Source: a bacterium (lineage in GTDB: Bacteria > CLD3 > SB21). Taken from it: DNA of 64,000 nt. Shown piece after piece: positions 1 through 64,000 of the stretch. The notes beneath the pieces are model-generated. The model was not told the origin of the DNA, did not search any database, and was given only the letters and a program-made list of their open reading frames with translations. The DNA is taken from NCBI GenBank assembly GCA_013360215.1, contig JABWCP010000001.1:277144-341143 (forward strand), in the 5' to 3' direction. The translations under genes and the position numbers were made by a program. Each line of letters begins with the position of its first letter. The stretch's first letter is position 1.

Positions 1-2
1 GC

Positions 3-1019
3 TCAGGCTTCCGATTTGGATTCGCGCGTCATCAGATCATATACCGCCGCGCGCGGATCTTTATTTTCAAATATAACACGGTATACCTGTTCTATAATGG
101 GCATTTCTATGCCGTGTTTTTGAGCTAACGCATAAGCCGCTTTGGCTGTCTTAACGCCTTCGGCAACCATTTTCATGGAGGCTAAAATTTCTTCGAGTTT
201 TTTTCCTTGTCCTAATTGAATACCGACGCTGCGATTTCGACTCAGATCACCGGTGCATGTCAGAACCAAGTCTCCCATGCCCGAAAGACCCAAAAAGGTC
301 ATCTCTTTGGCTCCCATTTTTTTTCCGAGACGCAATATCTCCGCAACACCTCGCGTTATGAGCGCCGCACGAGTATTATGCCCATAACCAAGCCCATCAC
401 TGATGCCCGCCGCAATGGCGATAACATTTTTGAGCGCACTCGCCAGTTCCGATCCGACAATATCATCCGTTGTGTATACACGAAAACGCTCACTGGAAAA
501 AATTTTCTGGCAATATTGAGCAGCGGACGGATTTTTAGAAGAAATCGTAACGGCCGTCGGCGCACCGAGTGCCACTTCGCGTGCAAAACTCGGTCCCGAT
601 AAAAAGGCCAGTTGACTGTGTTTTGATGGTGGAATAATCTGAAGCAATAATTCCGACATGGTCAACAAAGATTCATTTTCAATTCCTTTGGTACAATTGA
701 GAATGATCGCATCGTCTTCCAAAAAAGGAACGGCACGCTGCATGACGTCTCGCGTTGCATGGGATGGATTAACCTGCAAAACCAGTTTTTTACCACGCAC
801 AGTTTGCTGTAAATCAGATGTAGCCGTCAGACTATTAGGTAAAACGACACCCGGTAAATAGGTTTTGTTTTCCCGTTGGGTCTGCATGTATTCAGCGGCT
901 TGTGCATCATGTGCCCAAATTGTAACAGGATAACCGTTACGTGCCAAATGAATAGCCATGGCTGTCCCAAAACTTCCACCGCCAATCACACCGACTTCTA
1001 CTAATTCTTTTGTATTCAT
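3..1019 (-). CDS. gpsA: NAD(P)-dependent glycerol-3-phosphate dehydrogenase
   Basis: Cytoplasmic enzyme that reduces dihydroxyacetone phosphate to sn-glycerol 3-phosphate, the backbone for phospholipid synthesis. The 338-residue protein is full length for the family. It opens with a Rossmann nucleotide-binding loop (VIGGGSFGTAMA, about residues 10-21) and carries the family segments NCTKGIE, LSGPSFARE and ALKNVIAIAAGI; the Lys in ALKN is the conserved active-site lysine. The stop lies at the very edge of the window, so the gene is complete. The upstream bases on this strand show no clear Shine-Dalgarno sequence. It is divergent from the next gene. Confidence 0.97.
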   Translation of the reverse strand: MNTKELVEVGVIGGGSFGTAMAIHLARNGYPVTIWAHDAQAAEYMQTQRENKTYLPGVVLPNSLTATSDLQQTVRGKKLVLQVNPSHATRDVMQRAVPFLEDDAIILNCTKGIENESLLTMSELLLQIIPPSKHSQLAFLSGPSFAREVALGAPTAVTISSKNPSAAQYCQKIFSSERFRVYTTDDIVGSELASALKNVIAIAAGISDGLGYGHNTRAALITRGVAEILRLGKKMGAKEMTFLGLSGMGDLVLTCTGDLSRNRSVGIQLGQGKKLEEILASMKMVAEGVKTAKAAYALAQKHGIEMPIIEQVYRVIFENKDPRAAVYDLMTRESKSEA

Positions 1020-1161
1020 GAGGAAAATATAGTATACGTTGTTTATTATATCAAGACTTATTAAAACACAAATTTTACAATAAGTTAGTTTTAACTTGAA
1101 TTTTTATTGTATCGGTAATACTTTTCCCATGTTCAAGCACTTTTCTTAGGAGAAATATTTG

Positions 1162-1719
1162 ATGAAAATTTATCTCGAAGCCGGAGTCGGCTTCCAATCC
1201 GGAACAGACGCGTATGGTAATGAAATTACCGGCTCATCTAACACAGAGTTAACCGTAAAATATTTACAAGAATATTTAAACAACCAATCTGACATACGGG
1301 ATCGAAAAACGGAAGTAATAACCACCTCCAACGCCGCCACCGTACTTGAAACGATGCAACCTGAAGATATTTTTTTGACCGTACATCTAAATTATTACAG
1401 GCAATCCCAAGGTGTGGGCTTACGCGGGTTTTATCGCAGCTCCCGTAAGCTTAATTCCGAAAAGTGCAAAGCTTTGGCTATTACTGTTACCAAAGCATTG
1501 CATGATCACACGGACGTATACTATCACGGCGTCTTCAATGAGCAACGAAATAATAAACCTCAACTCGAACCGATTTTGTCTACTAAAGCTACAGCCGCTT
1601 TGGTAGAAGTCGGTTTTAATGATGATTTTAAAACAAAATCACAATCTGAAATGTTGCATAAAAATTTAGCAGAGGGTTTAGGTAAAGGTTTAGTTCGTCA
1701 CATAAACGCTATACGCTAA
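1162..1719 (+). CDS. Degenerate Amidase_3-like protein (N-acetylmuramoyl-L-alanine amidase fold)
   Basis: A 185-residue protein that resembles the catalytic core of zinc-dependent N-acetylmuramoyl-L-alanine amidases. Matching segments are VHLNYY (His about 75, for the usual HxNx zinc ligand) and ALVEVGFNDD (Glu about 149, for the usual catalytic Glu in LVEIGFLSN). The N-terminal DPGHGG motif, which supplies the first zinc histidine, reads LEAGVGFQ here, so that ligand is missing. There is no signal peptide, which is unusual for a wall hydrolase. The ATG at 1162 is preferred over a TTG one codon upstream because AGGAGA lies 8 bases before it. It may be an inactive or repurposed amidase. Confidence 0.6.
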   Translation: MKIYLEAGVGFQSGTDAYGNEITGSSNTELTVKYLQEYLNNQSDIRDRKTEVITTSNAATVLETMQPEDIFLTVHLNYYRQSQGVGLRGFYRSSRKLNSEKCKALAITVTKALHDHTDVYYHGVFNEQRNNKPQLEPILSTKATAALVEVGFNDDFKTKSQSEMLHKNLAEGLGKGLVRHINAIR

Positions 1720-1826
1720 AAGTGACCATAAGACAAAAAAACTGTATTATTGTATTAGTATAATTACAATTGGATAGGTCACTTTCCTTTGACAAAAGTC
1801 GACTTAAAGTTCATTTTAATAAATAC

Positions 1827-1855
1827 TTGACATTGCACCAATAATCATTTATTTT
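1827..1855 (+). promoter_or_regulatory. Candidate promoter for the outer-membrane barrel gene
   Basis: A perfect -35 hexamer TTGACA is followed after 17 bases by TATTTT, a 4/6 match to the -10 box, about 100 bases before the start codon. The surrounding 235-base intergenic stretch is very AT-rich and contains a short tandem repeat of CTTAATAG. No other feature is visible in that stretch. Confidence 0.35.
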
Positions 1856-1954
1856 TTCTCAAATTACCGTCTTAATAGCTTAATAGCTTAAATCAAGAAT
1901 TATACTGATTAATATTAAAATTTATTTATAAACATCCGAAATTCGGAGGAATGT

Positions 1955-3145
1955 ATGTTGCGTAAAAAATTGATTTGGCTGAGTATGTTAATGGCAACTT
2001 CAGCCATGGTTTCCGCGCAGATCGGCAATGGGCTTGGTACCGGGCGTATGGGTACGTTTAACACCTATTCCGCATCAGTTATGGGTTCAGGCTTCTTGAG
2101 TACTTACAATCAGGGACGTTTATTCGCAGTGGCAGGACAGAGCGGATTTGGAACAATCAAAAATGTTAATTTGTATCATGCGTCCAACAATTTCACAGCA
2201 GCATATGGATTCATGGATAATTTTGATGCTTTAGTTTCTATTATTACATATCAAGACATCAATATTCGTACTGTTCGAGGTTCGCAGTCATTGGTACCAG
2301 GCGATTTATATCTCTCGATTCGAACTGGAAGTTATCAAATTGGTGAAGGTAGTTTGGAATATGGTGGATCCGTCACAGGACGTTTTCCAACCGGAGGACA
2401 GCATAATATTCCTTTTGAAGTATATCGTTCAAAGAATATCGAATTCGGTGTAATGGGATTGTTATCGTACTATAGTAATCCATATTACAAGGATCAGAGC
2501 TATAGTCTTAATTTAAATTTGGGATTTTGGAGTCACAACGATAATGGCACTGTAGTTACGCCATCGGATGATCCAAATTATTCAAAAGTTGAAAGTGACG
2601 TCAATGCTCTTGCACTTCAATATGGATTAGGTTTGCAAATCCCCGTTAGTAAAGTACATTTTATGTTGGATTTGTATGGCCTAAATTACCTCACCGCTCC
2701 TACCAAATATGTATTTAGTCGTGAATCGTTTGCTTATTCTTCTTTCGGTTTACGCTACAATCTTCGCTCATGGTTAAATGTTGGAACTTTCTTTGACTTC
2801 CAATTAGCAGGAAAATCTGACAAGACGAGCTATGATGGGAATGGCAAATTATATGGCGTTACTAAACCAGGTCAACCTGCAAATTCTTCCTCAAAAGGTG
2901 CTCCTAACTACAATACTTGGCGTTTCGGCTTCGGACTTGGGTTTAATATCCTTCCTGCCACCTTTGGTAATTCTGGTGGAGCATCCGGCGGTGAACAACG
3001 CCGCAAAAAACTTTTAGATCGCCTTATGGAAGAAGAAAAAGGGGCTCAGCGTGCATCCAATCAACTTGATAAACTAAAGAATATCCGAGTTAATGCCGAA
3101 AAAGAACTTGAGCAAATTAGATTAGAATTGGAAGGCGGACAGTAG
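1955..3145 (+). CDS. Outer-membrane beta-barrel-like protein with C-terminal coiled coil
   Basis: A 396-residue exported protein of unknown function. Residues 1-21 form a signal peptide ending in SAMVSAQ. The middle is rich in alternating Gly/Tyr/aromatic strands such as YGLGLQIP and SSFGLRYNLRSW, typical of outer-membrane barrels. A Gly/Ser linker follows, and the last 45 residues are charged and heptad-like (coiled coil). GGAGGA lies 4 bases before the ATG; another ATG at 1951 is out of frame. It sits 12 bases before glnB, so the two may be co-transcribed. It could be a porin-like channel or a structural outer-membrane protein; I do not recognise a named family. Confidence 0.65.
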   Translation: MLRKKLIWLSMLMATSAMVSAQIGNGLGTGRMGTFNTYSASVMGSGFLSTYNQGRLFAVAGQSGFGTIKNVNLYHASNNFTAAYGFMDNFDALVSIITYQDINIRTVRGSQSLVPGDLYLSIRTGSYQIGEGSLEYGGSVTGRFPTGGQHNIPFEVYRSKNIEFGVMGLLSYYSNPYYKDQSYSLNLNLGFWSHNDNGTVVTPSDDPNYSKVESDVNALALQYGLGLQIPVSKVHFMLDLYGLNYLTAPTKYVFSRESFAYSSFGLRYNLRSWLNVGTFFDFQLAGKSDKTSYDGNGKLYGVTKPGQPANSSSKGAPNYNTWRFGFGLGFNILPATFGNSGGASGGEQRRKKLLDRLMEEEKGAQRASNQLDKLKNIRVNAEKELEQIRLELEGGQ

Positions 3146-3157
3146 TATATACAGTAA

Positions 3158-3496
<339 letters not shown>

Positions 3497-3513
3497 CATA
3501 CGAGCCGTTCGAC

Positions 3514-3548
3514 GGCGAACAAGAGACATCCGAAGTGTCTCTATCGCC
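3514..3548 (+). other. Hairpin downstream of glnB
   Basis: Inverted repeat with outer arms GGCGA/TCGCC and inner arms AGAGACA/TGTCTCT, directly followed by a run of seven A. It lies between the glnB stop and a clear intrinsic terminator, so it may act as an RNA 3'-end stabiliser or as a weak terminator for the other strand. Confidence 0.4.
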
Positions 3549-3573
3549 AAAAAAAGTATATTATAGGAATTTT

Positions 3574-3604
3574 AGCCCCTGACCGAAAATCAGGGGCTTT
3601 TGAT
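3574..3604 (+). terminator. Intrinsic terminator between glnB and glnA
   Basis: Perfect 9-base-pair stem AGCCCCTGA/TCAGGGGCT with a 7-base loop, followed by a T-rich tract. It separates glnB from glnA, so glnA probably has its own promoter in the 50 bases after the hairpin. Confidence 0.85.
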
Positions 3605-3655
3605 TTTAATTAACTTAAGTAAGTAATAATTCACTTATCAACAAAGGAGCTATCG

Positions 3656-5077
3656 ATGAGCAAAGAAGCCATCAAAAAGGCTATGGACCTTGCTAAAAGC
3701 CGCAACGTTCAAGTCGTTGATCTCAAGTTTATGGATTTTATTGGTGTATGGCAGCATTTCACCATCCCTATCTATGAGCTTAACGATGAAGTTTGGGAAC
3801 AAGGTCTCGGTTTTGACGGTTCCAGTATTCGCGGTTGGAAAGCTATCAACGAAAGCGATATGCTTGTTATCCCCGATCCGAATACGGCCATGATTGACCC
3901 TTTTCAACAACCCTCGACATTGAGTATTGTGTGCGATGTACACGAACCGCTTACCAAAGAACGATTCAGTCGTTGTCCTCGCGGTATTGCTCATGCTGCC
4001 GAAGCTTATCTGAAATCCACCGGAATCGCCGATACGGCTTACTTTGGTCCGGAAGCCGAATTTTTCATTTTCGACAGTATCCGATTTGATCAGACACAAA
4101 ATGCCGGCTATTATTACATTGACTCGATCGAAGGTGTATGGAATCGTGGCCGCGATGAAAACCCCAATTTAGGTTACAAGATTAGAAACAAAGAAGGTTA
4201 CTTCCCCGTTCCCCCGGCTGATCAATTTCAAAATATGCGTAATGAAATGATAATGATCATGCACGAATGCGGGCTTCACGTCGAACGTCAACACCACGAA
4301 GTCGCAACGGCCGGTCAAGCAGAAATTGATTACAAATTTAACAGCCTTGTTCGTTCCGGTGACGATCTTATGCTTTTCAAATACATCGTTAAAAATGTAG
4401 CCTGGAAGTACGGTAAAACGGCTACCTTTATGCCAAAACCTATTTTCGGCGATAACGGCTCGGGTATGCACGTTCACATGAGCCTTTGGAAAGCAGGACA
4501 ACCTCTTTTTGCCGGCAATCAATATGCAGGACTGAGCGAGCTCGCACTGTACTTTATTGGCGGTATTCTAAAACATACCAAAGCACTCAACGCCTTGGCA
4601 AACCCTACGACGAACTCCTACAAGCGTCTTACGCCGGGATTTGAAGCACCTGTCAATCTCGCCTATTCACAAAGTAATCGTTCGGCGGCTGTACGCATAC
4701 CGATGTATTCCAATAGCCCTAAAGCGAAACGTGTAGAATACCGTTGCCCCGATCCGAGTTGCAATCCCTATCTTGCGTTTGCAGCCATGATGATGGCCGG
4801 TCTTGATGGTATTCTCAATAAAATTCACCCGGGTAATCCCCTAGATAAAAACATCTACGACCTTGCTCCGGACGAATTGGCCAAAGTACCTTCGACCTGC
4901 GCATCGTTGGATGAAGCATTGCGTGCATTAGAAAACGATCATGACTTCCTTCTCAAAGGCGATGTCTTCACAGAAGATGTGATCAAATCTTGGATCAGCT
5001 ATAAGTATGAAAACGAAGTAAACCCCATGCGTCTGCGTCCGCATCCGTATGAATTTGCTTTGTACTACGATATGTGA
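3656..5077 (+). CDS. glnA: Type I glutamine synthetase
   Basis: Condenses glutamate and ammonia into glutamine using ATP; the central ammonium assimilation enzyme, acting as a cytoplasmic dodecamer. The 473-residue length fits GSI. Visible motifs are the latch [10 protein letters not shown], the metal/glutamate site FGPEAEFF, the ATP-site region [17 protein letters not shown], and NRSAAVRIP. Tyr401 in NIYDL corresponds to the adenylylation Tyr of GSI-beta enzymes, so GlnE-type control is possible although glnE is not in the window. AAAGGAG precedes the ATG. Terminators on both sides suggest a single-gene transcript. Confidence 0.97.
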
Positions 5078-5098
5078 TCGTTTGAACTCCACTCTGTT

Positions 5099-5129
5099 AA
5101 AAAGCCGGTGCTCACGCATCGGCTTTTTT
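5099..5129 (+). terminator. Intrinsic terminator after glnA
   Basis: Stem AAAAAGCCGGTG / CATCGGCTTTTT with one G-T wobble and a 6-base loop, ending in a T run. It may work in both directions because both flanks are A/T runs. Confidence 0.85.
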
Positions 5130-5198
5130 ATTTTTGACTTTTCTGAGCGAATTGGTTAATTTCGCACGCATTTTTTTAACCATAGGAATCATACTGCC

Positions 5199-6309
5199 GT
5201 GATTGAAATTTCCGACATCGAAAAAAAACTCGAACTCGCTCAATTTAAAATTTCAGAATTGCGGAGGTTTCTTTGACGTCGATCAACGTGATCAAAAAAT
5301 AGCCAACCTCGAAGCCCAGACCACCGTTGAAGGTTTTTGGAATGACAATCAGCGTGCGCAACAGATCATGCAACAGATTGCCTCTGAGCGCGCATGGGTC
5401 GATCAATGGAAAAAGCTGGATGCGCAATGCGAAGATCTGAATATGCTTTTAGAGATCGCTGAAGAGGAAAATGACGAAGCTACAATCAAGTCCATTGATA
5501 CCGAACTGACCGAACTCGAAAAGGCGCTTGCACACCTGGAGTTGCGCGCTTATTTCACTAATCCGGAAGATAACAAAAGCACTGTTCTTACGATTCACCC
5601 CGGTGCCGGCGGAACAGAGTCCCAGGATTGGGCGGAGATGCTTATGCGCATGTACCAACGCTGGGCCGCCAATCGCGGCATGCAGTGCCAGATTCTTGAT
5701 ATTCTTGACGGTGATGGTGCAGGCATTAAGAGCGTGACGATGGAAATTTCCGGTGAATTTGCATTTGGTCTGCTCAAATGTGAAAGCGGCGTACACCGTC
5801 TGGTGCGGATATCCCCTTTTGACTCCAACGCACGCCGTCACACGTCATTTGCGTCAGTATATGCTTATCCAGAAATGGAGGAAGTCGAAGCCAAGATCGA
5901 AATTAATCCCGCGGATATCAAAATGGATACGTATCGCTCTGGGGGTAAAGGTGGCCAAAATGTAAACAAAGTAGAAACAGCCGTGCGACTGACGCATATT
6001 CCTTCCGGCATTGTCGTGGCGTGTCAGGTAGAACGTTCACAGCATAAAAACCGCGATCTGGCTATGAAGCTTCTGATCTCCAAGCTTTATCAAATGCGTA
6101 AAAAAGAAGAACAAGATAAATTAGACAAACTTGAGAGCGCCAAATCCGATATCGCATGGGGCAATCAAATCCGTTCTTACGTTTTTCATCCGTATAATCT
6201 CGTAAAAGATCACCGCACCGATACCGAGACAAGCAACGTGCAGGCTGTCATGGATGGTGATATTGATATGTTTATCGAAGCCTGCCTCAAACAAAAAGTC
6301 GTTCAATAA
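5199..6309 (+). CDS. prfB: Peptide chain release factor 2 (programmed +1 frameshift)
   Basis: RF2 recognises UGA and UAA stop codons on the ribosome and triggers peptide release. Translation begins at a GTG and runs 25 codons, ending ...SELRRFL, to an in-frame TGA; the rest of the protein lies in the +1 frame, giving 369 residues. The E. coli leader also has 25 codons. The main frame has the UGA-reading SPF tripeptide (VRISPFDSN), the catalytic GGQ ([11 protein letters not shown]) and SQHKNRD. A continuous reading frame from a TTG at 5203 would give a nonsense N terminus, so the frameshifted form is preferred. argS follows after 6 bases. Confidence 0.95.
5263..5277 (+). promoter_or_regulatory. 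prfB programmed +1 frameshift site
   Basis: An internal Shine-Dalgarno-like GGAGG is followed, after 3 bases, by the shift codon CTT and the in-frame stop TGA plus C. The spacing and the CTT-TGA-C core match the classical autoregulatory RF2 site: low RF2 makes the ribosome pause at UGA and slip +1, restoring RF2 synthesis. Confidence 0.95.
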
Positions 6310-6315
6310 TAAGTC

Positions 6316-8013
6316 ATGAAAAGTTACCTCGAACAACAGCTCCACTCCGCTTTAAAAGCATTAAACATAGTGCCCGATTGTGAAATAATTTTCACTAAAA
6401 CAAAGGATGAACGTTTTGGTAATGTGGCGACAAATTTGGCAATGAATCTCGCCAAAACTCAAAAAACGAATCCTCGCGAATTGGCGCAAAAAATTGTTGA
6501 CCATCTCCAGCTTGATTCATCCTTAGTCACCAAAGCGGAAGTTGCCGGTGGCGGATTTATCAATTTTTTTTTCAGCCCCAATTACCTTTTTGCTCAACTC
6601 AAAACTATACTGCTGCAAAGTGAAGAATATGGTCGTCATCGTTTTGGGACGAATCAACGGGTTGATGTCGAATTTGTCAGCGCAAATCCAACAGGTCCTT
6701 TATCTATAGGTCACGGGCGTCAGGCGGTGCTCGGCGATGTTCTTTGCAGATTATTATCCAATGCCGGTTATCAAGTTACACGCGAATATTATTTTAATAA
6801 TGCCGGTGTTCAGATGAAAAAATTAGGCGAATCCGTACGCCTACGGTATTTGGAATTGTTGGGTGAGAACATCACTTTTCCTGAAAAACATTACGAAGGC
6901 GAATATATACGCGACATCGCTGCCGATATAAAATCACAATACGGCGAATCCTGGAAATCTTATGATTTCGAACCCTTCAAGTCCTTTGCCGAGGATGTAT
7001 TATTTGCCAATATCAGAAAAGTCTTAGGTCGCATCGGACTAAAATTTGACGTTTATTACAATGAAGACTCCTTGTACAAAGATGGAAAAATCGAAGCTTT
7101 GCTCAAATCGTTTGCGGCTAAAAACCTAACCTATGTCAAAGAAAACGCTACCTGGCTAAAAACTTCCGAATTTTCTTATGATCACGGACCTAAACCCGAA
7201 AATGATAAAGTCATCGTAAAATCAACCGGCGAGCCAACTTATCGTTTGCCGGATATGGCCTACCATGTTACCAAATTTGAGCGCGGCTTTGATCATATCA
7301 TTGACATTTTCGGCGCGGATCATATCGCCGAATACCCCGATGTATTAGCCGGACTTAAGGCCTTAGGTTATGACACCTCGCATGTGCGCGTTCTCATTCA
7401 TCAGTTTGTGACATTGATGAAAGAAGGAGAAATCCTCAAAATGTCCAAACGTAAAGCTAATTTCGTAACTATTGATGAATTAATTGATTTGCTTGGGCCT
7501 GATGTGTTTCGTTATTTTCTCATCATGCGCAGTCACAATTCGCATCTTAATTTTGATCTCGAATTGGCTCAAAAGCAGTCTATGGAAAATCCCGCGTATT
7601 ACATACAAAATGCCCACGCGCGTATTTGTTCAATTGAGAAAAAAGCCGGTGAACGCGGCATTTTGTTCTCTGTTTCCAATGAAATTAAATTGGATCTATT
7701 GAAAGCAGACGAGGAAACCACCATCATTGAAAAACTTCTACAATTTCCGGAACTCACTGCGCGGCTTGCTAAAAATCTCGAACCGCATCCGCTCACTACG
7801 TATCTTGAGGAATTGGCCGGTGTATATCACCATTATCAGACGGCAGGCAAGAAAAATCCAGACCTGCGTGTTATCACAGAGGATAAAGCTTTATCTGAAG
7901 CACGTCTTGCTTTATGTATCGCCGTTCGCATCGTTTTACGTCGAGGTCTTGATATTTTAGGCATCCATGCTCCGGAATATATGGCGCGTGATCAGGTTGA
8001 TGAAACAGTTTGA
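6316..8013 (+). CDS. argS: Arginyl-tRNA synthetase
   Basis: Class I aminoacyl-tRNA synthetase that charges tRNA-Arg. The 565-residue protein has the N-terminal ArgRS-specific domain (residues 1-110), the HIGH-type motif in NPTGPLSIGHGR (about 125-134), the KMSK motif KMSKR (375-379), and the C-terminal anticodon-binding helical domain that starts near NPAYYIQNAHAR. It is 6 bases downstream of prfB and probably co-transcribed. Nothing unusual was seen. Confidence 0.97.
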   Translation: MKSYLEQQLHSALKALNIVPDCEIIFTKTKDERFGNVATNLAMNLAKTQKTNPRELAQKIVDHLQLDSSLVTKAEVAGGGFINFFFSPNYLFAQLKTILLQSEEYGRHRFGTNQRVDVEFVSANPTGPLSIGHGRQAVLGDVLCRLLSNAGYQVTREYYFNNAGVQMKKLGESVRLRYLELLGENITFPEKHYEGEYIRDIAADIKSQYGESWKSYDFEPFKSFAEDVLFANIRKVLGRIGLKFDVYYNEDSLYKDGKIEALLKSFAAKNLTYVKENATWLKTSEFSYDHGPKPENDKVIVKSTGEPTYRLPDMAYHVTKFERGFDHIIDIFGADHIAEYPDVLAGLKALGYDTSHVRVLIHQFVTLMKEGEILKMSKRKANFVTIDELIDLLGPDVFRYFLIMRSHNSHLNFDLELAQKQSMENPAYYIQNAHARICSIEKKAGERGILFSVSNEIKLDLLKADEETTIIEKLLQFPELTARLAKNLEPHPLTTYLEELAGVYHHYQTAGKKNPDLRVITEDKALSEARLALCIAVRIVLRRGLDILGIHAPEYMARDQVDETV

Positions 8014-8019
8014 AATAAA

Positions 8020-8046
8020 TTGACTTTCCGTGGTGCGTTGTATACA
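8020..8046 (+). promoter_or_regulatory. Candidate promoter for the PfkB-family kinase gene
   Basis: TTGACT is followed after 15 bases by TATACA, or after 17 bases by TACATT, in the 70-base gap after argS. An ATTGCG element just after the -10 region recurs near the promoter candidate at 12054. The spacing is not ideal, so confidence is modest. Confidence 0.35.
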
Positions 8047-8083
8047 TTGCGCCGCATTTAATTGAAAATTTCAGGAGAAAAAT

Positions 8084-8992
8084 GTGGATATATTGGTTGT
8101 CGGTTCGGTCGCTTTAGATTCAGTAGAAACACCTTTTGGTAAAGTCGAAGACGCCGTCGGAGGTTCTGCTACTTTTTTCAGTGCAGCGGCCAGTTATTTT
8201 GCTCCGGTCAATCTTGTGGCGGTCGTCGGTAACGACTACCCTATGCATGCTATCGAATATCTTAAATCACGCCGTGTTGATTTTAAAGGATTACAAGTTG
8301 AACAAGGCGAGACATTTCGCTGGGCAGGTCGTTATAATTATGATCTGAATCAACGCGACACAATCTACACCCACCTCAATGTATTTCAAAACTTCAAACC
8401 ACATATTCCCGATGCTTATAAATCATCACAATATGTGTTTTTAGGCAATATCGCTCCTGAATTACAGTTTGATGTGTTGGATCAAGTCCAATCGCCTAAA
8501 TTAGTCGCTTTAGATACAATGAATTTTTGGATTGAAGGCAGTCAAAAAGCATTACGCAAAGTTCTTGAACGCATTGACATCTTTATTCTCAACGACTCCG
8601 AAGCAAGACAACTGGCCAATCAACCCAATTTGATAAAAGCCGCCAAAGAAATTTTTAAAATGGGTCCTAAAGCGATTGTGATTAAAAAAGGTGAATACGG
8701 CGCAGCACTCATAACACCTGATGCACAATTTAATGTGCCGGCTTATCCTTTGGAAGACGTGTATGATCCGACCGGTGCCGGAGACACCTTTGCCGGTGGT
8801 TTCATGGGTTATATCGCTAAAACAGATGATGCATCATTTGAAAATCTCAAGCGTGCCGTAGTCTATGGCAGCGCGATGGCCTCATTTTGCGTACAAGACT
8901 TTAGTATCAATGCCTTAAAGGAGCTTTCCGAAGATAAAATTTTTGATCGCGTTCTTGCATTCAAACAACTCAGCCATTTTGAAGAAAAATAG
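8084..8992 (+). CDS. PfkB/ribokinase-family carbohydrate kinase
   Basis: Cytoplasmic kinase that phosphorylates a sugar or nucleoside using ATP; the exact substrate cannot be read from sequence. The 302-residue protein has the N-terminal PfkB GG region (AVGGSATFFSAAA) and the C-terminal signature DPTGAGDTFAGG, with Asp234 as the expected catalytic base. The start is GTG with AGGAG 6 bases upstream; an overlapping ATG at 8082 is out of frame. The next gene, a PTS EIIA protein, begins 15 bases later. Adenosine kinase or an ADP-sugar-type kinase are alternatives. Confidence 0.88.
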   Translation: MDILVVGSVALDSVETPFGKVEDAVGGSATFFSAAASYFAPVNLVAVVGNDYPMHAIEYLKSRRVDFKGLQVEQGETFRWAGRYNYDLNQRDTIYTHLNVFQNFKPHIPDAYKSSQYVFLGNIAPELQFDVLDQVQSPKLVALDTMNFWIEGSQKALRKVLERIDIFILNDSEARQLANQPNLIKAAKEIFKMGPKAIVIKKGEYGAALITPDAQFNVPAYPLEDVYDPTGAGDTFAGGFMGYIAKTDDASFENLKRAVVYGSAMASFCVQDFSINALKELSEDKIFDRVLAFKQLSHFEEK

Positions 8993-9007
8993 AGTGGATA
9001 TTTTTGT

Positions 9008-9475
9008 ATGAAACTGAGCGAAATTCTTAACGCCAAACTCATTCGTATCCCGCTACTCCAATCTAACAAGCAGGATATTATTTTAGAAATGCTGGATGTT
9101 TTGGTTGCGTCCGGAAAAATAAGCAATCGGGAAAAGGTATTACAATCCGTTCTTGAACGCGAACAAATGATGAGCACCGGCATAGGTAACAGCGTTGCTA
9201 TCCCGCACGGGAAATCCTCCGGCGTGGAAGAACTGCAAGTAGCTTTGGGAATCACGGCTCAGGATATCAATTTTGACGCATTAGACGGCAAACCTGTACG
9301 TATCATATTTATGCTCGTCGGACCCGAAAAGGCTTCCAGTCTGCATATCAAAATGTTATCCCGCATTTCGCGGTTGCTCAATCAAGCACCATTTCGGAAA
9401 AAACTGACCGATGCCCAATCGGCCGATGAAATAATGCAAATCATTTCAGATGAAGAAAAACTTTTGGAAGGTTAA
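9008..9475 (+). CDS. ptsN: PTS EIIA-type regulatory protein (PtsN-like)
   Basis: Single EIIA domain of the fructose/nitrogen PTS class, 155 residues. The phosphorylatable histidine is His67 in VAIPHGKS. Proteins like this are usually regulatory (PtsN/EIIA-Ntr), taking phosphate from an HPr-like partner and controlling kinases or transport rather than importing sugar. No EIIB or EIIC and no HPr or EI lies in the window, which supports a regulatory role. It follows the sugar kinase gene closely and overlaps the convergent yhbY-type gene by 4 bases at the 3' ends. Confidence 0.85.
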   Translation: MKLSEILNAKLIRIPLLQSNKQDIILEMLDVLVASGKISNREKVLQSVLEREQMMSTGIGNSVAIPHGKSSGVEELQVALGITAQDINFDALDGKPVRIIFMLVGPEKASSLHIKMLSRISRLLNQAPFRKKLTDAQSADEIMQIISDEEKLLEG

Positions 9476-9771
9476 TCCGGAAGCGTAATGATTGGTTTTT
9501 CGTGGTGGCATTTATATAGCAAAATATTATTGCCGATAATCTGAACAATTTGTGACTGTGTCCCCTCGCTGATCATTTCAGCTACTTCTTTCTTATCCAA
9601 ATCACAGCCGTCTTGCACTTTGACCTTGATCAATTCTTTGGTATTAAAACCGTTATTGACGGATAAGTACGTGTTATCCGTAATACCGGATTTTCCTACC
9701 GAAATGGTTGCTTTAATGGCGTTTCCCAAGCCACGTAAAAAACGTTTTTGTTTTCCTGTTAATTCCGACAA
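9472..9771 (-). CDS. yhbY: YhbY/CRM-domain RNA-binding protein
   Basis: Small single-domain protein of the CRS1-YhbY (CRM) family, which binds pre-50S ribosomal particles. It starts LSELTGKQKRFLRGLG and carries the conserved basic core VGKSGIT and ELIKVKVQDGC; E. coli YhbY begins in the same place. I chose the TTG at 9771 (99 residues) because GAGG lies 5 bases before it and the preceding gene stops just upstream. The alternative ATG at 9819 adds 16 residues without homology and overlaps the preceding gene by 41 bases. Last gene of the minus-strand pspC operon. Confidence 0.87.
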   Translation of the reverse strand: MSELTGKQKRFLRGLGNAIKATISVGKSGITDNTYLSVNNGFNTKELIKVKVQDGCDLDKKEVAEMISEGTQSQIVQIIGNNILLYKCHHEKPIITLPD

Positions 9772-9778
9772 ATGATCC

Positions 9779-10354
9779 TCAATCGTTGGGCAATTTTCTG
9801 TGCTTATACCAAGCTGCACAGACCAGTATAATGCCCGACACTACAAATGTCAACGGCCAATACGTACGGATGATAAATACCCAATCGTATGGAAACATAT
9901 AAAAATTACGTGAAATATGAATTCCTCCAAAACCGATCAGAGAAAGTCCTGCAACCAACGAAAACCAGCGTCGCATATTGAAGAAAAAATTGATGACAAA
10001 AGCGATACCGCTTATCAGAAAATATACGGGCCATAGCGTACGCATGGCGAGTCCTTCCTGTGTGTCAAGGTACAAGTGGAATACCCCGATCAACAATAAC
10101 GTCAGGCCAAAAAACACATAATATTTTTTGGTTACGATCGTCTTGATTATGCTCACGCCACCGATGATAATCAATCCGTAACGCTCCATCCAACCCCAGC
10201 TCAGTACATTCATATTCCATAGTATCCAAAACGTACCGATCACAATAAGCCATAAACCTGTAAACAGATACTTCTTATTGCTGTCAGATGCGCTATCGGA
10301 CTTCACATCTGATACCGCGGCGTCTGATGCGTTGTATTCGCTTTCCGTTTGCAT
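9779..10354 (-). CDS. Membrane protein with LiaF/DUF5668-like transmembrane repeats
   Basis: A 191-residue integral membrane protein. A hydrophilic, Ser/Asp-rich N terminus (about residues 1-27) is followed by roughly six hydrophobic segments, including YLFTGLWLIVIGTFWILWN and YWPLTFVVSGIILVCAAW. The pattern of a WPLxxxxxG after a hydrophobic hairpin is typical of the LiaI/LiaF-type membrane region found beside PspC proteins. The neighbour upstream is a double-PspC protein, so both may belong to an envelope-stress response. Molecular function is unknown. Confidence 0.7.
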   Translation of the reverse strand: MQTESEYNASDAAVSDVKSDSASDSNKKYLFTGLWLIVIGTFWILWNMNVLSWGWMERYGLIIIGGVSIIKTIVTKKYYVFFGLTLLLIGVFHLYLDTQEGLAMRTLWPVYFLISGIAFVINFFFNMRRWFSLVAGLSLIGFGGIHISRNFYMFPYDWVFIIRTYWPLTFVVSGIILVCAAWYKHRKLPND

Positions 10355-10363
10355 AACGATCTC

Positions 10364-11038
10364 CTATAATTTCTTTTCCGATGCGGCGCCAAAAACTTTT
10401 TGATCTTTGTCATCCGGTGTCAGAAGTCCTACGAGCGCATACGCGATCAAGCCGACGGGAAATGCAATAATCGTGATAAGCACCCATGCGATACGCACAA
10501 TCGAAACATCAAGATTCCAGTGTTTAGCAGCGCCGGCACAAACGCCGAATATTTTTTTATTTTCAGACGCACGACGAAATGTACTTTCACTTGTTTTATT
10601 AAAAAATCCGACTGAACCGGCAAACCGGTTACGCGATGCTATCAAAAGAATTCCGGCAATAATAAATACCGTCGGTACTAAAAATTTCCATCCAAAGTGC
10701 CTCCAGAAAAAATGGAAATTAAAAAGATTCATCGTATCAAGGAACATTATCGCACCAATCAATATCAATATGGCGCCCCAGAAAAAACCATGGTTTACAG
10801 CACTTCGTTTTTCTATCAATTCCATATCAGGATCCTGCGTCAAACTGACGGGCTCGCGGGGTACAAGAACCATCGCCGTAATATAAGCCACCACACTAAT
10901 ACAATCCACAAACGCAAAAACAACAAACAAAAGTCTCACTAAAGCTACATTCACATTAAAATATTCGGATAGACCTGCACACACGCCGTCCACCATTTTA
11001 TCACGACGCGACTTAAAAAGTTGCTTTGTTGTTTCCAT
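10364..11038 (-). CDS. Double PspC-domain membrane protein
   Basis: Inner-membrane protein of 224 residues with two PspC domains, one at each end: KSRRDKMVDGVCAGLSEYF near the N terminus and ENKKIFGVCAGAAKHW near the C terminus, each followed by membrane segments. Two further hydrophobic stretches lie between them. PspC proteins work in envelope/phage-shock stress signalling. The ATG at 11038 has AGGAG 5 bases upstream and begins METTKQLFKS; an upstream ATG at 11101 would add 21 residues with no homology and reach into the divergent gene's leader. It heads the three-gene minus-strand operon ending in yhbY. Confidence 0.85.
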   Translation of the reverse strand: METTKQLFKSRRDKMVDGVCAGLSEYFNVNVALVRLLFVVFAFVDCISVVAYITAMVLVPREPVSLTQDPDMELIEKRSAVNHGFFWGAILILIGAIMFLDTMNLFNFHFFWRHFGWKFLVPTVFIIAGILLIASRNRFAGSVGFFNKTSESTFRRASENKKIFGVCAGAAKHWNLDVSIVRIAWVLITIIAFPVGLIAYALVGLLTPDDKDQKVFGAASEKKL

Positions 11039-11143
11039 GGTATCTCCTGATTCAAAATAATGTCCATAGATAAGAACGTGTATCTTCCAAAAATGTTGCA
11101 TTTTTTAGTTAATTTGTTTAGTTCCAATGCGAGGAGATTTGCT

Positions 11144-12046
11144 TTGAATAATATACTACTACTCGGTATTTGTTTTATTTTGGGTATCGGCTTGCGTAAA
11201 AGTGGACGTTTCCATGAAAAAACGGCGGTCGTGCTTAATGCTTTTATTATTCACATCGCCCTACCAGCCTTAACATTACTACATGTCCACACTTTAAAAG
11301 TAAGTGCTGATATATGGCTCCCCGCCAGCATGGCATGGTTTTTCTTTGCAATTTCTGCTGTAACTTTTTATGGGCTCAGCCATTTACTCCATTGGGATAG
11401 AAGCACTACCGGCTGTATGATGCTTGTCGGCGGCCTTGGAAATACCTCTTTTCTTGGTGTCCCGATGATTGAAACGTTTTTCGGAAAAGAAGGCATTCCG
11501 ATCGGGCTTGTCGTGGACCAACTCGGCTCATTTCTTGTTATATCAACCTTGGGTATTTGGACAGCCAATTATTACCAGGGTCAAAGCGTCGCGATGAAAT
11601 CGTTAATCAAACGCGTCATCGTTTTCCCGCCATTTATAGCACTCATGCTTGCTGTAGCACTCATACCTTATGAATTTCCCGTACCCTTGACCTATACGCT
11701 AGATCGGCTTGGACAAACTTTGGCACCGCTTGCGCTGTTCTCTGTAGGTTTCCAGGTTCGTTTTTCTAAAATAAATTCACTTCGTACACCGCTTGTTTTA
11801 GGTTTGAGCTTCAAATTGCTCATCGCGCCGGCTATGCTTTTTATTTTGTATAGCGCGCTAACGGCCGATCGCGATTTGCTTTTTGACATTACGATTTTTG
11901 AAGCTGCGATGCCGCCTATGATCACGGCGGCTATTTTGGCCACAGAGCACGATCTGCGACCTGAACTGGCCTCCCTGATGGTAGGTATAGGTATCATCGT
12001 ATCCATGTTTACGTTACCATTTTGGTGGGTACTTCTCACTCTCTAA
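11144..12046 (+). CDS. AEC-family transporter (auxin efflux carrier-like)
   Basis: Inner-membrane carrier of about 300 residues with ten predicted hydrophobic segments in two halves. Family features are LPALTLLHV after the first helices, GGLGNTSFLGVPM, and AAMPPMITAAILA in the second half. Relatives export or import organic acids such as malate, or auxin-like compounds; the substrate here is unknown. The TTG at 11144 has GAGGAG 7 bases upstream and gives the usual family N terminus (NNILLLGICF); an ATG at 11060 would add 28 atypical residues. It is divergent from pspC. Confidence 0.85.
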   Translation: MNNILLLGICFILGIGLRKSGRFHEKTAVVLNAFIIHIALPALTLLHVHTLKVSADIWLPASMAWFFFAISAVTFYGLSHLLHWDRSTTGCMMLVGGLGNTSFLGVPMIETFFGKEGIPIGLVVDQLGSFLVISTLGIWTANYYQGQSVAMKSLIKRVIVFPPFIALMLAVALIPYEFPVPLTYTLDRLGQTLAPLALFSVGFQVRFSKINSLRTPLVLGLSFKLLIAPAMLFILYSALTADRDLLFDITIFEAAMPPMITAAILATEHDLRPELASLMVGIGIIVSMFTLPFWWVLLTL

Positions 12047-12053
12047 ATCCCGC

Positions 12054-12081
12054 TTGTAAAAAAAGACTTTTTTATTATATT
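12054..12081 (+). promoter_or_regulatory. Candidate promoter for the cyclophilin gene
   Basis: TTGTAA and TATATT are separated by 16 bases, ending about 23 bases before the start codon. The region also holds A7 and T6 runs that could form a weak stem. Confidence 0.35.
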
Positions 12082-12104
12082 GCGACCAAAATTAAGGAGA
12101 TCCT

Positions 12105-12581
12105 ATGCCAGACACGATCATCGTTTTAGAAACCACGCAAGGTACAATCGAAGTAAAACTATTTCCTGACATTGCTCCCAAAGCTTCGGAAAATTTTGAG
12201 CAGCTTGTCGAAAAGGGCTATTATGACGGGATTATTTTTCATCGCATCATTAAAGATTTTATGATACAAGGCGGTGATCCTACAGGTACAGGGCGCGGCG
12301 GCCAATCCGTGTGGGGAATGCCTTTTGATGACGAATTCAGTTTCAAGGTTCAATTTGATAAACCGGGTATTCTTGCCATGGCTAATGCCGGCCCGCGCAC
12401 CAACGGAAGCCAGTTCTTTATTACGACAGTTCCCACACCGTGGCTCAATAACCGTCATACGATTTTCGGTGAAGTGATTAGCGGGTATGATGTAGTAAAG
12501 AAATTGGAAGGGGTTAAAACTAATCCGATGGATAAACCGTTACAAGATCAAAAAATCACCAAAGCCTATAAGAAAGCTTGA
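12105..12581 (+). CDS. Cyclophilin-type peptidyl-prolyl cis-trans isomerase
   Basis: Catalyses proline isomerisation during protein folding. The 158-residue protein has the catalytic Arg in [15 protein letters not shown], the NGSQFFIT segment, and [11 protein letters not shown]. There is no signal peptide, so it is cytoplasmic (PpiB-like). AAGGAG precedes the ATG. trhO follows after 7 bases, suggesting co-transcription. Confidence 0.95.
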
Positions 12582-12588
12582 TCGGCAC

Positions 12589-13548
12589 ATGATGCCCTAT
12601 CGCATACTTTTATATTATAAATTTACTGAAATATCGGATTACGAAAAATTTGCGGCCGAGCATCTTGCGTTATGCCAATCGCTCGGCCTTTTGGGGCGGA
12701 TCATCGTTGCTCCGGAAGGTATAAACGGTACGGTTTCAGGTACGGTAGAACAAACCGACATTTACCAAAAAACAATCCTGTCGGATCCGCGTTTTTCGGA
12801 TATGGTTATTAAGTCCGATCCATCCGATAAACATGCTTTTCGCCGCCTTTCAGTCAAAGCTCGCACAGAAATTGTTACATTAGGCCCGGATAATGTCAAT
12901 CCGGTCGAAAAAACAGGTCGCTATTTAGAACCACCTGATTTTTATGCCGCGATGCAAGAACCGGATGTTGTGATCATCGATGCGCGTAATGACTACGAGT
13001 ACGATATGGGTCACTTTAAAGGGGCAATACGACCTGATGTAAGTAACTTCAAAGAATTTCCCGCGTGGGTTCGCCAAAACCTCAGTTCTTATCGTGATAA
13101 AAAGGTTCTTACGTATTGTACCGGCGGCATTCGCTGTGAAAAATTTACCGGTTTGCTAATCAATGAAGGATTTAAAGACGTCTATCAACTGCATGGCGGC
13201 ATTGTAATGTACGGCAAGCATCCTGATACGCAGGGCAGAGACTTTGAAGGCAAAATGTATGTGTTCGATGAACGCATCGGCGTCGAAGTCAACCATACAG
13301 AAACAGCGTCCATCATTACTCGGTGTTTATACTGTGAAGCTGTGACAGACCACTTTGTCAACTGTGCACACTTGGACTGTCACAAAAGTTTTTATATATG
13401 TGCCGCGTGTGACCGCGCCAACCAACGCAGTTGCTCCGAAGCCTGCAAAAATGCAGAACATCATGAATACCGTGTACTCGGCGACGCACTTTTCGAAGCC
13501 CCCTTAACACCGCGCGGCTTATTTAAATCCATATTGCCAACTTCCTGA
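12589..13548 (+). CDS. trhO: tRNA uridine(34) hydroxylase (rhodanese family)
   Basis: TrhO (YceA) forms 5-hydroxyuridine at the wobble base of certain tRNAs, using a rhodanese domain with a catalytic cysteine. The 319-residue protein has the N-terminal UPF0176 domain, a rhodanese domain (about residues 115-215) with Cys177 and Cys183 in YCTGGIRCEKF, and a C-terminal cysteine-rich tail with CLYC, CAAC and CSEAC that probably binds zinc. Two consecutive ATG codons open the gene. Downstream lies an 80-base gap holding the MarR-GNAT operator. Confidence 0.93.
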   Translation: MMPYRILLYYKFTEISDYEKFAAEHLALCQSLGLLGRIIVAPEGINGTVSGTVEQTDIYQKTILSDPRFSDMVIKSDPSDKHAFRRLSVKARTEIVTLGPDNVNPVEKTGRYLEPPDFYAAMQEPDVVIIDARNDYEYDMGHFKGAIRPDVSNFKEFPAWVRQNLSSYRDKKVLTYCTGGIRCEKFTGLLINEGFKDVYQLHGGIVMYGKHPDTQGRDFEGKMYVFDERIGVEVNHTETASIITRCLYCEAVTDHFVNCAHLDCHKSFYICAACDRANQRSCSEACKNAEHHEYRVLGDALFEAPLTPRGLFKSILPTS

Positions 13549-13592
13549 ATTGTCGCCCAAATTCATTGCATTTCAATCCTATATTCTATAGG

Positions 13593-13616
13593 TTATACGT
13601 AACATATTACGTATAA
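13593..13616. promoter_or_regulatory. Perfect 10-bp inverted repeat before the MarR-GNAT gene
   Basis: Arms TTATACGTAA and TTACGTATAA match perfectly around a 4-base spacer (CATA), 12 bases upstream of the start codon. A palindrome of this size placed over the leader of a MarR-type gene is what an autoregulatory operator looks like; the assignment is inferred from position. Confidence 0.65.
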
Positions 13617-13628
13617 ATAGAGTCAATT

Positions 13629-14576
13629 ATGGATACAGTAAAACACTTGGGTGAGCTTGCCATCGGAAGCAGACTTCGCCGACTCAGTGACCGACTTTTA
13701 GCCAATGTAAATCGTATCTATCAGGAACACGGGTTAAATTTTGAAACGCGTTGGTTTTTGATGTTTTACCAATTGCATCTCAAGTCGCCCATGTCTATTA
13801 CAGAGATTGCGGCAGCTACCGGTTTTACACATCCGGCTATTATCCAACTATCGGATGAATTAATTAAGGTTGGATTGATCGCATCCGTTACCGATACCAC
13901 AGATAAGCGTCGCCGTCTGATTTCTTTGTCGGCCAAAGGCATCGAAATGCTGGGTCATTTGAAACCGGTATGGCATCAAATCGAAGAAGCGCACCGCCAG
14001 ATCAGTCGCGAAATCGGTATGGATCTACTTTCCACGCTTGAGCGCTACGAAGAAATACTTGATGAACGTGACATCTATGAGCGTGTCACCCACGCGACAA
14101 AAGTTTCTTCTGCCTCTGATATTGTAATTCATACGTATGCACCGCGTTTCAAAAAATATTTCAAATCGCTCAATATCGAATGGTTAAAAAAATTTTTTAC
14201 AATTGAGCCATTGGATCGAAAAATACTATCCCATCCCGAAACCATCATAAAAGACGGCGGTGAAATATTTTTTGCCGAGTGGAATGGAAAAATCGTTGGC
14301 ACTTGCGCTGTACTAAACAATAAAGCCGGAATTTATGAACTAGCCAAAATGGCTGTAACCGAAAAAGCGCAAGGTAAACACATCGGATGGAAACTCGGAT
14401 CGCATGCGATCACGTGGGCACAGAAAAGCAAAGGTAAAACAATGGTTTTAGAAACAAGTCGAAAATTGGATGCCGCGTTAGCCTTGTATCGCAAATTAGG
14501 TTTTGTATTGGTTGCTAATCCCGAGCCATCCAAATATGAACGTTCCACGATCAAAATGGAGTTGCGATTGAGGTAA
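13629..14576 (+). CDS. MarR-type regulator fused to a GNAT acetyltransferase
   Basis: A 315-residue two-domain protein. Residues 1-150 form a MarR winged helix, with SITEIAAATGFTHPAIIQLSDELIKVG as recognition region (given here in short: SITEIAAATGF) and the wing DTTDKRRRLISLS. Residues about 160-310 form a GNAT fold: MAVTEKAQGKHIGWKLG is the acetyl-CoA loop region (core QGKHIGWKLG), followed by LETSRKL and ALYRKLGF. Such fusions may couple ligand sensing with acetylation of a small molecule; the substrate is unknown. A perfect palindrome lies just upstream. It is convergent with the DUF58 gene, with 2 bases between. Confidence 0.88.
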   Translation: MDTVKHLGELAIGSRLRRLSDRLLANVNRIYQEHGLNFETRWFLMFYQLHLKSPMSITEIAAATGFTHPAIIQLSDELIKVGLIASVTDTTDKRRRLISLSAKGIEMLGHLKPVWHQIEEAHRQISREIGMDLLSTLERYEEILDERDIYERVTHATKVSSASDIVIHTYAPRFKKYFKSLNIEWLKKFFTIEPLDRKILSHPETIIKDGGEIFFAEWNGKIVGTCAVLNNKAGIYELAKMAVTEKAQGKHIGWKLGSHAITWAQKSKGKTMVLETSRKLDAALALYRKLGFVLVANPEPSKYERSTIKMELRLR

Positions 14577-14578
14577 GA

Positions 14579-15475
14579 TTATCCTCCGATTTTAGACCGT
14601 TTTGCGATATACTCCCTCAAGGCCACATCAAAGGGCGTTTTAGTATCCAGCAAAACGTAATCGACCCGGCTTTCTCTGCACCGGCGGCGATAATAATCAC
14701 AAAACGATTCTACTTCTTGAGCGTAGGCTTTGCGAATGTGCCAAGGCTGCGTTGCCAATTGTTCTCCGGTTTCCAAGTCATCAAAAACCACATCGCCTTC
14801 AAAATCCAGAGTGCGCTCCGCATGGTCCAGCACATGAAACACGATCACTTCATGGCCGTCATGACGAAAGTGCCGTAGTGCGTGCACGACATCCTCCGCT
14901 TCATCCAAAAGATCGCTTATCAGAATTACAAGCCCTCGCCGTTTGATGCGTTCGGCTACGGCATGAAGATTCTCCGCAATGCGCGTAGTTTCGTGATATG
15001 ATATATTCTGCAAAGCCTCTTCGATCGTTTTGATATAACCCAGCGTTGCACGGGGGGGCAAATACTTACGCAACACTTTATCAAAAATGGCAAGCCCGGC
15101 AGCATCTTTTTGATGAATCATCAAATACGCCAGCGAAGCCGCCAGATATCCGCCATATTGAAGCTTATTCACCTCGCCCGTTCCAAACGTCATGGATGCA
15201 CTTGTATCAAGCACAATATGGCATTTGAGATTCGTCTCCTCCTCAAACCGCTTCACGTAATACCGCGAAGTACGGCCGTACACTTTCCAATCTATCGAAC
15301 GTATTTCGTCACCGGGCATATATTGCCGGTGCTCCGCAAACTCAACGCTGAAACCGTGATATGGGCTTTTATGGAGTCCCGTAATAAATCCTTCGACTAC
15401 GAAACGCGCAATCATCTCCAGGTTGGCTAGGCGTGCAACCACATCGGGTTGCAAATATTTTTTAAAGTCTGTCAT
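14579..15475 (-). CDS. DUF58 / von Willebrand A-like protein
   Basis: A 298-residue protein of the DUF58 family, which usually works with MoxR AAA+ ATPases. The family segments are clear: GFSVEFAEHRQYMPGDE, RSIDWKVYGRTSRYYVKRF, and a vWA-like metal motif DTSASMTFG. No membrane segment is seen. The MoxR gene in this window lies about 10 kb away in another operon. The start (MTDFKKYL) agrees with the family, yet it has no Shine-Dalgarno and lies 6 bases after the T tract of the preceding terminator. Confidence 0.9.
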   Translation of the reverse strand: MTDFKKYLQPDVVARLANLEMIARFVVEGFITGLHKSPYHGFSVEFAEHRQYMPGDEIRSIDWKVYGRTSRYYVKRFEEETNLKCHIVLDTSASMTFGTGEVNKLQYGGYLAASLAYLMIHQKDAAGLAIFDKVLRKYLPPRATLGYIKTIEEALQNISYHETTRIAENLHAVAERIKRRGLVILISDLLDEAEDVVHALRHFRHDGHEVIVFHVLDHAERTLDFEGDVVFDDLETGEQLATQPWHIRKAYAQEVESFCDYYRRRCRESRVDYVLLDTKTPFDVALREYIAKRSKIGG

Positions 15476-15480
15476 GTGTT

Positions 15481-15511
15481 AAAAAAATAATCCCGCACAG
15501 GGCGGGATTAT
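15481..15511 (-). terminator. Intrinsic terminator after the peptidase-propeller-barrel gene
   Basis: Perfect 10-base-pair stem (ATAATCCCGC/GCGGGATTAT) with a 5-base loop; on the minus strand it is followed by seven T. It lies directly before the DUF58 start codon. Confidence 0.88.
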
Positions 15512-15532
15512 GATACTCAATGTTTTTCTAAA

Positions 15533-18500
15533 TTAAAAATCCGATCCTATCGAAAAATAATGTTTGGCATTATCACCACGAAAACGCGGGTTTCGAATAT
15601 TCCAAGCCAGATCGTAGCGCAGGATAAAAAATCCTACGAACGCACGTATACCGAAACCATAACCTATGCGAGCATCCTGAAATACGGGGTTCCCTTCACC
15701 TTGCAAGGTCTGACCCCAGTTAAAGCGGCCTTTGTTATACACAATTTTTCCATTTCGGTCTATATAACGGTAGTTTGCTCTTGTGGAATCACCCGTAATA
15801 GGATCAACAAATGTCCGATTTTTACCTCCCCAAGCCGCACCAAAATCAACAAAAGTCACGCCGCGTATTTGTTGGAGGAACATGGGAAGGGGAAAACCCA
15901 ACTGCATGAAGTGAACGAGTGGGAAACGAAACTCAAAATTGGTGATAAAATATCGTGTACCCTGAAGTTCATAATAATTACTTCCGCGCAGCGGGGAAAC
16001 ATACGTGGCAAGAAAGTCTTCAAACGTATCCACTAAAATATCACCGTTATTAAATCGGGGAAGAATCCAATTATCCAATCCACCTACAAAAAAGCGTTGC
16101 GGATCACGTCCAAATGTTGCACCAGCACTAGCACGGGTCGCAATCGCATAAAACTTTTTGAACCAAAAATACTTCCTACCATCTACGGTAGCTGTTACGA
16201 AGCGAAGTCCATTTTGCCCATATCCCGGGCTAGCCGTCAATGATATTTGAGCACGTTGGCCGTCAAAAGGACCGAAATATGTGTTAAGAGCATTATCATT
16301 GACCAGTGACAAAGAAAAAACCGTGTTATTGGACTGTCGCGACGATCCTAAGCCTGTAGTATCTTTTCGAGGCATATCATAACGATCTCGCGCATTCCAC
16401 GATGTCTCTCGCGCCAGAACGATCTGCGTTGCTGAAAAATCGACCCGATTAAACTTATTAATAGGACGCGAGGCATTTAATCCAAGACCATAAAAACGAA
16501 AACGCACAAAACTATCGTAAATACCATCGGGGCGATTATAGATAGGGTATCCCGTTATCGGATCGGCAGATAACTCATCTACGTAATCCGTCGCAAAAGC
16601 ATACGCTGAATGAAAGGCTGTAATACCATAATCCGTACGATTGGCTAAATAGTAGTATGAACCGGTAAAGCTACTGTTTTTGAGATCAAAAAATAAATTA
16701 GTTCCCAACAGAAGCCTGTGATCACCCAGCATATCACTAAATGCAAATTGTGTTACACCTTGAAAACCAGTCATCGTATTGAATCCGGCGGTACCATATA
16801 CCATATCCGGTGAAAATTTTACGCGATAACGTCGAACACGGTAATCACCTTTTTCGTTTTTATAAACATTTTCCGGTAACTCCACAGCTTCTTCCGGTTC
16901 TTCTTCATCCTTAACGGAGGAACTATTATTTTCATCTTCTAGTCCGGCAAATACGAAGTTTCGATAAGATACCTGCGATTCTTGTATTTTCAAAGAATCA
17001 ACTTTGGGGTCCGTCACCGTTGAAGACTCCCCTTCATTGGATGAAACTAACTTGTCATGTTTTTTAATACCAATTTCATCCGCTAAAGTTTCAGGTAAAT
17101 CATGATCTTTACGAAATTTTTTCATCGAAATCGTAATCGGCAGTTCTACAGGTTTCATTTCAAACGGGTTCTTCAACGTATAAACATCGAACCCACTTCT
17201 ATTGAAGCCTGAGAATGTCAAAAATTTACCATCTTTGCTGAGAGAAGGTTGGAAAATACCACTTAAGTTATTGGTAATAGCGTAATTTTTTTTCTCTTTG
17301 AGATCAGCAACGTAAATATTGCTTACACCATTTCGATCCGAAGTGAAAAGAAGTTTACTATTATCCGGGCCCCACTCCGGCCATGAGTCATTCATTTCAT
17401 CCGTCGTAATGCGCTCCATACCCGAACCATCCGCATTCATCACGTAGATATCTGTTTGACGGTACTCAAAATTGATCATTTTAAAACCGTCGGGTTGTTT
17501 ACCCAGAATATCACGTCGGTCCGATACAAAAGCGATTTTACTGCCATCGCGACTATAAACCGCACGACTATCACTAAACACATCGTCTGTCAGTTTAGAT
17601 AATTTACCGCTCGCCAATTCAAACTCAAAAACATCGCTTTGGCCAAAACGCATTCCGGAAAAGGCGATTTTTTTTCCATCCGGGCTCCACGAACCGCCAA
17701 ATACGCCTTCTAGATCCGGCCAACTATATTTTGTAATATCTCCCGTCATCACATCTACGACCAGTAAGGCGTCATTATCGCTGGCTTTCGCTGCAAAGAC
17801 CAATTTTTTGCTGTCCGGTGACCAGCTCATACCCGGACTGAGCCAATGTAATTCTTCAAGGTTAGGTGTTTTTTCTCCGGACACGAGCTTTTTCAACGGC
17901 ATGCCGTCGTATGCTGAAATTAACATAATATCCGCGTAACCCGATTTATCCGTAAGATATGCGATTTTATCACCATTCGGAGAAATCGTAGGCGTCATGT
18001 TATAGAAATTTTCGTCCTTTAAGTGATTGGTCAACGCTTTACCGATTTCTTTTACTGAAACCATCTGTGAAATATCAGGATAATAAATTTTACGCTGATA
18101 CGTCGCCCACTTATCGGAAAACTCTTCTTCTTTCATACCGAAGGTAGATTCAAATGTAGCATTGGGTGTTCCTGCAACACGCAGTTTGGTCATAAATTCA
18201 GCTACTTTTTCTCGCCCGTATTTTTCCTCCATATATCGAAAAACGGTCGGTCCCGCCGTATAAACAGCATAACCACCCATTTGATTCAATGGCGGTAAGT
18301 AAGCTTCCATCACTGCATCGCGTACAAACATATCCGATTGGGTATTAAATGCACCATAACGCGACGAGTACTCTGCAAGACCTTCGGCGACCCACAGCGG
18401 CACCTGCACGCGAATCCGGCCGGAAATAATACCTTGGATCGAACCACCGTACATATAATCATTCATCACCCCGTGTACCAACTCGTGGTGGATCACGTGA

Positions 18501-18916
18501 CGAAACTGTTCGTAAGAGCCTTCAAACGGAATGACGACCCGATTTTTAAATAATTCCGTAACACCGCCGATGCCCTCGGACATATATTCGTCCAGGACGT
18601 TGGTTTGTTGAAATTGGTTATGCGAGTTATAAACAACCAAAGCGATGCGGCTTTGAATATCATAATTGCGAAAGCACTCTTTAATATGAACGTATGCGCT
18701 TTCGGCAACTTCGGCCGTAAAACGCGCAATGTCCTCGCCGCCTTTGTAATAATAAATGTCAAAGTGCTTGGATTGAATGTAACGCCAGTTGAACTCCTGA
18801 TATTGTACCTTATTCTGGCCAAACCATTTTTGCTCTTCCTGGGCTGCGACTTTGCCGGTCAATAAATAGACGGTCAACATGATAAAACCAACGGGGAGCC
18901 TGAAAAAACTCCGCAT
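15533..18916 (-). CDS. Outer-membrane protein: metallopeptidase, WD40-like propeller and Omp85-type barrel
   Basis: A 1127-residue envelope protein. After a signal peptide (residues 1-26, ending KVAAQ) comes a gluzincin-type peptidase domain with HELVH (His144-His148) and downstream WVAEGLAEY, the likely third ligand. Six PD40/WD40-like repeats follow, for example SPNGDKIAYLTD, SPDGKKIAFSG and SRDGSKIAFVSD. An acidic linker leads to a C-terminal beta-barrel (about residues 740-1127) resembling the bacterial surface antigen/Omp85 fold and ending in F. The ATG at 18916 has AAGGAGG 6 bases upstream; an upstream ATG at 19129 would overlap ndk. Its role is unknown: envelope assembly or proteolysis are possible. 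Confidence 0.85.
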   Translation of the reverse strand: MRSFFRLPVGFIMLTVYLLTGKVAAQEEQKWFGQNKVQYQEFNWRYIQSKHFDIYYYKGGEDIARFTAEVAESAYVHIKECFRNYDIQSRIALVVYNSHNQFQQTNVLDEYMSEGIGGVTELFKNRVVIPFEGSYEQFRHVIHHELVHGVMNDYMYGGSIQGIISGRIRVQVPLWVAEGLAEYSSRYGAFNTQSDMFVRDAVMEAYLPPLNQMGGYAVYTAGPTVFRYMEEKYGREKVAEFMTKLRVAGTPNATFESTFGMKEEEFSDKWATYQRKIYYPDISQMVSVKEIGKALTNHLKDENFYNMTPTISPNGDKIAYLTDKSGYADIMLISAYDGMPLKKLVSGEKTPNLEELHWLSPGMSWSPDSKKLVFAAKASDNDALLVVDVMTGDITKYSWPDLEGVFGGSWSPDGKKIAFSGMRFGQSDVFEFELASGKLSKLTDDVFSDSRAVYSRDGSKIAFVSDRRDILGKQPDGFKMINFEYRQTDIYVMNADGSGMERITTDEMNDSWPEWGPDNSKLLFTSDRNGVSNIYVADLKEKKNYAITNNLSGIFQPSLSKDGKFLTFSGFNRSGFDVYTLKNPFEMKPVELPITISMKKFRKDHDLPETLADEIGIKKHDKLVSSNEGESSTVTDPKVDSLKIQESQVSYRNFVFAGLEDENNSSSVKDEEEPEEAVELPENVYKNEKGDYRVRRYRVKFSPDMVYGTAGFNTMTGFQGVTQFAFSDMLGDHRLLLGTNLFFDLKNSSFTGSYYYLANRTDYGITAFHSAYAFATDYVDELSADPITGYPIYNRPDGIYDSFVRFRFYGLGLNASRPINKFNRVDFSATQIVLARETSWNARDRYDMPRKDTTGLGSSRQSNNTVFSLSLVNDNALNTYFGPFDGQRAQISLTASPGYGQNGLRFVTATVDGRKYFWFKKFYAIATRASAGATFGRDPQRFFVGGLDNWILPRFNNGDILVDTFEDFLATYVSPLRGSNYYELQGTRYFITNFEFRFPLVHFMQLGFPLPMFLQQIRGVTFVDFGAAWGGKNRTFVDPITGDSTRANYRYIDRNGKIVYNKGRFNWGQTLQGEGNPVFQDARIGYGFGIRAFVGFFILRYDLAWNIRNPRFRGDNAKHYFSIGSDF

Positions 18917-19015
18917 ACGAAACCTCCTTACAAAGGAATATTTTAACCTGGAAATGACTAAGAGATATACGCAGTAAATGATTAAAGGTTTAACGGCACA
19001 GCTACAAAAAATGAT

Positions 19016-19044
19016 TTGCCAGAAACGAGTCAAACCGCTATATT
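19016..19044 (+). promoter_or_regulatory. Candidate promoter for ndk
   Basis: TTGCCA and TATATT are separated by exactly 17 bases, about 70 bases before the ndk start and between two divergent genes. Confidence 0.5.
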
Positions 19045-19117
19045 CCGCGCGCTTATTAAATAGTCTATACAAAAAGACAACAACATTCAAGCATAAACAC
19101 GACCCGAGGAGTACCGC

Positions 19118-19543
19118 ATGAGCCGCCATACGTTGGCCATTCTAAAACCCGATTGTGTACGTAACAATCAACAAGGCGCCGTGATCGCCGAAATCCAGAA
19201 AGCCGGATTCAAAATCATCGCGATGAAACAGACTCGTTTGACGAAAGCCCAAGCTGAAGGCTTTTACGAAGTGCATCGTCAGCGTCCTTTTTTCGGTGAA
19301 CTCACCGAGTTTATGAGCTCCGGCCCTTGCGTGCCGATGGTCTTAGAAAAAGACAATGCCGTTGCGGCATTTCGTACAACTATAGGCGCTACAGATCCCA
19401 AAGAAGCGGCTGAAGGCACGATTCGTAAACTATTTGCATCCAGCAAAGCGGAAAATGTTATCCACGGCTCCGATTCAGATGATAATGCAAAAAATGAAAT
19501 CGCATACTTTTTTGCCCACAGCGAATTGATCGCGATACGCTAG
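19118..19543 (+). CDS. ndk: Nucleoside diphosphate kinase
   Basis: Balances nucleoside triphosphate pools by transferring the gamma phosphate through a phosphohistidine. The 141-residue length is normal. The active-site histidine is His116 in NVIHGSDS, and the N-terminal signature [12 protein letters not shown] is present. GAGGAG lies before the ATG. It is divergent from the large minus-strand outer-membrane gene. Confidence 0.97.
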
Positions 19544-19561
19544 TTGTCATAGAACATTTTT

Positions 19562-19607
19562 ACAGCGCAGGGTTCCGGTATAAACCGTTAAGCCTTGCGC
19601 TGTTTTA
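19562..19607 (+). terminator. Probable intrinsic terminator after ndk
   Basis: Outer arms ACAGCGCA/TGCGCTGT (8 perfect pairs) enclose further short pairing and are followed by TTTTA. It lies just before cinA. Confidence 0.65.
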
Positions 19608-19622
19608 CTTTGAGGACACACT

Positions 19623-20894
19623 ATGAATGCAGAAATCCTTGTCATCGGCGATGAAATCCTACTCGGATTGATAACGGATACCAACTCCGCTTATATCAGT
19701 CGTCGTCTTGCTCAATACGGTGTCGCCGTCACGCGTATTACCAAAGTCGGTGATCAAACAGAAATTATCACGGATGCGCTCCATGCATCATCAAGTCGAG
19801 CCTCTTTGGTTATCAGTTGCGGCGGTTTAGGTCCAACCCACGACGATAAAACGCGGGATGCGGCTGCTTTATTCCTCAACGTACCTCTGCAACTCAATGA
19901 AAGCGCATTAAAAGAAATAGAAACCCTGTATGTCAAAGCAGGGCGTACCATGAGTGCTACGAACCGTGTGCAAGCGATGATTCCCGAGGGTGCGATGTAT
20001 CTGAGTAATGAACGCGGCACCGCGCCGGGTCTTCACTTTATCAAAGGCGATACCGCGTTTTTTTGTTTTCAAGGCGTCCCCAAAGAAATGGAATGGATGA
20101 CCGAAAACTATCTTATTCCATTTGTACAAAAAAAGCCGTCATCGCACGTGGTTCGCTACAAAACCATTCGCACGACCGGTATTCCCGAATCGAATTTGTT
20201 TGAAACCCTGCGTTCGCAGGTGCAATCTTATCGTGAACGTTTGGATATCGCTTTTCTCCCCAAACTCACCGTGGGTGTAGATTTACGATTTACAGTCCAG
20301 AATATGACGGCTGAAAAGGCCGATTCGCTCTTGAACGAGACGGAAAAAGCTTTTCGTCAAACGATCGAGTCGGCCTATCCGCATGGCGTCTATGGTGAAG
20401 GAACGATTTCCCTTGAAGACGTTGTCGCCGATTTACTTTTTCGTCACAATCTGACCATCGCCACTGCCGAATCCTGCACCGGCGGCTTGATCGCTCACCG
20501 CTTGACCAATGTACCGGGCAGTTCCCGATATTTTATGCAAGGTATCACGACCTATAGCAATGCCGCAAAAGTGCAGCATGTAGGCGTTACCCAGACGCTG
20601 CTGGATGAACATGGCGCCGTAAGTGAACCCGTTGTCCGTGCCATGGCCGAAGGTATGCGCCGCGTTGCACAAACCGATATCGCGATCGCTACAACAGGAA
20701 TTGCCGGCCCCACAGGTGCGACCGAAACCAAACCGCTCGGGCTGGCGTACATCGCGCTGGCGACCGCCTCGGGCACGCATGTTTTCAAACATAGCCCGCT
20801 TCCCTTTTCCATCGAACGTCTTGCTTTTAAAGAACGATTATCCCAATTTGCGTTGGATCGTTTACGTCATTACTTGATCGGTTTATCAGTATGA
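19623..20894 (+). CDS. cinA: CinA-family protein (nicotinamide-nucleotide amidase)
   Basis: Two-domain 423-residue protein. The N-terminal MoCF-like domain (residues 1-170; GDEILLGLITDTN and SCGGLGPTHDD) resembles COG1058 ADP-ribose/NMN-related pyrophosphatase modules. The C-terminal CinA domain (about 255-420) has TAESCTGGLIAHRLT and ATTGIAGPTGAT and deamidates nicotinamide mononucleotide in pyridine nucleotide recycling. Full length. Its stop overlaps the start of the EutN-type gene by 4 bases (ATGA), so the two are translationally coupled. Confidence 0.94.
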   Translation: MNAEILVIGDEILLGLITDTNSAYISRRLAQYGVAVTRITKVGDQTEIITDALHASSSRASLVISCGGLGPTHDDKTRDAAALFLNVPLQLNESALKEIETLYVKAGRTMSATNRVQAMIPEGAMYLSNERGTAPGLHFIKGDTAFFCFQGVPKEMEWMTENYLIPFVQKKPSSHVVRYKTIRTTGIPESNLFETLRSQVQSYRERLDIAFLPKLTVGVDLRFTVQNMTAEKADSLLNETEKAFRQTIESAYPHGVYGEGTISLEDVVADLLFRHNLTIATAESCTGGLIAHRLTNVPGSSRYFMQGITTYSNAAKVQHVGVTQTLLDEHGAVSEPVVRAMAEGMRRVAQTDIAIATTGIAGPTGATETKPLGLAYIALATASGTHVFKHSPLPFSIERLAFKERLSQFALDRLRHYLIGLSV

Positions 20895-21160
20895 TCATTT
20901 GCAAAGTCACAGGCTCTGTTGTTTCGACACATAAAAACGAGCATTTGCACGGTCATAAAATCATGGTCGTACAACCTGTGGATCTCGAAAAAAATCATAT
21001 CGGCAGTGATATGCTTGCTCTGGACGAAGTCAGTGCCGGTGTCGGTGACCTTGTTCTCGTTATGCGTGAAGGCGGTTCTGCGCGTATTGTTTTCGGTCAA
21101 AAAAAACTTCCCGTACAAGCTGTTATCGTCGGCGTGATTGACGATTACGACTATCGCTAA
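20891..21160 (+). CDS. EutN/CcmL-family microcompartment vertex protein
   Basis: An 89-residue protein of the BMC-P (EutN/CcmL) family, which forms the pentamers that cap the corners of bacterial microcompartment shells. Family features are the opening MIICKVTGSVVSTHK, a HGHKIMVVQPVD strand pair, the LALDEVSAGVGDLVLV segment and the C-terminal VIVGVIDDY. No BMC hexamer or encapsulated enzyme gene lies in this window. The 4-base overlap with cinA is unusual context for this family. It may be an orphan pentamer with another role. Confidence 0.88.
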   Translation: MIICKVTGSVVSTHKNEHLHGHKIMVVQPVDLEKNHIGSDMLALDEVSAGVGDLVLVMREGGSARIVFGQKKLPVQAVIVGVIDDYDYR

Positions 21161-21260
21161 ACACACCTCCTTGTCCCCTATTTCGTTGAAGTTAGCTCTG
21201 AAATTTCCTATCCTTGTCCTAACACTTTACTTTATTCAATTTTAACTCACCTCTATAGTT

Positions 21261-22550
21261 ATGGAAAAATTCATAGTCGAAGGTGGTCATCGTCTTAGCG
21301 GCACCTTTCAACCTGCAGGAAATAAAAATGAAGCGCTGCCGGTTATTGCCGCGTGTATGCTGACGGACGAACCGATCATTTTAAAAAATATGCCGGATGT
21401 CAGCGATGCGCGCCACATGCTGGATATTGCAGCCAATATCGGCGCTGAAGTAACCCGGCTTGGCCCGTCGGAATGGAAAGTACAAGCTAAAAACATTCGC
21501 ACGCACGAACCCGATTATGCGCTGGCGTCGGAAATCCGAGGTTCATTTTTATTTGCCGGATCGCTACTCGGTCGTCATGGCCGCGTGAGTTTACCTTCAC
21601 CCGGCGGCGACAAAATAGGACGACGACGCCTTGACACGCATATCCTGGCTTTGCAAAAACTCGGCGCACACATGGATTTGGGAAGAAAGTTTTATACGAT
21701 GGAATCCCGCGGCCGATTAATCGGCGAGGATATTTTCCTCGATGAGGCCAGCGTGATGGCTACGGAAAATGCCGTACTGGCCGCGGTATTAGCCAAAGGC
21801 ACCACGATACTCAATAATGCCGCCGGTGAACCGCATGTGCAGGGCCTTTGCCGAATGCTCAATGCGATGGGCGCAAAAATAAGCGGTATCGGAAGCAATA
21901 TACTCACCATCGAAGGGGTAGATAAGCTGCACGGTTGCACCCATACGATCACCAACGATCACATTGAAATCGGCAGTATCATCGGTTTAGCCGCGGCGAC
22001 CAAAAGTGAAATTCTTATCAAAAATACGACACCCCGCAATCTGCGCATGATACTTTTGGTATTTGAACGCCTCGGCGTGCGCGTCGAAATTCGCGGCGAA
22101 GATTTATTTATCCCCGGCGGACAAGAGCCTGAAATCATGTCCGACATGGATGGCGCCATCCCCAAAATTGATGATGCTCCCTGGCCGGGATTTCCTGCCG
22201 ATCTTACGAGTATCATGGTTGTTACGGCCACTCAGTGCAAAGGTATGGTACTGATATTTGAAAAAATGTTTGAAAGCCGGTTATTTTTTACAGATAAACT
22301 TATCTCAATGGGCGCTCGTATCGTCTTATGCGACCCGCACCGTGCCGTTATCAATGGCCCTACACCGTTGCATGGCGAGCTGATAACCAGTCCGGATATT
22401 CGTGCCGGTATGTCACTTCTGATCGCCGCGCTTTGTGCCGAAGGCACTACCACGATCCAAAATATTCGCCAACTGGATCGCGGGTATGAACGGATTGATG
22501 AGCGACTCAATGCACTGGGAGCACGTATCGAACGACGCAAAGATGCTTAA
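21261..22550 (+). CDS. murA: UDP-N-acetylglucosamine 1-carboxyvinyltransferase, C115D type
   Basis: First committed step of peptidoglycan synthesis: transfer of enolpyruvate from PEP to UDP-GlcNAc. The 429-residue protein has the Lys-Asn pair in [10 protein letters not shown] (residues 18-27). The catalytic loop reads PGGDKIGRR, with Asp117 in place of the usual Cys115; Asp at this place is known in naturally fosfomycin-resistant MurA such as that of Mycobacterium and Chlamydia. The paralogous AroA is excluded by these motifs. It heads a dense run of co-directional genes through nhaA. Confidence 0.95.
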
Positions 22551-22559
22551 CCTCGAACT

Positions 22560-23396
22560 ATGGATCCATCTGCGCGACTTATACATACATTAATACGCCA
22601 GCGCTCCGTGGTGGACGCCGTGGATGCCGGTTTGGCTTTGTGCCGTAATCGTTATTACGATTTATGTATCACCACGTTGATCGTGTTCGTACCGCTTTAT
22701 TCCCTGAAATACGTTCTTTTCGTGTTGGATTTAATTCCTTTTGAACGCGTCTTCAATTCGTTCGGCTTTTTCTATGTTCAATCGTACACACCGGCCAATA
22801 TCATGGTATGGCTTTTGGACAGCGCTGCCAATACGCTATGCGGTGCTGCAATCTGCCGTTATGTGACGATGATGGCCGAGTCGCATACTTTACCGATCCG
22901 ACATACCAAACTTTTGCCGTGGGGTGAATTATGGCCGCTCCTGTTTAATACGTTTATAGCGGAACTAATCATTATCATCGGATTTGGCTTATGTATTTTA
23001 CCCGGCATTTGGACCGGGGTGATGTTTATGTTTGTGACGCCTCTGATCACATATGAAAAACTAACTTCTTTTTCAGATATTTGGACGCGTTCAAAATATT
23101 TGTCGCAGAACGACTGGTGGCGAATGCTTGGATTTTTATTGCTCACGTTTCTTTTACTTGCGATACTCGGTTTATCTTTGACTTACCTTTTTGCTGCCGT
23201 GTATCAGTTGGTTCTCGGTCAGTTAGCCTGGCTTAGCGGTCAAACAGCCGATGAGAACCTGCTAACTATGATCGGCGGTGCCGTCGTATCCGTACTGCTG
23301 TTGCCGATGCAAATGGTATTTACCGTTGTTTTGTATTTTGACATCCGTGCACGCCGTGAAGGTTTAGACATCGAACGAATGGTTCAAAAACTATGA
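22560..23396 (+). CDS. Polytopic membrane protein in the DUF4129-DUF4350-MoxR operon
   Basis: A 278-residue protein with about six hydrophobic helices, including CITTLIVFVPLYSLKYVLFV and AELIIIIGFGLCILPGIWTG. It ends VVLYFDIRARREGLDIERM, a tail common in membrane proteins that accompany DUF4129/MoxR operons. I cannot assign a function. It starts 9 bases after murA and overlaps the next gene by 4 bases. Confidence 0.8.
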   Translation: MDPSARLIHTLIRQRSVVDAVDAGLALCRNRYYDLCITTLIVFVPLYSLKYVLFVLDLIPFERVFNSFGFFYVQSYTPANIMVWLLDSAANTLCGAAICRYVTMMAESHTLPIRHTKLLPWGELWPLLFNTFIAELIIIIGFGLCILPGIWTGVMFMFVTPLITYEKLTSFSDIWTRSKYLSQNDWWRMLGFLLLTFLLLAILGLSLTYLFAAVYQLVLGQLAWLSGQTADENLLTMIGGAVVSVLLLPMQMVFTVVLYFDIRARREGLDIERMVQKL

Positions 23397-24496
23397 AACA
23401 TATTTTTATTCTTTGGATATTAGCCGGTACGATGGCCGCACATGCCGGCGCAATGCAATCCGATACGATACAGCACATCGGAGCGGAAGCCTATCAATTG
23501 AAAATGCAGTCCATTTATCAAGCGGCTGATTCGTTGTATCGCATAACCGGCTCAGATACAGAAAACCCTGCCATACAAATCATGCGCCAAGCCGAAGACG
23601 AATTACCAGTTCACTATGCCGTCGTATATAGCTACCGTATGCGTATGGGCGGCGATTCACTTTATACCGGCATCATGCGCGTTGACAACCGTTATTTGAA
23701 GCGTTTGATGCAACAAAGTATCAAACCCGACGGAACCAGTTATCGCGATGCATTGCGAACAGAGTTGCTCGACCGCCTGTATGCTTTGGACGAACTGGCT
23801 GAAAACGGAATTATTTTGGATAGCACCGATTACCGTGTAGTCGCTTTGCGAATCGCCGCGGACAAAGATTTCCAACCTGAACAAAAAACCAATGTCTTTT
23901 CATATTTCATTGATAAATTTTTTGAATGGTTGCGTCGCCTCTTTCCTGGCAATCCCGATACACCGGAAACAAAAGAACAAACCAACAACGCCGACTACGG
24001 ATGGCTGGCTACGATTTTGCTGTACAGCATCTATGCGATCGGTTTAGCTTTGCTAGTCTATATTATTTATTGGGCGTATAAACAATACCGCCGTAATACA
24101 ACGGCCGATGAAATGTTACCGGCCACGGCGACACATAGCATCATCGAACCCGGCGAATCTACGGATTACGAGGTACATGCTTCATTGGCAACACAATATG
24201 CGGTTTCCGGAGATTACCGAAAAGCAATCCGCCACTTATATATTGCTTTGATTTTGGAACTTGACGCCCGATTGATTTTACGGTTTGATAAAGCCTACAC
24301 GATCAACGAATATCTTACTTTTGCCAAAAACCAATCCATCATGCCGGAACTTTTACGGTTGTTGATTCAATCCAGTGCACAATTTGAGTACTCCTGGTAC
24401 GGCCATCAAATAACGGATCGCGCTGATTTTGAACGTTTGTTACTATGGTATAACGAAGCAAGGAATTTATATAATACGGCAAGCCATGGCAAATAA
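23393..24496 (+). CDS. DUF4129 domain membrane protein
   Basis: A 367-residue exported and membrane-anchored protein: a signal-like N terminus (residues 1-19, ending AAHAGA), an extracytoplasmic helical part, one transmembrane segment (about residues 203-223, ATILLYSIYAIGLALLVYII) and a cytoplasmic DUF4129 domain (about 260-360; AIRHLYIALILELD and FEYSWYGHQITDRADFE). DUF4129 proteins usually sit with DUF4350, MoxR and DUF58. It overlaps both neighbours. Confidence 0.85.
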   Translation: MKHIFILWILAGTMAAHAGAMQSDTIQHIGAEAYQLKMQSIYQAADSLYRITGSDTENPAIQIMRQAEDELPVHYAVVYSYRMRMGGDSLYTGIMRVDNRYLKRLMQQSIKPDGTSYRDALRTELLDRLYALDELAENGIILDSTDYRVVALRIAADKDFQPEQKTNVFSYFIDKFFEWLRRLFPGNPDTPETKEQTNNADYGWLATILLYSIYAIGLALLVYIIYWAYKQYRRNTTADEMLPATATHSIIEPGESTDYEVHASLATQYAVSGDYRKAIRHLYIALILELDARLILRFDKAYTINEYLTFAKNQSIMPELLRLLIQSSAQFEYSWYGHQITDRADFERLLLWYNEARNLYNTASHGK

Positions 24497-25730
24497 TCGT
24501 TTATTCTTGAGCCTCAGCATTTTTTGCGGCCTAGCTATTTTGCTTCTTCTTTTTTTTTCCGACCCGGGCGCCACTATACATACCGATTCCCCTACAAGTT
24601 ATTCTGTTCAACCGGGCGGCACAAAAATATTTTACAAGCTTCTTACCGACAACGGCTACAACGTTGAGCGTTGGCGAAAAAAAATAAACTCGGTACCTGT
24701 AGCACAGGAAGCGCAATCCATAATAATGATCGCGCCGAGTGACGCCCTTTCGTCGCAGGAAACGGATTTTTTAATATCGTTTATTCATCAAGGCCATACC
24801 GCGTTTCTTTTTTATAGCTCGGCTTTGGATGATTTACTTCAAAAACTGCACGTCCGTTGTAATACCGATTCGTCCATGATTTCTTTTCCGTCGGGCTATC
24901 TGGGAAATACCGTTAGCGGCGACACATTGCATCCTCACATAATAACCTCCGATTCGACGACGCACGCCCGTTTTGACGACGAATACGTCTATTTTAATTC
25001 AGATTCGTCGGCCATCATGCCGCTTTACAGCACATTAAACGGTCATACTGCTCTTGAAATACATCATGGACAAGGAAAGCTAATTATTTTCAATTCACCG
25101 AATTATGTAACTAACGCCGGTTTGCAACTGCGGCATAATGCCGATATTATTTTTAGAATCTTGGAAGTAGATCCCGGTGGAAACCAACGTGAACCGGGTA
25201 TCATTTATTGGGATGAATATCATCACGGCTATAAAGACTACGAATCCCTCGTCGCGGCTCTGGACACCTGGCCGATCAAGTGGGGCATGATCCTCAGTAC
25301 GATCAGTCTTTTGTTGTGGGTGCACGCACGCGCCAAACGTTGGGGTCGCCCCGTACCGGTTATCACTTCGTCACGACGTGCTTCGATAGATTACGTGCAC
25401 TCCGTGTCCGGCGTATATCAAAATTCGTCCGCGCATACGCTCGCACTTCATCATTGGTACCAGTGGGTTATGGCCGATCTGCAAAGGCGCTATGCCACAC
25501 GCGATCCGGACAAACTCGCGCTCATTCTCCACCGACGATTTGCACTGGATATTCAAAAAACAAAAAAACTTTTCGCCTGGATCGAACGTAAAACGATCGT
25601 CGTCAAATCGCCCGACCTCAAAAACGATCCCGTACAAAAACGAGAGGTAAGCATTGACGATGAAGAATTGATCGCCGGTGCAAAACAATTGGATCACATC
25701 TATTTTTTACATTATCCAACCCAATCTTAA
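24486..25730 (+). CDS. DUF4350 domain membrane protein
   Basis: A 414-residue protein with an N-terminal membrane anchor (about residues 8-24), a DUF4350 domain that looks like a degenerate glutamine-amidotransferase fold (GGTKIFYKLLTDNGYNVERW; SQETDFLISFIHQGHTAFLF; IIFNSPNYVTNAGL), then a second transmembrane segment (KWGMILSTISLLLWVHAR) and a cytoplasmic C-terminal tail. The ATG at 24486 is preferred over one at 24429, which would overlap DUF4129 more deeply and add residues with no homology. It lies between DUF4129 and MoxR, the usual family order. Confidence 0.83.
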   Translation: MANNRLFLSLSIFCGLAILLLLFFSDPGATIHTDSPTSYSVQPGGTKIFYKLLTDNGYNVERWRKKINSVPVAQEAQSIIMIAPSDALSSQETDFLISFIHQGHTAFLFYSSALDDLLQKLHVRCNTDSSMISFPSGYLGNTVSGDTLHPHIITSDSTTHARFDDEYVYFNSDSSAIMPLYSTLNGHTALEIHHGQGKLIIFNSPNYVTNAGLQLRHNADIIFRILEVDPGGNQREPGIIYWDEYHHGYKDYESLVAALDTWPIKWGMILSTISLLLWVHARAKRWGRPVPVITSSRRASIDYVHSVSGVYQNSSAHTLALHHWYQWVMADLQRRYATRDPDKLALILHRRFALDIQKTKKLFAWIERKTIVVKSPDLKNDPVQKREVSIDDEELIAGAKQLDHIYFLHYPTQS

Positions 25731-25739
25731 GGATATACC

Positions 25740-26729
25740 ATGTCCGATTTGACAGTAACACCCCATAGCGATGCACCGCTCAATGACGCAGCCGATTTGT
25801 ATCGGCAGATTTCGGCCGCTCTTGATACTACCGTCATAGGCCAGTCGGAGATCAAACGCGAAATGATCATCGCACTGCTGAGCGGCGGTCATATCTTGAT
25901 GGAAGGTGTACCCGGTATAGCCAAAACGCTGCTAGCCAAAACGTTAGCCAAAGCGTTGTCTTGTGAATTCAAGCGTATTCAGTTTACGCCTGATCTGATG
26001 CCGTCCGACGTGATCGGAACCAATGTTTTTGATCCAAAATCCAATCAGTTTAATGTCAAACGCGGTCCTATTTTTACCCACATTGCGCTGATTGATGAAA
26101 TCAATCGCGCACCGGCTAAAACGCAATCGGCATTACTGGAAGTAATGGAAGAGCGACAAATTACGATTGACGGCACGCGTTATCTTTTACCGGAACCTTT
26201 TATGGTGATGGCTACACAAAATCCTATCGAATACGAAGGGACCTATCCTTTGCCTGAGGCGCAGCTTGATCGTTTTATGTTTAAGCTTATTGTGCCGTAT
26301 CCCTCCGCCAGTGAGGAAGAGCAAGTGCTTCGCGCATACCACGGCGGCTTCGATGCGCATCAGATAGACCAAATAAAAATAGAAAACCCGTGTACACCGG
26401 AAATGCTCGCACGGACACGTCATTTGATACGACAGATCGTGGTGGATGACGGAATACTAAAATACATCACAGAGGTTGTTCGCAAAACGCGCGAAACCTC
26501 CGGCATCATGGTCGGCGCAAGCCCACGCGCTACGATCAACTTGCTTTTGGCCGCGAAAACGCAGGCCGCGTTGGCTAATCGCACCTTCGTCATACCGGAT
26601 GACGTCAAAGATCTGGCGCCTGCCGTACTGCGTCATCGCCTTGTGCTACAACCGGAAACCGAAATGGAAGGTCTGCGCCCCGATGACATAATTCGGGACG
26701 TACTCAATACTGTTCCTGTACCCCGCTAA
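25740..26729 (+). CDS. moxR: MoxR-family AAA+ ATPase
   Basis: A 329-residue chaperone-like ATPase. Walker A is GVPGIAKT (residues 56-63) and Walker B is ALIDEINRAPAKTQSALLE; sensor regions ATQNPIEYEGTYPLPEAQLDRF and SPRATINLLLAAK follow. MoxR proteins act with DUF58/vWA partners in assembly or maturation of envelope and redox complexes. The partner DUF58 gene is not adjacent here: nhaA starts at the stop codon instead. Confidence 0.95.
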   Translation: MSDLTVTPHSDAPLNDAADLYRQISAALDTTVIGQSEIKREMIIALLSGGHILMEGVPGIAKTLLAKTLAKALSCEFKRIQFTPDLMPSDVIGTNVFDPKSNQFNVKRGPIFTHIALIDEINRAPAKTQSALLEVMEERQITIDGTRYLLPEPFMVMATQNPIEYEGTYPLPEAQLDRFMFKLIVPYPSASEEEQVLRAYHGGFDAHQIDQIKIENPCTPEMLARTRHLIRQIVVDDGILKYITEVVRKTRETSGIMVGASPRATINLLLAAKTQAALANRTFVIPDDVKDLAPAVLRHRLVLQPETEMEGLRPDDIIRDVLNTVPVPR

Positions 26730-27913
26730 TGAAAGTAAAATCTGACAACATGAAAAAAATATTAAACCCCATTCAGGAATTTATTCACTACGAACAGTCG
26801 TCTGGAATAGTCCTTATTTTTTGTACGATTGTCTCTTTGGCTTTAGCCAATACGCCTCTCAACGAGCCCATCTATCAATTCTGGCACACACGTATCGGAT
26901 TTGCTACAGAAAATATTGATCTCCATAAAACCATTCTGCACTGGGTCAATGACGGATTGATGGCGGTGTTTTTTCTGCTGGTAGGTCTTGAAATCAAACG
27001 CGAAATCGTGAGCGGCGAGCTTTCCTCTCTGCGTCGGGCCAGTCTGCCACTCTTTGGCGCAGTCGGTGGGATGCTTGTACCGGCATTAATTTATGTAAGC
27101 TTCAATCAGGGTACGATATATGAAAACGGTTGGGGTGTCCCGATGGCCACTGATATCGCCTTCGCGTTAGCCATACTCGGATTATTGGGTTCTCGCATAC
27201 CTGTGTCGATAAAAGTTTTCCTCACGGCGCTTGCGATAATCGATGACCTTGGCGCGATCATAGTGATCGCCCTGTTTTACTCATCTACATTATTTTTAAA
27301 CTATAAAGCGGCGGCTTTAGTGACTGTACTTGTTTTGATTTTGATAAATCGATTAGGCATACGCTCTCTTGCAATCTATCTTGGATTGGGAATTCTGCTT
27401 TGGTACTTCGTACTCAAGTCGGGTATTCATGCAACCATCGCCGGAGTCATTTTAGCCATGACCATACCGTATTCCAAAGATGAGACATCTTCCCCGTTAC
27501 TTGCGCTGGAGCACGCACTGCACAAACCGGTTCAGTTTTTTATCATGCCTATTTTTGCACTAGCTAACACCTTAATTGTCATGGATGCATCGGTATGGGC
27601 CGCACTTTTTTCAACGCTAAGCATCGGTATTTTTACAGGTTTGTTCTTTGGCAAAGTTTGCGGCATTCTGATGTTTTGCTGGATCGGTACAAAACTTAAT
27701 CTGGCTGCATTGCCCGACGGTGTCACGTGGCATCACTTGATAGGTACGGGTTTTCTGGCGGGTATCGGTTTTACAATGTCTATATTTATCGCAGTATTAG
27801 CTTTCGAGAATCAGGAAGGCATACAAACTACAGCGAAAGCGGCTATTTTGGCGGCATCTATCGTTTCAGGGCTGACCGGTTTTATGATACTGCGCCGAAC
27901 AATAAAAACCTAA
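26729..27913 (+). CDS. nhaA: Na+/H+ antiporter NhaA
   Basis: Inner-membrane antiporter that expels Na+ (or Li+) in exchange for protons. The 394-residue protein has about twelve hydrophobic segments and the functional Asp pair (Asp172-Asp173) in AIIDDLGAIIVIA, plus VNDGLMAVFFLLVGLEIKRE. The start overlaps the moxR stop (TAATG); an ATG 7 codons downstream is an alternative. The last bases overlap the convergent pirin gene by 4. Confidence 0.96.
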   Translation: MKVKSDNMKKILNPIQEFIHYEQSSGIVLIFCTIVSLALANTPLNEPIYQFWHTRIGFATENIDLHKTILHWVNDGLMAVFFLLVGLEIKREIVSGELSSLRRASLPLFGAVGGMLVPALIYVSFNQGTIYENGWGVPMATDIAFALAILGLLGSRIPVSIKVFLTALAIIDDLGAIIVIALFYSSTLFLNYKAAALVTVLVLILINRLGIRSLAIYLGLGILLWYFVLKSGIHATIAGVILAMTIPYSKDETSSPLLALEHALHKPVQFFIMPIFALANTLIVMDASVWAALFSTLSIGIFTGLFFGKVCGILMFCWIGTKLNLAALPDGVTWHHLIGTGFLAGIGFTMSIFIAVLAFENQEGIQTTAKAAILAASIVSGLTGFMILRRTIKT

Positions 27914-28620
27914 AAATTCATCGGCACTTCGATAAGCAATATATGCGACGGTTGCCGTATTATTAAATTACAATCGCCGGCCGGGTGTATCCCGATCGCA
28001 TCGCGACGATCAAGAAGTTGACTCTCATATTGCGCATTGCCGTCGATCATAAAAATATAAATACCGTTTTCTTTGAAACGCGGCGTGTATGAAATTTCGC
28101 CGCTTTCAACCTCGGCTAACGATAATACAGCATCCTGATTGATCCAGAGCGATTCCGCATTCTCGTCCGGCGCCACGACAGTAACCCATTGATTTTTTCG
28201 TGAAGCAAGGTCAAACGTTTTTTGATCATAGCGCGGCTCGATATTTCTGCGTTTGGGGTAAATCCACAATTGAAGGAAATTAACAGGCGCACTGGCGCTG
28301 TGATTGTATTCCGAATGCGTCAAACCTGAACCGGCGGACATGATTTGTACATCGCCCGTACGAATAGCTTTTTCGCTGCCGGTACTGTCGGCATGCGCGA
28401 GCGTACCCTCCAGCGGGATCGAAATAATTTCCATATTATCGTGCGGGTGCTCACCGAATCCCGATCCCGGACGCACCGTGTCATCATTGAGTACACGCAG
28501 CAAGCCAAAATTCATCCGCTTCGGGTCATGATAACCCGCAAAACTAAATGTATGATACGAACGGAGCCAGCCGTGATCGGCAAACCCGCGCGATTCTGCT
28601 TTGTGAAACACCGTCGGCAT
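27910..28620 (-). CDS. Pirin-family cupin protein
   Basis: A 236-residue double cupin. The metal-binding residues are present as HPHDNMEI (two His) and LTHSEYN (His and Glu). Pirins are described as iron-binding proteins, some with quercetin dioxygenase activity, some as redox-sensitive regulators. It is the last gene of the suf operon, 13 bases after rrf2, which fits an iron or oxidative-stress link, but the substrate is unknown. Confidence 0.92.
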   Translation of the reverse strand: MPTVFHKAESRGFADHGWLRSYHTFSFAGYHDPKRMNFGLLRVLNDDTVRPGSGFGEHPHDNMEIISIPLEGTLAHADSTGSEKAIRTGDVQIMSAGSGLTHSEYNHSASAPVNFLQLWIYPKRRNIEPRYDQKTFDLASRKNQWVTVVAPDENAESLWINQDAVLSLAEVESGEISYTPRFKENGIYIFMIDGNAQYESQLLDRRDAIGIHPAGDCNLIIRQPSHILLIEVPMNF

Positions 28621-28633
28621 AAGGAATACTTAT

Positions 28634-29101
28634 TTAAGTGGTAGATACGAGCGTGGAAGGTATTTTAATTTCCGTAATCGGTTTTTGTGCAGGATGCACA
28701 AGATCTTGAAGGGTCAGTCGCATCAACACATCGTCCACCGCCGTTTGTACGGTTTGCCAAACATGGCGCAGCGTGCAGTCCGTACCGTGCGAACAAATAT
28801 TTTCTTCCCCTGCATGTTTTTCACAAAACTCATGATCAAACAAACGCCCGCCCAATACCGTAAGCACGTCACCGATACGAATCTGATCGGCCGTCCGCGC
28901 TAAACGATAGCCGCCTTCATGACCCCGCGCGCTTTCGATAATACCGCCCATACGCAGGATACGTAACATTTTGGCAACGTTGGCTTCCGAAAGACCTTCC
29001 GCCTGACTGATCTGCGGAATCGTCATACCGTTTTTATTCGTACTGCGGGCGATCTGCAAAAGGCATCGCAATCCGTATTCTTCTTGTGTACTGAACTTCA
29101 T
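28634..29101 (-). CDS. Rrf2-family Fe-S regulator (IscR/SufR-like)
   Basis: A 155-residue transcription factor. The winged helix (about residues 10-70) has TIPQISQAEGLSEANVAKML and the wing RGHEGGYRLAR. Three cysteines, Cys93, Cys103 and Cys109 (spacing 10 and 6), match the Fe-S ligating triad of IscR-like proteins. It is probably the operon's own regulator: a palindrome overlaps the -35 box before sufB. Position near the end of the operon gives feedback. Confidence 0.9.
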   Translation of the reverse strand: MKFSTQEEYGLRCLLQIARSTNKNGMTIPQISQAEGLSEANVAKMLRILRMGGIIESARGHEGGYRLARTADQIRIGDVLTVLGGRLFDHEFCEKHAGEENICSHGTDCTLRHVWQTVQTAVDDVLMRLTLQDLVHPAQKPITEIKIPSTLVSTT

Positions 29102-29116
29102 ATTTTTTCCGTATCG

Positions 29117-29446
29117 TTACATCATACCCAGTTCGAGGCGTGCTGCTTCGGTCATGCGGGTCGGGTCCCAGGGCGGTTCCCACGTCAATTCCAATTTTAC
29201 ATCCGTGATACCGGGCACGGCGCGTGCTTTGGATTCGACCTCCGGAGGCAAACTTTCTGCCGCAGGGCAACTCGGCGAAGTCAGCGTCATCAGAATAGAC
29301 GCCACTCCGGCCGCATCCACTTTCACTTCGTAGACTAAACCGAGATCATAAATATTCACCGGTATCTCGGGATCATAACACGTACGAATCGCTTCGATCA
29401 CTTGTATTTCCATGCCGGTCGGGCCGAGTTTGGTTTCTTCGATCAT
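29117..29446 (-). CDS. sufT: SufT-like MIP18/DUF59 Fe-S maturation factor
   Basis: A 109-residue single-domain DUF59 protein. Key segments are CYDPEIPVNIYDLGLVYEV and TLTSPSCPAAE, with the conserved Cys in SPSCPA. SufT proteins help deliver Fe-S clusters to client proteins. The last residues (WEPPWDPTRMTEAARLELG) are the typical tail of the family. It lies between sufU and rrf2, with 3 and 15 bases of spacing. Confidence 0.9.
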   Translation of the reverse strand: MIEETKLGPTGMEIQVIEAIRTCYDPEIPVNIYDLGLVYEVKVDAAGVASILMTLTSPSCPAAESLPPEVESKARAVPGITDVKLELTWEPPWDPTRMTEAARLELGMM

Positions 29447-29449
29447 GGT

Positions 29450-29902
29450 TCACTCCGTAGAAACGATGGTCGTATCATTGGCAATCGCAGCATGCATCGT
29501 GTGCCAGGCCAAACTCGCACACTTCACGCGGGCGGGAAATTCGCGTACGCCGGCAAATACGGCTAACTTACCCAACGATTCTTCATCCACGGTCGTACTC
29601 ATATCGGCCGTTACCAAATCATGAAACCGCTTAAATAAAACTTCGGCATCCGACTTCGTTTTGCCTTTGAGCACAGTGGTCATCAGGGATGCGGATGATT
29701 TGGAAATAGCACAGCCATTTCCTTCGAAGCTTACGTCTTGGATCACATCACCATCCAGCTTGAGATAAAGATGCAAATGGTCACCGCACAACGGATTAAA
29801 ACCTTCTTTGACAATATCCGCATTTTCCATAACGCGAAAATTTCGGGGGTTCTTATTATGATCAAGAATCACTTCCTGATACAATTCACGCAAATCCGAC
29901 AT
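29450..29902 (-). CDS. sufU: SufU, Fe-S scaffold or sulfur-relay protein
   Basis: A 150-residue protein of the SufU branch of IscU-like proteins. Cys ligands appear in NPLCGDHL, EGNGCAISKSSASLM and RVKCASLAWHT; the inserted stretch LGKLAVFAGVREFP before the last Cys is typical of SufU rather than IscU. In Gram-positive bacteria SufU accepts sulfur from SufS using zinc. It overlaps the sufS stop by one base. Confidence 0.94.
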   Translation of the reverse strand: MSDLRELYQEVILDHNKNPRNFRVMENADIVKEGFNPLCGDHLHLYLKLDGDVIQDVSFEGNGCAISKSSASLMTTVLKGKTKSDAEVLFKRFHDLVTADMSTTVDEESLGKLAVFAGVREFPARVKCASLAWHTMHAAIANDTTIVSTE

Positions 29903-31152
29903 CAGCGAAACATCTCCATTGTTTTGTGAATGGCTTTCACCAGCGTATCTATTTCATCGTGCGTATTATAAAATGCCAGCGAAACGCGCGACGTCGCAGG
30001 TACTTTAAAAAACTGCATTACCGGCTGCGTACAATGATGTCCGGTGCGTATGGCTATTCCTTCCTGATCCAGCATCGTACCTACGTCGTGCGGATGTACG
30101 CCGTCCAATATAAACGAAATCACGCCGGCTTTATTTTGCGCCGTACCGATAATATGCAAACCCGAAACGGCGCTCAGTTTTTCCGTTGCATAGTCCAGCA
30201 ATACTTTTTCATACGCTGCAATACGCTCCAAACCGATACCTTGCAAATAATCAACGGTATCACCTAAAGCGATACCGCCTGCGATATGGGGCGTGCCGGC
30301 TTCAAATTTGTGCGGCACGTCGTTGTACGTTGTTTTTTCAAACGTCACCGAACGAATCATATCCCCTCCGCCTTGATACGGCGGCATGGCGTCCAGCCAC
30401 TTCTTTTTTCCGTAGAGAATACCCACGCCGGTCGGTCCGAACATTTTGTGGCCTGAAAACGCATAAAAATCACAATCCAAATCTTTCACATCCACGGGCA
30501 TGTGTTGCACCGCTTGGGCGCCATCTATGATCACGGGAATATTTTTGGCATGTGCAAGTGCTATCATTTCTTTGACAGGATTGATTGTACCGAGCGAATT
30601 GGACACATGCACGATCGCAACGATTTTCGTTTTTTCGGTGAGCATCGTTTGATACGCGTCCATGCGCAGTTCGCCACGTTCATTCATCGGAATGACACGC
30701 AGTTTGGCACCGGTCTGCTCGCAGAGCATCTGCCAGGGTACGATATTGGCATGATGTTCCATCGCCGAAATGAGCACTTCATCATCACGTTGGATATACG
30801 TTCGCCCGTAGGATTGCGCTACCAGATTGATGGCTTCGGTCGTGCCCCGTAAAAATATAATCTCATTGTCGGAGGGCGCATGGATTAATTTTTGAATTTT
30901 CTTCCGCGCGTTTTCGTATGCGATCGTTGCCTGCGCACTCAAATAATGCACGCCGCGATGAATATTGGAATTTTCACGGCTATAATAACGCGCAATGGCA
31001 TCAATCACTTGCTTCGGTTTTTGTCCGGTTGCACCGTTATCTAAATAAACCAGCGGCTTTCCGTGAACGTGTTCGCACAATATGGGAAAATCCCGTCGCA
31101 TAGCGGCCACCTCCGCATCGGAGAATGGTTTTATTTGTTCGGTACTGTTCAT
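29902..31152 (-). CDS. sufS: Cysteine desulfurase SufS
   Basis: PLP enzyme that takes sulfur from cysteine for Fe-S cluster assembly. The 416-residue protein has the PLP lysine in FSGHKMFGPTG and the persulfide Cys in TGHHCTQPVM; NGATGQKPKQV is the typical N-terminal region. It begins directly after the sufD stop and overlaps sufU, so translation is coupled. Confidence 0.96.
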   Translation of the reverse strand: MNSTEQIKPFSDAEVAAMRRDFPILCEHVHGKPLVYLDNGATGQKPKQVIDAIARYYSRENSNIHRGVHYLSAQATIAYENARKKIQKLIHAPSDNEIIFLRGTTEAINLVAQSYGRTYIQRDDEVLISAMEHHANIVPWQMLCEQTGAKLRVIPMNERGELRMDAYQTMLTEKTKIVAIVHVSNSLGTINPVKEMIALAHAKNIPVIIDGAQAVQHMPVDVKDLDCDFYAFSGHKMFGPTGVGILYGKKKWLDAMPPYQGGGDMIRSVTFEKTTYNDVPHKFEAGTPHIAGGIALGDTVDYLQGIGLERIAAYEKVLLDYATEKLSAVSGLHIIGTAQNKAGVISFILDGVHPHDVGTMLDQEGIAIRTGHHCTQPVMQFFKVPATSRVSLAFYNTHDEIDTLVKAIHKTMEMFR

Positions 31153-32475
31153 TTATTCAAACTTCATGTTAAGCCGTTCGTGCAACATCGTATCCAGGCG
31201 TTTACGCAGTGCCGTATGACGAATGCGCGACACGATATCTTCAGCAAACGCCAAAGTCATGATGCTGCGCGCTTCGTCGTATCCGATACCGCGTGAGCGA
31301 AGATAAAACATCCCTTTTTCTTCCAGTCTCCCGATCGTCGCGCCGTGCGTACACTTCACATCGTCGGCAAATATCTCAAGCTGCGGTTTGGTATTGATCG
31401 TCGCGTCTTTGGATAAGAGCAAATTATTATTCGATTGTTTAGCATCCGTTTTTTGCGCATCGGGATGAACAAATATTTTGCCGTTGAAAACTGCCGTCGC
31501 ATGGTCATCCATAATGCCTTTGTACAATTCGTGGCTGTTACAGTGCGGCTTGGCATGATGAATGATGGTGCGGTTATCGGTATGCTGACGACCTTTGGGC
31601 ATGTATAATCCGTTAAGCGTAGATTCGATGCCTTCGCCATCCAAATGCGCGATCGTCAGATTGCGGGACAACGCCGCACCGAACGTAATATTGGTCGTCA
31701 TAAAATTACTGCTGCGCGCTTGCCGCAGGCGTGTCAGGCTGATATGGTATCCTTTGACGGATTCATTTTGAATGCGTGCATGATCCACTACGGCATTTTC
31801 GGCTACGATGATTTCAGTCCGTGCATTAGTGAGAAACGGCTTTTCTCCGACGGTTTTGTAATCTTCGATCACCGTACATTGGGCGTTTTTTTCCACGCGT
31901 ATGAGCGTCAATGGTTGCGTCATCGGAGCCGATTCTTCGGCAACGGTGAAGTATTGGATATGAACCGGTTTACCGATCACTGCACCACCGGCCACATCTA
32001 TCACCACACCATCGGATACCAGTGCCATGTGCATGGTATTAAACACCGATTCATCCGTTTCCGTTGCCAGCGCACGCAAAATGCCGGCCTTTTCTTCATC
32101 GCTGCATTGCGACAGCAATCGAATTTGTAAACCTTTTTCCGGTGCGTTTATCGTCGAACGCTTGGCATCGTAATATCCATTCACAAAAACAACCGTGTAC
32201 GCCTCTGTATCCAGCGTCAAGTCATCCCGTATGTCGAGCGCATGCGACGCACTATCCGCCGGTGAAGCGAGGTGCAGTCCGTGGGTAAAGAGGGATTCTA
32301 GATTCGTATATTTCCATTCTTCATGACGCATCGTGGGAAATTCCGACGCCTGAAAGCGTGCCATCGCATCGCGTCGCAGTGCATGGGTAACGCCGGATTT
32401 TTGCCCGTTTAGTGCGGATTCAAAACGTGCAAACTGATTTTGAAACCAGTTCTTAGCTTCGGTTTGGTTGATCAT
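31153..32475 (-). CDS. sufD: Fe-S assembly protein SufD
   Basis: Paralogue of SufB and part of the SufBC2D scaffold. The 440-residue protein has the family beta-helix segment and the C-terminal signature CTHGATIGRLEEKGMFYLRSRGIG, given in short as CTHGATIGRLEE. It shares one base with sufC at its start and abuts sufS. Confidence 0.95.
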   Translation of the reverse strand: MINQTEAKNWFQNQFARFESALNGQKSGVTHALRRDAMARFQASEFPTMRHEEWKYTNLESLFTHGLHLASPADSASHALDIRDDLTLDTEAYTVVFVNGYYDAKRSTINAPEKGLQIRLLSQCSDEEKAGILRALATETDESVFNTMHMALVSDGVVIDVAGGAVIGKPVHIQYFTVAEESAPMTQPLTLIRVEKNAQCTVIEDYKTVGEKPFLTNARTEIIVAENAVVDHARIQNESVKGYHISLTRLRQARSSNFMTTNITFGAALSRNLTIAHLDGEGIESTLNGLYMPKGRQHTDNRTIIHHAKPHCNSHELYKGIMDDHATAVFNGKIFVHPDAQKTDAKQSNNNLLLSKDATINTKPQLEIFADDVKCTHGATIGRLEEKGMFYLRSRGIGYDEARSIMTLAFAEDIVSRIRHTALRKRLDTMLHERLNMKFE

Positions 32476-33233
32476 CAGGCTACCACTCCGTCATGTTCTT
32501 TGATCCAGTCATAACCGCGATCTTCGAGGGTGAGCGCCAGCTCTTTGCCACCGGACTTGACGATACGTCCATCCATCAGCACATGCACAAAATCCGGCAC
32601 GATGTAGTTTAGCAAACGCTGATAGTGCGTCACGACGATGGTCGCATTATCACCGGAGCGAAATTTATTCACGCCGTTTGAAACGATTTTGAGTGCGTCA
32701 ATGTCGAGACCTGAATCGGTTTCATCCAGAATCGCTAATTTCGGATTGAGTACGGCGAGTTGAAATATCTCATTACGTTTTTTCTCACCGCCGGAAAAAC
32801 CTTCATTCACGGGGCGCTTGAGCAGGTCTTCATCCATTTCGACAAGCTTCATTTTTTGTTTTACAAGACTCAAAAAATCCATCGCGTCCAAAGGCTCTTC
32901 GCCGCGGTATTTGCGAATGGCATTGAGCGCCGCTTTGAGGAAATACGTATTATTGACGCCGGGAATTTCAACCGGATACTGAAACGCGAGAAATACACCT
33001 TCTGCCGCGCGATCTTCGGGATCAAGTTCCGTGAGGCTTTTTCCGTTAAAAATGATCTCGCCTTGCGTGATTTCGTAATCCTCTTTACCGGCTAAAATGT
33101 GAGCCAAAGTGCTTTTGCCGGAACCGTTGGGTCCCATGATCGCATGCACTTCGCCCGCTTTGACGGAAAGATTGATTCCTTTGAGAATCGGGTTACCGTC
33201 AATGGTTGCGTGTAGATTTTTGATTTCGAGCAT
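32475..33233 (-). CDS. sufC: Fe-S assembly ATPase SufC
   Basis: ABC-type ATPase that drives the SufBCD scaffold. The 252-residue protein has Walker A GPNGSGKST, the ABC signature region NEGFSGGEKKRNE, and Walker B LAILDETDSGLDID. It lies 40 bases after the unknown membrane gene that separates it from sufB. Confidence 0.97.
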   Translation of the reverse strand: MLEIKNLHATIDGNPILKGINLSVKAGEVHAIMGPNGSGKSTLAHILAGKEDYEITQGEIIFNGKSLTELDPEDRAAEGVFLAFQYPVEIPGVNNTYFLKAALNAIRKYRGEEPLDAMDFLSLVKQKMKLVEMDEDLLKRPVNEGFSGGEKKRNEIFQLAVLNPKLAILDETDSGLDIDALKIVSNGVNKFRSGDNATIVVTHYQRLLNYIVPDFVHVLMDGRIVKSGGKELALTLEDRGYDWIKEHDGVVA

Positions 33234-33272
33234 GTCTTCTTTTCTCTGCTATAAATGATTATATGAATAAAT

Positions 33273-34310
33273 CTAAATACTTTGTTGCCAAAGGATGTTT
33301 CCGTTTTCCGTATCCAGCGCAACGGCAAAGCGGTATGTAAAAAAATAAAGTTTACCGTCTTCGACCAGATACGAACCCGGGTTTTCGCTGAAAAAAAACC
33401 GATCGTCTTTGATCTCAGGATGGATCTGATCGGCTGTTACGGTCCATTTTTTTTGTCCGTCCGCACGCACAGCAAATAATACAAAGCCGTTTTCGGAAGC
33501 GCGTTTTTTGAGCGCACGTACGACTCCGGTTGAGGACGAATCAATCGTAAAATCGGCATACTCCGTAAACAGAGCAGGTCGTTTTTCATCGGTCCACGTC
33601 GTTTGTTTTTTATCGCGGGGATGTGTTTCGCCCGTGAGCACATCATAATAAAGCCCGGCCCCATCGGACAGGGTGAGTTCAAAATAAGGTATGGCTTCGT
33701 CCCACCCGGAGCCTGACATATCGGGCTTGAGCATCCATGAACGGTCGTATGTGATCTTATCTATGCGGTTTGCCAACTCCGGCATATCGGAACGCAGCTC
33801 ACTCGATATAAAAAAACGATCAAATCGGGATACACGGGTATCAAAAATTGCGTACGATTTAGTGGCGATGGTCGGCACTAAAAATGCGCGCCGTTCGGCA
33901 TAATGCGCCACCTGATAATCCTCAATGCGCTGCAGAATATTTCCGCTTTTTTTATCAAACACGAAGATTTTCTGCGCTTGTGTTGTCGTAGATGGGTCTT
34001 CACGAAATCCGGACGCGCTGCCGCGGCTGCTCCGGTATCCGGTATTGGTAAGTACGCCTTCTACCATCAACACATCATCCGCCGATATGATGCGCGTCAC
34101 TTCACCCATACGCGAGAGCTGATGGTCATAATACACAAAAAAAATCGTATGTATCAGTAATGCCATCGCAGAAAAAGTAATCCAGCGGTTGCGTTTCGTC
34201 ACGATCTTAAAAAGCTTGACGATCATAAGTGTAAACACGACGATGCCGGGTAATACCAAAAAGAGATAACCCAAAAACCAGTCAAAGTATATGTTGAAAA
34301 AATCGCTCAT
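33273..34310 (-). CDS. Membrane protein of unknown function inserted between sufB and sufC
   Basis: A 345-residue protein I do not recognise. Two transmembrane helices lie near the N terminus (LGYLFLVLPGIVVFTLMIV and WITFSAMALLIHTIFFVY). A large extracytoplasmic part of about 270 residues follows and ends with FAVALDTENGNILWQ, a typical PQQ/propeller blade; KIFVFDKKSGNILQRI is a second such blade. The ATG at 34310 is two bases after the sufB stop; a TTG two codons earlier overlaps it. Its tight spacing on both sides indicates co-transcription with suf. Confidence 0.7.
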   Translation of the reverse strand: MSDFFNIYFDWFLGYLFLVLPGIVVFTLMIVKLFKIVTKRNRWITFSAMALLIHTIFFVYYDHQLSRMGEVTRIISADDVLMVEGVLTNTGYRSSRGSASGFREDPSTTTQAQKIFVFDKKSGNILQRIEDYQVAHYAERRAFLVPTIATKSYAIFDTRVSRFDRFFISSELRSDMPELANRIDKITYDRSWMLKPDMSGSGWDEAIPYFELTLSDGAGLYYDVLTGETHPRDKKQTTWTDEKRPALFTEYADFTIDSSSTGVVRALKKRASENGFVLFAVRADGQKKWTVTADQIHPEIKDDRFFFSENPGSYLVEDGKLYFFTYRFAVALDTENGNILWQQSI

Positions 34311-34312
34311 CC

Positions 34313-35761
34313 TCAACCTACGCTGCCTTCGAGGCTTACGCCGAGCAGTTTCTGCGCTTCGACGGCAAACTCCATCGGCAGTTCTTTGAAAACTTCTTTA
34401 CAAAATCCGTTGACGATCATAGACACGGCGTCTTCGGTAGAAATACCGCGCTGATTGCAGTAAAAAATCTGGTCTTCGCCGATCTTCGACGTGGATGCTT
34501 CATGTTCTACCTGAGCGGTATTGTTCTTCACTTCGATATACGGGAAAGTATGCGCGCCGCACTGATCACCGAGCAGCATCGAATCGCATTGGGAAAAATT
34601 ACGCGCATTCTCCGCGTTTTTGCCCACGCGCACCAAGCCGCGATAGGTATTTTGGCCATGGCCTGCGGAGATACCTTTGGAAACGATCGTGCTGCGCGTA
34701 TTTTTGCCGAGGTGAATCATCTTCGTACCGGTATCGGCTTGCTGACGTTTGGCCGTGAGCGCGACGGAATAAAATTCTCCGACCGAATTATCACCTTTCA
34801 AAATGCAACTCGGATATTTCCATGTGATGGCGGAGCCGGTTTCAACCTGCGTCCAGGAGATTTTAGAATTGTCACCCGCGCACAAACCGCGTTTCGTCAC
34901 AAAATTATAAATCCCGCCTTTACCGTCCTTGTCGCCCGGGTACCAATTTTGTATCGTTGAATATTTGACCTGTGCATTGGTATGCGCATAGATTTCGACG
35001 ACGGCGGCATGCAATTGGTTTTCATCGCGCATCGGTGCGGTACATCCTTCGAGATAACTGACGTAGCTGCCCTCGTCCGCCACGATGAGCGTGCGTTCAA
35101 ACTGGCCCGTACTGGCGGCGTTGATGCGGAAATACGTCGAAAGTTCCATCGGGCACCGTACGCCTTTGGGGATATAACAAAACGAACCGTCGGTAAATAC
35201 CGCGGAATTGAGCGCAGAGTAAAAATTATCCGTCGGCGGTACGACCGAACCGATGTATTGCTTGATCAATTCGGGATGTTCTTGCACAGCTTCAGAGAAT
35301 GAACAAAAAATGATACCGAGTTCTTTGAGTTTGGTTTTGAATGTCGTCGCGACGGATACGCTGTCAAATACGGCATCCACAGCCACTCCCGCGAGGGCAA
35401 GGCGTTCATTGAGCGGAATGCCGAGCTTCTCGTACGTTTTCAGCAATTCCGGATCCACTTCGTCAGCACTTTTTTTCTTTTGTTTCGGCGCGCTATAGTA
35501 GATGATATCCTGATAGTCCACTTTGGCGACATGCACATTTTGCCATGTAGGCTCGCCTTCTTCGCACATTTTGAGCCATTGTTTGTACGCTTTGAGTCGC
35601 CACTCCAAAAGCCATTCCGGTTCATTTTTCTTTTTGGAAATGAAGCGTATAATGTCTTCGTTAAGCCCTTTGGGGGCGGCATCGGCTTCGATATCCGTTA
35701 CAAAGCCGTACTTGTATTCGCGGTCAGCCAGTTGTTGCAGTTCACTGGTTTCGGTATTCAT
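34313..35761 (-). CDS. sufB: Fe-S assembly scaffold SufB
   Basis: Core of the SufBC2D complex on which new Fe-S clusters form. The 482-residue protein begins MNTETSELQ and has the family segments [26 protein letters not shown] and [12 protein letters not shown]-like [15 protein letters not shown] lies 4 bases before the ATG; an ATG 14 codons upstream would place the start inside the promoter leader. First gene of a nine-gene operon through pirin. Confidence 0.96.
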
Positions 35762-35792
35762 AAAACTCCTATTGTTGACTCTAACACGCGAA

Positions 35793-35853
35793 AGATTAAA
35801 CAATCTGTACTATACTGTCAAGTATAAATTGATTTTTTTGTCAAGTATAAATT
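35793..35853 (-). promoter_or_regulatory. suf promoter with palindromic operator
   Basis: On the minus strand, TTGACA (plus-strand 35816-35821) and TAATCT (35793-35798) are separated by 17 bases, about 30 bases before sufB. The -35 box lies inside a perfect inverted repeat, TATACT/AGTATA around a 4-base spacer (35811-35826). A second copy of the 15-base element containing the -35 (35839-35853) repeats the same half-site 23 bases upstream. The half-site ATACTTGAC resembles the IscR type 1 half-site ATAYYTGAC, so the Rrf2 protein of this operon is the likely binder. Confidence 0.6.
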
Positions 35854-36358
35854 TTCATGCAATTCTTGCAAATCTTGATCTGTATCTTAGAAAGGTAAGG
35901 TAAAGAAGTTCAAGCGGTTGGATCATATTTCGCAAGGTCTCTGCAATGCGAGCTTTCTAAAGACCTTGTTGATAGAGACTCATTCGACCATGAGATGACC
36001 TGCATAGGTCATTTCCGGTTACGCTATAGCCAGCCTGTTTTTTGATTAGCCGCCACGTTTCGCTATGAATACAACGGGGCAAAAAAAATAGCGCGCTGTA
36101 GATTATACAAGTTACACTAATGACCAAAAGAATATTAAGCTTGATTCTGAGTAAATTTCTCGGAAAAAGCATCTATTGAAATGATGGAACGCAGTTACCG
36201 AAAATGATATAATTCGGCAACGCGTGCGATCCGCACCACGTTACACTATTGCCTGGAATATCTGCTAATAAGAATACTCATTCTTATAATGCTTCCGTAA
36301 TCAAGACGTAACACATATAAAGCATTATTACGGCAAGACTAATTTAGAGAAAACCGGA
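35854..36358. other. 505-base region without a supported gene
   Basis: Contains an 8-base inverted repeat CAAGGTCT (35933-35940) / AGACCTTG (35961-35968). A minus-strand frame at 35957-36172 would encode 71 residues with one hydrophobic helix but has no homology I recognise and no clear Shine-Dalgarno. I see no tRNA or riboswitch. It precedes the chemoreceptor gene and may hold its promoter. Confidence 0.4.
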
Positions 36359-38464
36359 TTGTTACATTTTATAAATAACCTCTCTCTACGAAAAAAATTT
36401 ATTGCAGTCAGTTTATGCTTTGTCACCCCGATGATCATCATGTTGGGATTCATCATCTGGGAAAAAATAGAATCCGTCCAATTGACCAATCTTAAGCTCT
36501 ACGGGCTGAACCACCTGCATGTTGTCCTGAAGTTTCAGTCATCCATGCATCGTTACACGCTTTTGCGAATTGAACATGGAACGACAACTTCAGAGGGTTC
36601 TGAGGAACTTCAGGATATCCTCGAAACCGACAAAGAAAGGCGCTTTCAATCCTCTGCTGAAACCTCATACCAAACATTGGCTGAACGATGGAAAGAGTAT
36701 TCGTCACTAGACCCTACCACGTCAGCGGATGCGGTGCATAATTACCATACCTATCTTGCGGAACAATCGTTTCTGCCATACCTCAACGAAATCGGTGCGA
36801 TAGCGCAACTTTCATCGGATGCGGAGGCCGATATTCAGATGGCCGCAACGAATCTCATGCAGCATCTTCCGAACCTAATGTACAGCATCACGGATGCCTG
36901 TTTATTGGAACAGCGGCGATCCGGAAAACCACTCTCAGCCGATATTCAGAAAATCGGCCTTCTATGCGGACGTTTGCGCGACAATATGGCTAAAGTCGAA
37001 CGGGATGCTGAAAAAATCGCATCAACCAATGAATTAATAAATCAGGATCCGCTGCTTGCCCGTGTCAAGGAGCTGCGTTCCATGATCAGTGATATGGTTG
37101 AAATTTTAGAAAGCCAGTTGAATCCGGCCGAAAACCGCGAAGCGAACCCTGCAGAATTTGCACTCCTTTCTCGTCGGACCTTGGCAACGGCATCGGTTTA
37201 TGAAGACGTTGTGTATCGATACCTCCAAGATACGCTTGCCCGCCGCGCGGATGAATTGAATATGAGCGCATGGGTCATCACTATCGTCGCTCTGGCATCG
37301 ACGCTTATCCCGGTATTTCTTGGGCTTTATTTGTTTGGTTCTGTATCAAATCCCATTCGGATGATGGCCGGGATCATGGAGCATGCTGTTCTAGATACAC
37401 GCATCAGACTTTCCCGCAAGGACGAAATCGGACGAATGGCAACAGCTTTTGACCGGTTCCTTGATACGACCAAGGCCGCACTCAAAGAAGCCGCGCAAAG
37501 TTCTCACCAAGCCGTGATCATCGCGCAAAAAATGACGGAGAGTTCCCGCACGATTGCGGATGAATCCTTATTACAGAACAAACAAAGTTCGGCCTCTTCC
37601 GCCAGTATGGATTATCTGCAGACCACCGTACATCTTATTGCTGAAAACGCACTTAATGCGCGGCATTTAATCACGGACGTCGAGCGTCGCGTTTCGATCG
37701 GACAACAGACTATCAATCATTCTATCGAAGGAATCAGGCATCGAGCCGACATCATTTCTGTATCCTCTAAAAAAATCGAAGATCTTCATATTGCCAGCCG
37801 CAATATCGGCAAAGCGCTACATCTTATACGTATCATAGCCAAACAACTTAACTTGCTGGGTATCAATGCGTCTATCGAGGCGTCAAAAGCCGGCAAACAC
37901 GGCAAGGGATTTGATGTCGTTGCTGAAGAAATAAGAGCTTTGGCCCTGCGCGCCGATAAGACGACCCACGACATTGATGAAATTGTAAAATCCATACAAA
38001 TCAACGTAAACGAATCGGTAGACCTTATTCACGGCGTACAAAGTGAGGCGGCCGCGAGCACCGGACAGATGGATGAATTGCAAAAGAGTCTGGGCAATAT
38101 CGCGACGGAATTTCTCGCTGTCACCGATCACGTACACAAAATCGTGGACGCAACATCGCGCCATGCGGCTGCGGCCAACGAAGTCGAAGAACGTATCCGC
38201 ATGATAGACCACTCATCCAAACGGATTTTGCAAGGTACCCAAGAAATCAATAGCTCCACGGATTACTTTTTGCAAGTTACGCGCGGATTGCAAGAAATGC
38301 TCATGCCTTTTAAAATGAATGAAACGGAGGAATCTCAAAAAACGACGCCACAACCGTCAAATCACAGCCATTCAAATCCCACTGCCCTATCTACGAAAAA
38401 CGATCCGCCGCATCAAAATGCATTTGACTTAAAGACCAACGACCTCATCTCCAATGTAAATTAA
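36359..38464 (+). CDS. Methyl-accepting chemotaxis protein
   Basis: A 701-residue membrane chemoreceptor. It has TM1 at about residues 14-32, a large helical periplasmic domain (33-298), TM2 at about 300-324, a HAMP domain (IRMMAGIMEHAVLDTRIRL onward) and a cytoplasmic signalling domain whose tip reads LNLLGINASIEASKAGKHGKGF, here in short NASIEASKAGKHGKGF. The size of the sensor suggests a four-helix or helical bimodular type. No CheR/B pentapeptide is visible at the C terminus and no che genes lie in the window. The start is a TTG; GAGA lies about 10 bases upstream. Confidence 0.9.
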   Translation: MLHFINNLSLRKKFIAVSLCFVTPMIIMLGFIIWEKIESVQLTNLKLYGLNHLHVVLKFQSSMHRYTLLRIEHGTTTSEGSEELQDILETDKERRFQSSAETSYQTLAERWKEYSSLDPTTSADAVHNYHTYLAEQSFLPYLNEIGAIAQLSSDAEADIQMAATNLMQHLPNLMYSITDACLLEQRRSGKPLSADIQKIGLLCGRLRDNMAKVERDAEKIASTNELINQDPLLARVKELRSMISDMVEILESQLNPAENREANPAEFALLSRRTLATASVYEDVVYRYLQDTLARRADELNMSAWVITIVALASTLIPVFLGLYLFGSVSNPIRMMAGIMEHAVLDTRIRLSRKDEIGRMATAFDRFLDTTKAALKEAAQSSHQAVIIAQKMTESSRTIADESLLQNKQSSASSASMDYLQTTVHLIAENALNARHLITDVERRVSIGQQTINHSIEGIRHRADIISVSSKKIEDLHIASRNIGKALHLIRIIAKQLNLLGINASIEASKAGKHGKGFDVVAEEIRALALRADKTTHDIDEIVKSIQINVNESVDLIHGVQSEAAASTGQMDELQKSLGNIATEFLAVTDHVHKIVDATSRHAAAANEVEERIRMIDHSSKRILQGTQEINSSTDYFLQVTRGLQEMLMPFKMNETEESQKTTPQPSNHSHSNPTALSTKNDPPHQNAFDLKTNDLISNVN

Positions 38465-38901
38465 AAAGCGTGCAATTGCCGCGACATCGTTCCTATGATC
38501 ACTTGACGAACGTGCCGTACGGTGTTACCGCGCCCCCAATTATTTCCTTCTGATACACCTCCATTTCGCCGAGACTTGCCGACAAAAAATTACCATTCCC
38601 TTTTTTCAAAAAACCGAAACAGCGCCAAGGCGGCGGCGATATTGCTTCGCTTACGTCAAAAATGACGAAGGGCATATTCAATACGCGCGTATGAACAGAT
38701 ACAATGAACCTAATTGCTGTTTCGAAGTACCTGCGTGAATCACGGCGGGTACGATGACTCGGTTCGATTTTGATCATAAAGTAAAATCTTTGGACACAAT
38801 GCTAATAAATCCGAAATAATGATTTAACATTTGCCTCCTATCATTACATCCAGTCGGGGCCAATTGGCTACTGATATTGATCACATTAAAACCTGCGAGT
38901 C
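38465..38901. other. 437-base region without a supported gene
   Basis: A minus-strand frame at 38499-38777 could encode 92 residues (MIKIEPSHRTRR...), basic at the N terminus, but no family is recognised and no Shine-Dalgarno precedes its ATG. The remainder shows no repeat or RNA gene that I can support. It separates the chemoreceptor from the glycan locus. Confidence 0.35.
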
Positions 38902-39987
38902 ATGTTGCATAGAAAAAAAATCTTATTTATCGGAGGTTCTTACAATCAATCGACGATGATGTTCGCAATCTCCCAATATCTTAAGCACTACGAATGTTAT
39001 TTTACCCCTCACTATTGCGATGGTGTACTTGATCTTTTTGCTAAAGCGGGTATGCTTGATTTTACGCCGATCGGTGGGATTCATAAGAAAGTAACAGAAG
39101 AGTTTTTTAGTCGGATGGGAGTAGCGGTTGATTACAAAGGCCTTCTCTACGACTATGATCTAGTAGTGACATGTTCCGATTTGATCATACAAAAGAATAT
39201 CCGCACTAAAAAAATCGTATTGGTCCAGGAAGGCATGACCGACCCTGAGAATCTCATGTATCATCTTGTTCGTACCTTACGGCTTCCCCGATTTCTGGCC
39301 AGTACTTCGACCAATGGTTTGTCCGATTCTTACGAAATGTTCTGCGTCGCCTCGCAGGGGTACAAAGATTTTTTTGTACGAAAAGGAGTGCGTCCTGAAA
39401 AAATAGCGGTAACCGGCATACCAAACTACGATGATCTCGCGCGCCACACAGAAAACAACTTTCCGCATCATCACTTTGTTTTGGTGGCGACCTCGGACGC
39501 TCGGGAAACCTATAAACTGGATAACCGAAAAAAATTCATCCGCAAATGCGTCGCGATCGCAGCCGGACGGCCATTGATATTCAAATTGCACCCCAATGAA
39601 AATTTTGCCCGTGCGAAGCGCGAAATCGAAACTTACGCGCCCGGTTCCAAGGTTTATACGGACGGGGATACGATGGCGATGATTGCAAACTGCGACGTAT
39701 TGATTACCCAATATTCGACCGTGGTTTATGCCGGGATTGTATTCGGAAAGGAAGTGCATTCATATTTTGATCACGACACATTACATCAGATGGCGCCGAT
39801 GCAAAACGGCGGCGACTCCGCACGCCGTATCGCATTGATCTGCGAATCGGTTCTTCATCGTTCTCCAAAATCAAACGGCAAAACCCGCTATCCTGCTTTG
39901 CTTAGTTCGGGACGCTCCGTCTACGCCAAAGCGGTAAAGCGGTTAGCCTCGATCATGAATAAAACATTGATATCATGCACATCGTAA
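38902..39987 (+). CDS. GT-B-fold protein, glycosyltransferase or 2-epimerase-like, of the ulosonic acid locus
   Basis: A 361-residue soluble protein. The C-terminal half looks like a GT-B nucleotide-binding domain: GRPLIFKLHPNENFARAKRE is followed by CDVLITQYSTVVYAGIVFGKEV, as in CDP-glycerol glycerophosphotransferases, capsule transferases and UDP-GlcNAc 2-epimerases. The N-terminal half (KKILFIGGSYNQSTMMFAIS) is the acceptor-side domain. It overlaps the cytidylyltransferase gene by 13 bases, so a role with the CMP-sugar, as transferase or as epimerase supplying a precursor, is likely. Confidence 0.65.
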   Translation: MLHRKKILFIGGSYNQSTMMFAISQYLKHYECYFTPHYCDGVLDLFAKAGMLDFTPIGGIHKKVTEEFFSRMGVAVDYKGLLYDYDLVVTCSDLIIQKNIRTKKIVLVQEGMTDPENLMYHLVRTLRLPRFLASTSTNGLSDSYEMFCVASQGYKDFFVRKGVRPEKIAVTGIPNYDDLARHTENNFPHHHFVLVATSDARETYKLDNRKKFIRKCVAIAAGRPLIFKLHPNENFARAKREIETYAPGSKVYTDGDTMAMIANCDVLITQYSTVVYAGIVFGKEVHSYFDHDTLHQMAPMQNGGDSARRIALICESVLHRSPKSNGKTRYPALLSSGRSVYAKAVKRLASIMNKTLISCTS

Positions 39988-40781
39988 CGATTGTTCAAGC
40001 CCGGTTATCCTCGACGCGATTACCAGGCAAAGTTCTGCTCCATGCCGCCGGCCAGCCTCTTCTAGGTCATATTGTTCGTCGTATCCAATCTAGTCGATAT
40101 GCCGGCACAGTCATCGTCGCTACTACCAGCAATGAGTCCGACGATCCGATAGAATTCTTTTGCCAAAAAGAAGGAATTCAATGTTTCCGCGGACATCCGA
40201 CCGATCTTTTAGACCGACATCTGATGGCTGCGCGCCTATATCGTGCGCAAGCCGTTGTCAAAATTCCCTCCGACTGCCCGCTGATTGATCCGGCGATCAT
40301 TGATCGCGTTATTGAATACTATCTTGCACACTCCGATCAATACGACTACGTGAGTAATTTGCATCCGGCGACATACCCGGATGGCAATGACGTCGAAATC
40401 ATGAACATTGCCGCTTTGACCACGGCATGGAAAGAGGCGCACCGTCCCATGGAACGCGAACACACGACTCCGTTTTTTTGGGAGAATCGCGAGCGATTTC
40501 GGATCGGTAATGTGGCTTGGGAATCGGGGTTAGATTATTCCATGTCGCACCGTTGGACATTGGACTATGCGGAGGACTACGAATTAATTTGCCGGATATA
40601 CGACGCCTTATATAAAGAAGACGAGGTGCCTTTTACTATCGCACAAATTCTGACTTTGCTTGAAACCCGACCAGAATTGGCCACAATCAATCAACGCTAT
40701 TTGGGCGTGAACTGGTATCGTCATCATTTGGATGAATTGAAAACAGTCACTTCCAAAAGCACCAATCCAACTTTTCTATAG
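39975..40781 (+). CDS. SpsF-type cytidylyltransferase
   Basis: A 268-residue GT-A-fold nucleotidyltransferase of the SpsF/NeuA group, expected to activate a ulosonic acid with CTP. It shows the nucleotide motif VQARLSSTRLPGKVLL, the KIPSDCPLIDPAIID segment with catalytic Asp, and YDYVSNLHPATYPDGNDVE. In Bacillus subtilis, SpsF works beside the NeuB-like SpsE. First core enzyme of the sugar pathway; the NeuB-type gene lies 4.6 kb downstream on the same strand. Confidence 0.85.
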   Translation: MHIVTIVQARLSSTRLPGKVLLHAAGQPLLGHIVRRIQSSRYAGTVIVATTSNESDDPIEFFCQKEGIQCFRGHPTDLLDRHLMAARLYRAQAVVKIPSDCPLIDPAIIDRVIEYYLAHSDQYDYVSNLHPATYPDGNDVEIMNIAALTTAWKEAHRPMEREHTTPFFWENRERFRIGNVAWESGLDYSMSHRWTLDYAEDYELICRIYDALYKEDEVPFTIAQILTLLETRPELATINQRYLGVNWYRHHLDELKTVTSKSTNPTFL

Positions 40782-40789
40782 GAATCGTT

Positions 40790-41647
40790 ATGCGCCGACT
40801 CGCACTGGACGAACTGCCCATCATCGCACAAAATGTGCGCGAACACATATTGCGTATGTCCACCGACGGCGGATGTTTTACCGGCGCTTCCTTGTCGTGT
40901 ACCGATCTGATCGTCTACTTGTATACACGCTTTTTAAATGTCTCTATTGATAATCTCTTTGATCCGGATCGCGATTATTTTTTTCTATCCAAGGGTCACG
41001 ATGTCCCTGCTCTCTATGGGACGCTGGCAGAACTTGGATTTATCGCACGCGCTCGTCTTAGCAATCACTTGTCGAGTCATGACACAATATACTGGCATCC
41101 CAACCGAAACATCCCCGGCATCGAATTTCACAGCGGATCGTTAGGGCACCTGATTTCCGTCGCGGCTGGAGTTGCATTGGATTGCAAGCTTCATTCGTCA
41201 CCATCACGAATCGTCGTGGCGTTAGGCGACGGTGAACTTAACGAAGGATCGGTTTGGGAAGCGTGCTTGGTGGCTCAGGCCTACCGTCTTGATAATTTGA
41301 TCTTGTTGGTAGATCGCAATGCATTTCAGGCCAACGTGCGCACTGAATCTTTAATTCCGCTAGAACCTCTCGAAGACAAATTTTCAGCGTTCAATTTTTC
41401 CGTAACCTCTATTGACGGCCATGATTTTGAGGCCATGGAGGAAACCTTTGCCCGTATTCCGATGGCAGATGGTAAACCAACCGCCATCATTGCACATACC
41501 GTTCGCGGCAAGGGCGTCCCCAGCATCGAAGCGAGAGCGGATCGTTGGTTTTGCAATTTTTCTCATGACGAGGTACAGCAGTTGATCAATGAACTTCATA
41601 CCAACCAATCGGCGGAACTAACTAGTGACACCTTATTGGTCCGGTAA
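40790..41647 (+). CDS. Split transketolase, N-terminal (TPP-binding) subunit
   Basis: A 285-residue thiamine diphosphate-binding half of a two-subunit transketolase. The TPP motif is GDGELNEGSVWEACLVA followed by VDRN; the usual FLSKGH appears as FFLSKGHDVPALY. It lies 8 bases after the cytidylyltransferase gene. Because it sits inside a sugar-nucleotide locus, it is probably dedicated to making a precursor by two-carbon transfer rather than to the pentose phosphate pathway. Confidence 0.9.
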   Translation: MRRLALDELPIIAQNVREHILRMSTDGGCFTGASLSCTDLIVYLYTRFLNVSIDNLFDPDRDYFFLSKGHDVPALYGTLAELGFIARARLSNHLSSHDTIYWHPNRNIPGIEFHSGSLGHLISVAAGVALDCKLHSSPSRIVVALGDGELNEGSVWEACLVAQAYRLDNLILLVDRNAFQANVRTESLIPLEPLEDKFSAFNFSVTSIDGHDFEAMEETFARIPMADGKPTAIIAHTVRGKGVPSIEARADRWFCNFSHDEVQQLINELHTNQSAELTSDTLLVR

Positions 41648-41745
41648 CAATTACGTTGATTAGATAACATTTCTGCTTTCTCCATAAAGAAACTTCTACA
41701 TCGGCATAATCTTAGCGCTACAATTGAAGGTTATCTTTACACATC

Positions 41746-42669
41746 ATGAAAATTAAAATCAATGAAACCTACGAAGATATCCTGACCGATCTAGTCCATC
41801 AAGACAATCGGTTTATGGCGCTAACTGCAGAAAATCGAGCGCCGATTCGAGGAATACCGGATCGCATCGGTTCGCGTTTTGTAGATACCGGCATCACCGA
41901 ACAAACGTTGATCGGTATGGCCGCCGGTCTGGCATTGCGCGGACGCATCCCCGTCGCGCATGCGCTAGCTTCATTTCTTACCATGCGCGCATTCGAATTC
42001 ATTCGCACGGATGTTGGCATTGGAGCACTCCCGGTCAAAATGGTAGGGTACATACCCGGGATATTGTCGGACGCCAATGGGCCCACCCATCAGGCCATCG
42101 AAGATGTAAGCATCATGCGCACTATTCCTCCCGTCGGTATTTTCTGTCCCGCTGATATTGATGATCTTTTGATCGGCATTCGAACGGTATTGACTGATCC
42201 ACGGCCGTTTTATATCCGTTACAATCATCGACCGGCCAATTATGTACATAGTGATCAATTTGCCATCGGAAAGGCCGAAGTCATCAAAACCGGTTCGGAT
42301 ATAGCTATTTGCACATACGGCGCTTTATTCAATGAATGCCTTCAAGCCTCGACTATACTTGAAGATGAAGGTATCTCCGTGCGACTAATCAATTTGCGAA
42401 CGCTTAAACCTATTGACAAGGAAGCCCTGCTGTGCGCAATGCGTGAAACATCGCTTTTGGTAGCCGTTGAAGATCACTTTGAGACGGGCGGGCTATCTAC
42501 CATTCTATCCGAAATTATGGTTCAGGAGACCATGACGTATCCCCCGCTGTTATCTATCGCATTTCCGACTTGGTTCAAACCTGGTTTGCTCAATGACGTA
42601 CTCGAGCATGAACGGATGACCGGCGAACATATTGCCCAGCGTATTCTCACTCGTTATAACCAAAATTAA
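41746..42669 (+). CDS. Split transketolase, C-terminal subunit
   Basis: A 307-residue pyrimidine-binding/C-terminal half of the same enzyme. The catalytic Glu is in FVDTGITEQTLIGMAAGLAL; LRTLKPID is typical of the C-terminal domain. A 98-base gap precedes it, wider than elsewhere in this run. It is followed closely by the aminotransferase gene. Confidence 0.9.
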   Translation: MKIKINETYEDILTDLVHQDNRFMALTAENRAPIRGIPDRIGSRFVDTGITEQTLIGMAAGLALRGRIPVAHALASFLTMRAFEFIRTDVGIGALPVKMVGYIPGILSDANGPTHQAIEDVSIMRTIPPVGIFCPADIDDLLIGIRTVLTDPRPFYIRYNHRPANYVHSDQFAIGKAEVIKTGSDIAICTYGALFNECLQASTILEDEGISVRLINLRTLKPIDKEALLCAMRETSLLVAVEDHFETGGLSTILSEIMVQETMTYPPLLSIAFPTWFKPGLLNDVLEHERMTGEHIAQRILTRYNQN

Positions 42670-42685
42670 CGCGTAATAACACTCT

Positions 42686-44035
42686 ATGACCATGACATCA
42701 CATCCCCTCAATATTGCGAACTCGGAAAAATACTATCAAAGAGCTTTGCCGCTTATTCCGGCGGGAACGCAAACGCTGGCCAAAGGACCGGGTCAATATG
42801 TGAACGGTTTTGCCCCCAAATATCTCGATCGCGGAAAAGGTGCGCACGTGTGGGATGTGGATGGAAATGAATTTATTGATTGGACGATGGGCGTAGGGCC
42901 GCTATCCCTCGGGTATGCATACCCTGCGGTAGATCGCGCGATATCCGATCAACTGAGAAAAGGAATCACTTTTTCGTTGATGCATCCATTGGAAGTCGAA
43001 GTCGCTGAGTTAATACACGACGTGGTGCCCAATGCCGAATGCGTACGATTTAGTAAAACCGGGGCCGATGTAACAAGTGCCGCAATCCGACTTGCCCGCG
43101 CTTATACCGGGCGCGACAAGGTATTGTGTTGCGGATATCATGGATGGCACGATTGGTATATCGGCGTGACAGACCGTCACCTCGGAATACCTGACGCGGT
43201 ACGCGCGATGTCGTTCACGTTTGCGTATAATGATATCGCGTCGGTCGAGGCCTCTATAGACGAAAACACGGCGTGTGTCATACTCGAACCGATCGTTTTT
43301 GAAGAGCCTCAAGACAACTTTCTGCATAAACTGCGTGCATTATGCGATCGCCACGGGGTACTGCTCATTTTTGACGAAATGTGGACCGGTTTTCGTATCG
43401 CCATTGGCGGTGCTCAAGAATATTTTGACGTCCATGCCGATCTCGCTTGCTTTTCCAAAGCTATCGCTAACGGCATGCCTTTGTCGGTGTTAACGGGGCG
43501 CGCCGATATCATGCGGCTTCTAGAAAAAGATGTTTTCTTCTTTACGACATTTGGCGGTGAAGCGCTCTCCCTAGCGGCCTGCAAAGCAACGCTGGCCGAG
43601 TTGAGCATCCATGATGTGCCGTCTTATCTCAGGTCGATGGGTATAAAAATCAAAGACGGTTATAACCAAATCGCACAGGACATGAACTTAGCCTTTACCA
43701 AGTGCGTCGGCTTGCCATTTCGAAGTATGGTGACATTTGATCCAGCGGCCGGCAACCCTCTTGAGATGAAATCATTGCTACAACAGGAGTTGATTCGACG
43801 CGGTATCTTGTGGGGCGGATTTCACAATATGAGTTATGGTCATTCGGAAGCAGATATTCAAACCACACTTGCGGCTTATGCGGAGTCTCTGGAAATATTG
43901 GGAAAAGCCGTCGGTGATCATACCGTGCGTGAAAAACTTGCCGGACTACCCATCGAACCGGTATTTCGAAAAACTACAAATTTTAACACTAAGCCGGCTG
44001 TATCACTCACAAAACCGGATGTTACTACGAAATAA
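42686..44035 (+). CDS. Glutamate-1-semialdehyde aminomutase-like PLP aminotransferase
   Basis: Class III PLP enzyme of 449 residues, related to HemL but carrying locus-specific changes. PLP contacts are FDEMWTGFR and CFSKAIANGMP, where the Lys forms the Schiff base. HemL-like features are FSKTGADVTSAAIRLARAYTGR and GYHGWHDWY. In sugar loci, relatives transfer or move amino groups on sugar chains. The last 50 residues beyond the usual end are Thr/Lys/Pro-rich and probably disordered. Confidence 0.88.
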   Translation: MTMTSHPLNIANSEKYYQRALPLIPAGTQTLAKGPGQYVNGFAPKYLDRGKGAHVWDVDGNEFIDWTMGVGPLSLGYAYPAVDRAISDQLRKGITFSLMHPLEVEVAELIHDVVPNAECVRFSKTGADVTSAAIRLARAYTGRDKVLCCGYHGWHDWYIGVTDRHLGIPDAVRAMSFTFAYNDIASVEASIDENTACVILEPIVFEEPQDNFLHKLRALCDRHGVLLIFDEMWTGFRIAIGGAQEYFDVHADLACFSKAIANGMPLSVLTGRADIMRLLEKDVFFFTTFGGEALSLAACKATLAELSIHDVPSYLRSMGIKIKDGYNQIAQDMNLAFTKCVGLPFRSMVTFDPAAGNPLEMKSLLQQELIRRGILWGGFHNMSYGHSEADIQTTLAAYAESLEILGKAVGDHTVREKLAGLPIEPVFRKTTNFNTKPAVSLTKPDVTTK

Positions 44036-44058
44036 TTAAACCGATCGTTAACAACACT

Positions 44059-44889
44059 ATGACATCTTCCGCTTCCAATATGCCAGTTGATCTATTTTCA
44101 CTGCAAGGCCGCGTGGCCATAGTTACCGGTGCGTTGGGGTTGCTCGGTCAACAGCATTGCCGCGCCCTGACCGAAGCGGGGGCATCGGTTGTCGTTTGCG
44201 ACCTGGACGGCGACAAGTGCCGTGCTTTAGCCGAAACGCTGGGCCCCGGAGCGTTTGGTATTGGCGTCGACATCACAAATCCGGATTCGATCGGCACTCT
44301 CAAGGACGAAACTCTAAAGCGATATCAGAAGTTGGATATTCTCGTCAACAACGCGGCCATCAATGACGCCGTTGAGCATAGCGTTTCAAAGACGGACGTG
44401 TCGCAATTCGAAAACTATGCACTGAGTCACTGGAAAAAATCAATAGACGTCAACGTGACCGGCAATTTTTTATGCAATCAGATTTTGGGAACGGAGATGA
44501 CGCGTCGCGGTTCCGGAAGCATTATCCAGATTGCATCCACCTACGGCATCGTGGCACCGGATCAGCGGTTATATCGGGACGCGCAGGGAAAGCAAACCTT
44601 TTACAAGGCCGTATCGTATCCCGTTAGTAAAGCGGCCATCTTGTCCATGACACGTTATCTCGCGGCGTACTGGGGAGGTACGGGCGTACGCATCAACGCG
44701 CTATCGCCCGGCGGCGTAGAAAACGGGCAAGATGATTTTTTTATCGCTTCGTACGCGGCACGAACGCCAATGGGACGAATGGCAAGGCCTACAGACTATA
44801 AGGGTGCGCTGATCTTTTTAGCGAGTGATGCATCCGGCTATATGAACGGCGCGAACCTCGTCGTCGACGGAGGATGGACGATATGGTAG
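44059..44889 (+). CDS. Short-chain dehydrogenase/reductase
   Basis: A 276-residue NAD(P)-dependent oxidoreductase. The nucleotide motif is VTGALGLLGQQH and the catalytic Tyr and Lys are in YPVSKAAILS, with the Ser in IQIASTYG. ALSPGGVENGQ follows. It probably oxidises or reduces a hydroxyl of the sugar intermediate. The stop overlaps the HAD phosphatase start by 16 bases. Confidence 0.92.
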   Translation: MTSSASNMPVDLFSLQGRVAIVTGALGLLGQQHCRALTEAGASVVVCDLDGDKCRALAETLGPGAFGIGVDITNPDSIGTLKDETLKRYQKLDILVNNAAINDAVEHSVSKTDVSQFENYALSHWKKSIDVNVTGNFLCNQILGTEMTRRGSGSIIQIASTYGIVAPDQRLYRDAQGKQTFYKAVSYPVSKAAILSMTRYLAAYWGGTGVRINALSPGGVENGQDDFFIASYAARTPMGRMARPTDYKGALIFLASDASGYMNGANLVVDGGWTIW

Positions 44890-45386
44890 ACAATGCGCCC
44901 CTGCGCGGACGCATCGCGCCCATCAAATTATTGCTGACCGACGTAGACGGCGTACTTACTGATAACGGCGTGTACTATACGGATCAAGGCGAAGCGGCAA
45001 AGCGATTTTCAATACGCGACGGCATGGGCGTGGATCGTTTGCGAAAACTGAGATCTGTCGAGACGGGAATCATCACCGGAGAAACTTCTGTTTCCGTCAC
45101 TCATCGCGCCGCTAAGCTCGGTATTGTAGAATTACACATAGGCATATCCGATAAATACAACACCCTACTTCAAATACTTGAAAGAAGAAACCTGACCTGG
45201 GATGAAGTCGCTTATATAGGCGATGATTTCAATGACATTGAAGTGTTACGCGCGGTGGGTTTTTCGGCATGCCCGGCCGATGCCATGCCGCCGGTCATCA
45301 ATGTCTCACATTATTGGTGCCGACACAACGGCGGCCAGGGTGCCTTCCGCGAGCTGGCTGAGCTAATCATAGAATACAAACCATAG
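44874..45386 (+). CDS. KdsC-like HAD phosphatase
   Basis: A 170-residue C0-type HAD phosphatase. Catalytic Asp residues are in LLLTDVDGVLTDNGVYY; FSIRDGMGV, ITGE and AYIGDDFNDIEVL follow, all as in KdsC, which removes phosphate from Kdo 8-phosphate. Here it should dephosphorylate the product of the NeuB-type synthase, so that synthase likely uses a phosphorylated aldose. A second in-frame ATG lies 3 codons downstream. Confidence 0.9.
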   Translation: MDDMVDNAPLRGRIAPIKLLLTDVDGVLTDNGVYYTDQGEAAKRFSIRDGMGVDRLRKLRSVETGIITGETSVSVTHRAAKLGIVELHIGISDKYNTLLQILERRNLTWDEVAYIGDDFNDIEVLRAVGFSACPADAMPPVINVSHYWCRHNGGQGAFRELAELIIEYKP

Positions 45387-45406
45387 ACCAATCGGAGTGA
45401 AATGTC

Positions 45407-46312
45407 ATGCGCAAGCGAGAAGTCAAAATCGGTAAATCAACCGTTGGCGACGGGCACCCCGTCTATGTAATCGCGGAAATAGGCATCAATCACAATGGCT
45501 CCCTCGACGTAGCCAAAAAAATGATTGACGGTGCCGTATTTGCCGGGTGCAATGCGGTTAAATTTCAGAAAAGAACACCTGAACTTTGCGTACCAAAAGA
45601 TCAGTGGTACAGCGAGCGCGATACGCCGTGGGGACGCATGAGTTACATCGAATACCGTAATCGTATGGAGTTTACGTCGCAAGAGTACGCGCAAATTGAT
45701 GTTTATTGCAGGGAAAAAGGGATTGACTGGTTCGCATCTTGTTGGGACGAAGAAGCCGTCGATTTTATCGACCATTTTGATCCGCCGTGTTACAAAGTGG
45801 CTTCCGCAAGCTTGACGGATATCGCATTGCTGAAGCGCCTGGAAAAAACCGGAAAGCCGATTATTATTTCTACAGGGATGTCAACCATCCATGAGATTGA
45901 GACCGCGGTCGCGACAGTTCCGCACGAACAGTTATTGATCGCACACACGACCTCCGCCTATCCTTGTAAAGCCGAAGAGCTAAATCTTCGTATGATTCAA
46001 ACGCTGCGTGAAAAATATCCTACGATCCCTGTCGGTTACTCGGGGCACGAAACTGGCTTGACGCCGACATGGTCGGCCGTGAGTCTGGGTGCCTGTTTTG
46101 TCGAGCGGCATATCACACTGGATCGCGCCATGTGGGGCACCGATCAAGCCGCTTCGGTCGAAATTATCGGATTGCACCATCTCGTGCGTGACATTCGCGA
46201 TATCGAAAAAGCGCTCGGCGACGGCGTGAAGAAAGTCTATATGAGTGAAATTTCACCTATGCAGAAACTAAGACGTGTGCCGGCGTCCGCTATTAGTCAA
46301 AAGGCTGTCTAG
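45407..46312 (+). CDS. NeuB-type ulosonic acid synthase without SAF domain
   Basis: A 301-residue TIM-barrel synthase that condenses PEP with an aldose. NeuB features are VIAEIGINHNGSLDVAKKMID, NAVKFQKRTPEL, DTPWGRMSYIEYR, STGMSTIHEIETA and YSGHETG. Classical NeuB has about 45 more residues forming an antifreeze-like SAF domain that contacts the N-acetyl group of ManNAc. Here the chain stops at SAISQKAV, before that domain. The acceptor may therefore lack an N-acetyl group. GGAG precedes the ATG. Confidence 0.92.
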   Translation: MRKREVKIGKSTVGDGHPVYVIAEIGINHNGSLDVAKKMIDGAVFAGCNAVKFQKRTPELCVPKDQWYSERDTPWGRMSYIEYRNRMEFTSQEYAQIDVYCREKGIDWFASCWDEEAVDFIDHFDPPCYKVASASLTDIALLKRLEKTGKPIIISTGMSTIHEIETAVATVPHEQLLIAHTTSAYPCKAEELNLRMIQTLREKYPTIPVGYSGHETGLTPTWSAVSLGACFVERHITLDRAMWGTDQAASVEIIGLHHLVRDIRDIEKALGDGVKKVYMSEISPMQKLRRVPASAISQKAV

Positions 46313-46316
46313 TCCT

Positions 46317-47084
46317 ATGTCTAATACCAGCCTGGCAGCAACCGTACTTGTACTTGTCGGCGCGGTGATCATTATTGGCCTTGAAAGAATCAAGCCCTAC
46401 GATGCACGGCAGCATTTTTTTCGGCAGGAACTAGTGACGGATTTCTTTTACTACAACGCTTTTCAAAGTTTCATTCTCGGCCTCGTGATATCCGCCATAA
46501 TTGGCTGGTTGGATACTGTTTGCGGCAGAATTCACATCCCATTCTTCTTAGCATGGCCGTTCCTAGGACAACTTGCATTTTTCCTGGTACTTCACGATTT
46601 CTATATTTATTGGTTTCATCGCTGGCAACACCGCATTACGATACTCTGGCGCATTCATGAAGCACATCACTCCGCACGCAGTGTGGACTGGGTCTCGGGT
46701 ATGCGATCGCATGCATTAGAAATTCTGATTAACCAAACGATAGAATTTGCGCCGATCGTTTTACTTGGCGCTTCACCGGAGATCATCGTCTGGAAGGCGG
46801 CCATTGACGCGATCTGGGGAATGTATATTCACTCGAATATCAACGTTAAGTCAGGACGTCTGCAATATTTGATCAACGGTCCTGAAATGCATCGCTGGCA
46901 TCATGCTGTCCATGATACCCAGGCGTATAACAAAAACTTTTCTACAAAGCTGGCCATGTGGGATTGGATGTTCGGTACCGCATTTTTTCCGAAAGATCGA
47001 AAGCCCGAAGCGTATGGTTTGGATCATTCACATTTTCCGAATGGTTTTTTTAGGCAGTTCCTTTATGCATTCAGAAAGTCGTAA
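46317..47084 (+). CDS. Fatty acid hydroxylase / sterol desaturase-family protein
   Basis: A 255-residue membrane di-iron enzyme with four to five hydrophobic segments. The three histidine clusters are HDFYIYWFHRWQH, HEAHHS and HRWHHA. Relatives hydroxylate or desaturate lipids or carotenoids. The ATG at 46317 is 4 bases after the synthase stop; an ATG at 46275 would overlap it by 38 bases and add unrelated residues. Substrate unknown; it may modify the lipid anchor of the glycan. Confidence 0.85.
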   Translation: MSNTSLAATVLVLVGAVIIIGLERIKPYDARQHFFRQELVTDFFYYNAFQSFILGLVISAIIGWLDTVCGRIHIPFFLAWPFLGQLAFFLVLHDFYIYWFHRWQHRITILWRIHEAHHSARSVDWVSGMRSHALEILINQTIEFAPIVLLGASPEIIVWKAAIDAIWGMYIHSNINVKSGRLQYLINGPEMHRWHHAVHDTQAYNKNFSTKLAMWDWMFGTAFFPKDRKPEAYGLDHSHFPNGFFRQFLYAFRKS

Positions 47085-47087
47085 GTG

Positions 47088-47413
47088 ATGGCTTGGATTT
47101 ATCTTCTCATTGCCGGTGTTTTAGAAATAGGATGGGTTATTTGCCTGCGTTTATCCGAGGGGTTCACACGCGTGATCCCGATGATAGGTTACGCTGTTTT
47201 CGGGTTATTAGCCGCTTTTTCTTGAGCAAAGCACTTAAAACCATGCACGTAGGAACCGCGTATGCCATTTGGATGGGAATTGCCGTAACGGGAACGACGC
47301 TAACGAGTGTTCTTGTATACAAAGAGCCGACTTCCTGGATAAGAGTCGCATTCGTCGGATTAATCGTATTTGGAATTGTCGGCTTGCAACTTACTTCTCC
47401 ACAAAAACCATAG
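47088..47413 (+). pseudogene. SMR-family small multidrug efflux protein, frameshifted
   Basis: The frame from ATG 47088 gives MAWIYLLIAGVLEIGW, the typical N terminus of SugE/EmrE-type transporters, and runs to a TGA about 45 codons later. The next frame then continues SKALKTMHVGTAYAIWMGIAV and the last helix, ending at 47413. One extra T in the T5 run near 47215-47219 would join the two into a normal protein of about 109 residues. It may be a broken gene, a sequencing indel, or slippage on the T run. Original function: export of small cations. Confidence 0.8.
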
Positions 47414-47422
47414 GCCAAAACC

Positions 47423-47875
47423 ATGGACGCCATCGATGTGAAACGACGGAATATTCTAATTTTCGTGATATCAGTTTTTGTACTGCTCGTTGCAACCCAT
47501 GACGGCGAATTTTGGCCATTTTCTATTTTTCCGATGTTCTCCAAAGCAGGACAACCTTGGCAACGCATCGTGATAAGGAAAGTAGAGGCCGCGCCTTCAA
47601 ATGATTATTACGCACTTGATGAATTGCCGGGATTCCCGATTGCGTTGGATGCCTATGGTGTCGAAGCCATTGACGTTGCCGATTTTGTTCGCCATACGAC
47701 GCATTGGACACCGCAACGCCTTCAAGCATTATCTCATTTGTTACAATCGCGACCGAGTTCGCAGCAATGGCTTGTTATGCGAGTTGATGGCCAGAAGACC
47801 ATCGATGGAATTCGTATTCAGGCTGTACCACTACTGCTCTTCAACGATAGCTCCGTTTTCGAGGTCACTCCATGA
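47423..47875 (+). CDS. Small membrane-anchored partner of the HTTM protein
   Basis: A 150-residue protein with one N-terminal transmembrane segment (about residues 11-27) followed by DGEFWPFSIFPMFS, a motif commonly seen in proteins next to HTTM genes. The remainder is probably extracytoplasmic. It overlaps the HTTM gene by 4 bases. No catalytic motif is visible. Confidence 0.7.
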   Translation: MDAIDVKRRNILIFVISVFVLLVATHDGEFWPFSIFPMFSKAGQPWQRIVIRKVEAAPSNDYYALDELPGFPIALDAYGVEAIDVADFVRHTTHWTPQRLQALSHLLQSRPSSQQWLVMRVDGQKTIDGIRIQAVPLLLFNDSSVFEVTP

Positions 47876-48774
47876 ATCAACTTTCAGCGCTACTATTTCA
47901 ATCGTGGTATGCGTCGGATAACGACGAGAAATTTCATTTTCGCCTATTCGAATTTTTTGTTTTATCGGGCAGCATTTATTATGCCTGGTCTTGGGCTGAT
48001 TACATTCGCCAAATAAGCGACAATATACACCCACTAGGTATCGCGCAGCACGTGCCGATAGACTTCATGTATGGTAACATGATTCCGCATTTATTTGCTA
48101 TCGTGATAACGACATTGGCCTTTCTCATTTTTTTGGGACGCGCGCATCGCTACGCCCATGCAATAATTCTTGTGCTGTTGCATTTATTACTCGTAGCGCG
48201 CGATGCGATGGGTGAAATCGGGCATAGCGCTAATTTCATCGGTCTGAGTGTTCTGGCTTTAGCTGTAGCCTATGCGTCTTGCGGCCAGGACGGCGAAAGA
48301 CGACGCATGGCACTGGGACTGACTGTTTTTTTTATCGGACTGGGATATGTATCCGCCGCGCTATGCAAGCTGATTGCCACCGGCGTTTTTTGGCCTGATG
48401 GTATGCACCTCGCTCTGTGGATCGCAGAGAAAAAAATAGACACAATCGCCCGCACGGGCATTTACGAAGCTAATCCGCTTCAGCAAATGGTTTTGACACA
48501 TCACAGTGCAGGTACGTTGATGCTTGGTTTCGGTCTCACTGCGGAATTGCTGGGGTTCCTTATTTGGTGGAAACGATTTCGCCCGTACATCACCCTCTTG
48601 CTTGTGGCCATGCACACCGGCATATCGCTTACCATGAATATCCGCTTTGACTCCTTCATTTTGCAACTCCTTATTTTAGGTTTACCTTGGCCGATTTGGA
48701 AAAACAAAATATTAGACTACATCTCAAAAGTAAGCGGGAGTCGCAAAATCCTTAACAAAAATGCATCCGTATGA
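47872..48774 (+). CDS. HTTM-like polytopic membrane protein
   Basis: A 300-residue protein with about eight hydrophobic segments. It resembles the HTTM (vitamin K-dependent carboxylase-like) family: FEFFVLSGSIYYAWSW near the N terminus, HLLLVARDAMGEIGHSANF, GLGYVSAALCKLIATG, and VAMHTGISLTMNIRFD near the C terminus. Biochemical activity in bacteria is largely unknown. It overlaps both neighbours by 4 bases. Confidence 0.75.
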   Translation: MNQLSALLFQSWYASDNDEKFHFRLFEFFVLSGSIYYAWSWADYIRQISDNIHPLGIAQHVPIDFMYGNMIPHLFAIVITTLAFLIFLGRAHRYAHAIILVLLHLLLVARDAMGEIGHSANFIGLSVLALAVAYASCGQDGERRRMALGLTVFFIGLGYVSAALCKLIATGVFWPDGMHLALWIAEKKIDTIARTGIYEANPLQQMVLTHHSAGTLMLGFGLTAELLGFLIWWKRFRPYITLLLVAMHTGISLTMNIRFDSFILQLLILGLPWPIWKNKILDYISKVSGSRKILNKNASV

Positions 48775-49457
48775 TATTTATTGTCGTGTGGTTATTGTTG
48801 GCATTTTGGCCGATGCAAAAAAATCTGGTTGTTGAAGATTTTGAATCCGATGCACTCGGCGGTATTCCCGCCCGCTGGTATAATCGCGACGGTACAGGGC
48901 GTCCAAATTCCTATAGCGCGGATCTTCGCAGAGGTTACCAATACGAAGTTCTGTCGGAAAAGCCCGGCAACCAATTTTTACGATACAATGGATACCACGC
49001 AAAACACCTCGCGTTCCACTTTGTCAAGGATAGACATTGGTCAATTAAGAAATATCCCGTATTGACGTGGCGGTGGCGTGCATGGAAACTTCCGATAGGA
49101 GCCAATGAAGCCTTGGATGAAAAAAATGATGCCGTTTTGAGCGTGTATGTTGTTTTTGACAAAGGAAATTGGGTAAGGCCGCCGCAGGTCATTCGTTATG
49201 TATGGAGTTCGACACTCCCTATCGGAACCATACTTACAAAATCCTCCGGGCGTCAGAAGATCGTGGTCATTGCCTCGGGAAACAGAGACCTCGGCCAGTG
49301 GATCAACGTCACGCGTTCGATCTCAGACGATTATCAAAGCCTGTTCGGACATGCTGAAGTTCCTGATCCGATCTCTCTCCTCCTATTAAGCGATGCCGAT
49401 GATACGCAAACATGGGCCATTGGCGACTATGATGATTTCTCCATAGGCAGCTTATGA
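48771..49457 (+). CDS. DUF3047 domain protein
   Basis: A 228-residue exported or anchored protein, with a short hydrophobic N terminus (about residues 1-14). DUF3047 segments are VVEDFESDALGGIPARWY, LTWRWRAWKLP and IGDYDDFSIGSL. The domain looks like a carbohydrate-binding jelly roll. It overlaps the following glycosyltransferase gene by 4 bases. Confidence 0.85.
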   Translation: MIFIVVWLLLAFWPMQKNLVVEDFESDALGGIPARWYNRDGTGRPNSYSADLRRGYQYEVLSEKPGNQFLRYNGYHAKHLAFHFVKDRHWSIKKYPVLTWRWRAWKLPIGANEALDEKNDAVLSVYVVFDKGNWVRPPQVIRYVWSSTLPIGTILTKSSGRQKIVVIASGNRDLGQWINVTRSISDDYQSLFGHAEVPDPISLLLLSDADDTQTWAIGDYDDFSIGSL

Positions 49458-50599
49458 AGCCCAAGGTTCTTCACTTTAAGACAAATTTTCTCAATCCATC
49501 AGAGACGTTTATCGAACGACTTGTTACCGGCCACCAGACCTATGAGCCTATTTGCGCTTGCGCTAATCGCCGAACGCTTGCCAACAGTATCCGAACGTAT
49601 GTAATGCCAAAAGATGGTATGACGGGATTAGTCAATCGCTATGAATTGATGCTCAATCGGACACCCCGATTTCTGGATAGAATATTTGAGGATGAAAAAC
49701 CGGATATCATCCATGCACACTTCGGGTTAGATGCATACCGTATGGTACAAATATCCAAAAAAACAAAAACACCGTTGATCGTTGGGTTCTACGGATCGGA
49801 CGTCACACGACTTCCCAGAGAATTTGGATGGGAACGGCGATACGCAAGACTCGCGGCGCATGCGGACCATAGTATAGCACTATCTTCGCATATGCGTGAT
49901 CAGCTGATTCAGCTCCGGTTTCCGCCCGACAAAATATCCGTGGTTTATTTCGGCTTAGATCTAAATCGTTTTATTCATCATTTACGACCGCATGGAAATC
50001 GGATCATGTTGGTCGGTCGAATGGTGGAAAAAAAAGGGTTTTCGACCGCCCTTCAAGCTGCTCAGATACTAAAACAAGACGGCATACCGTTCGAAATGCA
50101 CTTCTACGGAGACGGTCCATTGTTGTCTTCGTTGCAGTCCTTGGTCCGGGAACGGAGCTTGCAGGATCGCGTTTCTTTTCACGGCTTGGTAAGCAATGAG
50201 CAAATACGCCTTGCGTTACATCAAAATCATATCATGATTGTGCCAAGCCGGCGTGCACGCGATGGCGATGAAGAGGGATTGCCTAATACGCTTATTGAAG
50301 CGATGGCTTCCGGTTTACCGGTTGTCGCTTCCCGACACGCGGCGATTCCGGAAGTGATCCGGCACCAAACGGACGGCCTATTGTTTGATGAAAATGACGT
50401 CCAAGCGCTTGCACTACACTTGAAGTATTTACTTGGGGCGCCAGAAAAAATGAAGAGCCTTTCCGTCAAAGCACGCCAACGCATCGAACAACTCGGTTTT
50501 TCCATTGACACGACCGTTCAAAAGATCGAAGATATTTATTCACACGTTTTGCAAAGTAAAAAATCCAAAACTCGTGATTTCACTTTCCGAGCGCAATGA
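49454..50599 (+). CDS. Glycosyltransferase family 4
   Basis: A 381-residue GT-B glycosyltransferase. The donor-binding EX7E motif is in EEGLPNTLIEAMASGLPVVAS; MLVGRMVEKKGF and FHGLVSN are typical. The acceptor is unknown. The 3' end overlaps the convergent flippase gene by 20 bases. Confidence 0.93.
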   Translation: MKPKVLHFKTNFLNPSETFIERLVTGHQTYEPICACANRRTLANSIRTYVMPKDGMTGLVNRYELMLNRTPRFLDRIFEDEKPDIIHAHFGLDAYRMVQISKKTKTPLIVGFYGSDVTRLPREFGWERRYARLAAHADHSIALSSHMRDQLIQLRFPPDKISVVYFGLDLNRFIHHLRPHGNRIMLVGRMVEKKGFSTALQAAQILKQDGIPFEMHFYGDGPLLSSLQSLVRERSLQDRVSFHGLVSNEQIRLALHQNHIMIVPSRRARDGDEEGLPNTLIEAMASGLPVVASRHAAIPEVIRHQTDGLLFDENDVQALALHLKYLLGAPEKMKSLSVKARQRIEQLGFSIDTTVQKIEDIYSHVLQSKKSKTRDFTFRAQ

Positions 50600-52067
50600 A
50601 TGCACGTCTGATCGTTTCCCGGTGAACCAAACCAAACTTCCAGCTTAACAAAAAAAATACAATCGCATAAATGACGAAGGAAATCACAAACCCTGATGCA
50701 TGCTGCGAAGCATCCAATACTCTATAGCGTATAAACCAAGTTGCCAGCCCTGACAGCGCCGCCAAGATCAGTACTTTCAGATAGTGATGGAAAGGAATGA
50801 CTTTGTAAAACGGCAACTTCATGTGATTTCCGATTCGCCGCAACGCCATGCACCAGGCGGCCATATTGGCCAGCCAGGCGGCCACAGCTGTCCCTGTAAT
50901 ACCCCACCAATACGTAAACGGAACGCACAATAAGGTGTTTGTGAGTACGAGAAATAACGACAGGAACAAAATTCCTCTTTTATCACCGAATGCCTGCAAC
51001 GCGCCGCCATAGGATGTGACACGGTGAAGCACGATCAAAGAAAACACTTGAAATGGAATAATAGACGCCATATAGGACGAGCCAAACATCAGGCAAATGA
51101 AATCTTGGGCTGAAGCGATAAAAAAAATCGTAATCGGGACGACGATCATCGTCACGTTGCGTATTGCACTATGCCACAATGCCGTTAAACGCTGCCGATC
51201 TTCATCCATAATATGACGTACAAATTGACCGATCAGTGCCGAACTCACCGCATAAGGTATCACCGCAACGATCGGAATTTCTTGCGCTCCAATATTGTAT
51301 TCCGCCAAAGCCACCGGTGTTAAAATCGCCGCCACGATAAATTTGTCCACATGTTTATTGAAACGGCTGATCAACGACGCCGAGCCGATGATAACGGAAA
51401 ATCGGATCTGCGCTATGACGGATCCTTTGGCCAAGGACTCACGATCGGGAGGCAAAATCAGGTCCATGAGATACCATGACATGACAAAACGAATGAAGGC
51501 ATATGCGGCAAGCCCATAAATAGCATAGGACAATGGAAATTTAAGAATCAGCGGGACTGCCAAAGCCAAAAGCGTCATGATGCTGGTAATAATCTGATAC
51601 CATGCTGCATAAGTTGTTCGAGCGAACGCAATAAGAATATTGGTTACCGGCCATGTCGGAACCTCCAGAATCATAACAAGAGACATCCAGGGCAAAAACT
51701 GTTTTAGATATTCAATCTGACTTTTTTCCCACTCTGCACTGAGAAACGACTCTATTATCAAGGGCAAAAAGCCTATTGCGAGCCCTACGACCAATGCCAT
51801 CAGCCCTACAATAGTGAAAGTCTGAAGGACTAAAGCGCGGCGTGCCTGAATTTCAGTTCGTTCAAAAAAATAAAAAATGCTGTCCGGAAAACCCATGGTC
51901 GCAATAAAGCGACCTACCTGAAAAATCATAAGTAAATAGCTCATCACGGCAAAATCAGATTTATCCAGCAACCGAACGATGATAATGGCTGTCAAAAGAT
52001 CAATACCCGTAGTCACAATGCCGGCAGCGGTTACGACAAATGCCTTTTTTCCTAATGCAGATGACAT
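50580..52067 (-). CDS. Wzx-like oligosaccharide flippase
   Basis: A 495-residue membrane protein with about 12-14 hydrophobic helices, of the MATE/MVF polysaccharide transporter type. It starts MSSALGKKAFVVTAAGIVTTGIDLL and keeps the ISRFNKHVDKFIVAAIL segment usual for Wzx-like proteins. It probably flips the lipid-linked glycan across the inner membrane. It overlaps the next glycosyltransferase gene upstream by 16 bases. Confidence 0.88.
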   Translation of the reverse strand: MSSALGKKAFVVTAAGIVTTGIDLLTAIIIVRLLDKSDFAVMSYLLMIFQVGRFIATMGFPDSIFYFFERTEIQARRALVLQTFTIVGLMALVVGLAIGFLPLIIESFLSAEWEKSQIEYLKQFLPWMSLVMILEVPTWPVTNILIAFARTTYAAWYQIITSIMTLLALAVPLILKFPLSYAIYGLAAYAFIRFVMSWYLMDLILPPDRESLAKGSVIAQIRFSVIIGSASLISRFNKHVDKFIVAAILTPVALAEYNIGAQEIPIVAVIPYAVSSALIGQFVRHIMDEDRQRLTALWHSAIRNVTMIVVPITIFFIASAQDFICLMFGSSYMASIIPFQVFSLIVLHRVTSYGGALQAFGDKRGILFLSLFLVLTNTLLCVPFTYWWGITGTAVAAWLANMAAWCMALRRIGNHMKLPFYKVIPFHHYLKVLILAALSGLATWFIRYRVLDASQHASGFVISFVIYAIVFFLLSWKFGLVHRETIRRAFIALGK

Positions 52068-53335
52068 AATGTACTTAATTGTTCTGCCAGCTTACTGGCG
52101 CCGTTCTCAGAGGAATATTTGTTTATTTGTTCAATCCGCGGATTGAATCTTAGAAGCTGATGGATAGCCGCGCCTTGCAAAATTTGAAAGAGGCCATCAG
52201 CCGCGTCCTGCGGCGACAGCTGGATGCCGATGCCGGTATCATGCAAGATATGGCTGATTTCAGAATTCGTCGCTAGCGACAACACCGGACGACCTATCGG
52301 CATGTAGTCCCACAGTTTCGCTGGAATAATGTCATTGCGCATTTCCGAGGCGCTTACAAGGAGAATATCATAGGTTAGCAGTTCATCAAGCATGGCATTA
52401 CCATAGACGGGTTTGTGCACCTCAAAATGCGACAAAACGCCAGCGGATTCCGCCAATATACGGTCTTGATCCGTCAGGGGTGCAAAAGAAATTATTTTAA
52501 CCGACGGGTTTATTCCGTCGTTGATTTCTTTTAAGCGTTTGAGCATGGCTATTACGGGAATGGCCGGGGACAACCATCGAAATGCACCCAAAAAAACGAT
52601 ACGAATTTCATTCGCTGATGACTTATGCGGACGCTGGGTCATTTCTTCATAAACCATATTCTCAAAACCATTATAAATAGTGGACATGCGGGACGCGCTA
52701 GCCGGATAAAATAAGCGATATCGCTCCTCGGTAACACACGACGTAAAAATGATTTTATCAGCATCGTTAATCCATCGGCGTTCTATCCTGCGGTCATAGA
52801 CTTGCGTCAGCCTGCTTCTGCGCTGATTGCGCACCGGGCATAGCATCCAGGGATCGCGAAAATCCGCTACCCACTTTACCCGTAAGGCCTTTGCAACGGT
52901 GCGTCCCAACCAATGCGAAGACCATGGATCAGCTGTGCTCCATACAACATCAGGATTAAACTGACGTGCGTAGGCTATGACCGACCGACGATGCAACCAC
53001 AGCAAAGGTAGCCATGTATCAATCGGAAACCACCGAGCTATAAATGAAAATGTCTCTTCTATACGATAAGAAGCCCCATGATTTGTCCCTGATGTGGTGC
53101 GATCGAGAGGAGTTTTCAGGGAAAGTATCGGTATGCCCTCCAGCAAGGCTATCTCTTCCTCCCCCAATCGCGATGAAGAATCGATGGTTACGATTGCCGG
53201 CTGCCAACCCAATGACTTCAACCGCACGGCCATTCGATACGGACGCTGGGACCCCACCCTCTTTCTTGGTGGAAAATATGGCGCTATCATAAGTATGCGA
53301 TGTGCGTCTTTTTTCATGACGGTTTGCGATGCCAC
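52052..53335 (-). CDS. Glycosyltransferase (GT4-like)
   Basis: A 427-residue GT-B protein. The N-terminal domain begins ILMIAPYFPPRKRVGSQRP; the C-terminal domain has KLWDYMPIGRPVLSLA, replacing the more common EAMA motif. A GTG at 53335 has GGAG 5 bases upstream; an ATG 6 codons downstream is possible. It overlaps both neighbours, so the three minus-strand genes form one unit. Confidence 0.85.
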   Translation of the reverse strand: MASQTVMKKDAHRILMIAPYFPPRKRVGSQRPYRMAVRLKSLGWQPAIVTIDSSSRLGEEEIALLEGIPILSLKTPLDRTTSGTNHGASYRIEETFSFIARWFPIDTWLPLLWLHRRSVIAYARQFNPDVVWSTADPWSSHWLGRTVAKALRVKWVADFRDPWMLCPVRNQRRSRLTQVYDRRIERRWINDADKIIFTSCVTEERYRLFYPASASRMSTIYNGFENMVYEEMTQRPHKSSANEIRIVFLGAFRWLSPAIPVIAMLKRLKEINDGINPSVKIISFAPLTDQDRILAESAGVLSHFEVHKPVYGNAMLDELLTYDILLVSASEMRNDIIPAKLWDYMPIGRPVLSLATNSEISHILHDTGIGIQLSPQDAADGLFQILQGAAIHQLLRFNPRIEQINKYSSENGASKLAEQLSTLCHLH

Positions 53336-54258
53336 AACTTCTCCGAAAATTCATAGAATGGTTTTTTCTGATGCATCCAACCAAAATGAAGCCAATACGG
53401 ACATACGCTCATAACATCTGATTTTCCCGGCCAGATGGTATGCAGATTTAGTAGTAAATGTTGAAGGGATTCGTTTTGCACGCCGCACAAGCGATGGACT
53501 TGCGGATCGGTATAATAACGGCATTGAACGTTTTGAAAATCAGCATCATGCTCGACCCAAGAAGCAATATAATCCATTTGTGGACTTTCATATCCATTCA
53601 TCCATGGAAGCAATGGAATCCCCAATCGTGCCATTGCGATGGCAAAGCTCCATTCGCACGACTCCAAAGCCCGACCTCTTTCATAAAGCCGGCTTTGAAA
53701 GTGTGTCTCGTGCTTTCTTGCAAGCATTGCCTGTGCTTCCCGGCATACGCGTTCGGTTTGTTCTGCACTCGCTGCGTAGATCATACCCGACTGAATACGC
53801 GGCAAATATCGTATTCCAAAGCGACCCATCGTTCGTCGTCTTCGATTTAGAAAAATATCGGCAAGTACGCCGAAATCTTTGGCCGCGCCAAAAAAATGAT
53901 CCGCGCGGAGATTCCCGGTAATCGTAAATTCATAGCCCGACAGTGTTTTCCATAGACGGTCCGGATTGCGGCAACAAATCATGTCACTGTCTAAAAACAA
54001 GTTGCGATCAAACGGCAAATACTGATGGATATGATGTTTGAACCCCACAATGGAACTGTGCTCGTCCGCAAGACGGTCCATAATCGTAATCTTCAGCTCC
54101 GACGCGTGTTTTGCGGCCTCAGCCAAATGCGACTCCGAAGCGATCAACGCAACCGGCCTTGTCACATCGTAACGCCGAATCGTATGAATCGCCGTGAGTG
54201 CATGCCACACGTATTTTTCATCCCCGTATGAATGAAATACGTATCCCTCTCTGTTCAC
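53314..54258 (-). CDS. GT-A-fold glycosyltransferase (GT8-like)
   Basis: A 314-residue protein. NLFLDSDMICCRNPDRLW contains a DxD motif (DSD) typical of metal-dependent GT-A transferases such as GT8. HALTAIHTIRR and LPRIQSGMIY fit this fold. First gene of the minus-strand flippase unit; the intergenic region upstream is shared with a divergent glycosyltransferase gene. Donor and acceptor are not known. Confidence 0.72.
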   Translation of the reverse strand: MNREGYVFHSYGDEKYVWHALTAIHTIRRYDVTRPVALIASESHLAEAAKHASELKITIMDRLADEHSSIVGFKHHIHQYLPFDRNLFLDSDMICCRNPDRLWKTLSGYEFTITGNLRADHFFGAAKDFGVLADIFLNRRRRTMGRFGIRYLPRIQSGMIYAASAEQTERVCREAQAMLARKHETHFQSRLYERGRALESCEWSFAIAMARLGIPLLPWMNGYESPQMDYIASWVEHDADFQNVQCRYYTDPQVHRLCGVQNESLQHLLLNLHTIWPGKSDVMSVCPYWLHFGWMHQKKPFYEFSEKLWHRKPS

Positions 54259-54541
54259 CTGCTGCTCCTCATATTTTGAATCTGTTTCCTTTCAATGCAA
54301 ATCATCTAAATAACAAAATAGTCCAATACAACGGCAAGCGCCGCAAGATTTTTCTTGCGCATGCAAGCACCGCATGGCATGAACATTTTTTTTCATCTAT
54401 CCGTTACCGGCGCATAATACATCGTTCACAAAAAGCCTACTTTCTAATATCACCGTAACACGATTTTTGATTCATTTCGGCGTACTCTTTGCGTAGCAAA
54501 TACTATGACAATTCATTAATTCATTTAAAGAAAGAAATGCC
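54259..54541. other. Divergent intergenic region in the glycan locus
   Basis: A 283-base region between two divergent transferase genes. It must hold both promoters, but I see no strong -35/-10 pair, repeat or RNA gene. Confidence 0.4.
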
Positions 54542-55756
54542 GTGCTTTCACGTTCAATGGTGTATCCGGTTACTTTTGAACCGCCGCGTATCTCTCCGAA
54601 ACCACAATTAAGGCTGGCCCTTTTTACGGGAAGTTACCAGTACATACGAGATGGTGTCGCGCTGACGTTGAACCGTTGGGTAAACTATCTTCTTTCACAG
54701 AATATCTCTGTGATGATATTCAGCCCCACGGCCAAACACCCGGCTCTGCATACAACCGGCCAACTCATTTCGGCGCCATCAATCGCTTTACCCGGTAGAT
54801 CGGAATACCGCATGGGTATTGGATTTTCGTCGTCCATGAAACGCGAGCTGGCACAATTCGACCCCAATCTCATTCACATCGCGACACCGGATTTGTTGGG
54901 AATTCGAGCGCTTGAATACGCAAAAGCTCAAGATATCCCGATGGTTATGTCATATCACACACACTTTACCGCTTATTTGAAATACTACAGACTAAATATG
55001 TTCGAGGCATCGGCATGGAAATATTTGACATGGTTTTACGGACAAGCGCGTCGAGTTTACGTGCCTACACAGTCGATGGCCGAGACTTTGGTTGACCGGA
55101 GCCTTAGCGATAAAATCGAAATTTGGCCGAGAGGTGTAGATTCTGATTTATTTCGACCGGAGATCAGAGACAATGCCTGGCGCCGTCAAATAGGCATAAA
55201 GGATGATGAAATCGCTGTGCTTTTTGTATCACGACTAGTTGCGGAAAAAAATCTGAAATTGCTCGGGCAAATTTTAACGCTCGCCATGCAAATGAACCGA
55301 CGCATTAGGCCTGTCATCGTCGGAGAAGGACCTGCCAGAAAAGAGCTTCAGAATACGTTGCCATCGGCCATTTTTTTAGGCCAACAAAATGGCAATGATC
55401 TGGCTAAGGTCTATGCGTGCTGCGACGTTTTTTTATTTCCCTCGGAAACGGAAACCTTTGGTAATGTCACACTTGAGGCTTTGGCGGCGGGCCTTCCGGT
55501 GATCGCCGCCGATGCGACCGGCAGCCGATCGCTGATCACCAACGAACATAATGGATTTCTTGCCGAACCCCTTGATGTGACAGATTTCGCAGCCAAACTG
55601 AATTTAATTTCAGAAAACCGGCAACTACGAAAGCGAATGAGCGCTCAGGCCCGTCAAACAGCTTTGCTTCGCCCATGGTCCCAGATCCATCAAAGTCTTC
55701 TGCAAAGCTATTATGACGTCCTCGCAGAAGGATTTCGCGATGAGGCCGCAGCGTGA
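54542..55756 (+). CDS. Glycosyltransferase family 4 (mannosyltransferase-like)
   Basis: A 404-residue GT-B glycosyltransferase similar in layout to GDP-mannose-dependent alpha-mannosyltransferases. LALFTGSYQYIRDGVALTL and HTHFTAYLKYY lie in the acceptor domain; IWPRGVDSDLF, LFVSRLVAEKNL and PSETETFGNVTLEALAAGLP in the donor domain. The start is a GTG. It overlaps the following gene by 4 bases. Confidence 0.92.
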   Translation: MLSRSMVYPVTFEPPRISPKPQLRLALFTGSYQYIRDGVALTLNRWVNYLLSQNISVMIFSPTAKHPALHTTGQLISAPSIALPGRSEYRMGIGFSSSMKRELAQFDPNLIHIATPDLLGIRALEYAKAQDIPMVMSYHTHFTAYLKYYRLNMFEASAWKYLTWFYGQARRVYVPTQSMAETLVDRSLSDKIEIWPRGVDSDLFRPEIRDNAWRRQIGIKDDEIAVLFVSRLVAEKNLKLLGQILTLAMQMNRRIRPVIVGEGPARKELQNTLPSAIFLGQQNGNDLAKVYACCDVFLFPSETETFGNVTLEALAAGLPVIAADATGSRSLITNEHNGFLAEPLDVTDFAAKLNLISENRQLRKRMSAQARQTALLRPWSQIHQSLLQSYYDVLAEGFRDEAAA

Positions 55757-56886
55757 TTCGCCTGTTTTTTGTATCGCATTCCATTCCGCCGACGAATGAT
55801 CTGCTCGAAAATATTGGCGGAATGCAACGTGCCAGCCTCCAATTGTTGGAAGCTCTGCGCAACGAAGTCCATTTTAATGTGTTGCCTTTTTTACTTATGT
55901 CGTCCTGGAGGTTTATCCACATTCAAACAGCCTTCTTTTTGATTAAGCTCATCTTTAGGCTTCCGATCGCAATACGTCGTCAACGTCCGGAAATCGTGTT
56001 GTTTTCAAGTATGGTTACTGCAGCCGTCATGCTGTTTATCAAGAAAAAAGGATCGTCACCCAAATATGTCGCGATCGCCCACGGGCGCGACGTGACGCTC
56101 CCCAACCCGCTGTATCAGATTATTCTCAAGTGCGTATTCAAGAAACTGGATGGTGTTATTGCCGTCTCTTCGGCCACAAAGGCAAGTTGTATGGCGTGTG
56201 GACTCTCTTCAGATCAGGTTGTGGTTATCCCCAACGCCATACCTCCCGGTTATGATACGCTCCCGATACCGCCGAAGACCATAGCCGATTTTCTTTTTCA
56301 AAATCATCATATTCCGCGCGAAGCTCGCCCCGTCTTACTGACCGTTGGTAGACTCGTCCTGCGCAAAGGTCACGCATGGTTTATCGAGCACGTGCTTCAA
56401 AGATTAGATCACGACGTGATCTATCTTATCGTCGGCGATGGCCCCGAATACGACACCATCCGCCAAACAATCGCGCGGTCACCCAAACGTCACACCATCG
56501 CTTTACTTGGCAAAATGCCCGAAGACTGGCTGCTGGGATTGTATGAATACGCGGATATTTTCGTAATGCCCAATATTTCCGTACCCGGCGATATCGAGGG
56601 CTTTGGTATCGTCTTATTGGAAGCCAATCGCGCAGGACTACCCGCCGTGGTAACCGATATCGAAGGTATCACGGATGTAGTCACCGATGGATTAAACGGA
56701 TATCGCGTCAAACAAAATGACGCCGCCGGATTTGCTAATAAAATCGATAGTTTGCTGAAAAAAAATATGAAACAAGCCAAGCCGCAAATCCAGCAACATG
56801 TCCGTGGTCATTTTATATGGCCGTGCGTGATAGAAAAATATAACCGATACTTTGCGTCGCTAAGCCCCCGCGCAACCCAATCGTAA
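55753..56886 (+). CDS. Glycosyltransferase family 4
   Basis: A 377-residue GT-B glycosyltransferase. The donor-site motif is EGFGIVLLEANRAGLPAV; VGRLVLRKGHAWF and GKMPEDWLLGLYEYADIF support the family. The start is a GTG within the preceding stop. Last gene of the glycan locus in this window; a 102-base gap follows, with no clear terminator. Confidence 0.92.
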   Translation: MIRLFFVSHSIPPTNDLLENIGGMQRASLQLLEALRNEVHFNVLPFLLMSSWRFIHIQTAFFLIKLIFRLPIAIRRQRPEIVLFSSMVTAAVMLFIKKKGSSPKYVAIAHGRDVTLPNPLYQIILKCVFKKLDGVIAVSSATKASCMACGLSSDQVVVIPNAIPPGYDTLPIPPKTIADFLFQNHHIPREARPVLLTVGRLVLRKGHAWFIEHVLQRLDHDVIYLIVGDGPEYDTIRQTIARSPKRHTIALLGKMPEDWLLGLYEYADIFVMPNISVPGDIEGFGIVLLEANRAGLPAVVTDIEGITDVVTDGLNGYRVKQNDAAGFANKIDSLLKKNMKQAKPQIQQHVRGHFIWPCVIEKYNRYFASLSPRATQS

Positions 56887-56988
56887 TGTAGTACTGGCCA
56901 GTTTGATTGCACGGCAATACACTAAATTAGAATTACGGGTCTTGATAGTGAGAGACGGACTCTTAAAGTAAGCATGAAGCATGCAGAT

Positions 56989-57510
56989 CTAAACTAACCA
57001 CAGCGCCAGTTTGAAACTACTTAATCCTAGCACGGTACCGGCCAAAATATCCGTAGGATAGTGAACCCCTAAATATACCCTAGAAACCCCCACCATGCCG
57101 GCCCAACCAAAAACGAATGGCGCGGCTTCGGGGACCACATGCGCAATCAACGATGCCATTACAAAAGCGCCGGAGGTATGGCCGGATGGAAAGCTAAATT
57201 CATCCGGCGGAACAATTTTTTGAATGACAAGTACTCCCCCGGAACAAGGTCGCTTACGTTTCAGAGTTTGTTTGGATAGCTTGTAAATTGTGAGATTGAT
57301 GGCAAAGGCCAATGCACCGATTTTCCAAATCGCCCCGGCGATAGCGGAATGTGTCCAGGATAGATATGCCGTAGCGAAAATATACGCGTGGCCGTCGCCC
57401 AACCGCGACATAGCATAAAACCACGCATGCAACACACGATGCGAAAACGTACGTGACGCGTGTATGACTAACCAATTGTCCCATTGCTGCAAGGTTTCTA
57501 ATAATCGCAT
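56989..57510 (-). CDS. PAP2-family membrane phosphatase
   Basis: A 173-residue membrane phosphatase with about five hydrophobic helices. The three PAP2 motifs are KRKRPCSGG, PSGHTSG and SRVYLGVHYPTD. Family members dephosphorylate undecaprenyl pyrophosphate or phosphatidic acid phosphates. It lies between the glycan and organophosphate loci and could serve either: lipid-carrier recycling, or phosphate scavenging. Confidence 0.9.
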   Translation of the reverse strand: MRLLETLQQWDNWLVIHASRTFSHRVLHAWFYAMSRLGDGHAYIFATAYLSWTHSAIAGAIWKIGALAFAINLTIYKLSKQTLKRKRPCSGGVLVIQKIVPPDEFSFPSGHTSGAFVMASLIAHVVPEAAPFVFGWAGMVGVSRVYLGVHYPTDILAGTVLGLSSFKLALWLV

Positions 57511-57845
57511 ATGAAACTATAAAAAAGAATTACAACGCCATAATTATCGGCTTGTTTCGGTTCGATTATATCGCAAGGTTCTCCTGCAAAATTCAAGCGA
57601 TTGTACGTATTACTGTTCCTCTTTGCCGAATCCGATGCCTATGTTCATTCACAATTCCTGTTGTGATCCGAAAACTATTATTCGTCGGCCACATCGGTGA
57701 CAGTGATATCATTCCATAATGTCATTGCAGATATGGGCATAGACAACCTAATCGTTATAGATCAATAATACAGACCTAACACACCGACATTACTCTTAAC
57801 GATAAACTAATAAACGATGAGAACCTAAATCGGAAGAAAACAATT
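57511..57845. other. 335-base intergenic region before the TonB receptor
   Basis: Divergent promoter region for the PAP2 gene and the receptor operon. TGACA (57698-57702) and TGTCA (57720-57724) face each other at 17 bases distance. They match Pho-box half-sites, but not the direct-repeat layout. I see no other feature. Confidence 0.35.
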
Positions 57846-60632
57846 ATGCGCCCCAAAGCATGCGTGCAACTTATAATGTTGACTATTCTGGTGTTCCTGA
57901 GCGTTCCAGCTTATTCCCAAACTCGTACGGGCATGGTCGGTTTTGTATCGGATGAGGACGGCGGCTTCTATTTACAGGGCGCGCTTATTACGATAGAAGG
58001 AACGGCTTTTCGTGCTGTTAGTGATCGTCAGGGAAAATTCACAATGTCATTGCCCGCCGGCAACTATGTCCTGTTGGCAAGGTATCTGGGCTACGAAGAA
58101 AAGAAAATAGAATTTACCGTCACGGATGGAAGTTTGAAAATACTTGAGGTGAAACTCAAAGGGACTGCCGTGCCGTTTTCAGAGCAGATCGTAGAAGGTA
58201 TACGCTTGGGACAAACCAAAGCGTTGAACACTCAAAAGAACAGCGACAACATAAAGAACGTCGTTTCCTCCGACTTAATTCAGCTATTCCCCGACCCAAA
58301 CGCGGCCGAAGCGCTCCAGCGATTGCCGGGCCTTTCCATACAACGTGATCAGGGTGAAGGGCGTTATGTTTTGATTCGGGGAACGGAAGCGCGTCTAAAC
58401 TCCATGATGATCAACGGTGAGAGGATCCCTTCACCCGAAGCAGAAGTGCGGAGTGTCGCACTGGATGCCATTCCGGCCGACGCGATCGCTTCGATCGAAG
58501 TCACCAAAGCGTTGACACCGGATATGGACGCAGACGCCATCGGCGGATCTGTCAATCTCATTACAAAGAGCGCATTTGACTATGACAAGCCGGTCATATT
58601 GGGTACCTTAGGAAGCGGATACAATAATCTCGTTACCGGCGGCGTATATCAGGGTGGTCTCACGTACGGTCGCCGCTTTGGTCCAGATAATAAATTCGGC
58701 CTTCTCCTCAGCGGAAGTTATTACCAAACAAATCGCGGTTCTGATAACAACGAATTCGACTACGACGATGCGGAAATCGGCGGCGGCGAAGAACAGGAAG
58801 TGCTCACCGAATACCAACTGCGCGACTATGTGATAGACCGAAAACGTATCGGAATCAGCGCCACATTAGATTATCGTCTTGACGACCTTTCCCATATGTA
58901 CTTCCGAGGCATTGTCAATGAATATAGCGATCAAGAGTATCGGCGACGCCTCATCTATGCCTTTGACGAAGGCGATTTTGACGCTGCGACAGAGACCTCC
59001 GCGTCTATTTCGGGCGCCGAAGCGGTTAGAGAACTGAAAGATCGTTTTGAAAAACAATCCATCCGTAGTTTTGCCGTGGGCGGCAATCAACATTTCAATC
59101 TTATGGACGTTGATTACCACCTGTCATACAGTTTTGCGGAAGAAAAAGAACCTCATAGCCGCTACAGTACATTTAAATTCGAAGACGGCGTTGATTTCAC
59201 GTACGATCTGAAAGATCATGATTTTCCAAAGATCAACATCACAAACAGTTCAGACATCTACGATCCAACCAAGTTTGAATTTGAAGAGTTTTCAACAGAA
59301 AAATATACGACCCAAGACAAAGACTACACCGGTTCTTTCAATATAAAAATCCCGTTTACGTTTAATGCTAAGTCCGGAATGTTCAAAAGCGGATTCAAAT
59401 ATCGCGGCAAATCCAAAGACCGTCATGTGGATATCCGCGTATATGACGGTTATTCGAGCGATTTGTATCTAGATGAAGTCCTTGGAAATTTTGAAGGAAA
59501 GGACTTCTTAAATGGAAAATACCGCGTAGGTCGCTTCCAGGACGCTAAAAAAATAAAGACGTTTTTCAACACGAATTCTGCCGGATTCGAAGAAGATTCG
59601 GACAAATCGCACGAAGAAACCGATGCGCAAAACTATGATGCGGAAGAACGCGTTTTGGCCGGATACGCGATGACAACTCTAAATGCAGGACCATGGTCTC
59701 TCTTAGCAGGATTGCGCGCTGAAAAGACCAATATTGACTACCGAGGAAACACCGTCGTATTTGACGAAGACGGTGACTATGAGTCCACCGTGGCTTCGAA
59801 TGGAAAATCTGATTATCTCAACATGTTGCCGTCACTGCATGTCAAATATCGCATCGATCAGAATACTAATCTGAGAGCCGCTTACACCAATTCGATTGCG
59901 CGTCCCGACTATTATGATCTTGTTCCGTTTCAGTCCGTTTCCCGTGAAGATGAAGAAATTGCTTCCGGTAATTCGAATCTGAAGCCTACGGTTTCCAAAA
60001 ATTTAGACCTCATGGTTGAGCGTTATTTTCAAAGTGTCGGCTTAATCTCCGGCGGATTCTTTTATAAAAAACTCAATGACTTTATTTATGCCAACGTGAG
60101 CGAGGTCTCCGGTGGTGCCTACGACGGTTACGAACAAACCGTTCCGGTAAACGGTAAAGCCGCAACATTGTGGGGCGTTGAAATGAACTGGCAACAGCAA
60201 ATGACGTTTCTTCCTTCGTATTGGAGCGGTTTGGGTGTATATTTGAATTACACTTATACGCAGTCCGAGGCAGAATTTCCTACGCGCGAAGCCGGTGAAG
60301 ACAAGGCGACATTGCCCGGACAATCTGAGCATGTAGCAAATTTTGCAATTTCGTATGAACGCGGCGGTTTCAATGGCAGAATTTCAGCTAATCTCCACGG
60401 AAAATATCTTGATGAAGTTGGCGAAACGAAGGCTGATGACATATTCTATGATCGTCATTTTCAGCTAGACGCATCCGCGAGCCAGCGATTGACGCACAAC
60501 TGGACAGCCTATCTTGAATTATTAAACTTGACCAATGCCCCGCTTCGTTATTATCGCGGATCAACGTCCCGTCCTGTACAACAGGAATTCTACTCATGGA
60601 CCGGTAAATTAGGCTTGAAATTCACATTTTAA
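57846..60632 (+). CDS. TonB-dependent outer-membrane receptor
   Basis: A 928-residue receptor for uptake of a large or scarce substrate. Residues 1-24 form a signal peptide (ends PAYSQ). A carboxypeptidase-regulatory-like domain follows (about 28-110), then the plug with LPGLSIQRDQGEGRYVLIRG and DADAIGGSVNLIT (about 125-245). The rest forms the 22-strand barrel, ending LGLKFTF with the C-terminal Phe. Next to a phytase-like lipoprotein and an acid phosphatase, its substrate may be phytate or another phosphorylated compound. Confidence 0.95.
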   Translation: MRPKACVQLIMLTILVFLSVPAYSQTRTGMVGFVSDEDGGFYLQGALITIEGTAFRAVSDRQGKFTMSLPAGNYVLLARYLGYEEKKIEFTVTDGSLKILEVKLKGTAVPFSEQIVEGIRLGQTKALNTQKNSDNIKNVVSSDLIQLFPDPNAAEALQRLPGLSIQRDQGEGRYVLIRGTEARLNSMMINGERIPSPEAEVRSVALDAIPADAIASIEVTKALTPDMDADAIGGSVNLITKSAFDYDKPVILGTLGSGYNNLVTGGVYQGGLTYGRRFGPDNKFGLLLSGSYYQTNRGSDNNEFDYDDAEIGGGEEQEVLTEYQLRDYVIDRKRIGISATLDYRLDDLSHMYFRGIVNEYSDQEYRRRLIYAFDEGDFDAATETSASISGAEAVRELKDRFEKQSIRSFAVGGNQHFNLMDVDYHLSYSFAEEKEPHSRYSTFKFEDGVDFTYDLKDHDFPKINITNSSDIYDPTKFEFEEFSTEKYTTQDKDYTGSFNIKIPFTFNAKSGMFKSGFKYRGKSKDRHVDIRVYDGYSSDLYLDEVLGNFEGKDFLNGKYRVGRFQDAKKIKTFFNTNSAGFEEDSDKSHEETDAQNYDAEERVLAGYAMTTLNAGPWSLLAGLRAEKTNIDYRGNTVVFDEDGDYESTVASNGKSDYLNMLPSLHVKYRIDQNTNLRAAYTNSIARPDYYDLVPFQSVSREDEEIASGNSNLKPTVSKNLDLMVERYFQSVGLISGGFFYKKLNDFIYANVSEVSGGAYDGYEQTVPVNGKAATLWGVEMNWQQQMTFLPSYWSGLGVYLNYTYTQSEAEFPTREAGEDKATLPGQSEHVANFAISYERGGFNGRISANLHGKYLDEVGETKADDIFYDRHFQLDASASQRLTHNWTAYLELLNLTNAPLRYYRGSTSRPVQQEFYSWTGKLGLKFTF

Positions 60633-60647
60633 TCGAGATGTAGGGTT

Positions 60648-61709
60648 ATGTTAAAAATAGTTTCAATTATGATGTTCGCCGTGTTGAGCGCTTGCTCAAA
60701 ACCGCCCATGGCGCCGGTTTCCAAAGCGGTTCATCGACCGCTCATTTCTGAAACGTTCATGACCGATCGCAATGAAGCCGACAACGTGGACGCTCCGGCG
60801 ATCTGGCATGGCCCTCACGGCGAACACTGGCTCGTTGCCACGGCAAAAAAAACCGATGGTTTGATCATCAGTGACGCGGCGACCGGAAAATTTATCAAAC
60901 GCATCGGGGGCACTGGCGCCGAACCCGGCAAGCTGCGACGCCCCAATAATGCCCTCGTTTTGGACGACATGTTATTTGTAGTCGAACGCGATAACCACAG
61001 GGTGCAGGTTTTTTCATTACCTGAATTCAAAAGCATATTCGTATTTGGAGAGCAGGAATTGAAAAAACCTTACGGCATTTCGCTTTATAAATCATCGCCG
61101 GATAGCATTGTTTGTTATATCACGGATAATTACGAATTGACCAAAGACTCAATACCTCCGCCATCCATGCTGGGACAGCGCATCCGGCAGTATCACATAA
61201 CGATGCGCTCACGAAAACTGTCCGCGACACCCGTACGGGCGTTCGGCGATACGTCGGGAAGCGGCGTTTTGTATACGGTCGAGTCCATTTACGTCGATCC
61301 GGTCTATAATCGCATCCTCATCGCAGACGAGTACGAGAGACAAAATAATATAAAAATATATACGCTAGACGGCACGTTTACCGGGCAAGTGATCGGCTAT
61401 GGCCTGTTTAAAACCCAGCCGGAAGGCATTGCCTTGTGGACGTGCGGCGACAGTGCCGGGTACTGGATCACTACGGATCAGTCCCACACCGAAAATGTTT
61501 TCCATATATTTGACCGCCAATTCCTTCAACCTGTAGCGTCGTTTTGTGCTGTCAATATTCGAAACACGGACGGGGTCGCCCTTACAACCAGATCATTCGG
61601 ACCGTTTTCAGCCGGTGCTTTCTACGCCGCGCATGATGACGGAAACATCGGCGCGCTGTCATTAAAGAGCATCCGTGATTCGACAAGGATACAATTCGAA
61701 TGCCCCTAA
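60648..61709 (+). CDS. Beta-propeller phytase-like lipoprotein
   Basis: A 353-residue lipoprotein with a perfect lipobox LSAC (Cys16). The chain follows Bacillus beta-propeller phytase in order: NVDAPAIW, TAKKTDGLIISD, KKPYGISLYKS, TVESIYVDP with ILIADE, QPEGIALW, and FYAAHDDGNIG near the end. In place of DADDPAIW the first motif has Ala where the second Asp binds calcium, so activity is uncertain. Phytases release phosphate from myo-inositol hexakisphosphate. An NHL-type propeller of other function remains possible. 15 bases after the receptor gene. Confidence 0.75.
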   Translation: MLKIVSIMMFAVLSACSKPPMAPVSKAVHRPLISETFMTDRNEADNVDAPAIWHGPHGEHWLVATAKKTDGLIISDAATGKFIKRIGGTGAEPGKLRRPNNALVLDDMLFVVERDNHRVQVFSLPEFKSIFVFGEQELKKPYGISLYKSSPDSIVCYITDNYELTKDSIPPPSMLGQRIRQYHITMRSRKLSATPVRAFGDTSGSGVLYTVESIYVDPVYNRILIADEYERQNNIKIYTLDGTFTGQVIGYGLFKTQPEGIALWTCGDSAGYWITTDQSHTENVFHIFDRQFLQPVASFCAVNIRNTDGVALTTRSFGPFSAGAFYAAHDDGNIGALSLKSIRDSTRIQFECP

Positions 61710-62653
61710 TTTCGCACGTACGACACATGATCCTTATATCCGCACTGGTCACGGGCTCTGTGGAATGGGTCGGTTGTTTTACAAAGCCATCTCCGGGATT
61801 TGATTCGCGCGAAACATTAGAATGCATCGTTCTGGGGGATTGGGGGCGGCAAGGCCAATTTGGGCAACAGGTGACAGCGAACCGCATGGCCGAAGTAGCG
61901 CATACCATCGGCGCTGATTTCGTTATTTCGACCGGCGACAATTTTTACGATAACGGTGTGACGAGCGTGGATGATTCGCTGTGGTTCGCTTCATATGAAA
62001 ATATTTATGCGCACAAGTCGCTGCAAATCCCATGGTATGTGGCGCTTGGCAATCATGACTACCGCGGGAATCCGCAAGCGCAGATAGAGTACTCTACCCG
62101 GAGCCGACGATGGCGCATGCCTTCGCGGTACTTCCATATAGATACCACGATCGGAGGCGCTTCGCTGCGGCTGGTGATATTGGACACCAATCCTTTTATT
62201 CATGAATACTACACCGACAAAAAATATCAATCCGTTTCCGGTCAGGACACGGCGGCGCAGTGGCGTTGGCTTGAAAATACGCTGGCAACTGCAACAAGTG
62301 ATTGGACGATTGTGGTCGGGCATCACCCGGTATATTCCGCGGGTACTAAACATGGAAATACATCCGAATTGATTACGCGGCTTGAACCGATGCTCCAGAA
62401 ATACCGCGTACCGATATACCTTGCGGGCCACGAACACGATCTGCAACACTTAAGTCATAATCAGATCAATTACTTCATATCCGGAGCCGGCTCTTCGCTG
62501 CGCCCGACCGGCACTTCAAACGAATCCGTTTTTTCTCTATCACAAAACGGTTTTCTACGCCTTTCTATTGCCAAAAAAAGCATACGCGCCGCGTTTATAG
62601 ATGTAAACGGGGCCATCGTCCATGAGGTTAGAATTTCCAACCCTGCTCATTGA
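61700..62653 (+). CDS. TRAP-like purple acid phosphatase (metallophosphoesterase)
   Basis: A 317-residue exported phosphatase resembling tartrate-resistant/type 5 acid phosphatases. The metal-binding motifs are present in order: GDWG, STGDNFYDNGV, ALGNHDYRG, VVGHHPVYSAG and LAGHEHDLQHL. The N terminus is hydrophobic (residues 8-26) and may be a signal peptide or a lipoprotein signal. It overlaps the phytase-like gene by 10 bases, so both proteins probably act on the same phosphoester substrate. Confidence 0.9.
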   Translation: MPLISHVRHMILISALVTGSVEWVGCFTKPSPGFDSRETLECIVLGDWGRQGQFGQQVTANRMAEVAHTIGADFVISTGDNFYDNGVTSVDDSLWFASYENIYAHKSLQIPWYVALGNHDYRGNPQAQIEYSTRSRRWRMPSRYFHIDTTIGGASLRLVILDTNPFIHEYYTDKKYQSVSGQDTAAQWRWLENTLATATSDWTIVVGHHPVYSAGTKHGNTSELITRLEPMLQKYRVPIYLAGHEHDLQHLSHNQINYFISGAGSSLRPTGTSNESVFSLSQNGFLRLSIAKKSIRAAFIDVNGAIVHEVRISNPAH

Positions 62654-62747
62654 AGTTATTTCTATCCCTTGCAAAAATTCATTCGTTTAACGAGATTGCC
62701 TATATGGTTATCCATCTTTTCTTACTCTTACTTGGGGATATTTTCTC

Positions 62748-64000
62748 ATGGCTTTCGATAAAGCGTTTGAATCCGTAAACCGTCTCGTGCAGGATTTTCG
62801 TGCGCAAGAAGCGTATTATCTCGACGCCAAATATCAGGAGCAGGAAGCGCGTAAGGATTTCATTGACAAATTTTGGATCGCTCTCGGGTGGGATGTCAAT
62901 CATGAGATTCAAAAAAATCCGTACGAACAGGAAGTGCGCATCGAAAATGCCGTTCGCACCGGTGCTTCGCAGCGGCGCGCCGATTACGGTTTTTATCTCT
63001 CCCCCAATTTCCGCGACCCCAAGTTTTTCGTAGAGGCCAAAAAACCCTCACGCAGCATCGCCAATCCCGATGATTATTTTCAAGTCAATCGCTACGGATG
63101 GAGCCAGCAAACGCCCGTCGCCGTACTCACGGATTTTGAAGAATTGCATATCATTGACTGCCGATTTAAGCCGCATATCGGCACGGCACTGGATCGTAAG
63201 ATCAAAGCCTTTCGTTATACCGACTATACCGATGCCGAAAAATTTGCCGAAATCTACTGGTTATTTAGCCGCGAGGCCGTCGCCACCGGATCACTGGAAA
63301 AGTACGCTGCCGCACTACCCCGCCCCAAAGGCAAAGCCGCACAAAAAGGTCTTTTCAAAGCGGGTGTACAGCCTATTGACGAAGCCTTTCTTGAGGAATT
63401 GGACGAATACCGCGTCATCTTGGCCAAAGCCTTCAAAAAATCCAATCCCGATCTTGAAGGCGAAGCGCTCACCGAAGCCGTGCAACGGACCATAGACCGT
63501 CTGGTGTTCATACGATTTCTGGAAGACAAATCCATCGAAGACTATGAAGTGCGACACTACGGCGACAGCGGTCATGCATGGAAAAAGTTTCTCGCCCACT
63601 GTCAACGGCTGGAGCCCAAATACAACGGCCTTGTATTCAAACCGCATCCCGTAATTGACGGCCGTGCGTTTCATGCACCGGATGAAGAAGACTTCAAGGC
63701 GATTTGCGCCAAACTTTCCGATCCCCATGCCGTGTACGACTTTGATCAGATCCCTATCGCTATTCTCGGTAGTATCTACGAACGCTTTCTCGGTAAAGTC
63801 GTCCACACGACCGCCAAACGCGCCGTCGTCGAAGAAAAACCTGAAGTGCGCAAAGCCGGCGGCGTGTACTATACGCCGGAGTATATCGTGCGCTACATCG
63901 TACAAAATACCGTAGGCAAACTGATCGAAGGCAAAACGCCGGAAAGCATCGCCAAAATGGCTTTTGCGGACATCGCATGCGGGTCAGGTTCGTTTTTGAT
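62748..64000 (+). CDS. Type IIG restriction-modification enzyme, N-terminal part (cut by window edge)
   Basis: A 417-residue fragment that continues past the window. The N-terminal part has a PD-(D/E)xK-like nuclease signature: RRADYGFYL followed by KFFVEAKKPSRS (Asp, Glu, Lys). A helical connector follows. VYYTPEYIVRYIV and ADIACGSGSFL (the start of the SAM-binding motif I) mark the N6-adenine methyltransferase domain, as in Eco57I-type enzymes. The ATG has GGGG about 10 bases upstream. PglX-like or other BREX-type enzymes are less likely because the nuclease motif is present. Confidence 0.88.
   Translation, partial: MAFDKAFESVNRLVQDFRAQEAYYLDAKYQEQEARKDFIDKFWIALGWDVNHEIQKNPYEQEVRIENAVRTGASQRRADYGFYLSPNFRDPKFFVEAKKPSRSIANPDDYFQVNRYGWSQQTPVAVLTDFEELHIIDCRFKPHIGTALDRKIKAFRYTDYTDAEKFAEIYWLFSREAVATGSLEKYAAALPRPKGKAAQKGLFKAGVQPIDEAFLEELDEYRVILAKAFKKSNPDLEGEALTEAVQRTIDRLVFIRFLEDKSIEDYEVRHYGDSGHAWKKFLAHCQRLEPKYNGLVFKPHPVIDGRAFHAPDEEDFKAICAKLSDPHAVYDFDQIPIAILGSIYERFLGKVVHTTAKRAVVEEKPEVRKAGGVYYTPEYIVRYIVQNTVGKLIEGKTPESIAKMAFADIACGSGSFL

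Follow-up and report, generated by a model that had tools for sequence, protein, structure and literature searches.

The 64,000-nucleotide stretch of bacterial DNA analysed here (the window) carries at positions 38902-46312 eight open reading frames, all on the + strand, each with a start-to-stop frame, and with spacings of -12 to 102 bases (Table 1). An earlier note on this DNA, made from the letters alone, had described eight co-directional genes of these families, headed by a GT-B-like protein. The frames and the Pfam and NCBI models agreed with it, and the fold of the first protein was recovered in a predicted AlphaFold structure. The note had also taken the eight for the whole unit. The genes are real, but two members had been missed, one encoding a membrane hydroxylase (PF04116) and one a transporter of the SMR family. 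In the window, the two parts of the SMR gene sit in different frames. Promoter and terminator scans stayed at chance level, and Rfam gave no match.

Table 1. Genes of the module in the window, with the evidence for each assignment.
Feature	Position	Strand	Evidence
GTB: GT-B-fold protein, probable CMP-sugar transferase	38902..39987	+	AlphaFold, Foldseek, ortholog PF04464, motifs
SpsF-type cytidylyltransferase	39975..40781	+	PF02348, 94.9 bits; 43/43 well-flanked loci
TktN: divergent transketolase N half	40790..41647	+	PF00456, 92 bits
TktC: divergent transketolase C half	41746..42669	+	PF02779 + PF02780
AT: class-III PLP aminotransferase, PRK06209-like	42686..44035	+	NF004856, 392 bits (cut-off 486, not reached)
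SDR: short-chain dehydrogenase, classical	44059..44889	+	PF13561, 157 bits
KdsC-like HAD phosphatase, Kdn-9-P-phosphatase type	44874..45386	+	NF058599, 151 bits (cut-off 180, not reached); residues
NeuB-type synthase, 301 aa	45407..46312	+	PF03102, 257 bits
FAH: PF04116 membrane hydroxylase (di-iron)	46275..47084, alternative ATG 46317	+	101 bits
Small transporter of the SMR family (frameshift in this assembly)	47088..47413	+	PF00893 in in-frame second part + orthologs

The aminotransferase was used as a query against 84,980 species genomes, and 80 loci were returned. Those with at least 56% identity fall into a single clade (support 100/99), which also takes in the window and a locus on a Methylomagnum plasmid and is separate from the remaining loci. 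Ten gene families recur widely among the 58 cassette loci and none besides: the eight of the window, the hydroxylase, normally placed straight after NeuB, and the SMR transporter. The unit is therefore ten genes. Counted over the 43 loci with enough flanking DNA, SpsF and AT are present in all 43, GTB and NeuB in 42, SDR in 41, TktN and TktC in 38 each, the hydroxylase in 36, the phosphatase in 34 and the SMR gene in 27. The genome search, a check that the earlier note had proposed, showed the gene order to be kept, with identities of 40-70%, in Ignavibacteriota, Bacteroidota, Chloroflexota, Acidobacteriota and Chlorobiota and on the Methylomagnum plasmid. Whole or partial, the module occurs in at least six named phyla, and another genome from the window's own family (L139) has nine of the ten genes with the order kept.

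No glycosyltransferase or polysaccharide family was common to the loci when 87 flanking genes were compared. A capsule or O-antigen locus as the general setting was rejected, since the flanks share no such genes. In this 64-kb window, polysaccharide genes are present downstream of the module; in Methylomagnum, the cassette is followed by genes resembling lipid N- and O-acyltransferases.

Co-inheritance was read in 395 Bacteroidia genomes. Cassette TktN was found in 25 of them and cassette AT in the same 25, as was cassette NeuB (at least 62% identity), for which two weaker matches were added. The genes are linked in 12 of these carriers and lie at three separate loci in the other 13; in G297 the TktN, AT and NeuB loci are at three places along one contig. 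In the dispersed genomes, GTB, SpsF and TktN form one sub-operon, AT stands by itself or is accompanied by TktC or SDR, and a third group is KdsC-NeuB-hydroxylase-SMR-SMR. Thus, the partner of TktN is SpsF, not NeuB, and the hydroxylase and SMR genes keep company with KdsC-NeuB in nearly all the dispersed genomes read. The probability of such an overlap by chance is about 1e-37 if genomes are independent, which they are not, and the dispersed genomes may belong to a single lineage. Fusions were also seen: phosphatase and NeuB form a single protein in nine loci (Mucilaginibacter, Taibaiella and one Bacteroidetes), and two further fusions, TktC-AT (L035) and SpsF-TktN (L015), each come from a single uncultured assembly.

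Because TktN, AT and NeuB occur in the same 25 genomes, 13 of them with separate loci, the genes belong to one pathway rather than to a chance gene run; the order conserved across phyla and the 25/25 co-occurrence in 395 genomes take the association beyond chance. This agrees with the view that transketolase and aminotransferase are true parts of the pathway, and we regard it as highly probable that the genes make up one CMP-nonulosonate pathway. Domain and profile searches found no UDP-sugar dehydratase or epimerase among the ten, and neither a DegT-type aminotransferase nor a PseG/NeuC-type hydrolase is among them, so that the description of a CMP-ulosonic acid pathway devoid of the legionaminic and pseudaminic precursor enzymes stands.

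Most unfused NeuB proteins have about 290-310 residues. The phosphatase gave its best E-value among NCBI models with the Kdn-9-P phosphatase model (NF058599). It carries a glutamate in a TGE/TRE motif, invariant across the aligned set, and a lysine in the next helix, kept in nearly all orthologs. Structure 3e81, a Kdn-9-P phosphatase from Bacteroides, contains the two, whereas KdsC structures have arginine and threonine at these positions. Kdn-9-P synthases use mannose-6-phosphate (PMC6200933). A Nonomuraea synthase 58% identical to cassette NeuB adjoins a phosphatase and an apparent cytidylyltransferase, and none of the remaining module genes was found within 14 kb of it. Given the phosphatase residues, the substrate of Kdn synthases and the Nonomuraea locus, a Kdn-type core is the simplest reading, and an ordinary hexose phosphate is probably what NeuB converts to a Kdn-type nonulosonate. 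In human NANS, one residue is known to influence Kdn activity; its position is variable across cassette NeuB and gave no guidance.

The Kdn-like look of synthase and phosphatase, and the Nonomuraea locus with none of the other genes within 14 kb, would also fit a product that is ordinary Kdn or some nonulosonic acid already known; transketolase, SDR and AT would then be passengers with an unrelated role. We consider this very unlikely, as it is at odds with the finding that three genes co-occur without exception whether linked or not, with the fusions and with the conserved order. A Kdn pathway would have no tailoring enzymes before CMP activation, and here transketolase, AT and SDR are strictly associated.

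In the transketolase, PF00456 is found alone in the N half, and Transket_pyr and Transketolase_C (PF02779, PF02780) in the C half. The glutamate that activates ThDP (Glu366 equivalent) is kept in 43/43 TktC sequences, and the ThDP motif GDGELNEG is present. TktN has GGCF.GASLS in place of the catalytic-His loop (42 sequences) and lacks the second His near its end. In all 43 TktC sequences the positions of human R318, S345, H416, D424 and R474, known to bind the substrate phosphate in human and yeast transketolase, are changed or unaligned. All five C-half residues are retained in the split transketolase of Carboxydothermus hydrogenoformans (6yaj). The window's genome has elsewhere one full-length transketolase and another split one, and the idea that the cassette pair is the housekeeping enzyme was rejected on this ground.

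The earlier note had placed a split transketolase at the centre of the pathway. This no longer holds, since in some members a single-chain transketolase substitutes for it. In L026, such an enzyme, unrelated to the split one, occupies its place in the cassette, and single-chain relatives (53-58% identity) are present in the genomes of L008, L009, L014, L044, L062 and L069, none of which yielded a split cassette enzyme. The split state is thus not the essential feature of the module. That the transketolase might be dispensable, as L009, L014, L044, L055, L062 and L069 had appeared to indicate, was largely withdrawn, most of these genomes carrying a single-chain relative; the genomes of L055 and L010 (G012, G016) are exceptions to this account of replacement. 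The L026-type enzyme likewise lacks the five C-half residues. Because two unrelated transketolases lack the same phosphate site, the sequences suggest that the substrate of the cassette transketolase is unphosphorylated, which would place its step after the phosphatase.

These residues bear directly on the other claim of the earlier note, that transketolase and aminotransferase make a phosphorylated amino-aldose precursor. In its full form, transketolase, SDR and AT would build the amino-aldose and NeuB would condense it with PEP. There is a parallel in the aminoshikimate route to rifamycin, where a split transketolase leads to imino-erythrose phosphate for a PEP-condensing synthase. The phosphatase implies a phosphorylated substrate for the synthase, and transketolase and aminotransferase are inherited strictly together with NeuB, as such a route would have it. 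However, the phosphate-binding residues are gone from the transketolase, phosphatase and synthase resemble those of the Kdn type, which need no more than mannose-6-phosphate, and in dispersed operons TktN is found with the cytidylyltransferase and not with the synthase. We judge this route unlikely. The aminotransferase adds a further argument against it, its family pairing with SpsF where pseudaminic-type precursor enzymes are already present.

The nearest profile model of the aminotransferase is PRK06209, GSA-aminomutase-like (class III, PF00202). Its distant relatives (42-50% identity) are mostly paired with SpsF and in one case (L087) fused to it; read gene by gene, their loci prove to be clusters of the pseudaminic type or to contain some of its precursor genes. 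Because these relatives pair with SpsF in other loci, the aminotransferase may act near CMP activation. The published locus of Legionella Sg6 has such a pair, SpsF with a PRK06209-type aminotransferase (PMC3694923). By its title, a reference cited there reports a polymer without an extra amino group for non-1 Legionella serogroups. This counts against a late tailoring by the aminotransferase. The loci of Aeromonas caviae (L083) and Legionella Sg6 (PMC3694923) resemble the module in that SpsF adjoins this aminotransferase, sometimes fused to it, but they keep PseC/PseG/PseH-type precursor genes and are devoid of the cassette transketolase, GT-B protein and hydroxylase.

GTB of the window has no Pfam match of its own. 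Its AlphaFold model has a GT-B fold (pLDDT 92.3), and Foldseek matched it to UDP-GlcNAc 2-epimerases, a CMP-binding capsule multienzyme and TagF/TarL, epimerases being no less close than transferases among the database structures. PF04464 is above cut-off in the ortholog L009, and there is a profile match to the TagF-like polymerase Cps3D; these two matches argue for a transferase. Motifs QEG and KxHPNE are invariant in 47 orthologs and recall those of bacterial sialyltransferases ([DE][DE]G-like and HP); a direct match to a family of such transferases was not obtained. We favour, from this predicted structure and the matches, a cytidylate-linked transferase. The hydroxylase and SMR transporter suggest a lipid as acceptor or carrier.

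These two genes also lend themselves to a division of the module between two products, a plain CMP-Kdn made by NeuB, phosphatase and SpsF, and an amino-alcohol acceptor made by transketolase, AT, SDR and hydroxylase. A fatty aldehyde would receive a two-carbon unit and be transaminated to a sphinganine-like base, to which GTB would add Kdn. A transketolase without a phosphate site would fit, as would a PF04116 hydroxylase and an SMR transporter within the module. PDB relatives of AT include a class-III aminotransferase for a sphingoid-like aminopentol (6hbs), Emiliania huxleyi is known to have a sphingolipid linked to Kdn (PMC6200933), and the Methylomagnum cassette adjoins its acyltransferase-like genes. 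Yet TktN accompanies GTB-SpsF, relatives of AT are found beside SpsF in sugar loci, and AT is nearer to the PRK06209 enzymes of such loci than to lipid enzymes. Both the division and its sphinganine-like version therefore appear to us quite improbable.

A precedent for work on an unphosphorylated chain is the azinomycin pathway, in which a split transketolase lengthens a non-phosphorylated aldehyde by two carbons and an aminotransferase then aminates the product (PMC9570651). The module shares with azinomycin AziC5/AziC6 and the LysW-type systems (PMC9570651) a split transketolase coupled to an aminotransferase; it differs in having no carrier protein or semialdehyde genes and a transketolase active site that is further altered. 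On the strength of this precedent, the loss of the phosphate site, the Kdn type of the phosphatase, the fusions and the pairing of SpsF with AT, our tentative reading, to which we give slightly less than an even chance, is that the module makes a CMP-activated, aminated, Kdn-type nonulosonic acid with late tailoring, and then transfers it to an acceptor.

In this late-tailoring scheme, NeuB would condense PEP with a hexose-6-phosphate, for which mannose-6-phosphate is the likeliest candidate, and the 9-phosphate would be taken off by the KdsC-like phosphatase. SDR would oxidise a hydroxyl of the dephosphorylated sugar to a carbonyl, at which the transketolase would move a two-carbon unit on or off the unphosphorylated chain. 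Removal is conceivable, as 8-keto Kdn would be able to donate its ketol unit in the usual way; extension, as in azinomycin, is the other option. The aminotransferase would convert the resulting carbonyl to an amine, SpsF would couple CMP to the aminated product, and the GT-B protein would transfer the sugar to an acceptor, perhaps a lipid. The sequences themselves show what the genes are, how they are conserved, that they co-occur and are in part fused, and which residues the active sites hold; we infer the substrates, the order of tailoring, whether two carbons are added or removed, and the link to a lipid. The proposed order of steps is close to the reversed gene order. The product sugar is probably one that nobody has described. 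A widespread and undescribed class of lipid-linked ulosonic acids, for which two unrelated transketolases without phosphate site remodel an unphosphorylated chain ahead of amination and CMP activation, is possible but rather doubtful.

The closest known systems differ in their tailoring. The Kdn pathway of Bacteroides thetaiotaomicron (BT1713-BT1715) has, like the module, a NeuB-family synthase, a KdsC-like phosphatase with the glutamate and lysine, and CMP activation. In the module, however, the cytidylyltransferase is of the SpsF type, and transketolase, aminotransferase, SDR, hydroxylase and SMR are added. Kdo8N of Shewanella is made with a KdsA-type synthase, a DegT-type aminotransferase (KdnA) and an iron alcohol dehydrogenase (KdnB), the dehydrogenase and aminotransferase acting on the free ulosonic acid ahead of CMP activation. 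The proposed scheme follows the same logic, with NeuB instead of KdsA, an SDR instead of the iron enzyme, a class-III instead of a DegT-type aminotransferase, and the transketolase in addition. The comparison with the Kdo8N, legionaminic and pseudaminic pathways, also called for in the earlier note, thus found the defining enzymes of each to be absent from the module. CMP-nonulosonate synthesis is already known; what is new is the tailoring set. As that note had stated, no characterised pathway with this gene set emerged: no description of it was found in the literature searched (open-licence papers), and we know of no characterised pathway of this kind that uses a transketolase and an aminotransferase.

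The module is not tied to Kdo-type lipopolysaccharide, because the window's genome is without the Kdo transferase WaaA and has no KdsB above cut-off. A role as Kdo substitute in lipopolysaccharide is unlikely, since Chloroflexota carry the module too. Its presence in about 6% of the sampled Bacteroidia and in several other phyla means that environmental bacteria may commonly bear a surface sugar or glycolipid that has so far escaped notice. The late-tailoring scheme would bring another chemistry, two-carbon transfer with amination, into nonulosonic acid biosynthesis, and would provide a family of transketolases that acts on a new class of substrate. Carriers that can be cultured include Mucilaginibacter, Hymenobacter, Taibaiella and Aquirufa, in which the product can be searched for directly.

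A second, separate link between a split transketolase and nonulosonic acid genes is provided by the pseudaminic locus L124, where the split transketolase has kept most of its canonical residues. The split form is also encoded in a LysW-type cluster, L123, which is likely a vazabitide/azinomycin-like locus.

Features of the window and of the compared loci
Location	Coordinates	Content
L124 (Solidesulfovibrio carbinolicus plasmid)	4525-10754	Split transketolase, SDR, NeuB, PseF
L123 (Streptomyces sp. NBC_01006 plasmid)	6346-13675	Split transketolase, DegT aminotransferase
L004 (Hymenobacter psoromatis plasmid)	13992-14873	Solitary NeuB of the cassette type (66% identity), mobile elements nearby
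Window	47088-47413	SMR-family gene
Window	48771-56886	DUF3047 protein, GT4-type glycosyltransferases, Wzx-like flippase

On the stretch read around the lone NeuB of L004, the remaining module genes were not found. At two further loci, L041 and L043, the NeuB-hydroxylase-SMR segment is inverted relative to the remainder of the cassette.

Conservation does not extend from the module to the apparent polysaccharide region downstream of it, at 48771-56886. Kdo-type LPS is probably absent from the window's own genome, because no Kdo transferase (PF04413) was found there, nor any KdsB above cut-off.

The first half of the window's SMR gene is interrupted by a frameshift, which could be an assembly error; elsewhere there are orthologs that are intact. 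Paired SMR transporters are known as a tandem two-gene arrangement, and at loci L128, L130, L132, L134, L138 and L141 KdsC-NeuB is followed by two SMR genes in tandem.

Follow-up and report, generated by a model that had tools for sequence, protein, structure and literature searches.

Loci in which a TonB-dependent receptor lies directly beside a β-propeller phytase are already known from Bacteroidetes and Proteobacteria. In F. johnsoniae, the receptor Fjoh_1368 and the phytase Fjoh_1367 are both induced by phosphate depletion (PMC8115612), a receptor-phytase pair has been published for Citromicrobium (PMC3400609), and the PhoB regulon of Caulobacter includes a phytase together with TonB receptors (PMC11208175). 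In this literature, the case for TonB-dependent uptake of organic phosphate is made from gene neighbourhoods and from induction, and biochemical proof is not given.

The window analysed here, a stretch of 64,000 nucleotides from a genome of 3.72 Mb in 56 contigs, carries a related locus at 57846-62653. Three genes follow one another on the + strand, encoding a TonB-dependent receptor (928 aa; 57846..60632), a lipoprotein (353 aa; 60648..61709) and a TRAP-type (type 5) purple acid phosphatase (PAP; 317 aa; 61700..62653). The receptor and lipoprotein genes are separated by 15 bp, and the lipoprotein and phosphatase genes overlap by 10 bp, an overlap that would vanish if the phosphatase started at an internal ATG at 61727. 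An earlier note on this DNA had listed the same genes at the same coordinates. As in the F. johnsoniae and Citromicrobium loci, a receptor of the same kind stands directly beside a propeller protein; unlike there, this protein is a divergent relative of phytase and a TRAP-type phosphatase comes third. The operon type is known, whereas its middle protein falls in a divergent branch of the phytase family that is apparently undescribed.

We consider it likely that the operon scavenges phosphate from an organic source, which is probably phytate or else lower inositol phosphates. The receptor would carry a phosphate ester through the outer membrane, and the membrane-anchored lipoprotein would capture the ester and, judging by its sequence, probably remove phosphates with calcium. 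The purple acid phosphatase would then take phosphate off the products, and the free phosphate would enter via the Pst transporter. These steps presume that the proteins lie on the appropriate side of the membrane.

The receptor and its relatives

The receptor consists of an N-terminal carboxypeptidase-regulatory-like (CarboxypepD_reg) domain (residues 32-114), a plug (residues 132-234; PF07715, E 2.1e-15) and a barrel (residues 441-895; PF00593). It belongs to TIGR01782, with an E value of 6.8e-165 and 550.7 bits against an NCBIfam cut-off of 310. The siderophore/haem receptor model CirA yielded only 35.3 bits against an equivalog cut-off of 745.

To avoid anchoring on a phosphatase, we searched 297 sampled Bacteroidota genomes for receptor relatives (E<=1e-120) and read the neighbours at the 43 loci found, with simple longest-ORF gene calling and seven phosphatase profiles. 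A β-propeller phytase adjoins the receptor at 30 of the 43 loci (23 canonical, 7 divergent) and is the immediate next gene at 29, with gaps of -20 to 261 bp. Some phosphatase adjoins the receptor at 36. The neighbours are thus phosphatases, not iron-related genes. Among the seven loci lacking a phosphatase, one lies at a contig end, two (L213 and L216, both close relatives) adjoin hydrolases judged by eye to be sulfatase-like, and the others have neighbours with no obvious link to phosphate. Receptor relatives on plasmids adjoin a phytase, a PAP or a histidine-type phosphatase. The last of these, possibly another kind of phytase, lies beside the same receptor type on Flammeovirga and Aureibacter plasmids (L044, L048). 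A phosphate role of the receptor is well supported by these neighbourhoods, and iron or cobalamin is an unlikely substrate. The earlier note had proposed an organic-phosphate operon that receptor relatives importing siderophores or cobalamin would contradict; as the relatives are linked to phytase, that reading is supported.

The sulfatase-like neighbours at L213 and L216 fit another reading, in which the operon serves a non-phytate organic phosphate (phosphorylated glycans, nucleotides or glycerophosphodiesters, for example) and the propeller has been re-tuned accordingly. We regard this as possible, though we hold it only tentatively. The receptor tree speaks against it. In this quick tree, which contains some long branches, the window receptor falls into a 16-row clade (SH-aLRT 95) comprising its own paralogue, nine divergent-propeller receptors (the window's included) and six canonical-phytase receptors. 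Some of the closest relatives are thus partnered with canonical phytase and others with the divergent propeller, suggesting a common substrate class. The divergent-propeller receptors of L170 and L171 are placed outside this clade.

The paralogue (L010:6618-9473; 40% identity to the window receptor) belongs to this genome too. It lies some 3 kb upstream of a complete phosphate uptake and control set, consisting of pstS-terC-pstC-pstA-pstB-phoU followed by a PhoB/PhoR-like pair; apart from PstS and PstC, these genes were named by eye. A divergent gene for a possible porin lies in between. This location of the paralogue is in keeping with a phosphate role. The earlier note had suggested a search for PhoB.

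Kinship and fold of the middle lipoprotein

The lipoprotein carries a lipobox, L-S-A-C, at residues 13-16 (60684..60695, + strand). It stays below the Pfam cut-off for phytase, with no match to PF02333, and single-sequence searches with it lead to NHL repeats. Its kinship emerged through relatives. The entry point was a Psychroflexus orthologue (L072) with 47% identity, and a profile built from these two sequences was searched against 396 Bacteroidota genomes. Clear divergent members occur in 12 genomes at 203-462 bits (Psychroflexus itself, 767). Canonical phytases follow, scoring 38-70 bits across some 300 positions, whereas proteins matching only through the NHL-like blade reach at most 33 bits. 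Two intermediate proteins, L146 and L154, were found as well.

In a tree of the aligned proteins, all 12 divergent members group in a single clade (support 100/100) on a long stem of 2.85 changes per column. Eight of them match PF02333 at E<=0.01, and two exceed its cut-off (33.7 and 26.5 bits versus 21). Profile-profile comparison with canonical phytases gave an E value of 8e-30 over 292 columns, and 1.7e-11 with only three phytases of other groups. Judged from these sequences, the clade is a distant sister of the β-propeller phytases. It is apparently an undescribed branch of the phytase family, and we found no paper on it in the open-access literature. The phytase-like label of the earlier note is borne out in this way, even though the window protein itself does not match PF02333.

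The AlphaFold2 model (pLDDT 86.4) shows a six-bladed propeller like that of Bacillus phytase. Its first PDB match is Bacillus phytase 1qlg (E 1.3e-14, TM 0.70) with NHL propellers close behind, a fold match that is supporting rather than fully independent as the input alignment contained phytases.

Could the propeller instead be an NHL-repeat protein unrelated to phytase, next to a receptor that imports something else? NHL structures rank first by profile, one blade matches every NHL repeat, and the ScyF NHL model of NCBIfam matches at 3.7e-5. The Pfam NHL match (E 0.0084) is one sub-threshold repeat of 16.5 bits versus 20. These matches arise because a single blade, the second (residues ~80-124), is NHL-like; NHL repeats above the cut-off in several blades were not found. 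An NHL identity is at odds with the phytase-range profile scores, the PF02333 matches across the clade, the conserved active-site residues described below and the best PDB match, and we rejected a pure NHL protein on the first two counts. We thus consider this reading very improbable and largely refuted. A better alignment with NHL proteins, which the earlier note had named as evidence against its proposal, applies to this one blade but not to the rest of the propeller.

Active site and partners of the divergent clade

Phytase motifs have been defined as DA[ATE]DDPA[ILV]W and NN[VI]D (PMC4017775). In the window protein, the first reads DNVDAPAIW (residues 45-53; 60780..60806, + strand) compared with DAADDPAIW, and the second NNAL. 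The DD pair has thus lost its second Asp, and NNxD its only one. Numbered as in Bacillus phytase, with residue identities checked on the sequence, Ala49 replaces Asp56 while the Asp55 equivalent is kept.

Across all 12 members, the equivalents of Asp55, Lys76, Arg122, Tyr159, Glu211, Glu227, Glu260, Gln279 and Asp314 are invariant. This amounts to 9 of 11 active-site columns, compared with 22 invariant columns among all 283 (hypergeometric P 9e-10). In the window protein, Lys76 and Arg122 correspond to K67 and R114. Part of this residue list, and the role assignments other than those cited below, we take to be those of the TS-Phy structures. Three further positions are replaced in every member: Asp56 by Ala, Ser or Thr, Lys179 by Tyr or Phe, and Asp258 by Glu or Gln. 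The Ca1/Ca2 ligand Asp308 is absent in the clade, as it is in canonical Bacteroidota phytases. In Bacillus phytase, Asp56 helps to hold a structural calcium, Ca3, in the central channel, while Ca6 is coordinated by Asp258, Glu260 and Gln279 (PMC11943157). Compared with Bacillus phytase (PF02333; 1poo, 3amr), the window protein shares the six-bladed fold and nine active-site residues, but is a lipoprotein with an NHL-like second blade, in which Asp56, Lys179, Asp258 and the Ca1/Ca2 ligands are replaced or absent.

The loss of a calcium-binding Asp reported in the earlier note is therefore real. The note's suggestion of a protein that binds instead of cleaving is weakened, however, since the lost residue belongs to the structural Ca3 site and conservation of the active-site set extends throughout the clade. 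With nine of the eleven columns invariant, a dead enzyme is disfavoured. As far as sequence can tell, the replacements are a systematic re-tuning under constraint, and we think it more likely that the protein is a phosphoesterase, re-tuned but probably active, than that it only binds.

Eleven clade loci were examined besides Psychroflexus. The receptor is directly adjacent in eight, upstream in seven and downstream in L170; in L171 it lies two genes from the propeller. The partner phosphatases vary. They are TRAP-type in the window and L072, PhoX in L165 and L167, a plant-type PAP in L170, and a plant-type PAP plus PhoA in L171. No PF02333 phytase was found elsewhere in the window or Psychroflexus genomes, so the divergent protein occupies the place of the canonical phytase there. 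In Psychroflexus, an IS21-like transposase pair directly follows the propeller gene (L072:9392-11708).

These observations bear on a variant in which the same operon would use the lipoprotein as a non-catalytic, SusD-like capture protein for the receptor, leaving cleavage to the purple acid phosphatase alone. Replacement of the Asp56, Lys179 and Asp258 equivalents in the whole clade, the constancy of the divergent protein as receptor neighbour and the occurrence, at many loci, of a separate phosphatase whose kind varies are all in keeping with it. However, nine invariant active-site residues exceed the obvious needs of binding alone, and at L211, L212, L214 and L215 no phosphatase of the scanned families adjoins besides the divergent protein itself. 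We consider a pure capture role unlikely and favour a catalytic lipoprotein. The systematic active-site changes, together with the general phosphatases PhoX and PhoA among the partners, also count towards the non-phytate substrate discussed above. It is conceivable, on balance doubtful, that the clade represents a new family of enzymes or binding proteins derived from β-propeller phytases, its calcium site re-tuned and its substrate not phytate. One group of TonB receptors would then have it as a constant partner, alongside a varying phosphatase (TRAP-type, PhoX, PhoA or plant-type PAP).

The purple acid phosphatase and the surroundings of the operon

The best solved relatives of the phosphatase are mammalian tartrate-resistant (type 5) enzymes, with human TRAP (1war) at 4.9e-47. 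Alignment to 1war shows all seven metal ligands (D47, D80, Y83, N118, H208, H244 and H246), and the type 5 motifs GDxG, GDxxY, GNH, VxxH and GHxH are present. The enzyme thus keeps the whole domain, but differs from tartrate-resistant PAP in being bacterial, carrying an export signal and lying in a TonB-receptor operon. We found no open-access paper pairing TRAP-type phosphatases with TonB receptors.

When 84,980 species genomes were scanned with the phosphatase as anchor, 80 loci were returned, 63 with both flanks. Among these 63, the order receptor-PAP-phytase occurs in 24, the direct receptor-phytase-PAP order of the window in two, and receptor-PAP-divergent propeller in one, Psychroflexus. 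Four more loci, L055, L058, L076 and L107, follow the window order, but in them a further gap or gene sets receptor and phytase apart. Alteromonadales loci (Catenovulum L042, Pseudoalteromonas L046) share the three families in one operon with the window; unlike in the window, the phosphatase follows the receptor directly and the phytase, a canonical one with two domains, comes last. In L042, L045 and L046, all Alteromonadales, a divergent GGDEF-AraC regulator pair precedes the operon. One contig labelled Rickettsiales (L051) carries the module with Bacteroidota-type sequences, reflecting either transfer or mis-binning.

Among nine genomes of the window's own phylum, the propeller occurs only in the window genome, no second operon copy was found, and phosphatase relatives elsewhere are at most 31% identical. 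Base composition of the locus gave no hint of recent foreign origin. The propeller query matched nothing on plasmids (tblastn), and a single-sequence propeller scan of genome contigs likewise gave no match.

Upstream, a PAP2 membrane phosphatase gene (56989..57510, - strand; PF01569, 2e-21) had been named in the earlier note as a possible contributor. We reject its membership of the operon, as it is divergently oriented on the opposite strand and has no homologue in 123 related loci; of the note's interpretation, this part falls away. Glycosyltransferases and a flippase-like protein at 49454-56886 likely form a surface-polysaccharide cluster, to which PAP2 may belong.

The intergenic region 57511..57845 (+ strand) holds a weak sigma-70-like site at 57740-57769 that is not above chance, and promoter and terminator scans of the operon were near chance. 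A PHO box scan upstream found no E. coli-type box beyond chance level, with an E. coli consensus that may not be the host's. This result counts against the scavenging reading, as do the missing PF02333 match of the lipoprotein, its NHL-like blade and the replaced Lys179 and Asp258 equivalents. Regulation by phosphate may be expected.

Directly downstream (62748-64000, continuing in L012:1-2756), a gene with HSDR_N and N6-methylase domains forms a 917 aa open frame in L012 and probably encodes a single-chain restriction-modification enzyme; the gene that comes next reads as DUF3800-like. Further on, outside the window (L012:3904-5233), a small gene, an XRE-like regulator and a SecB-like gene resemble, by eye, a toxin-antitoxin-chaperone system.

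The divergent clade offers a compact, testable set of a receptor, a dedicated lipoprotein and an exchangeable phosphatase. Because several of its propellers score below the phytase model and are missed in standard annotation, the use of organic phosphate is probably undercounted in genomes of this sort.
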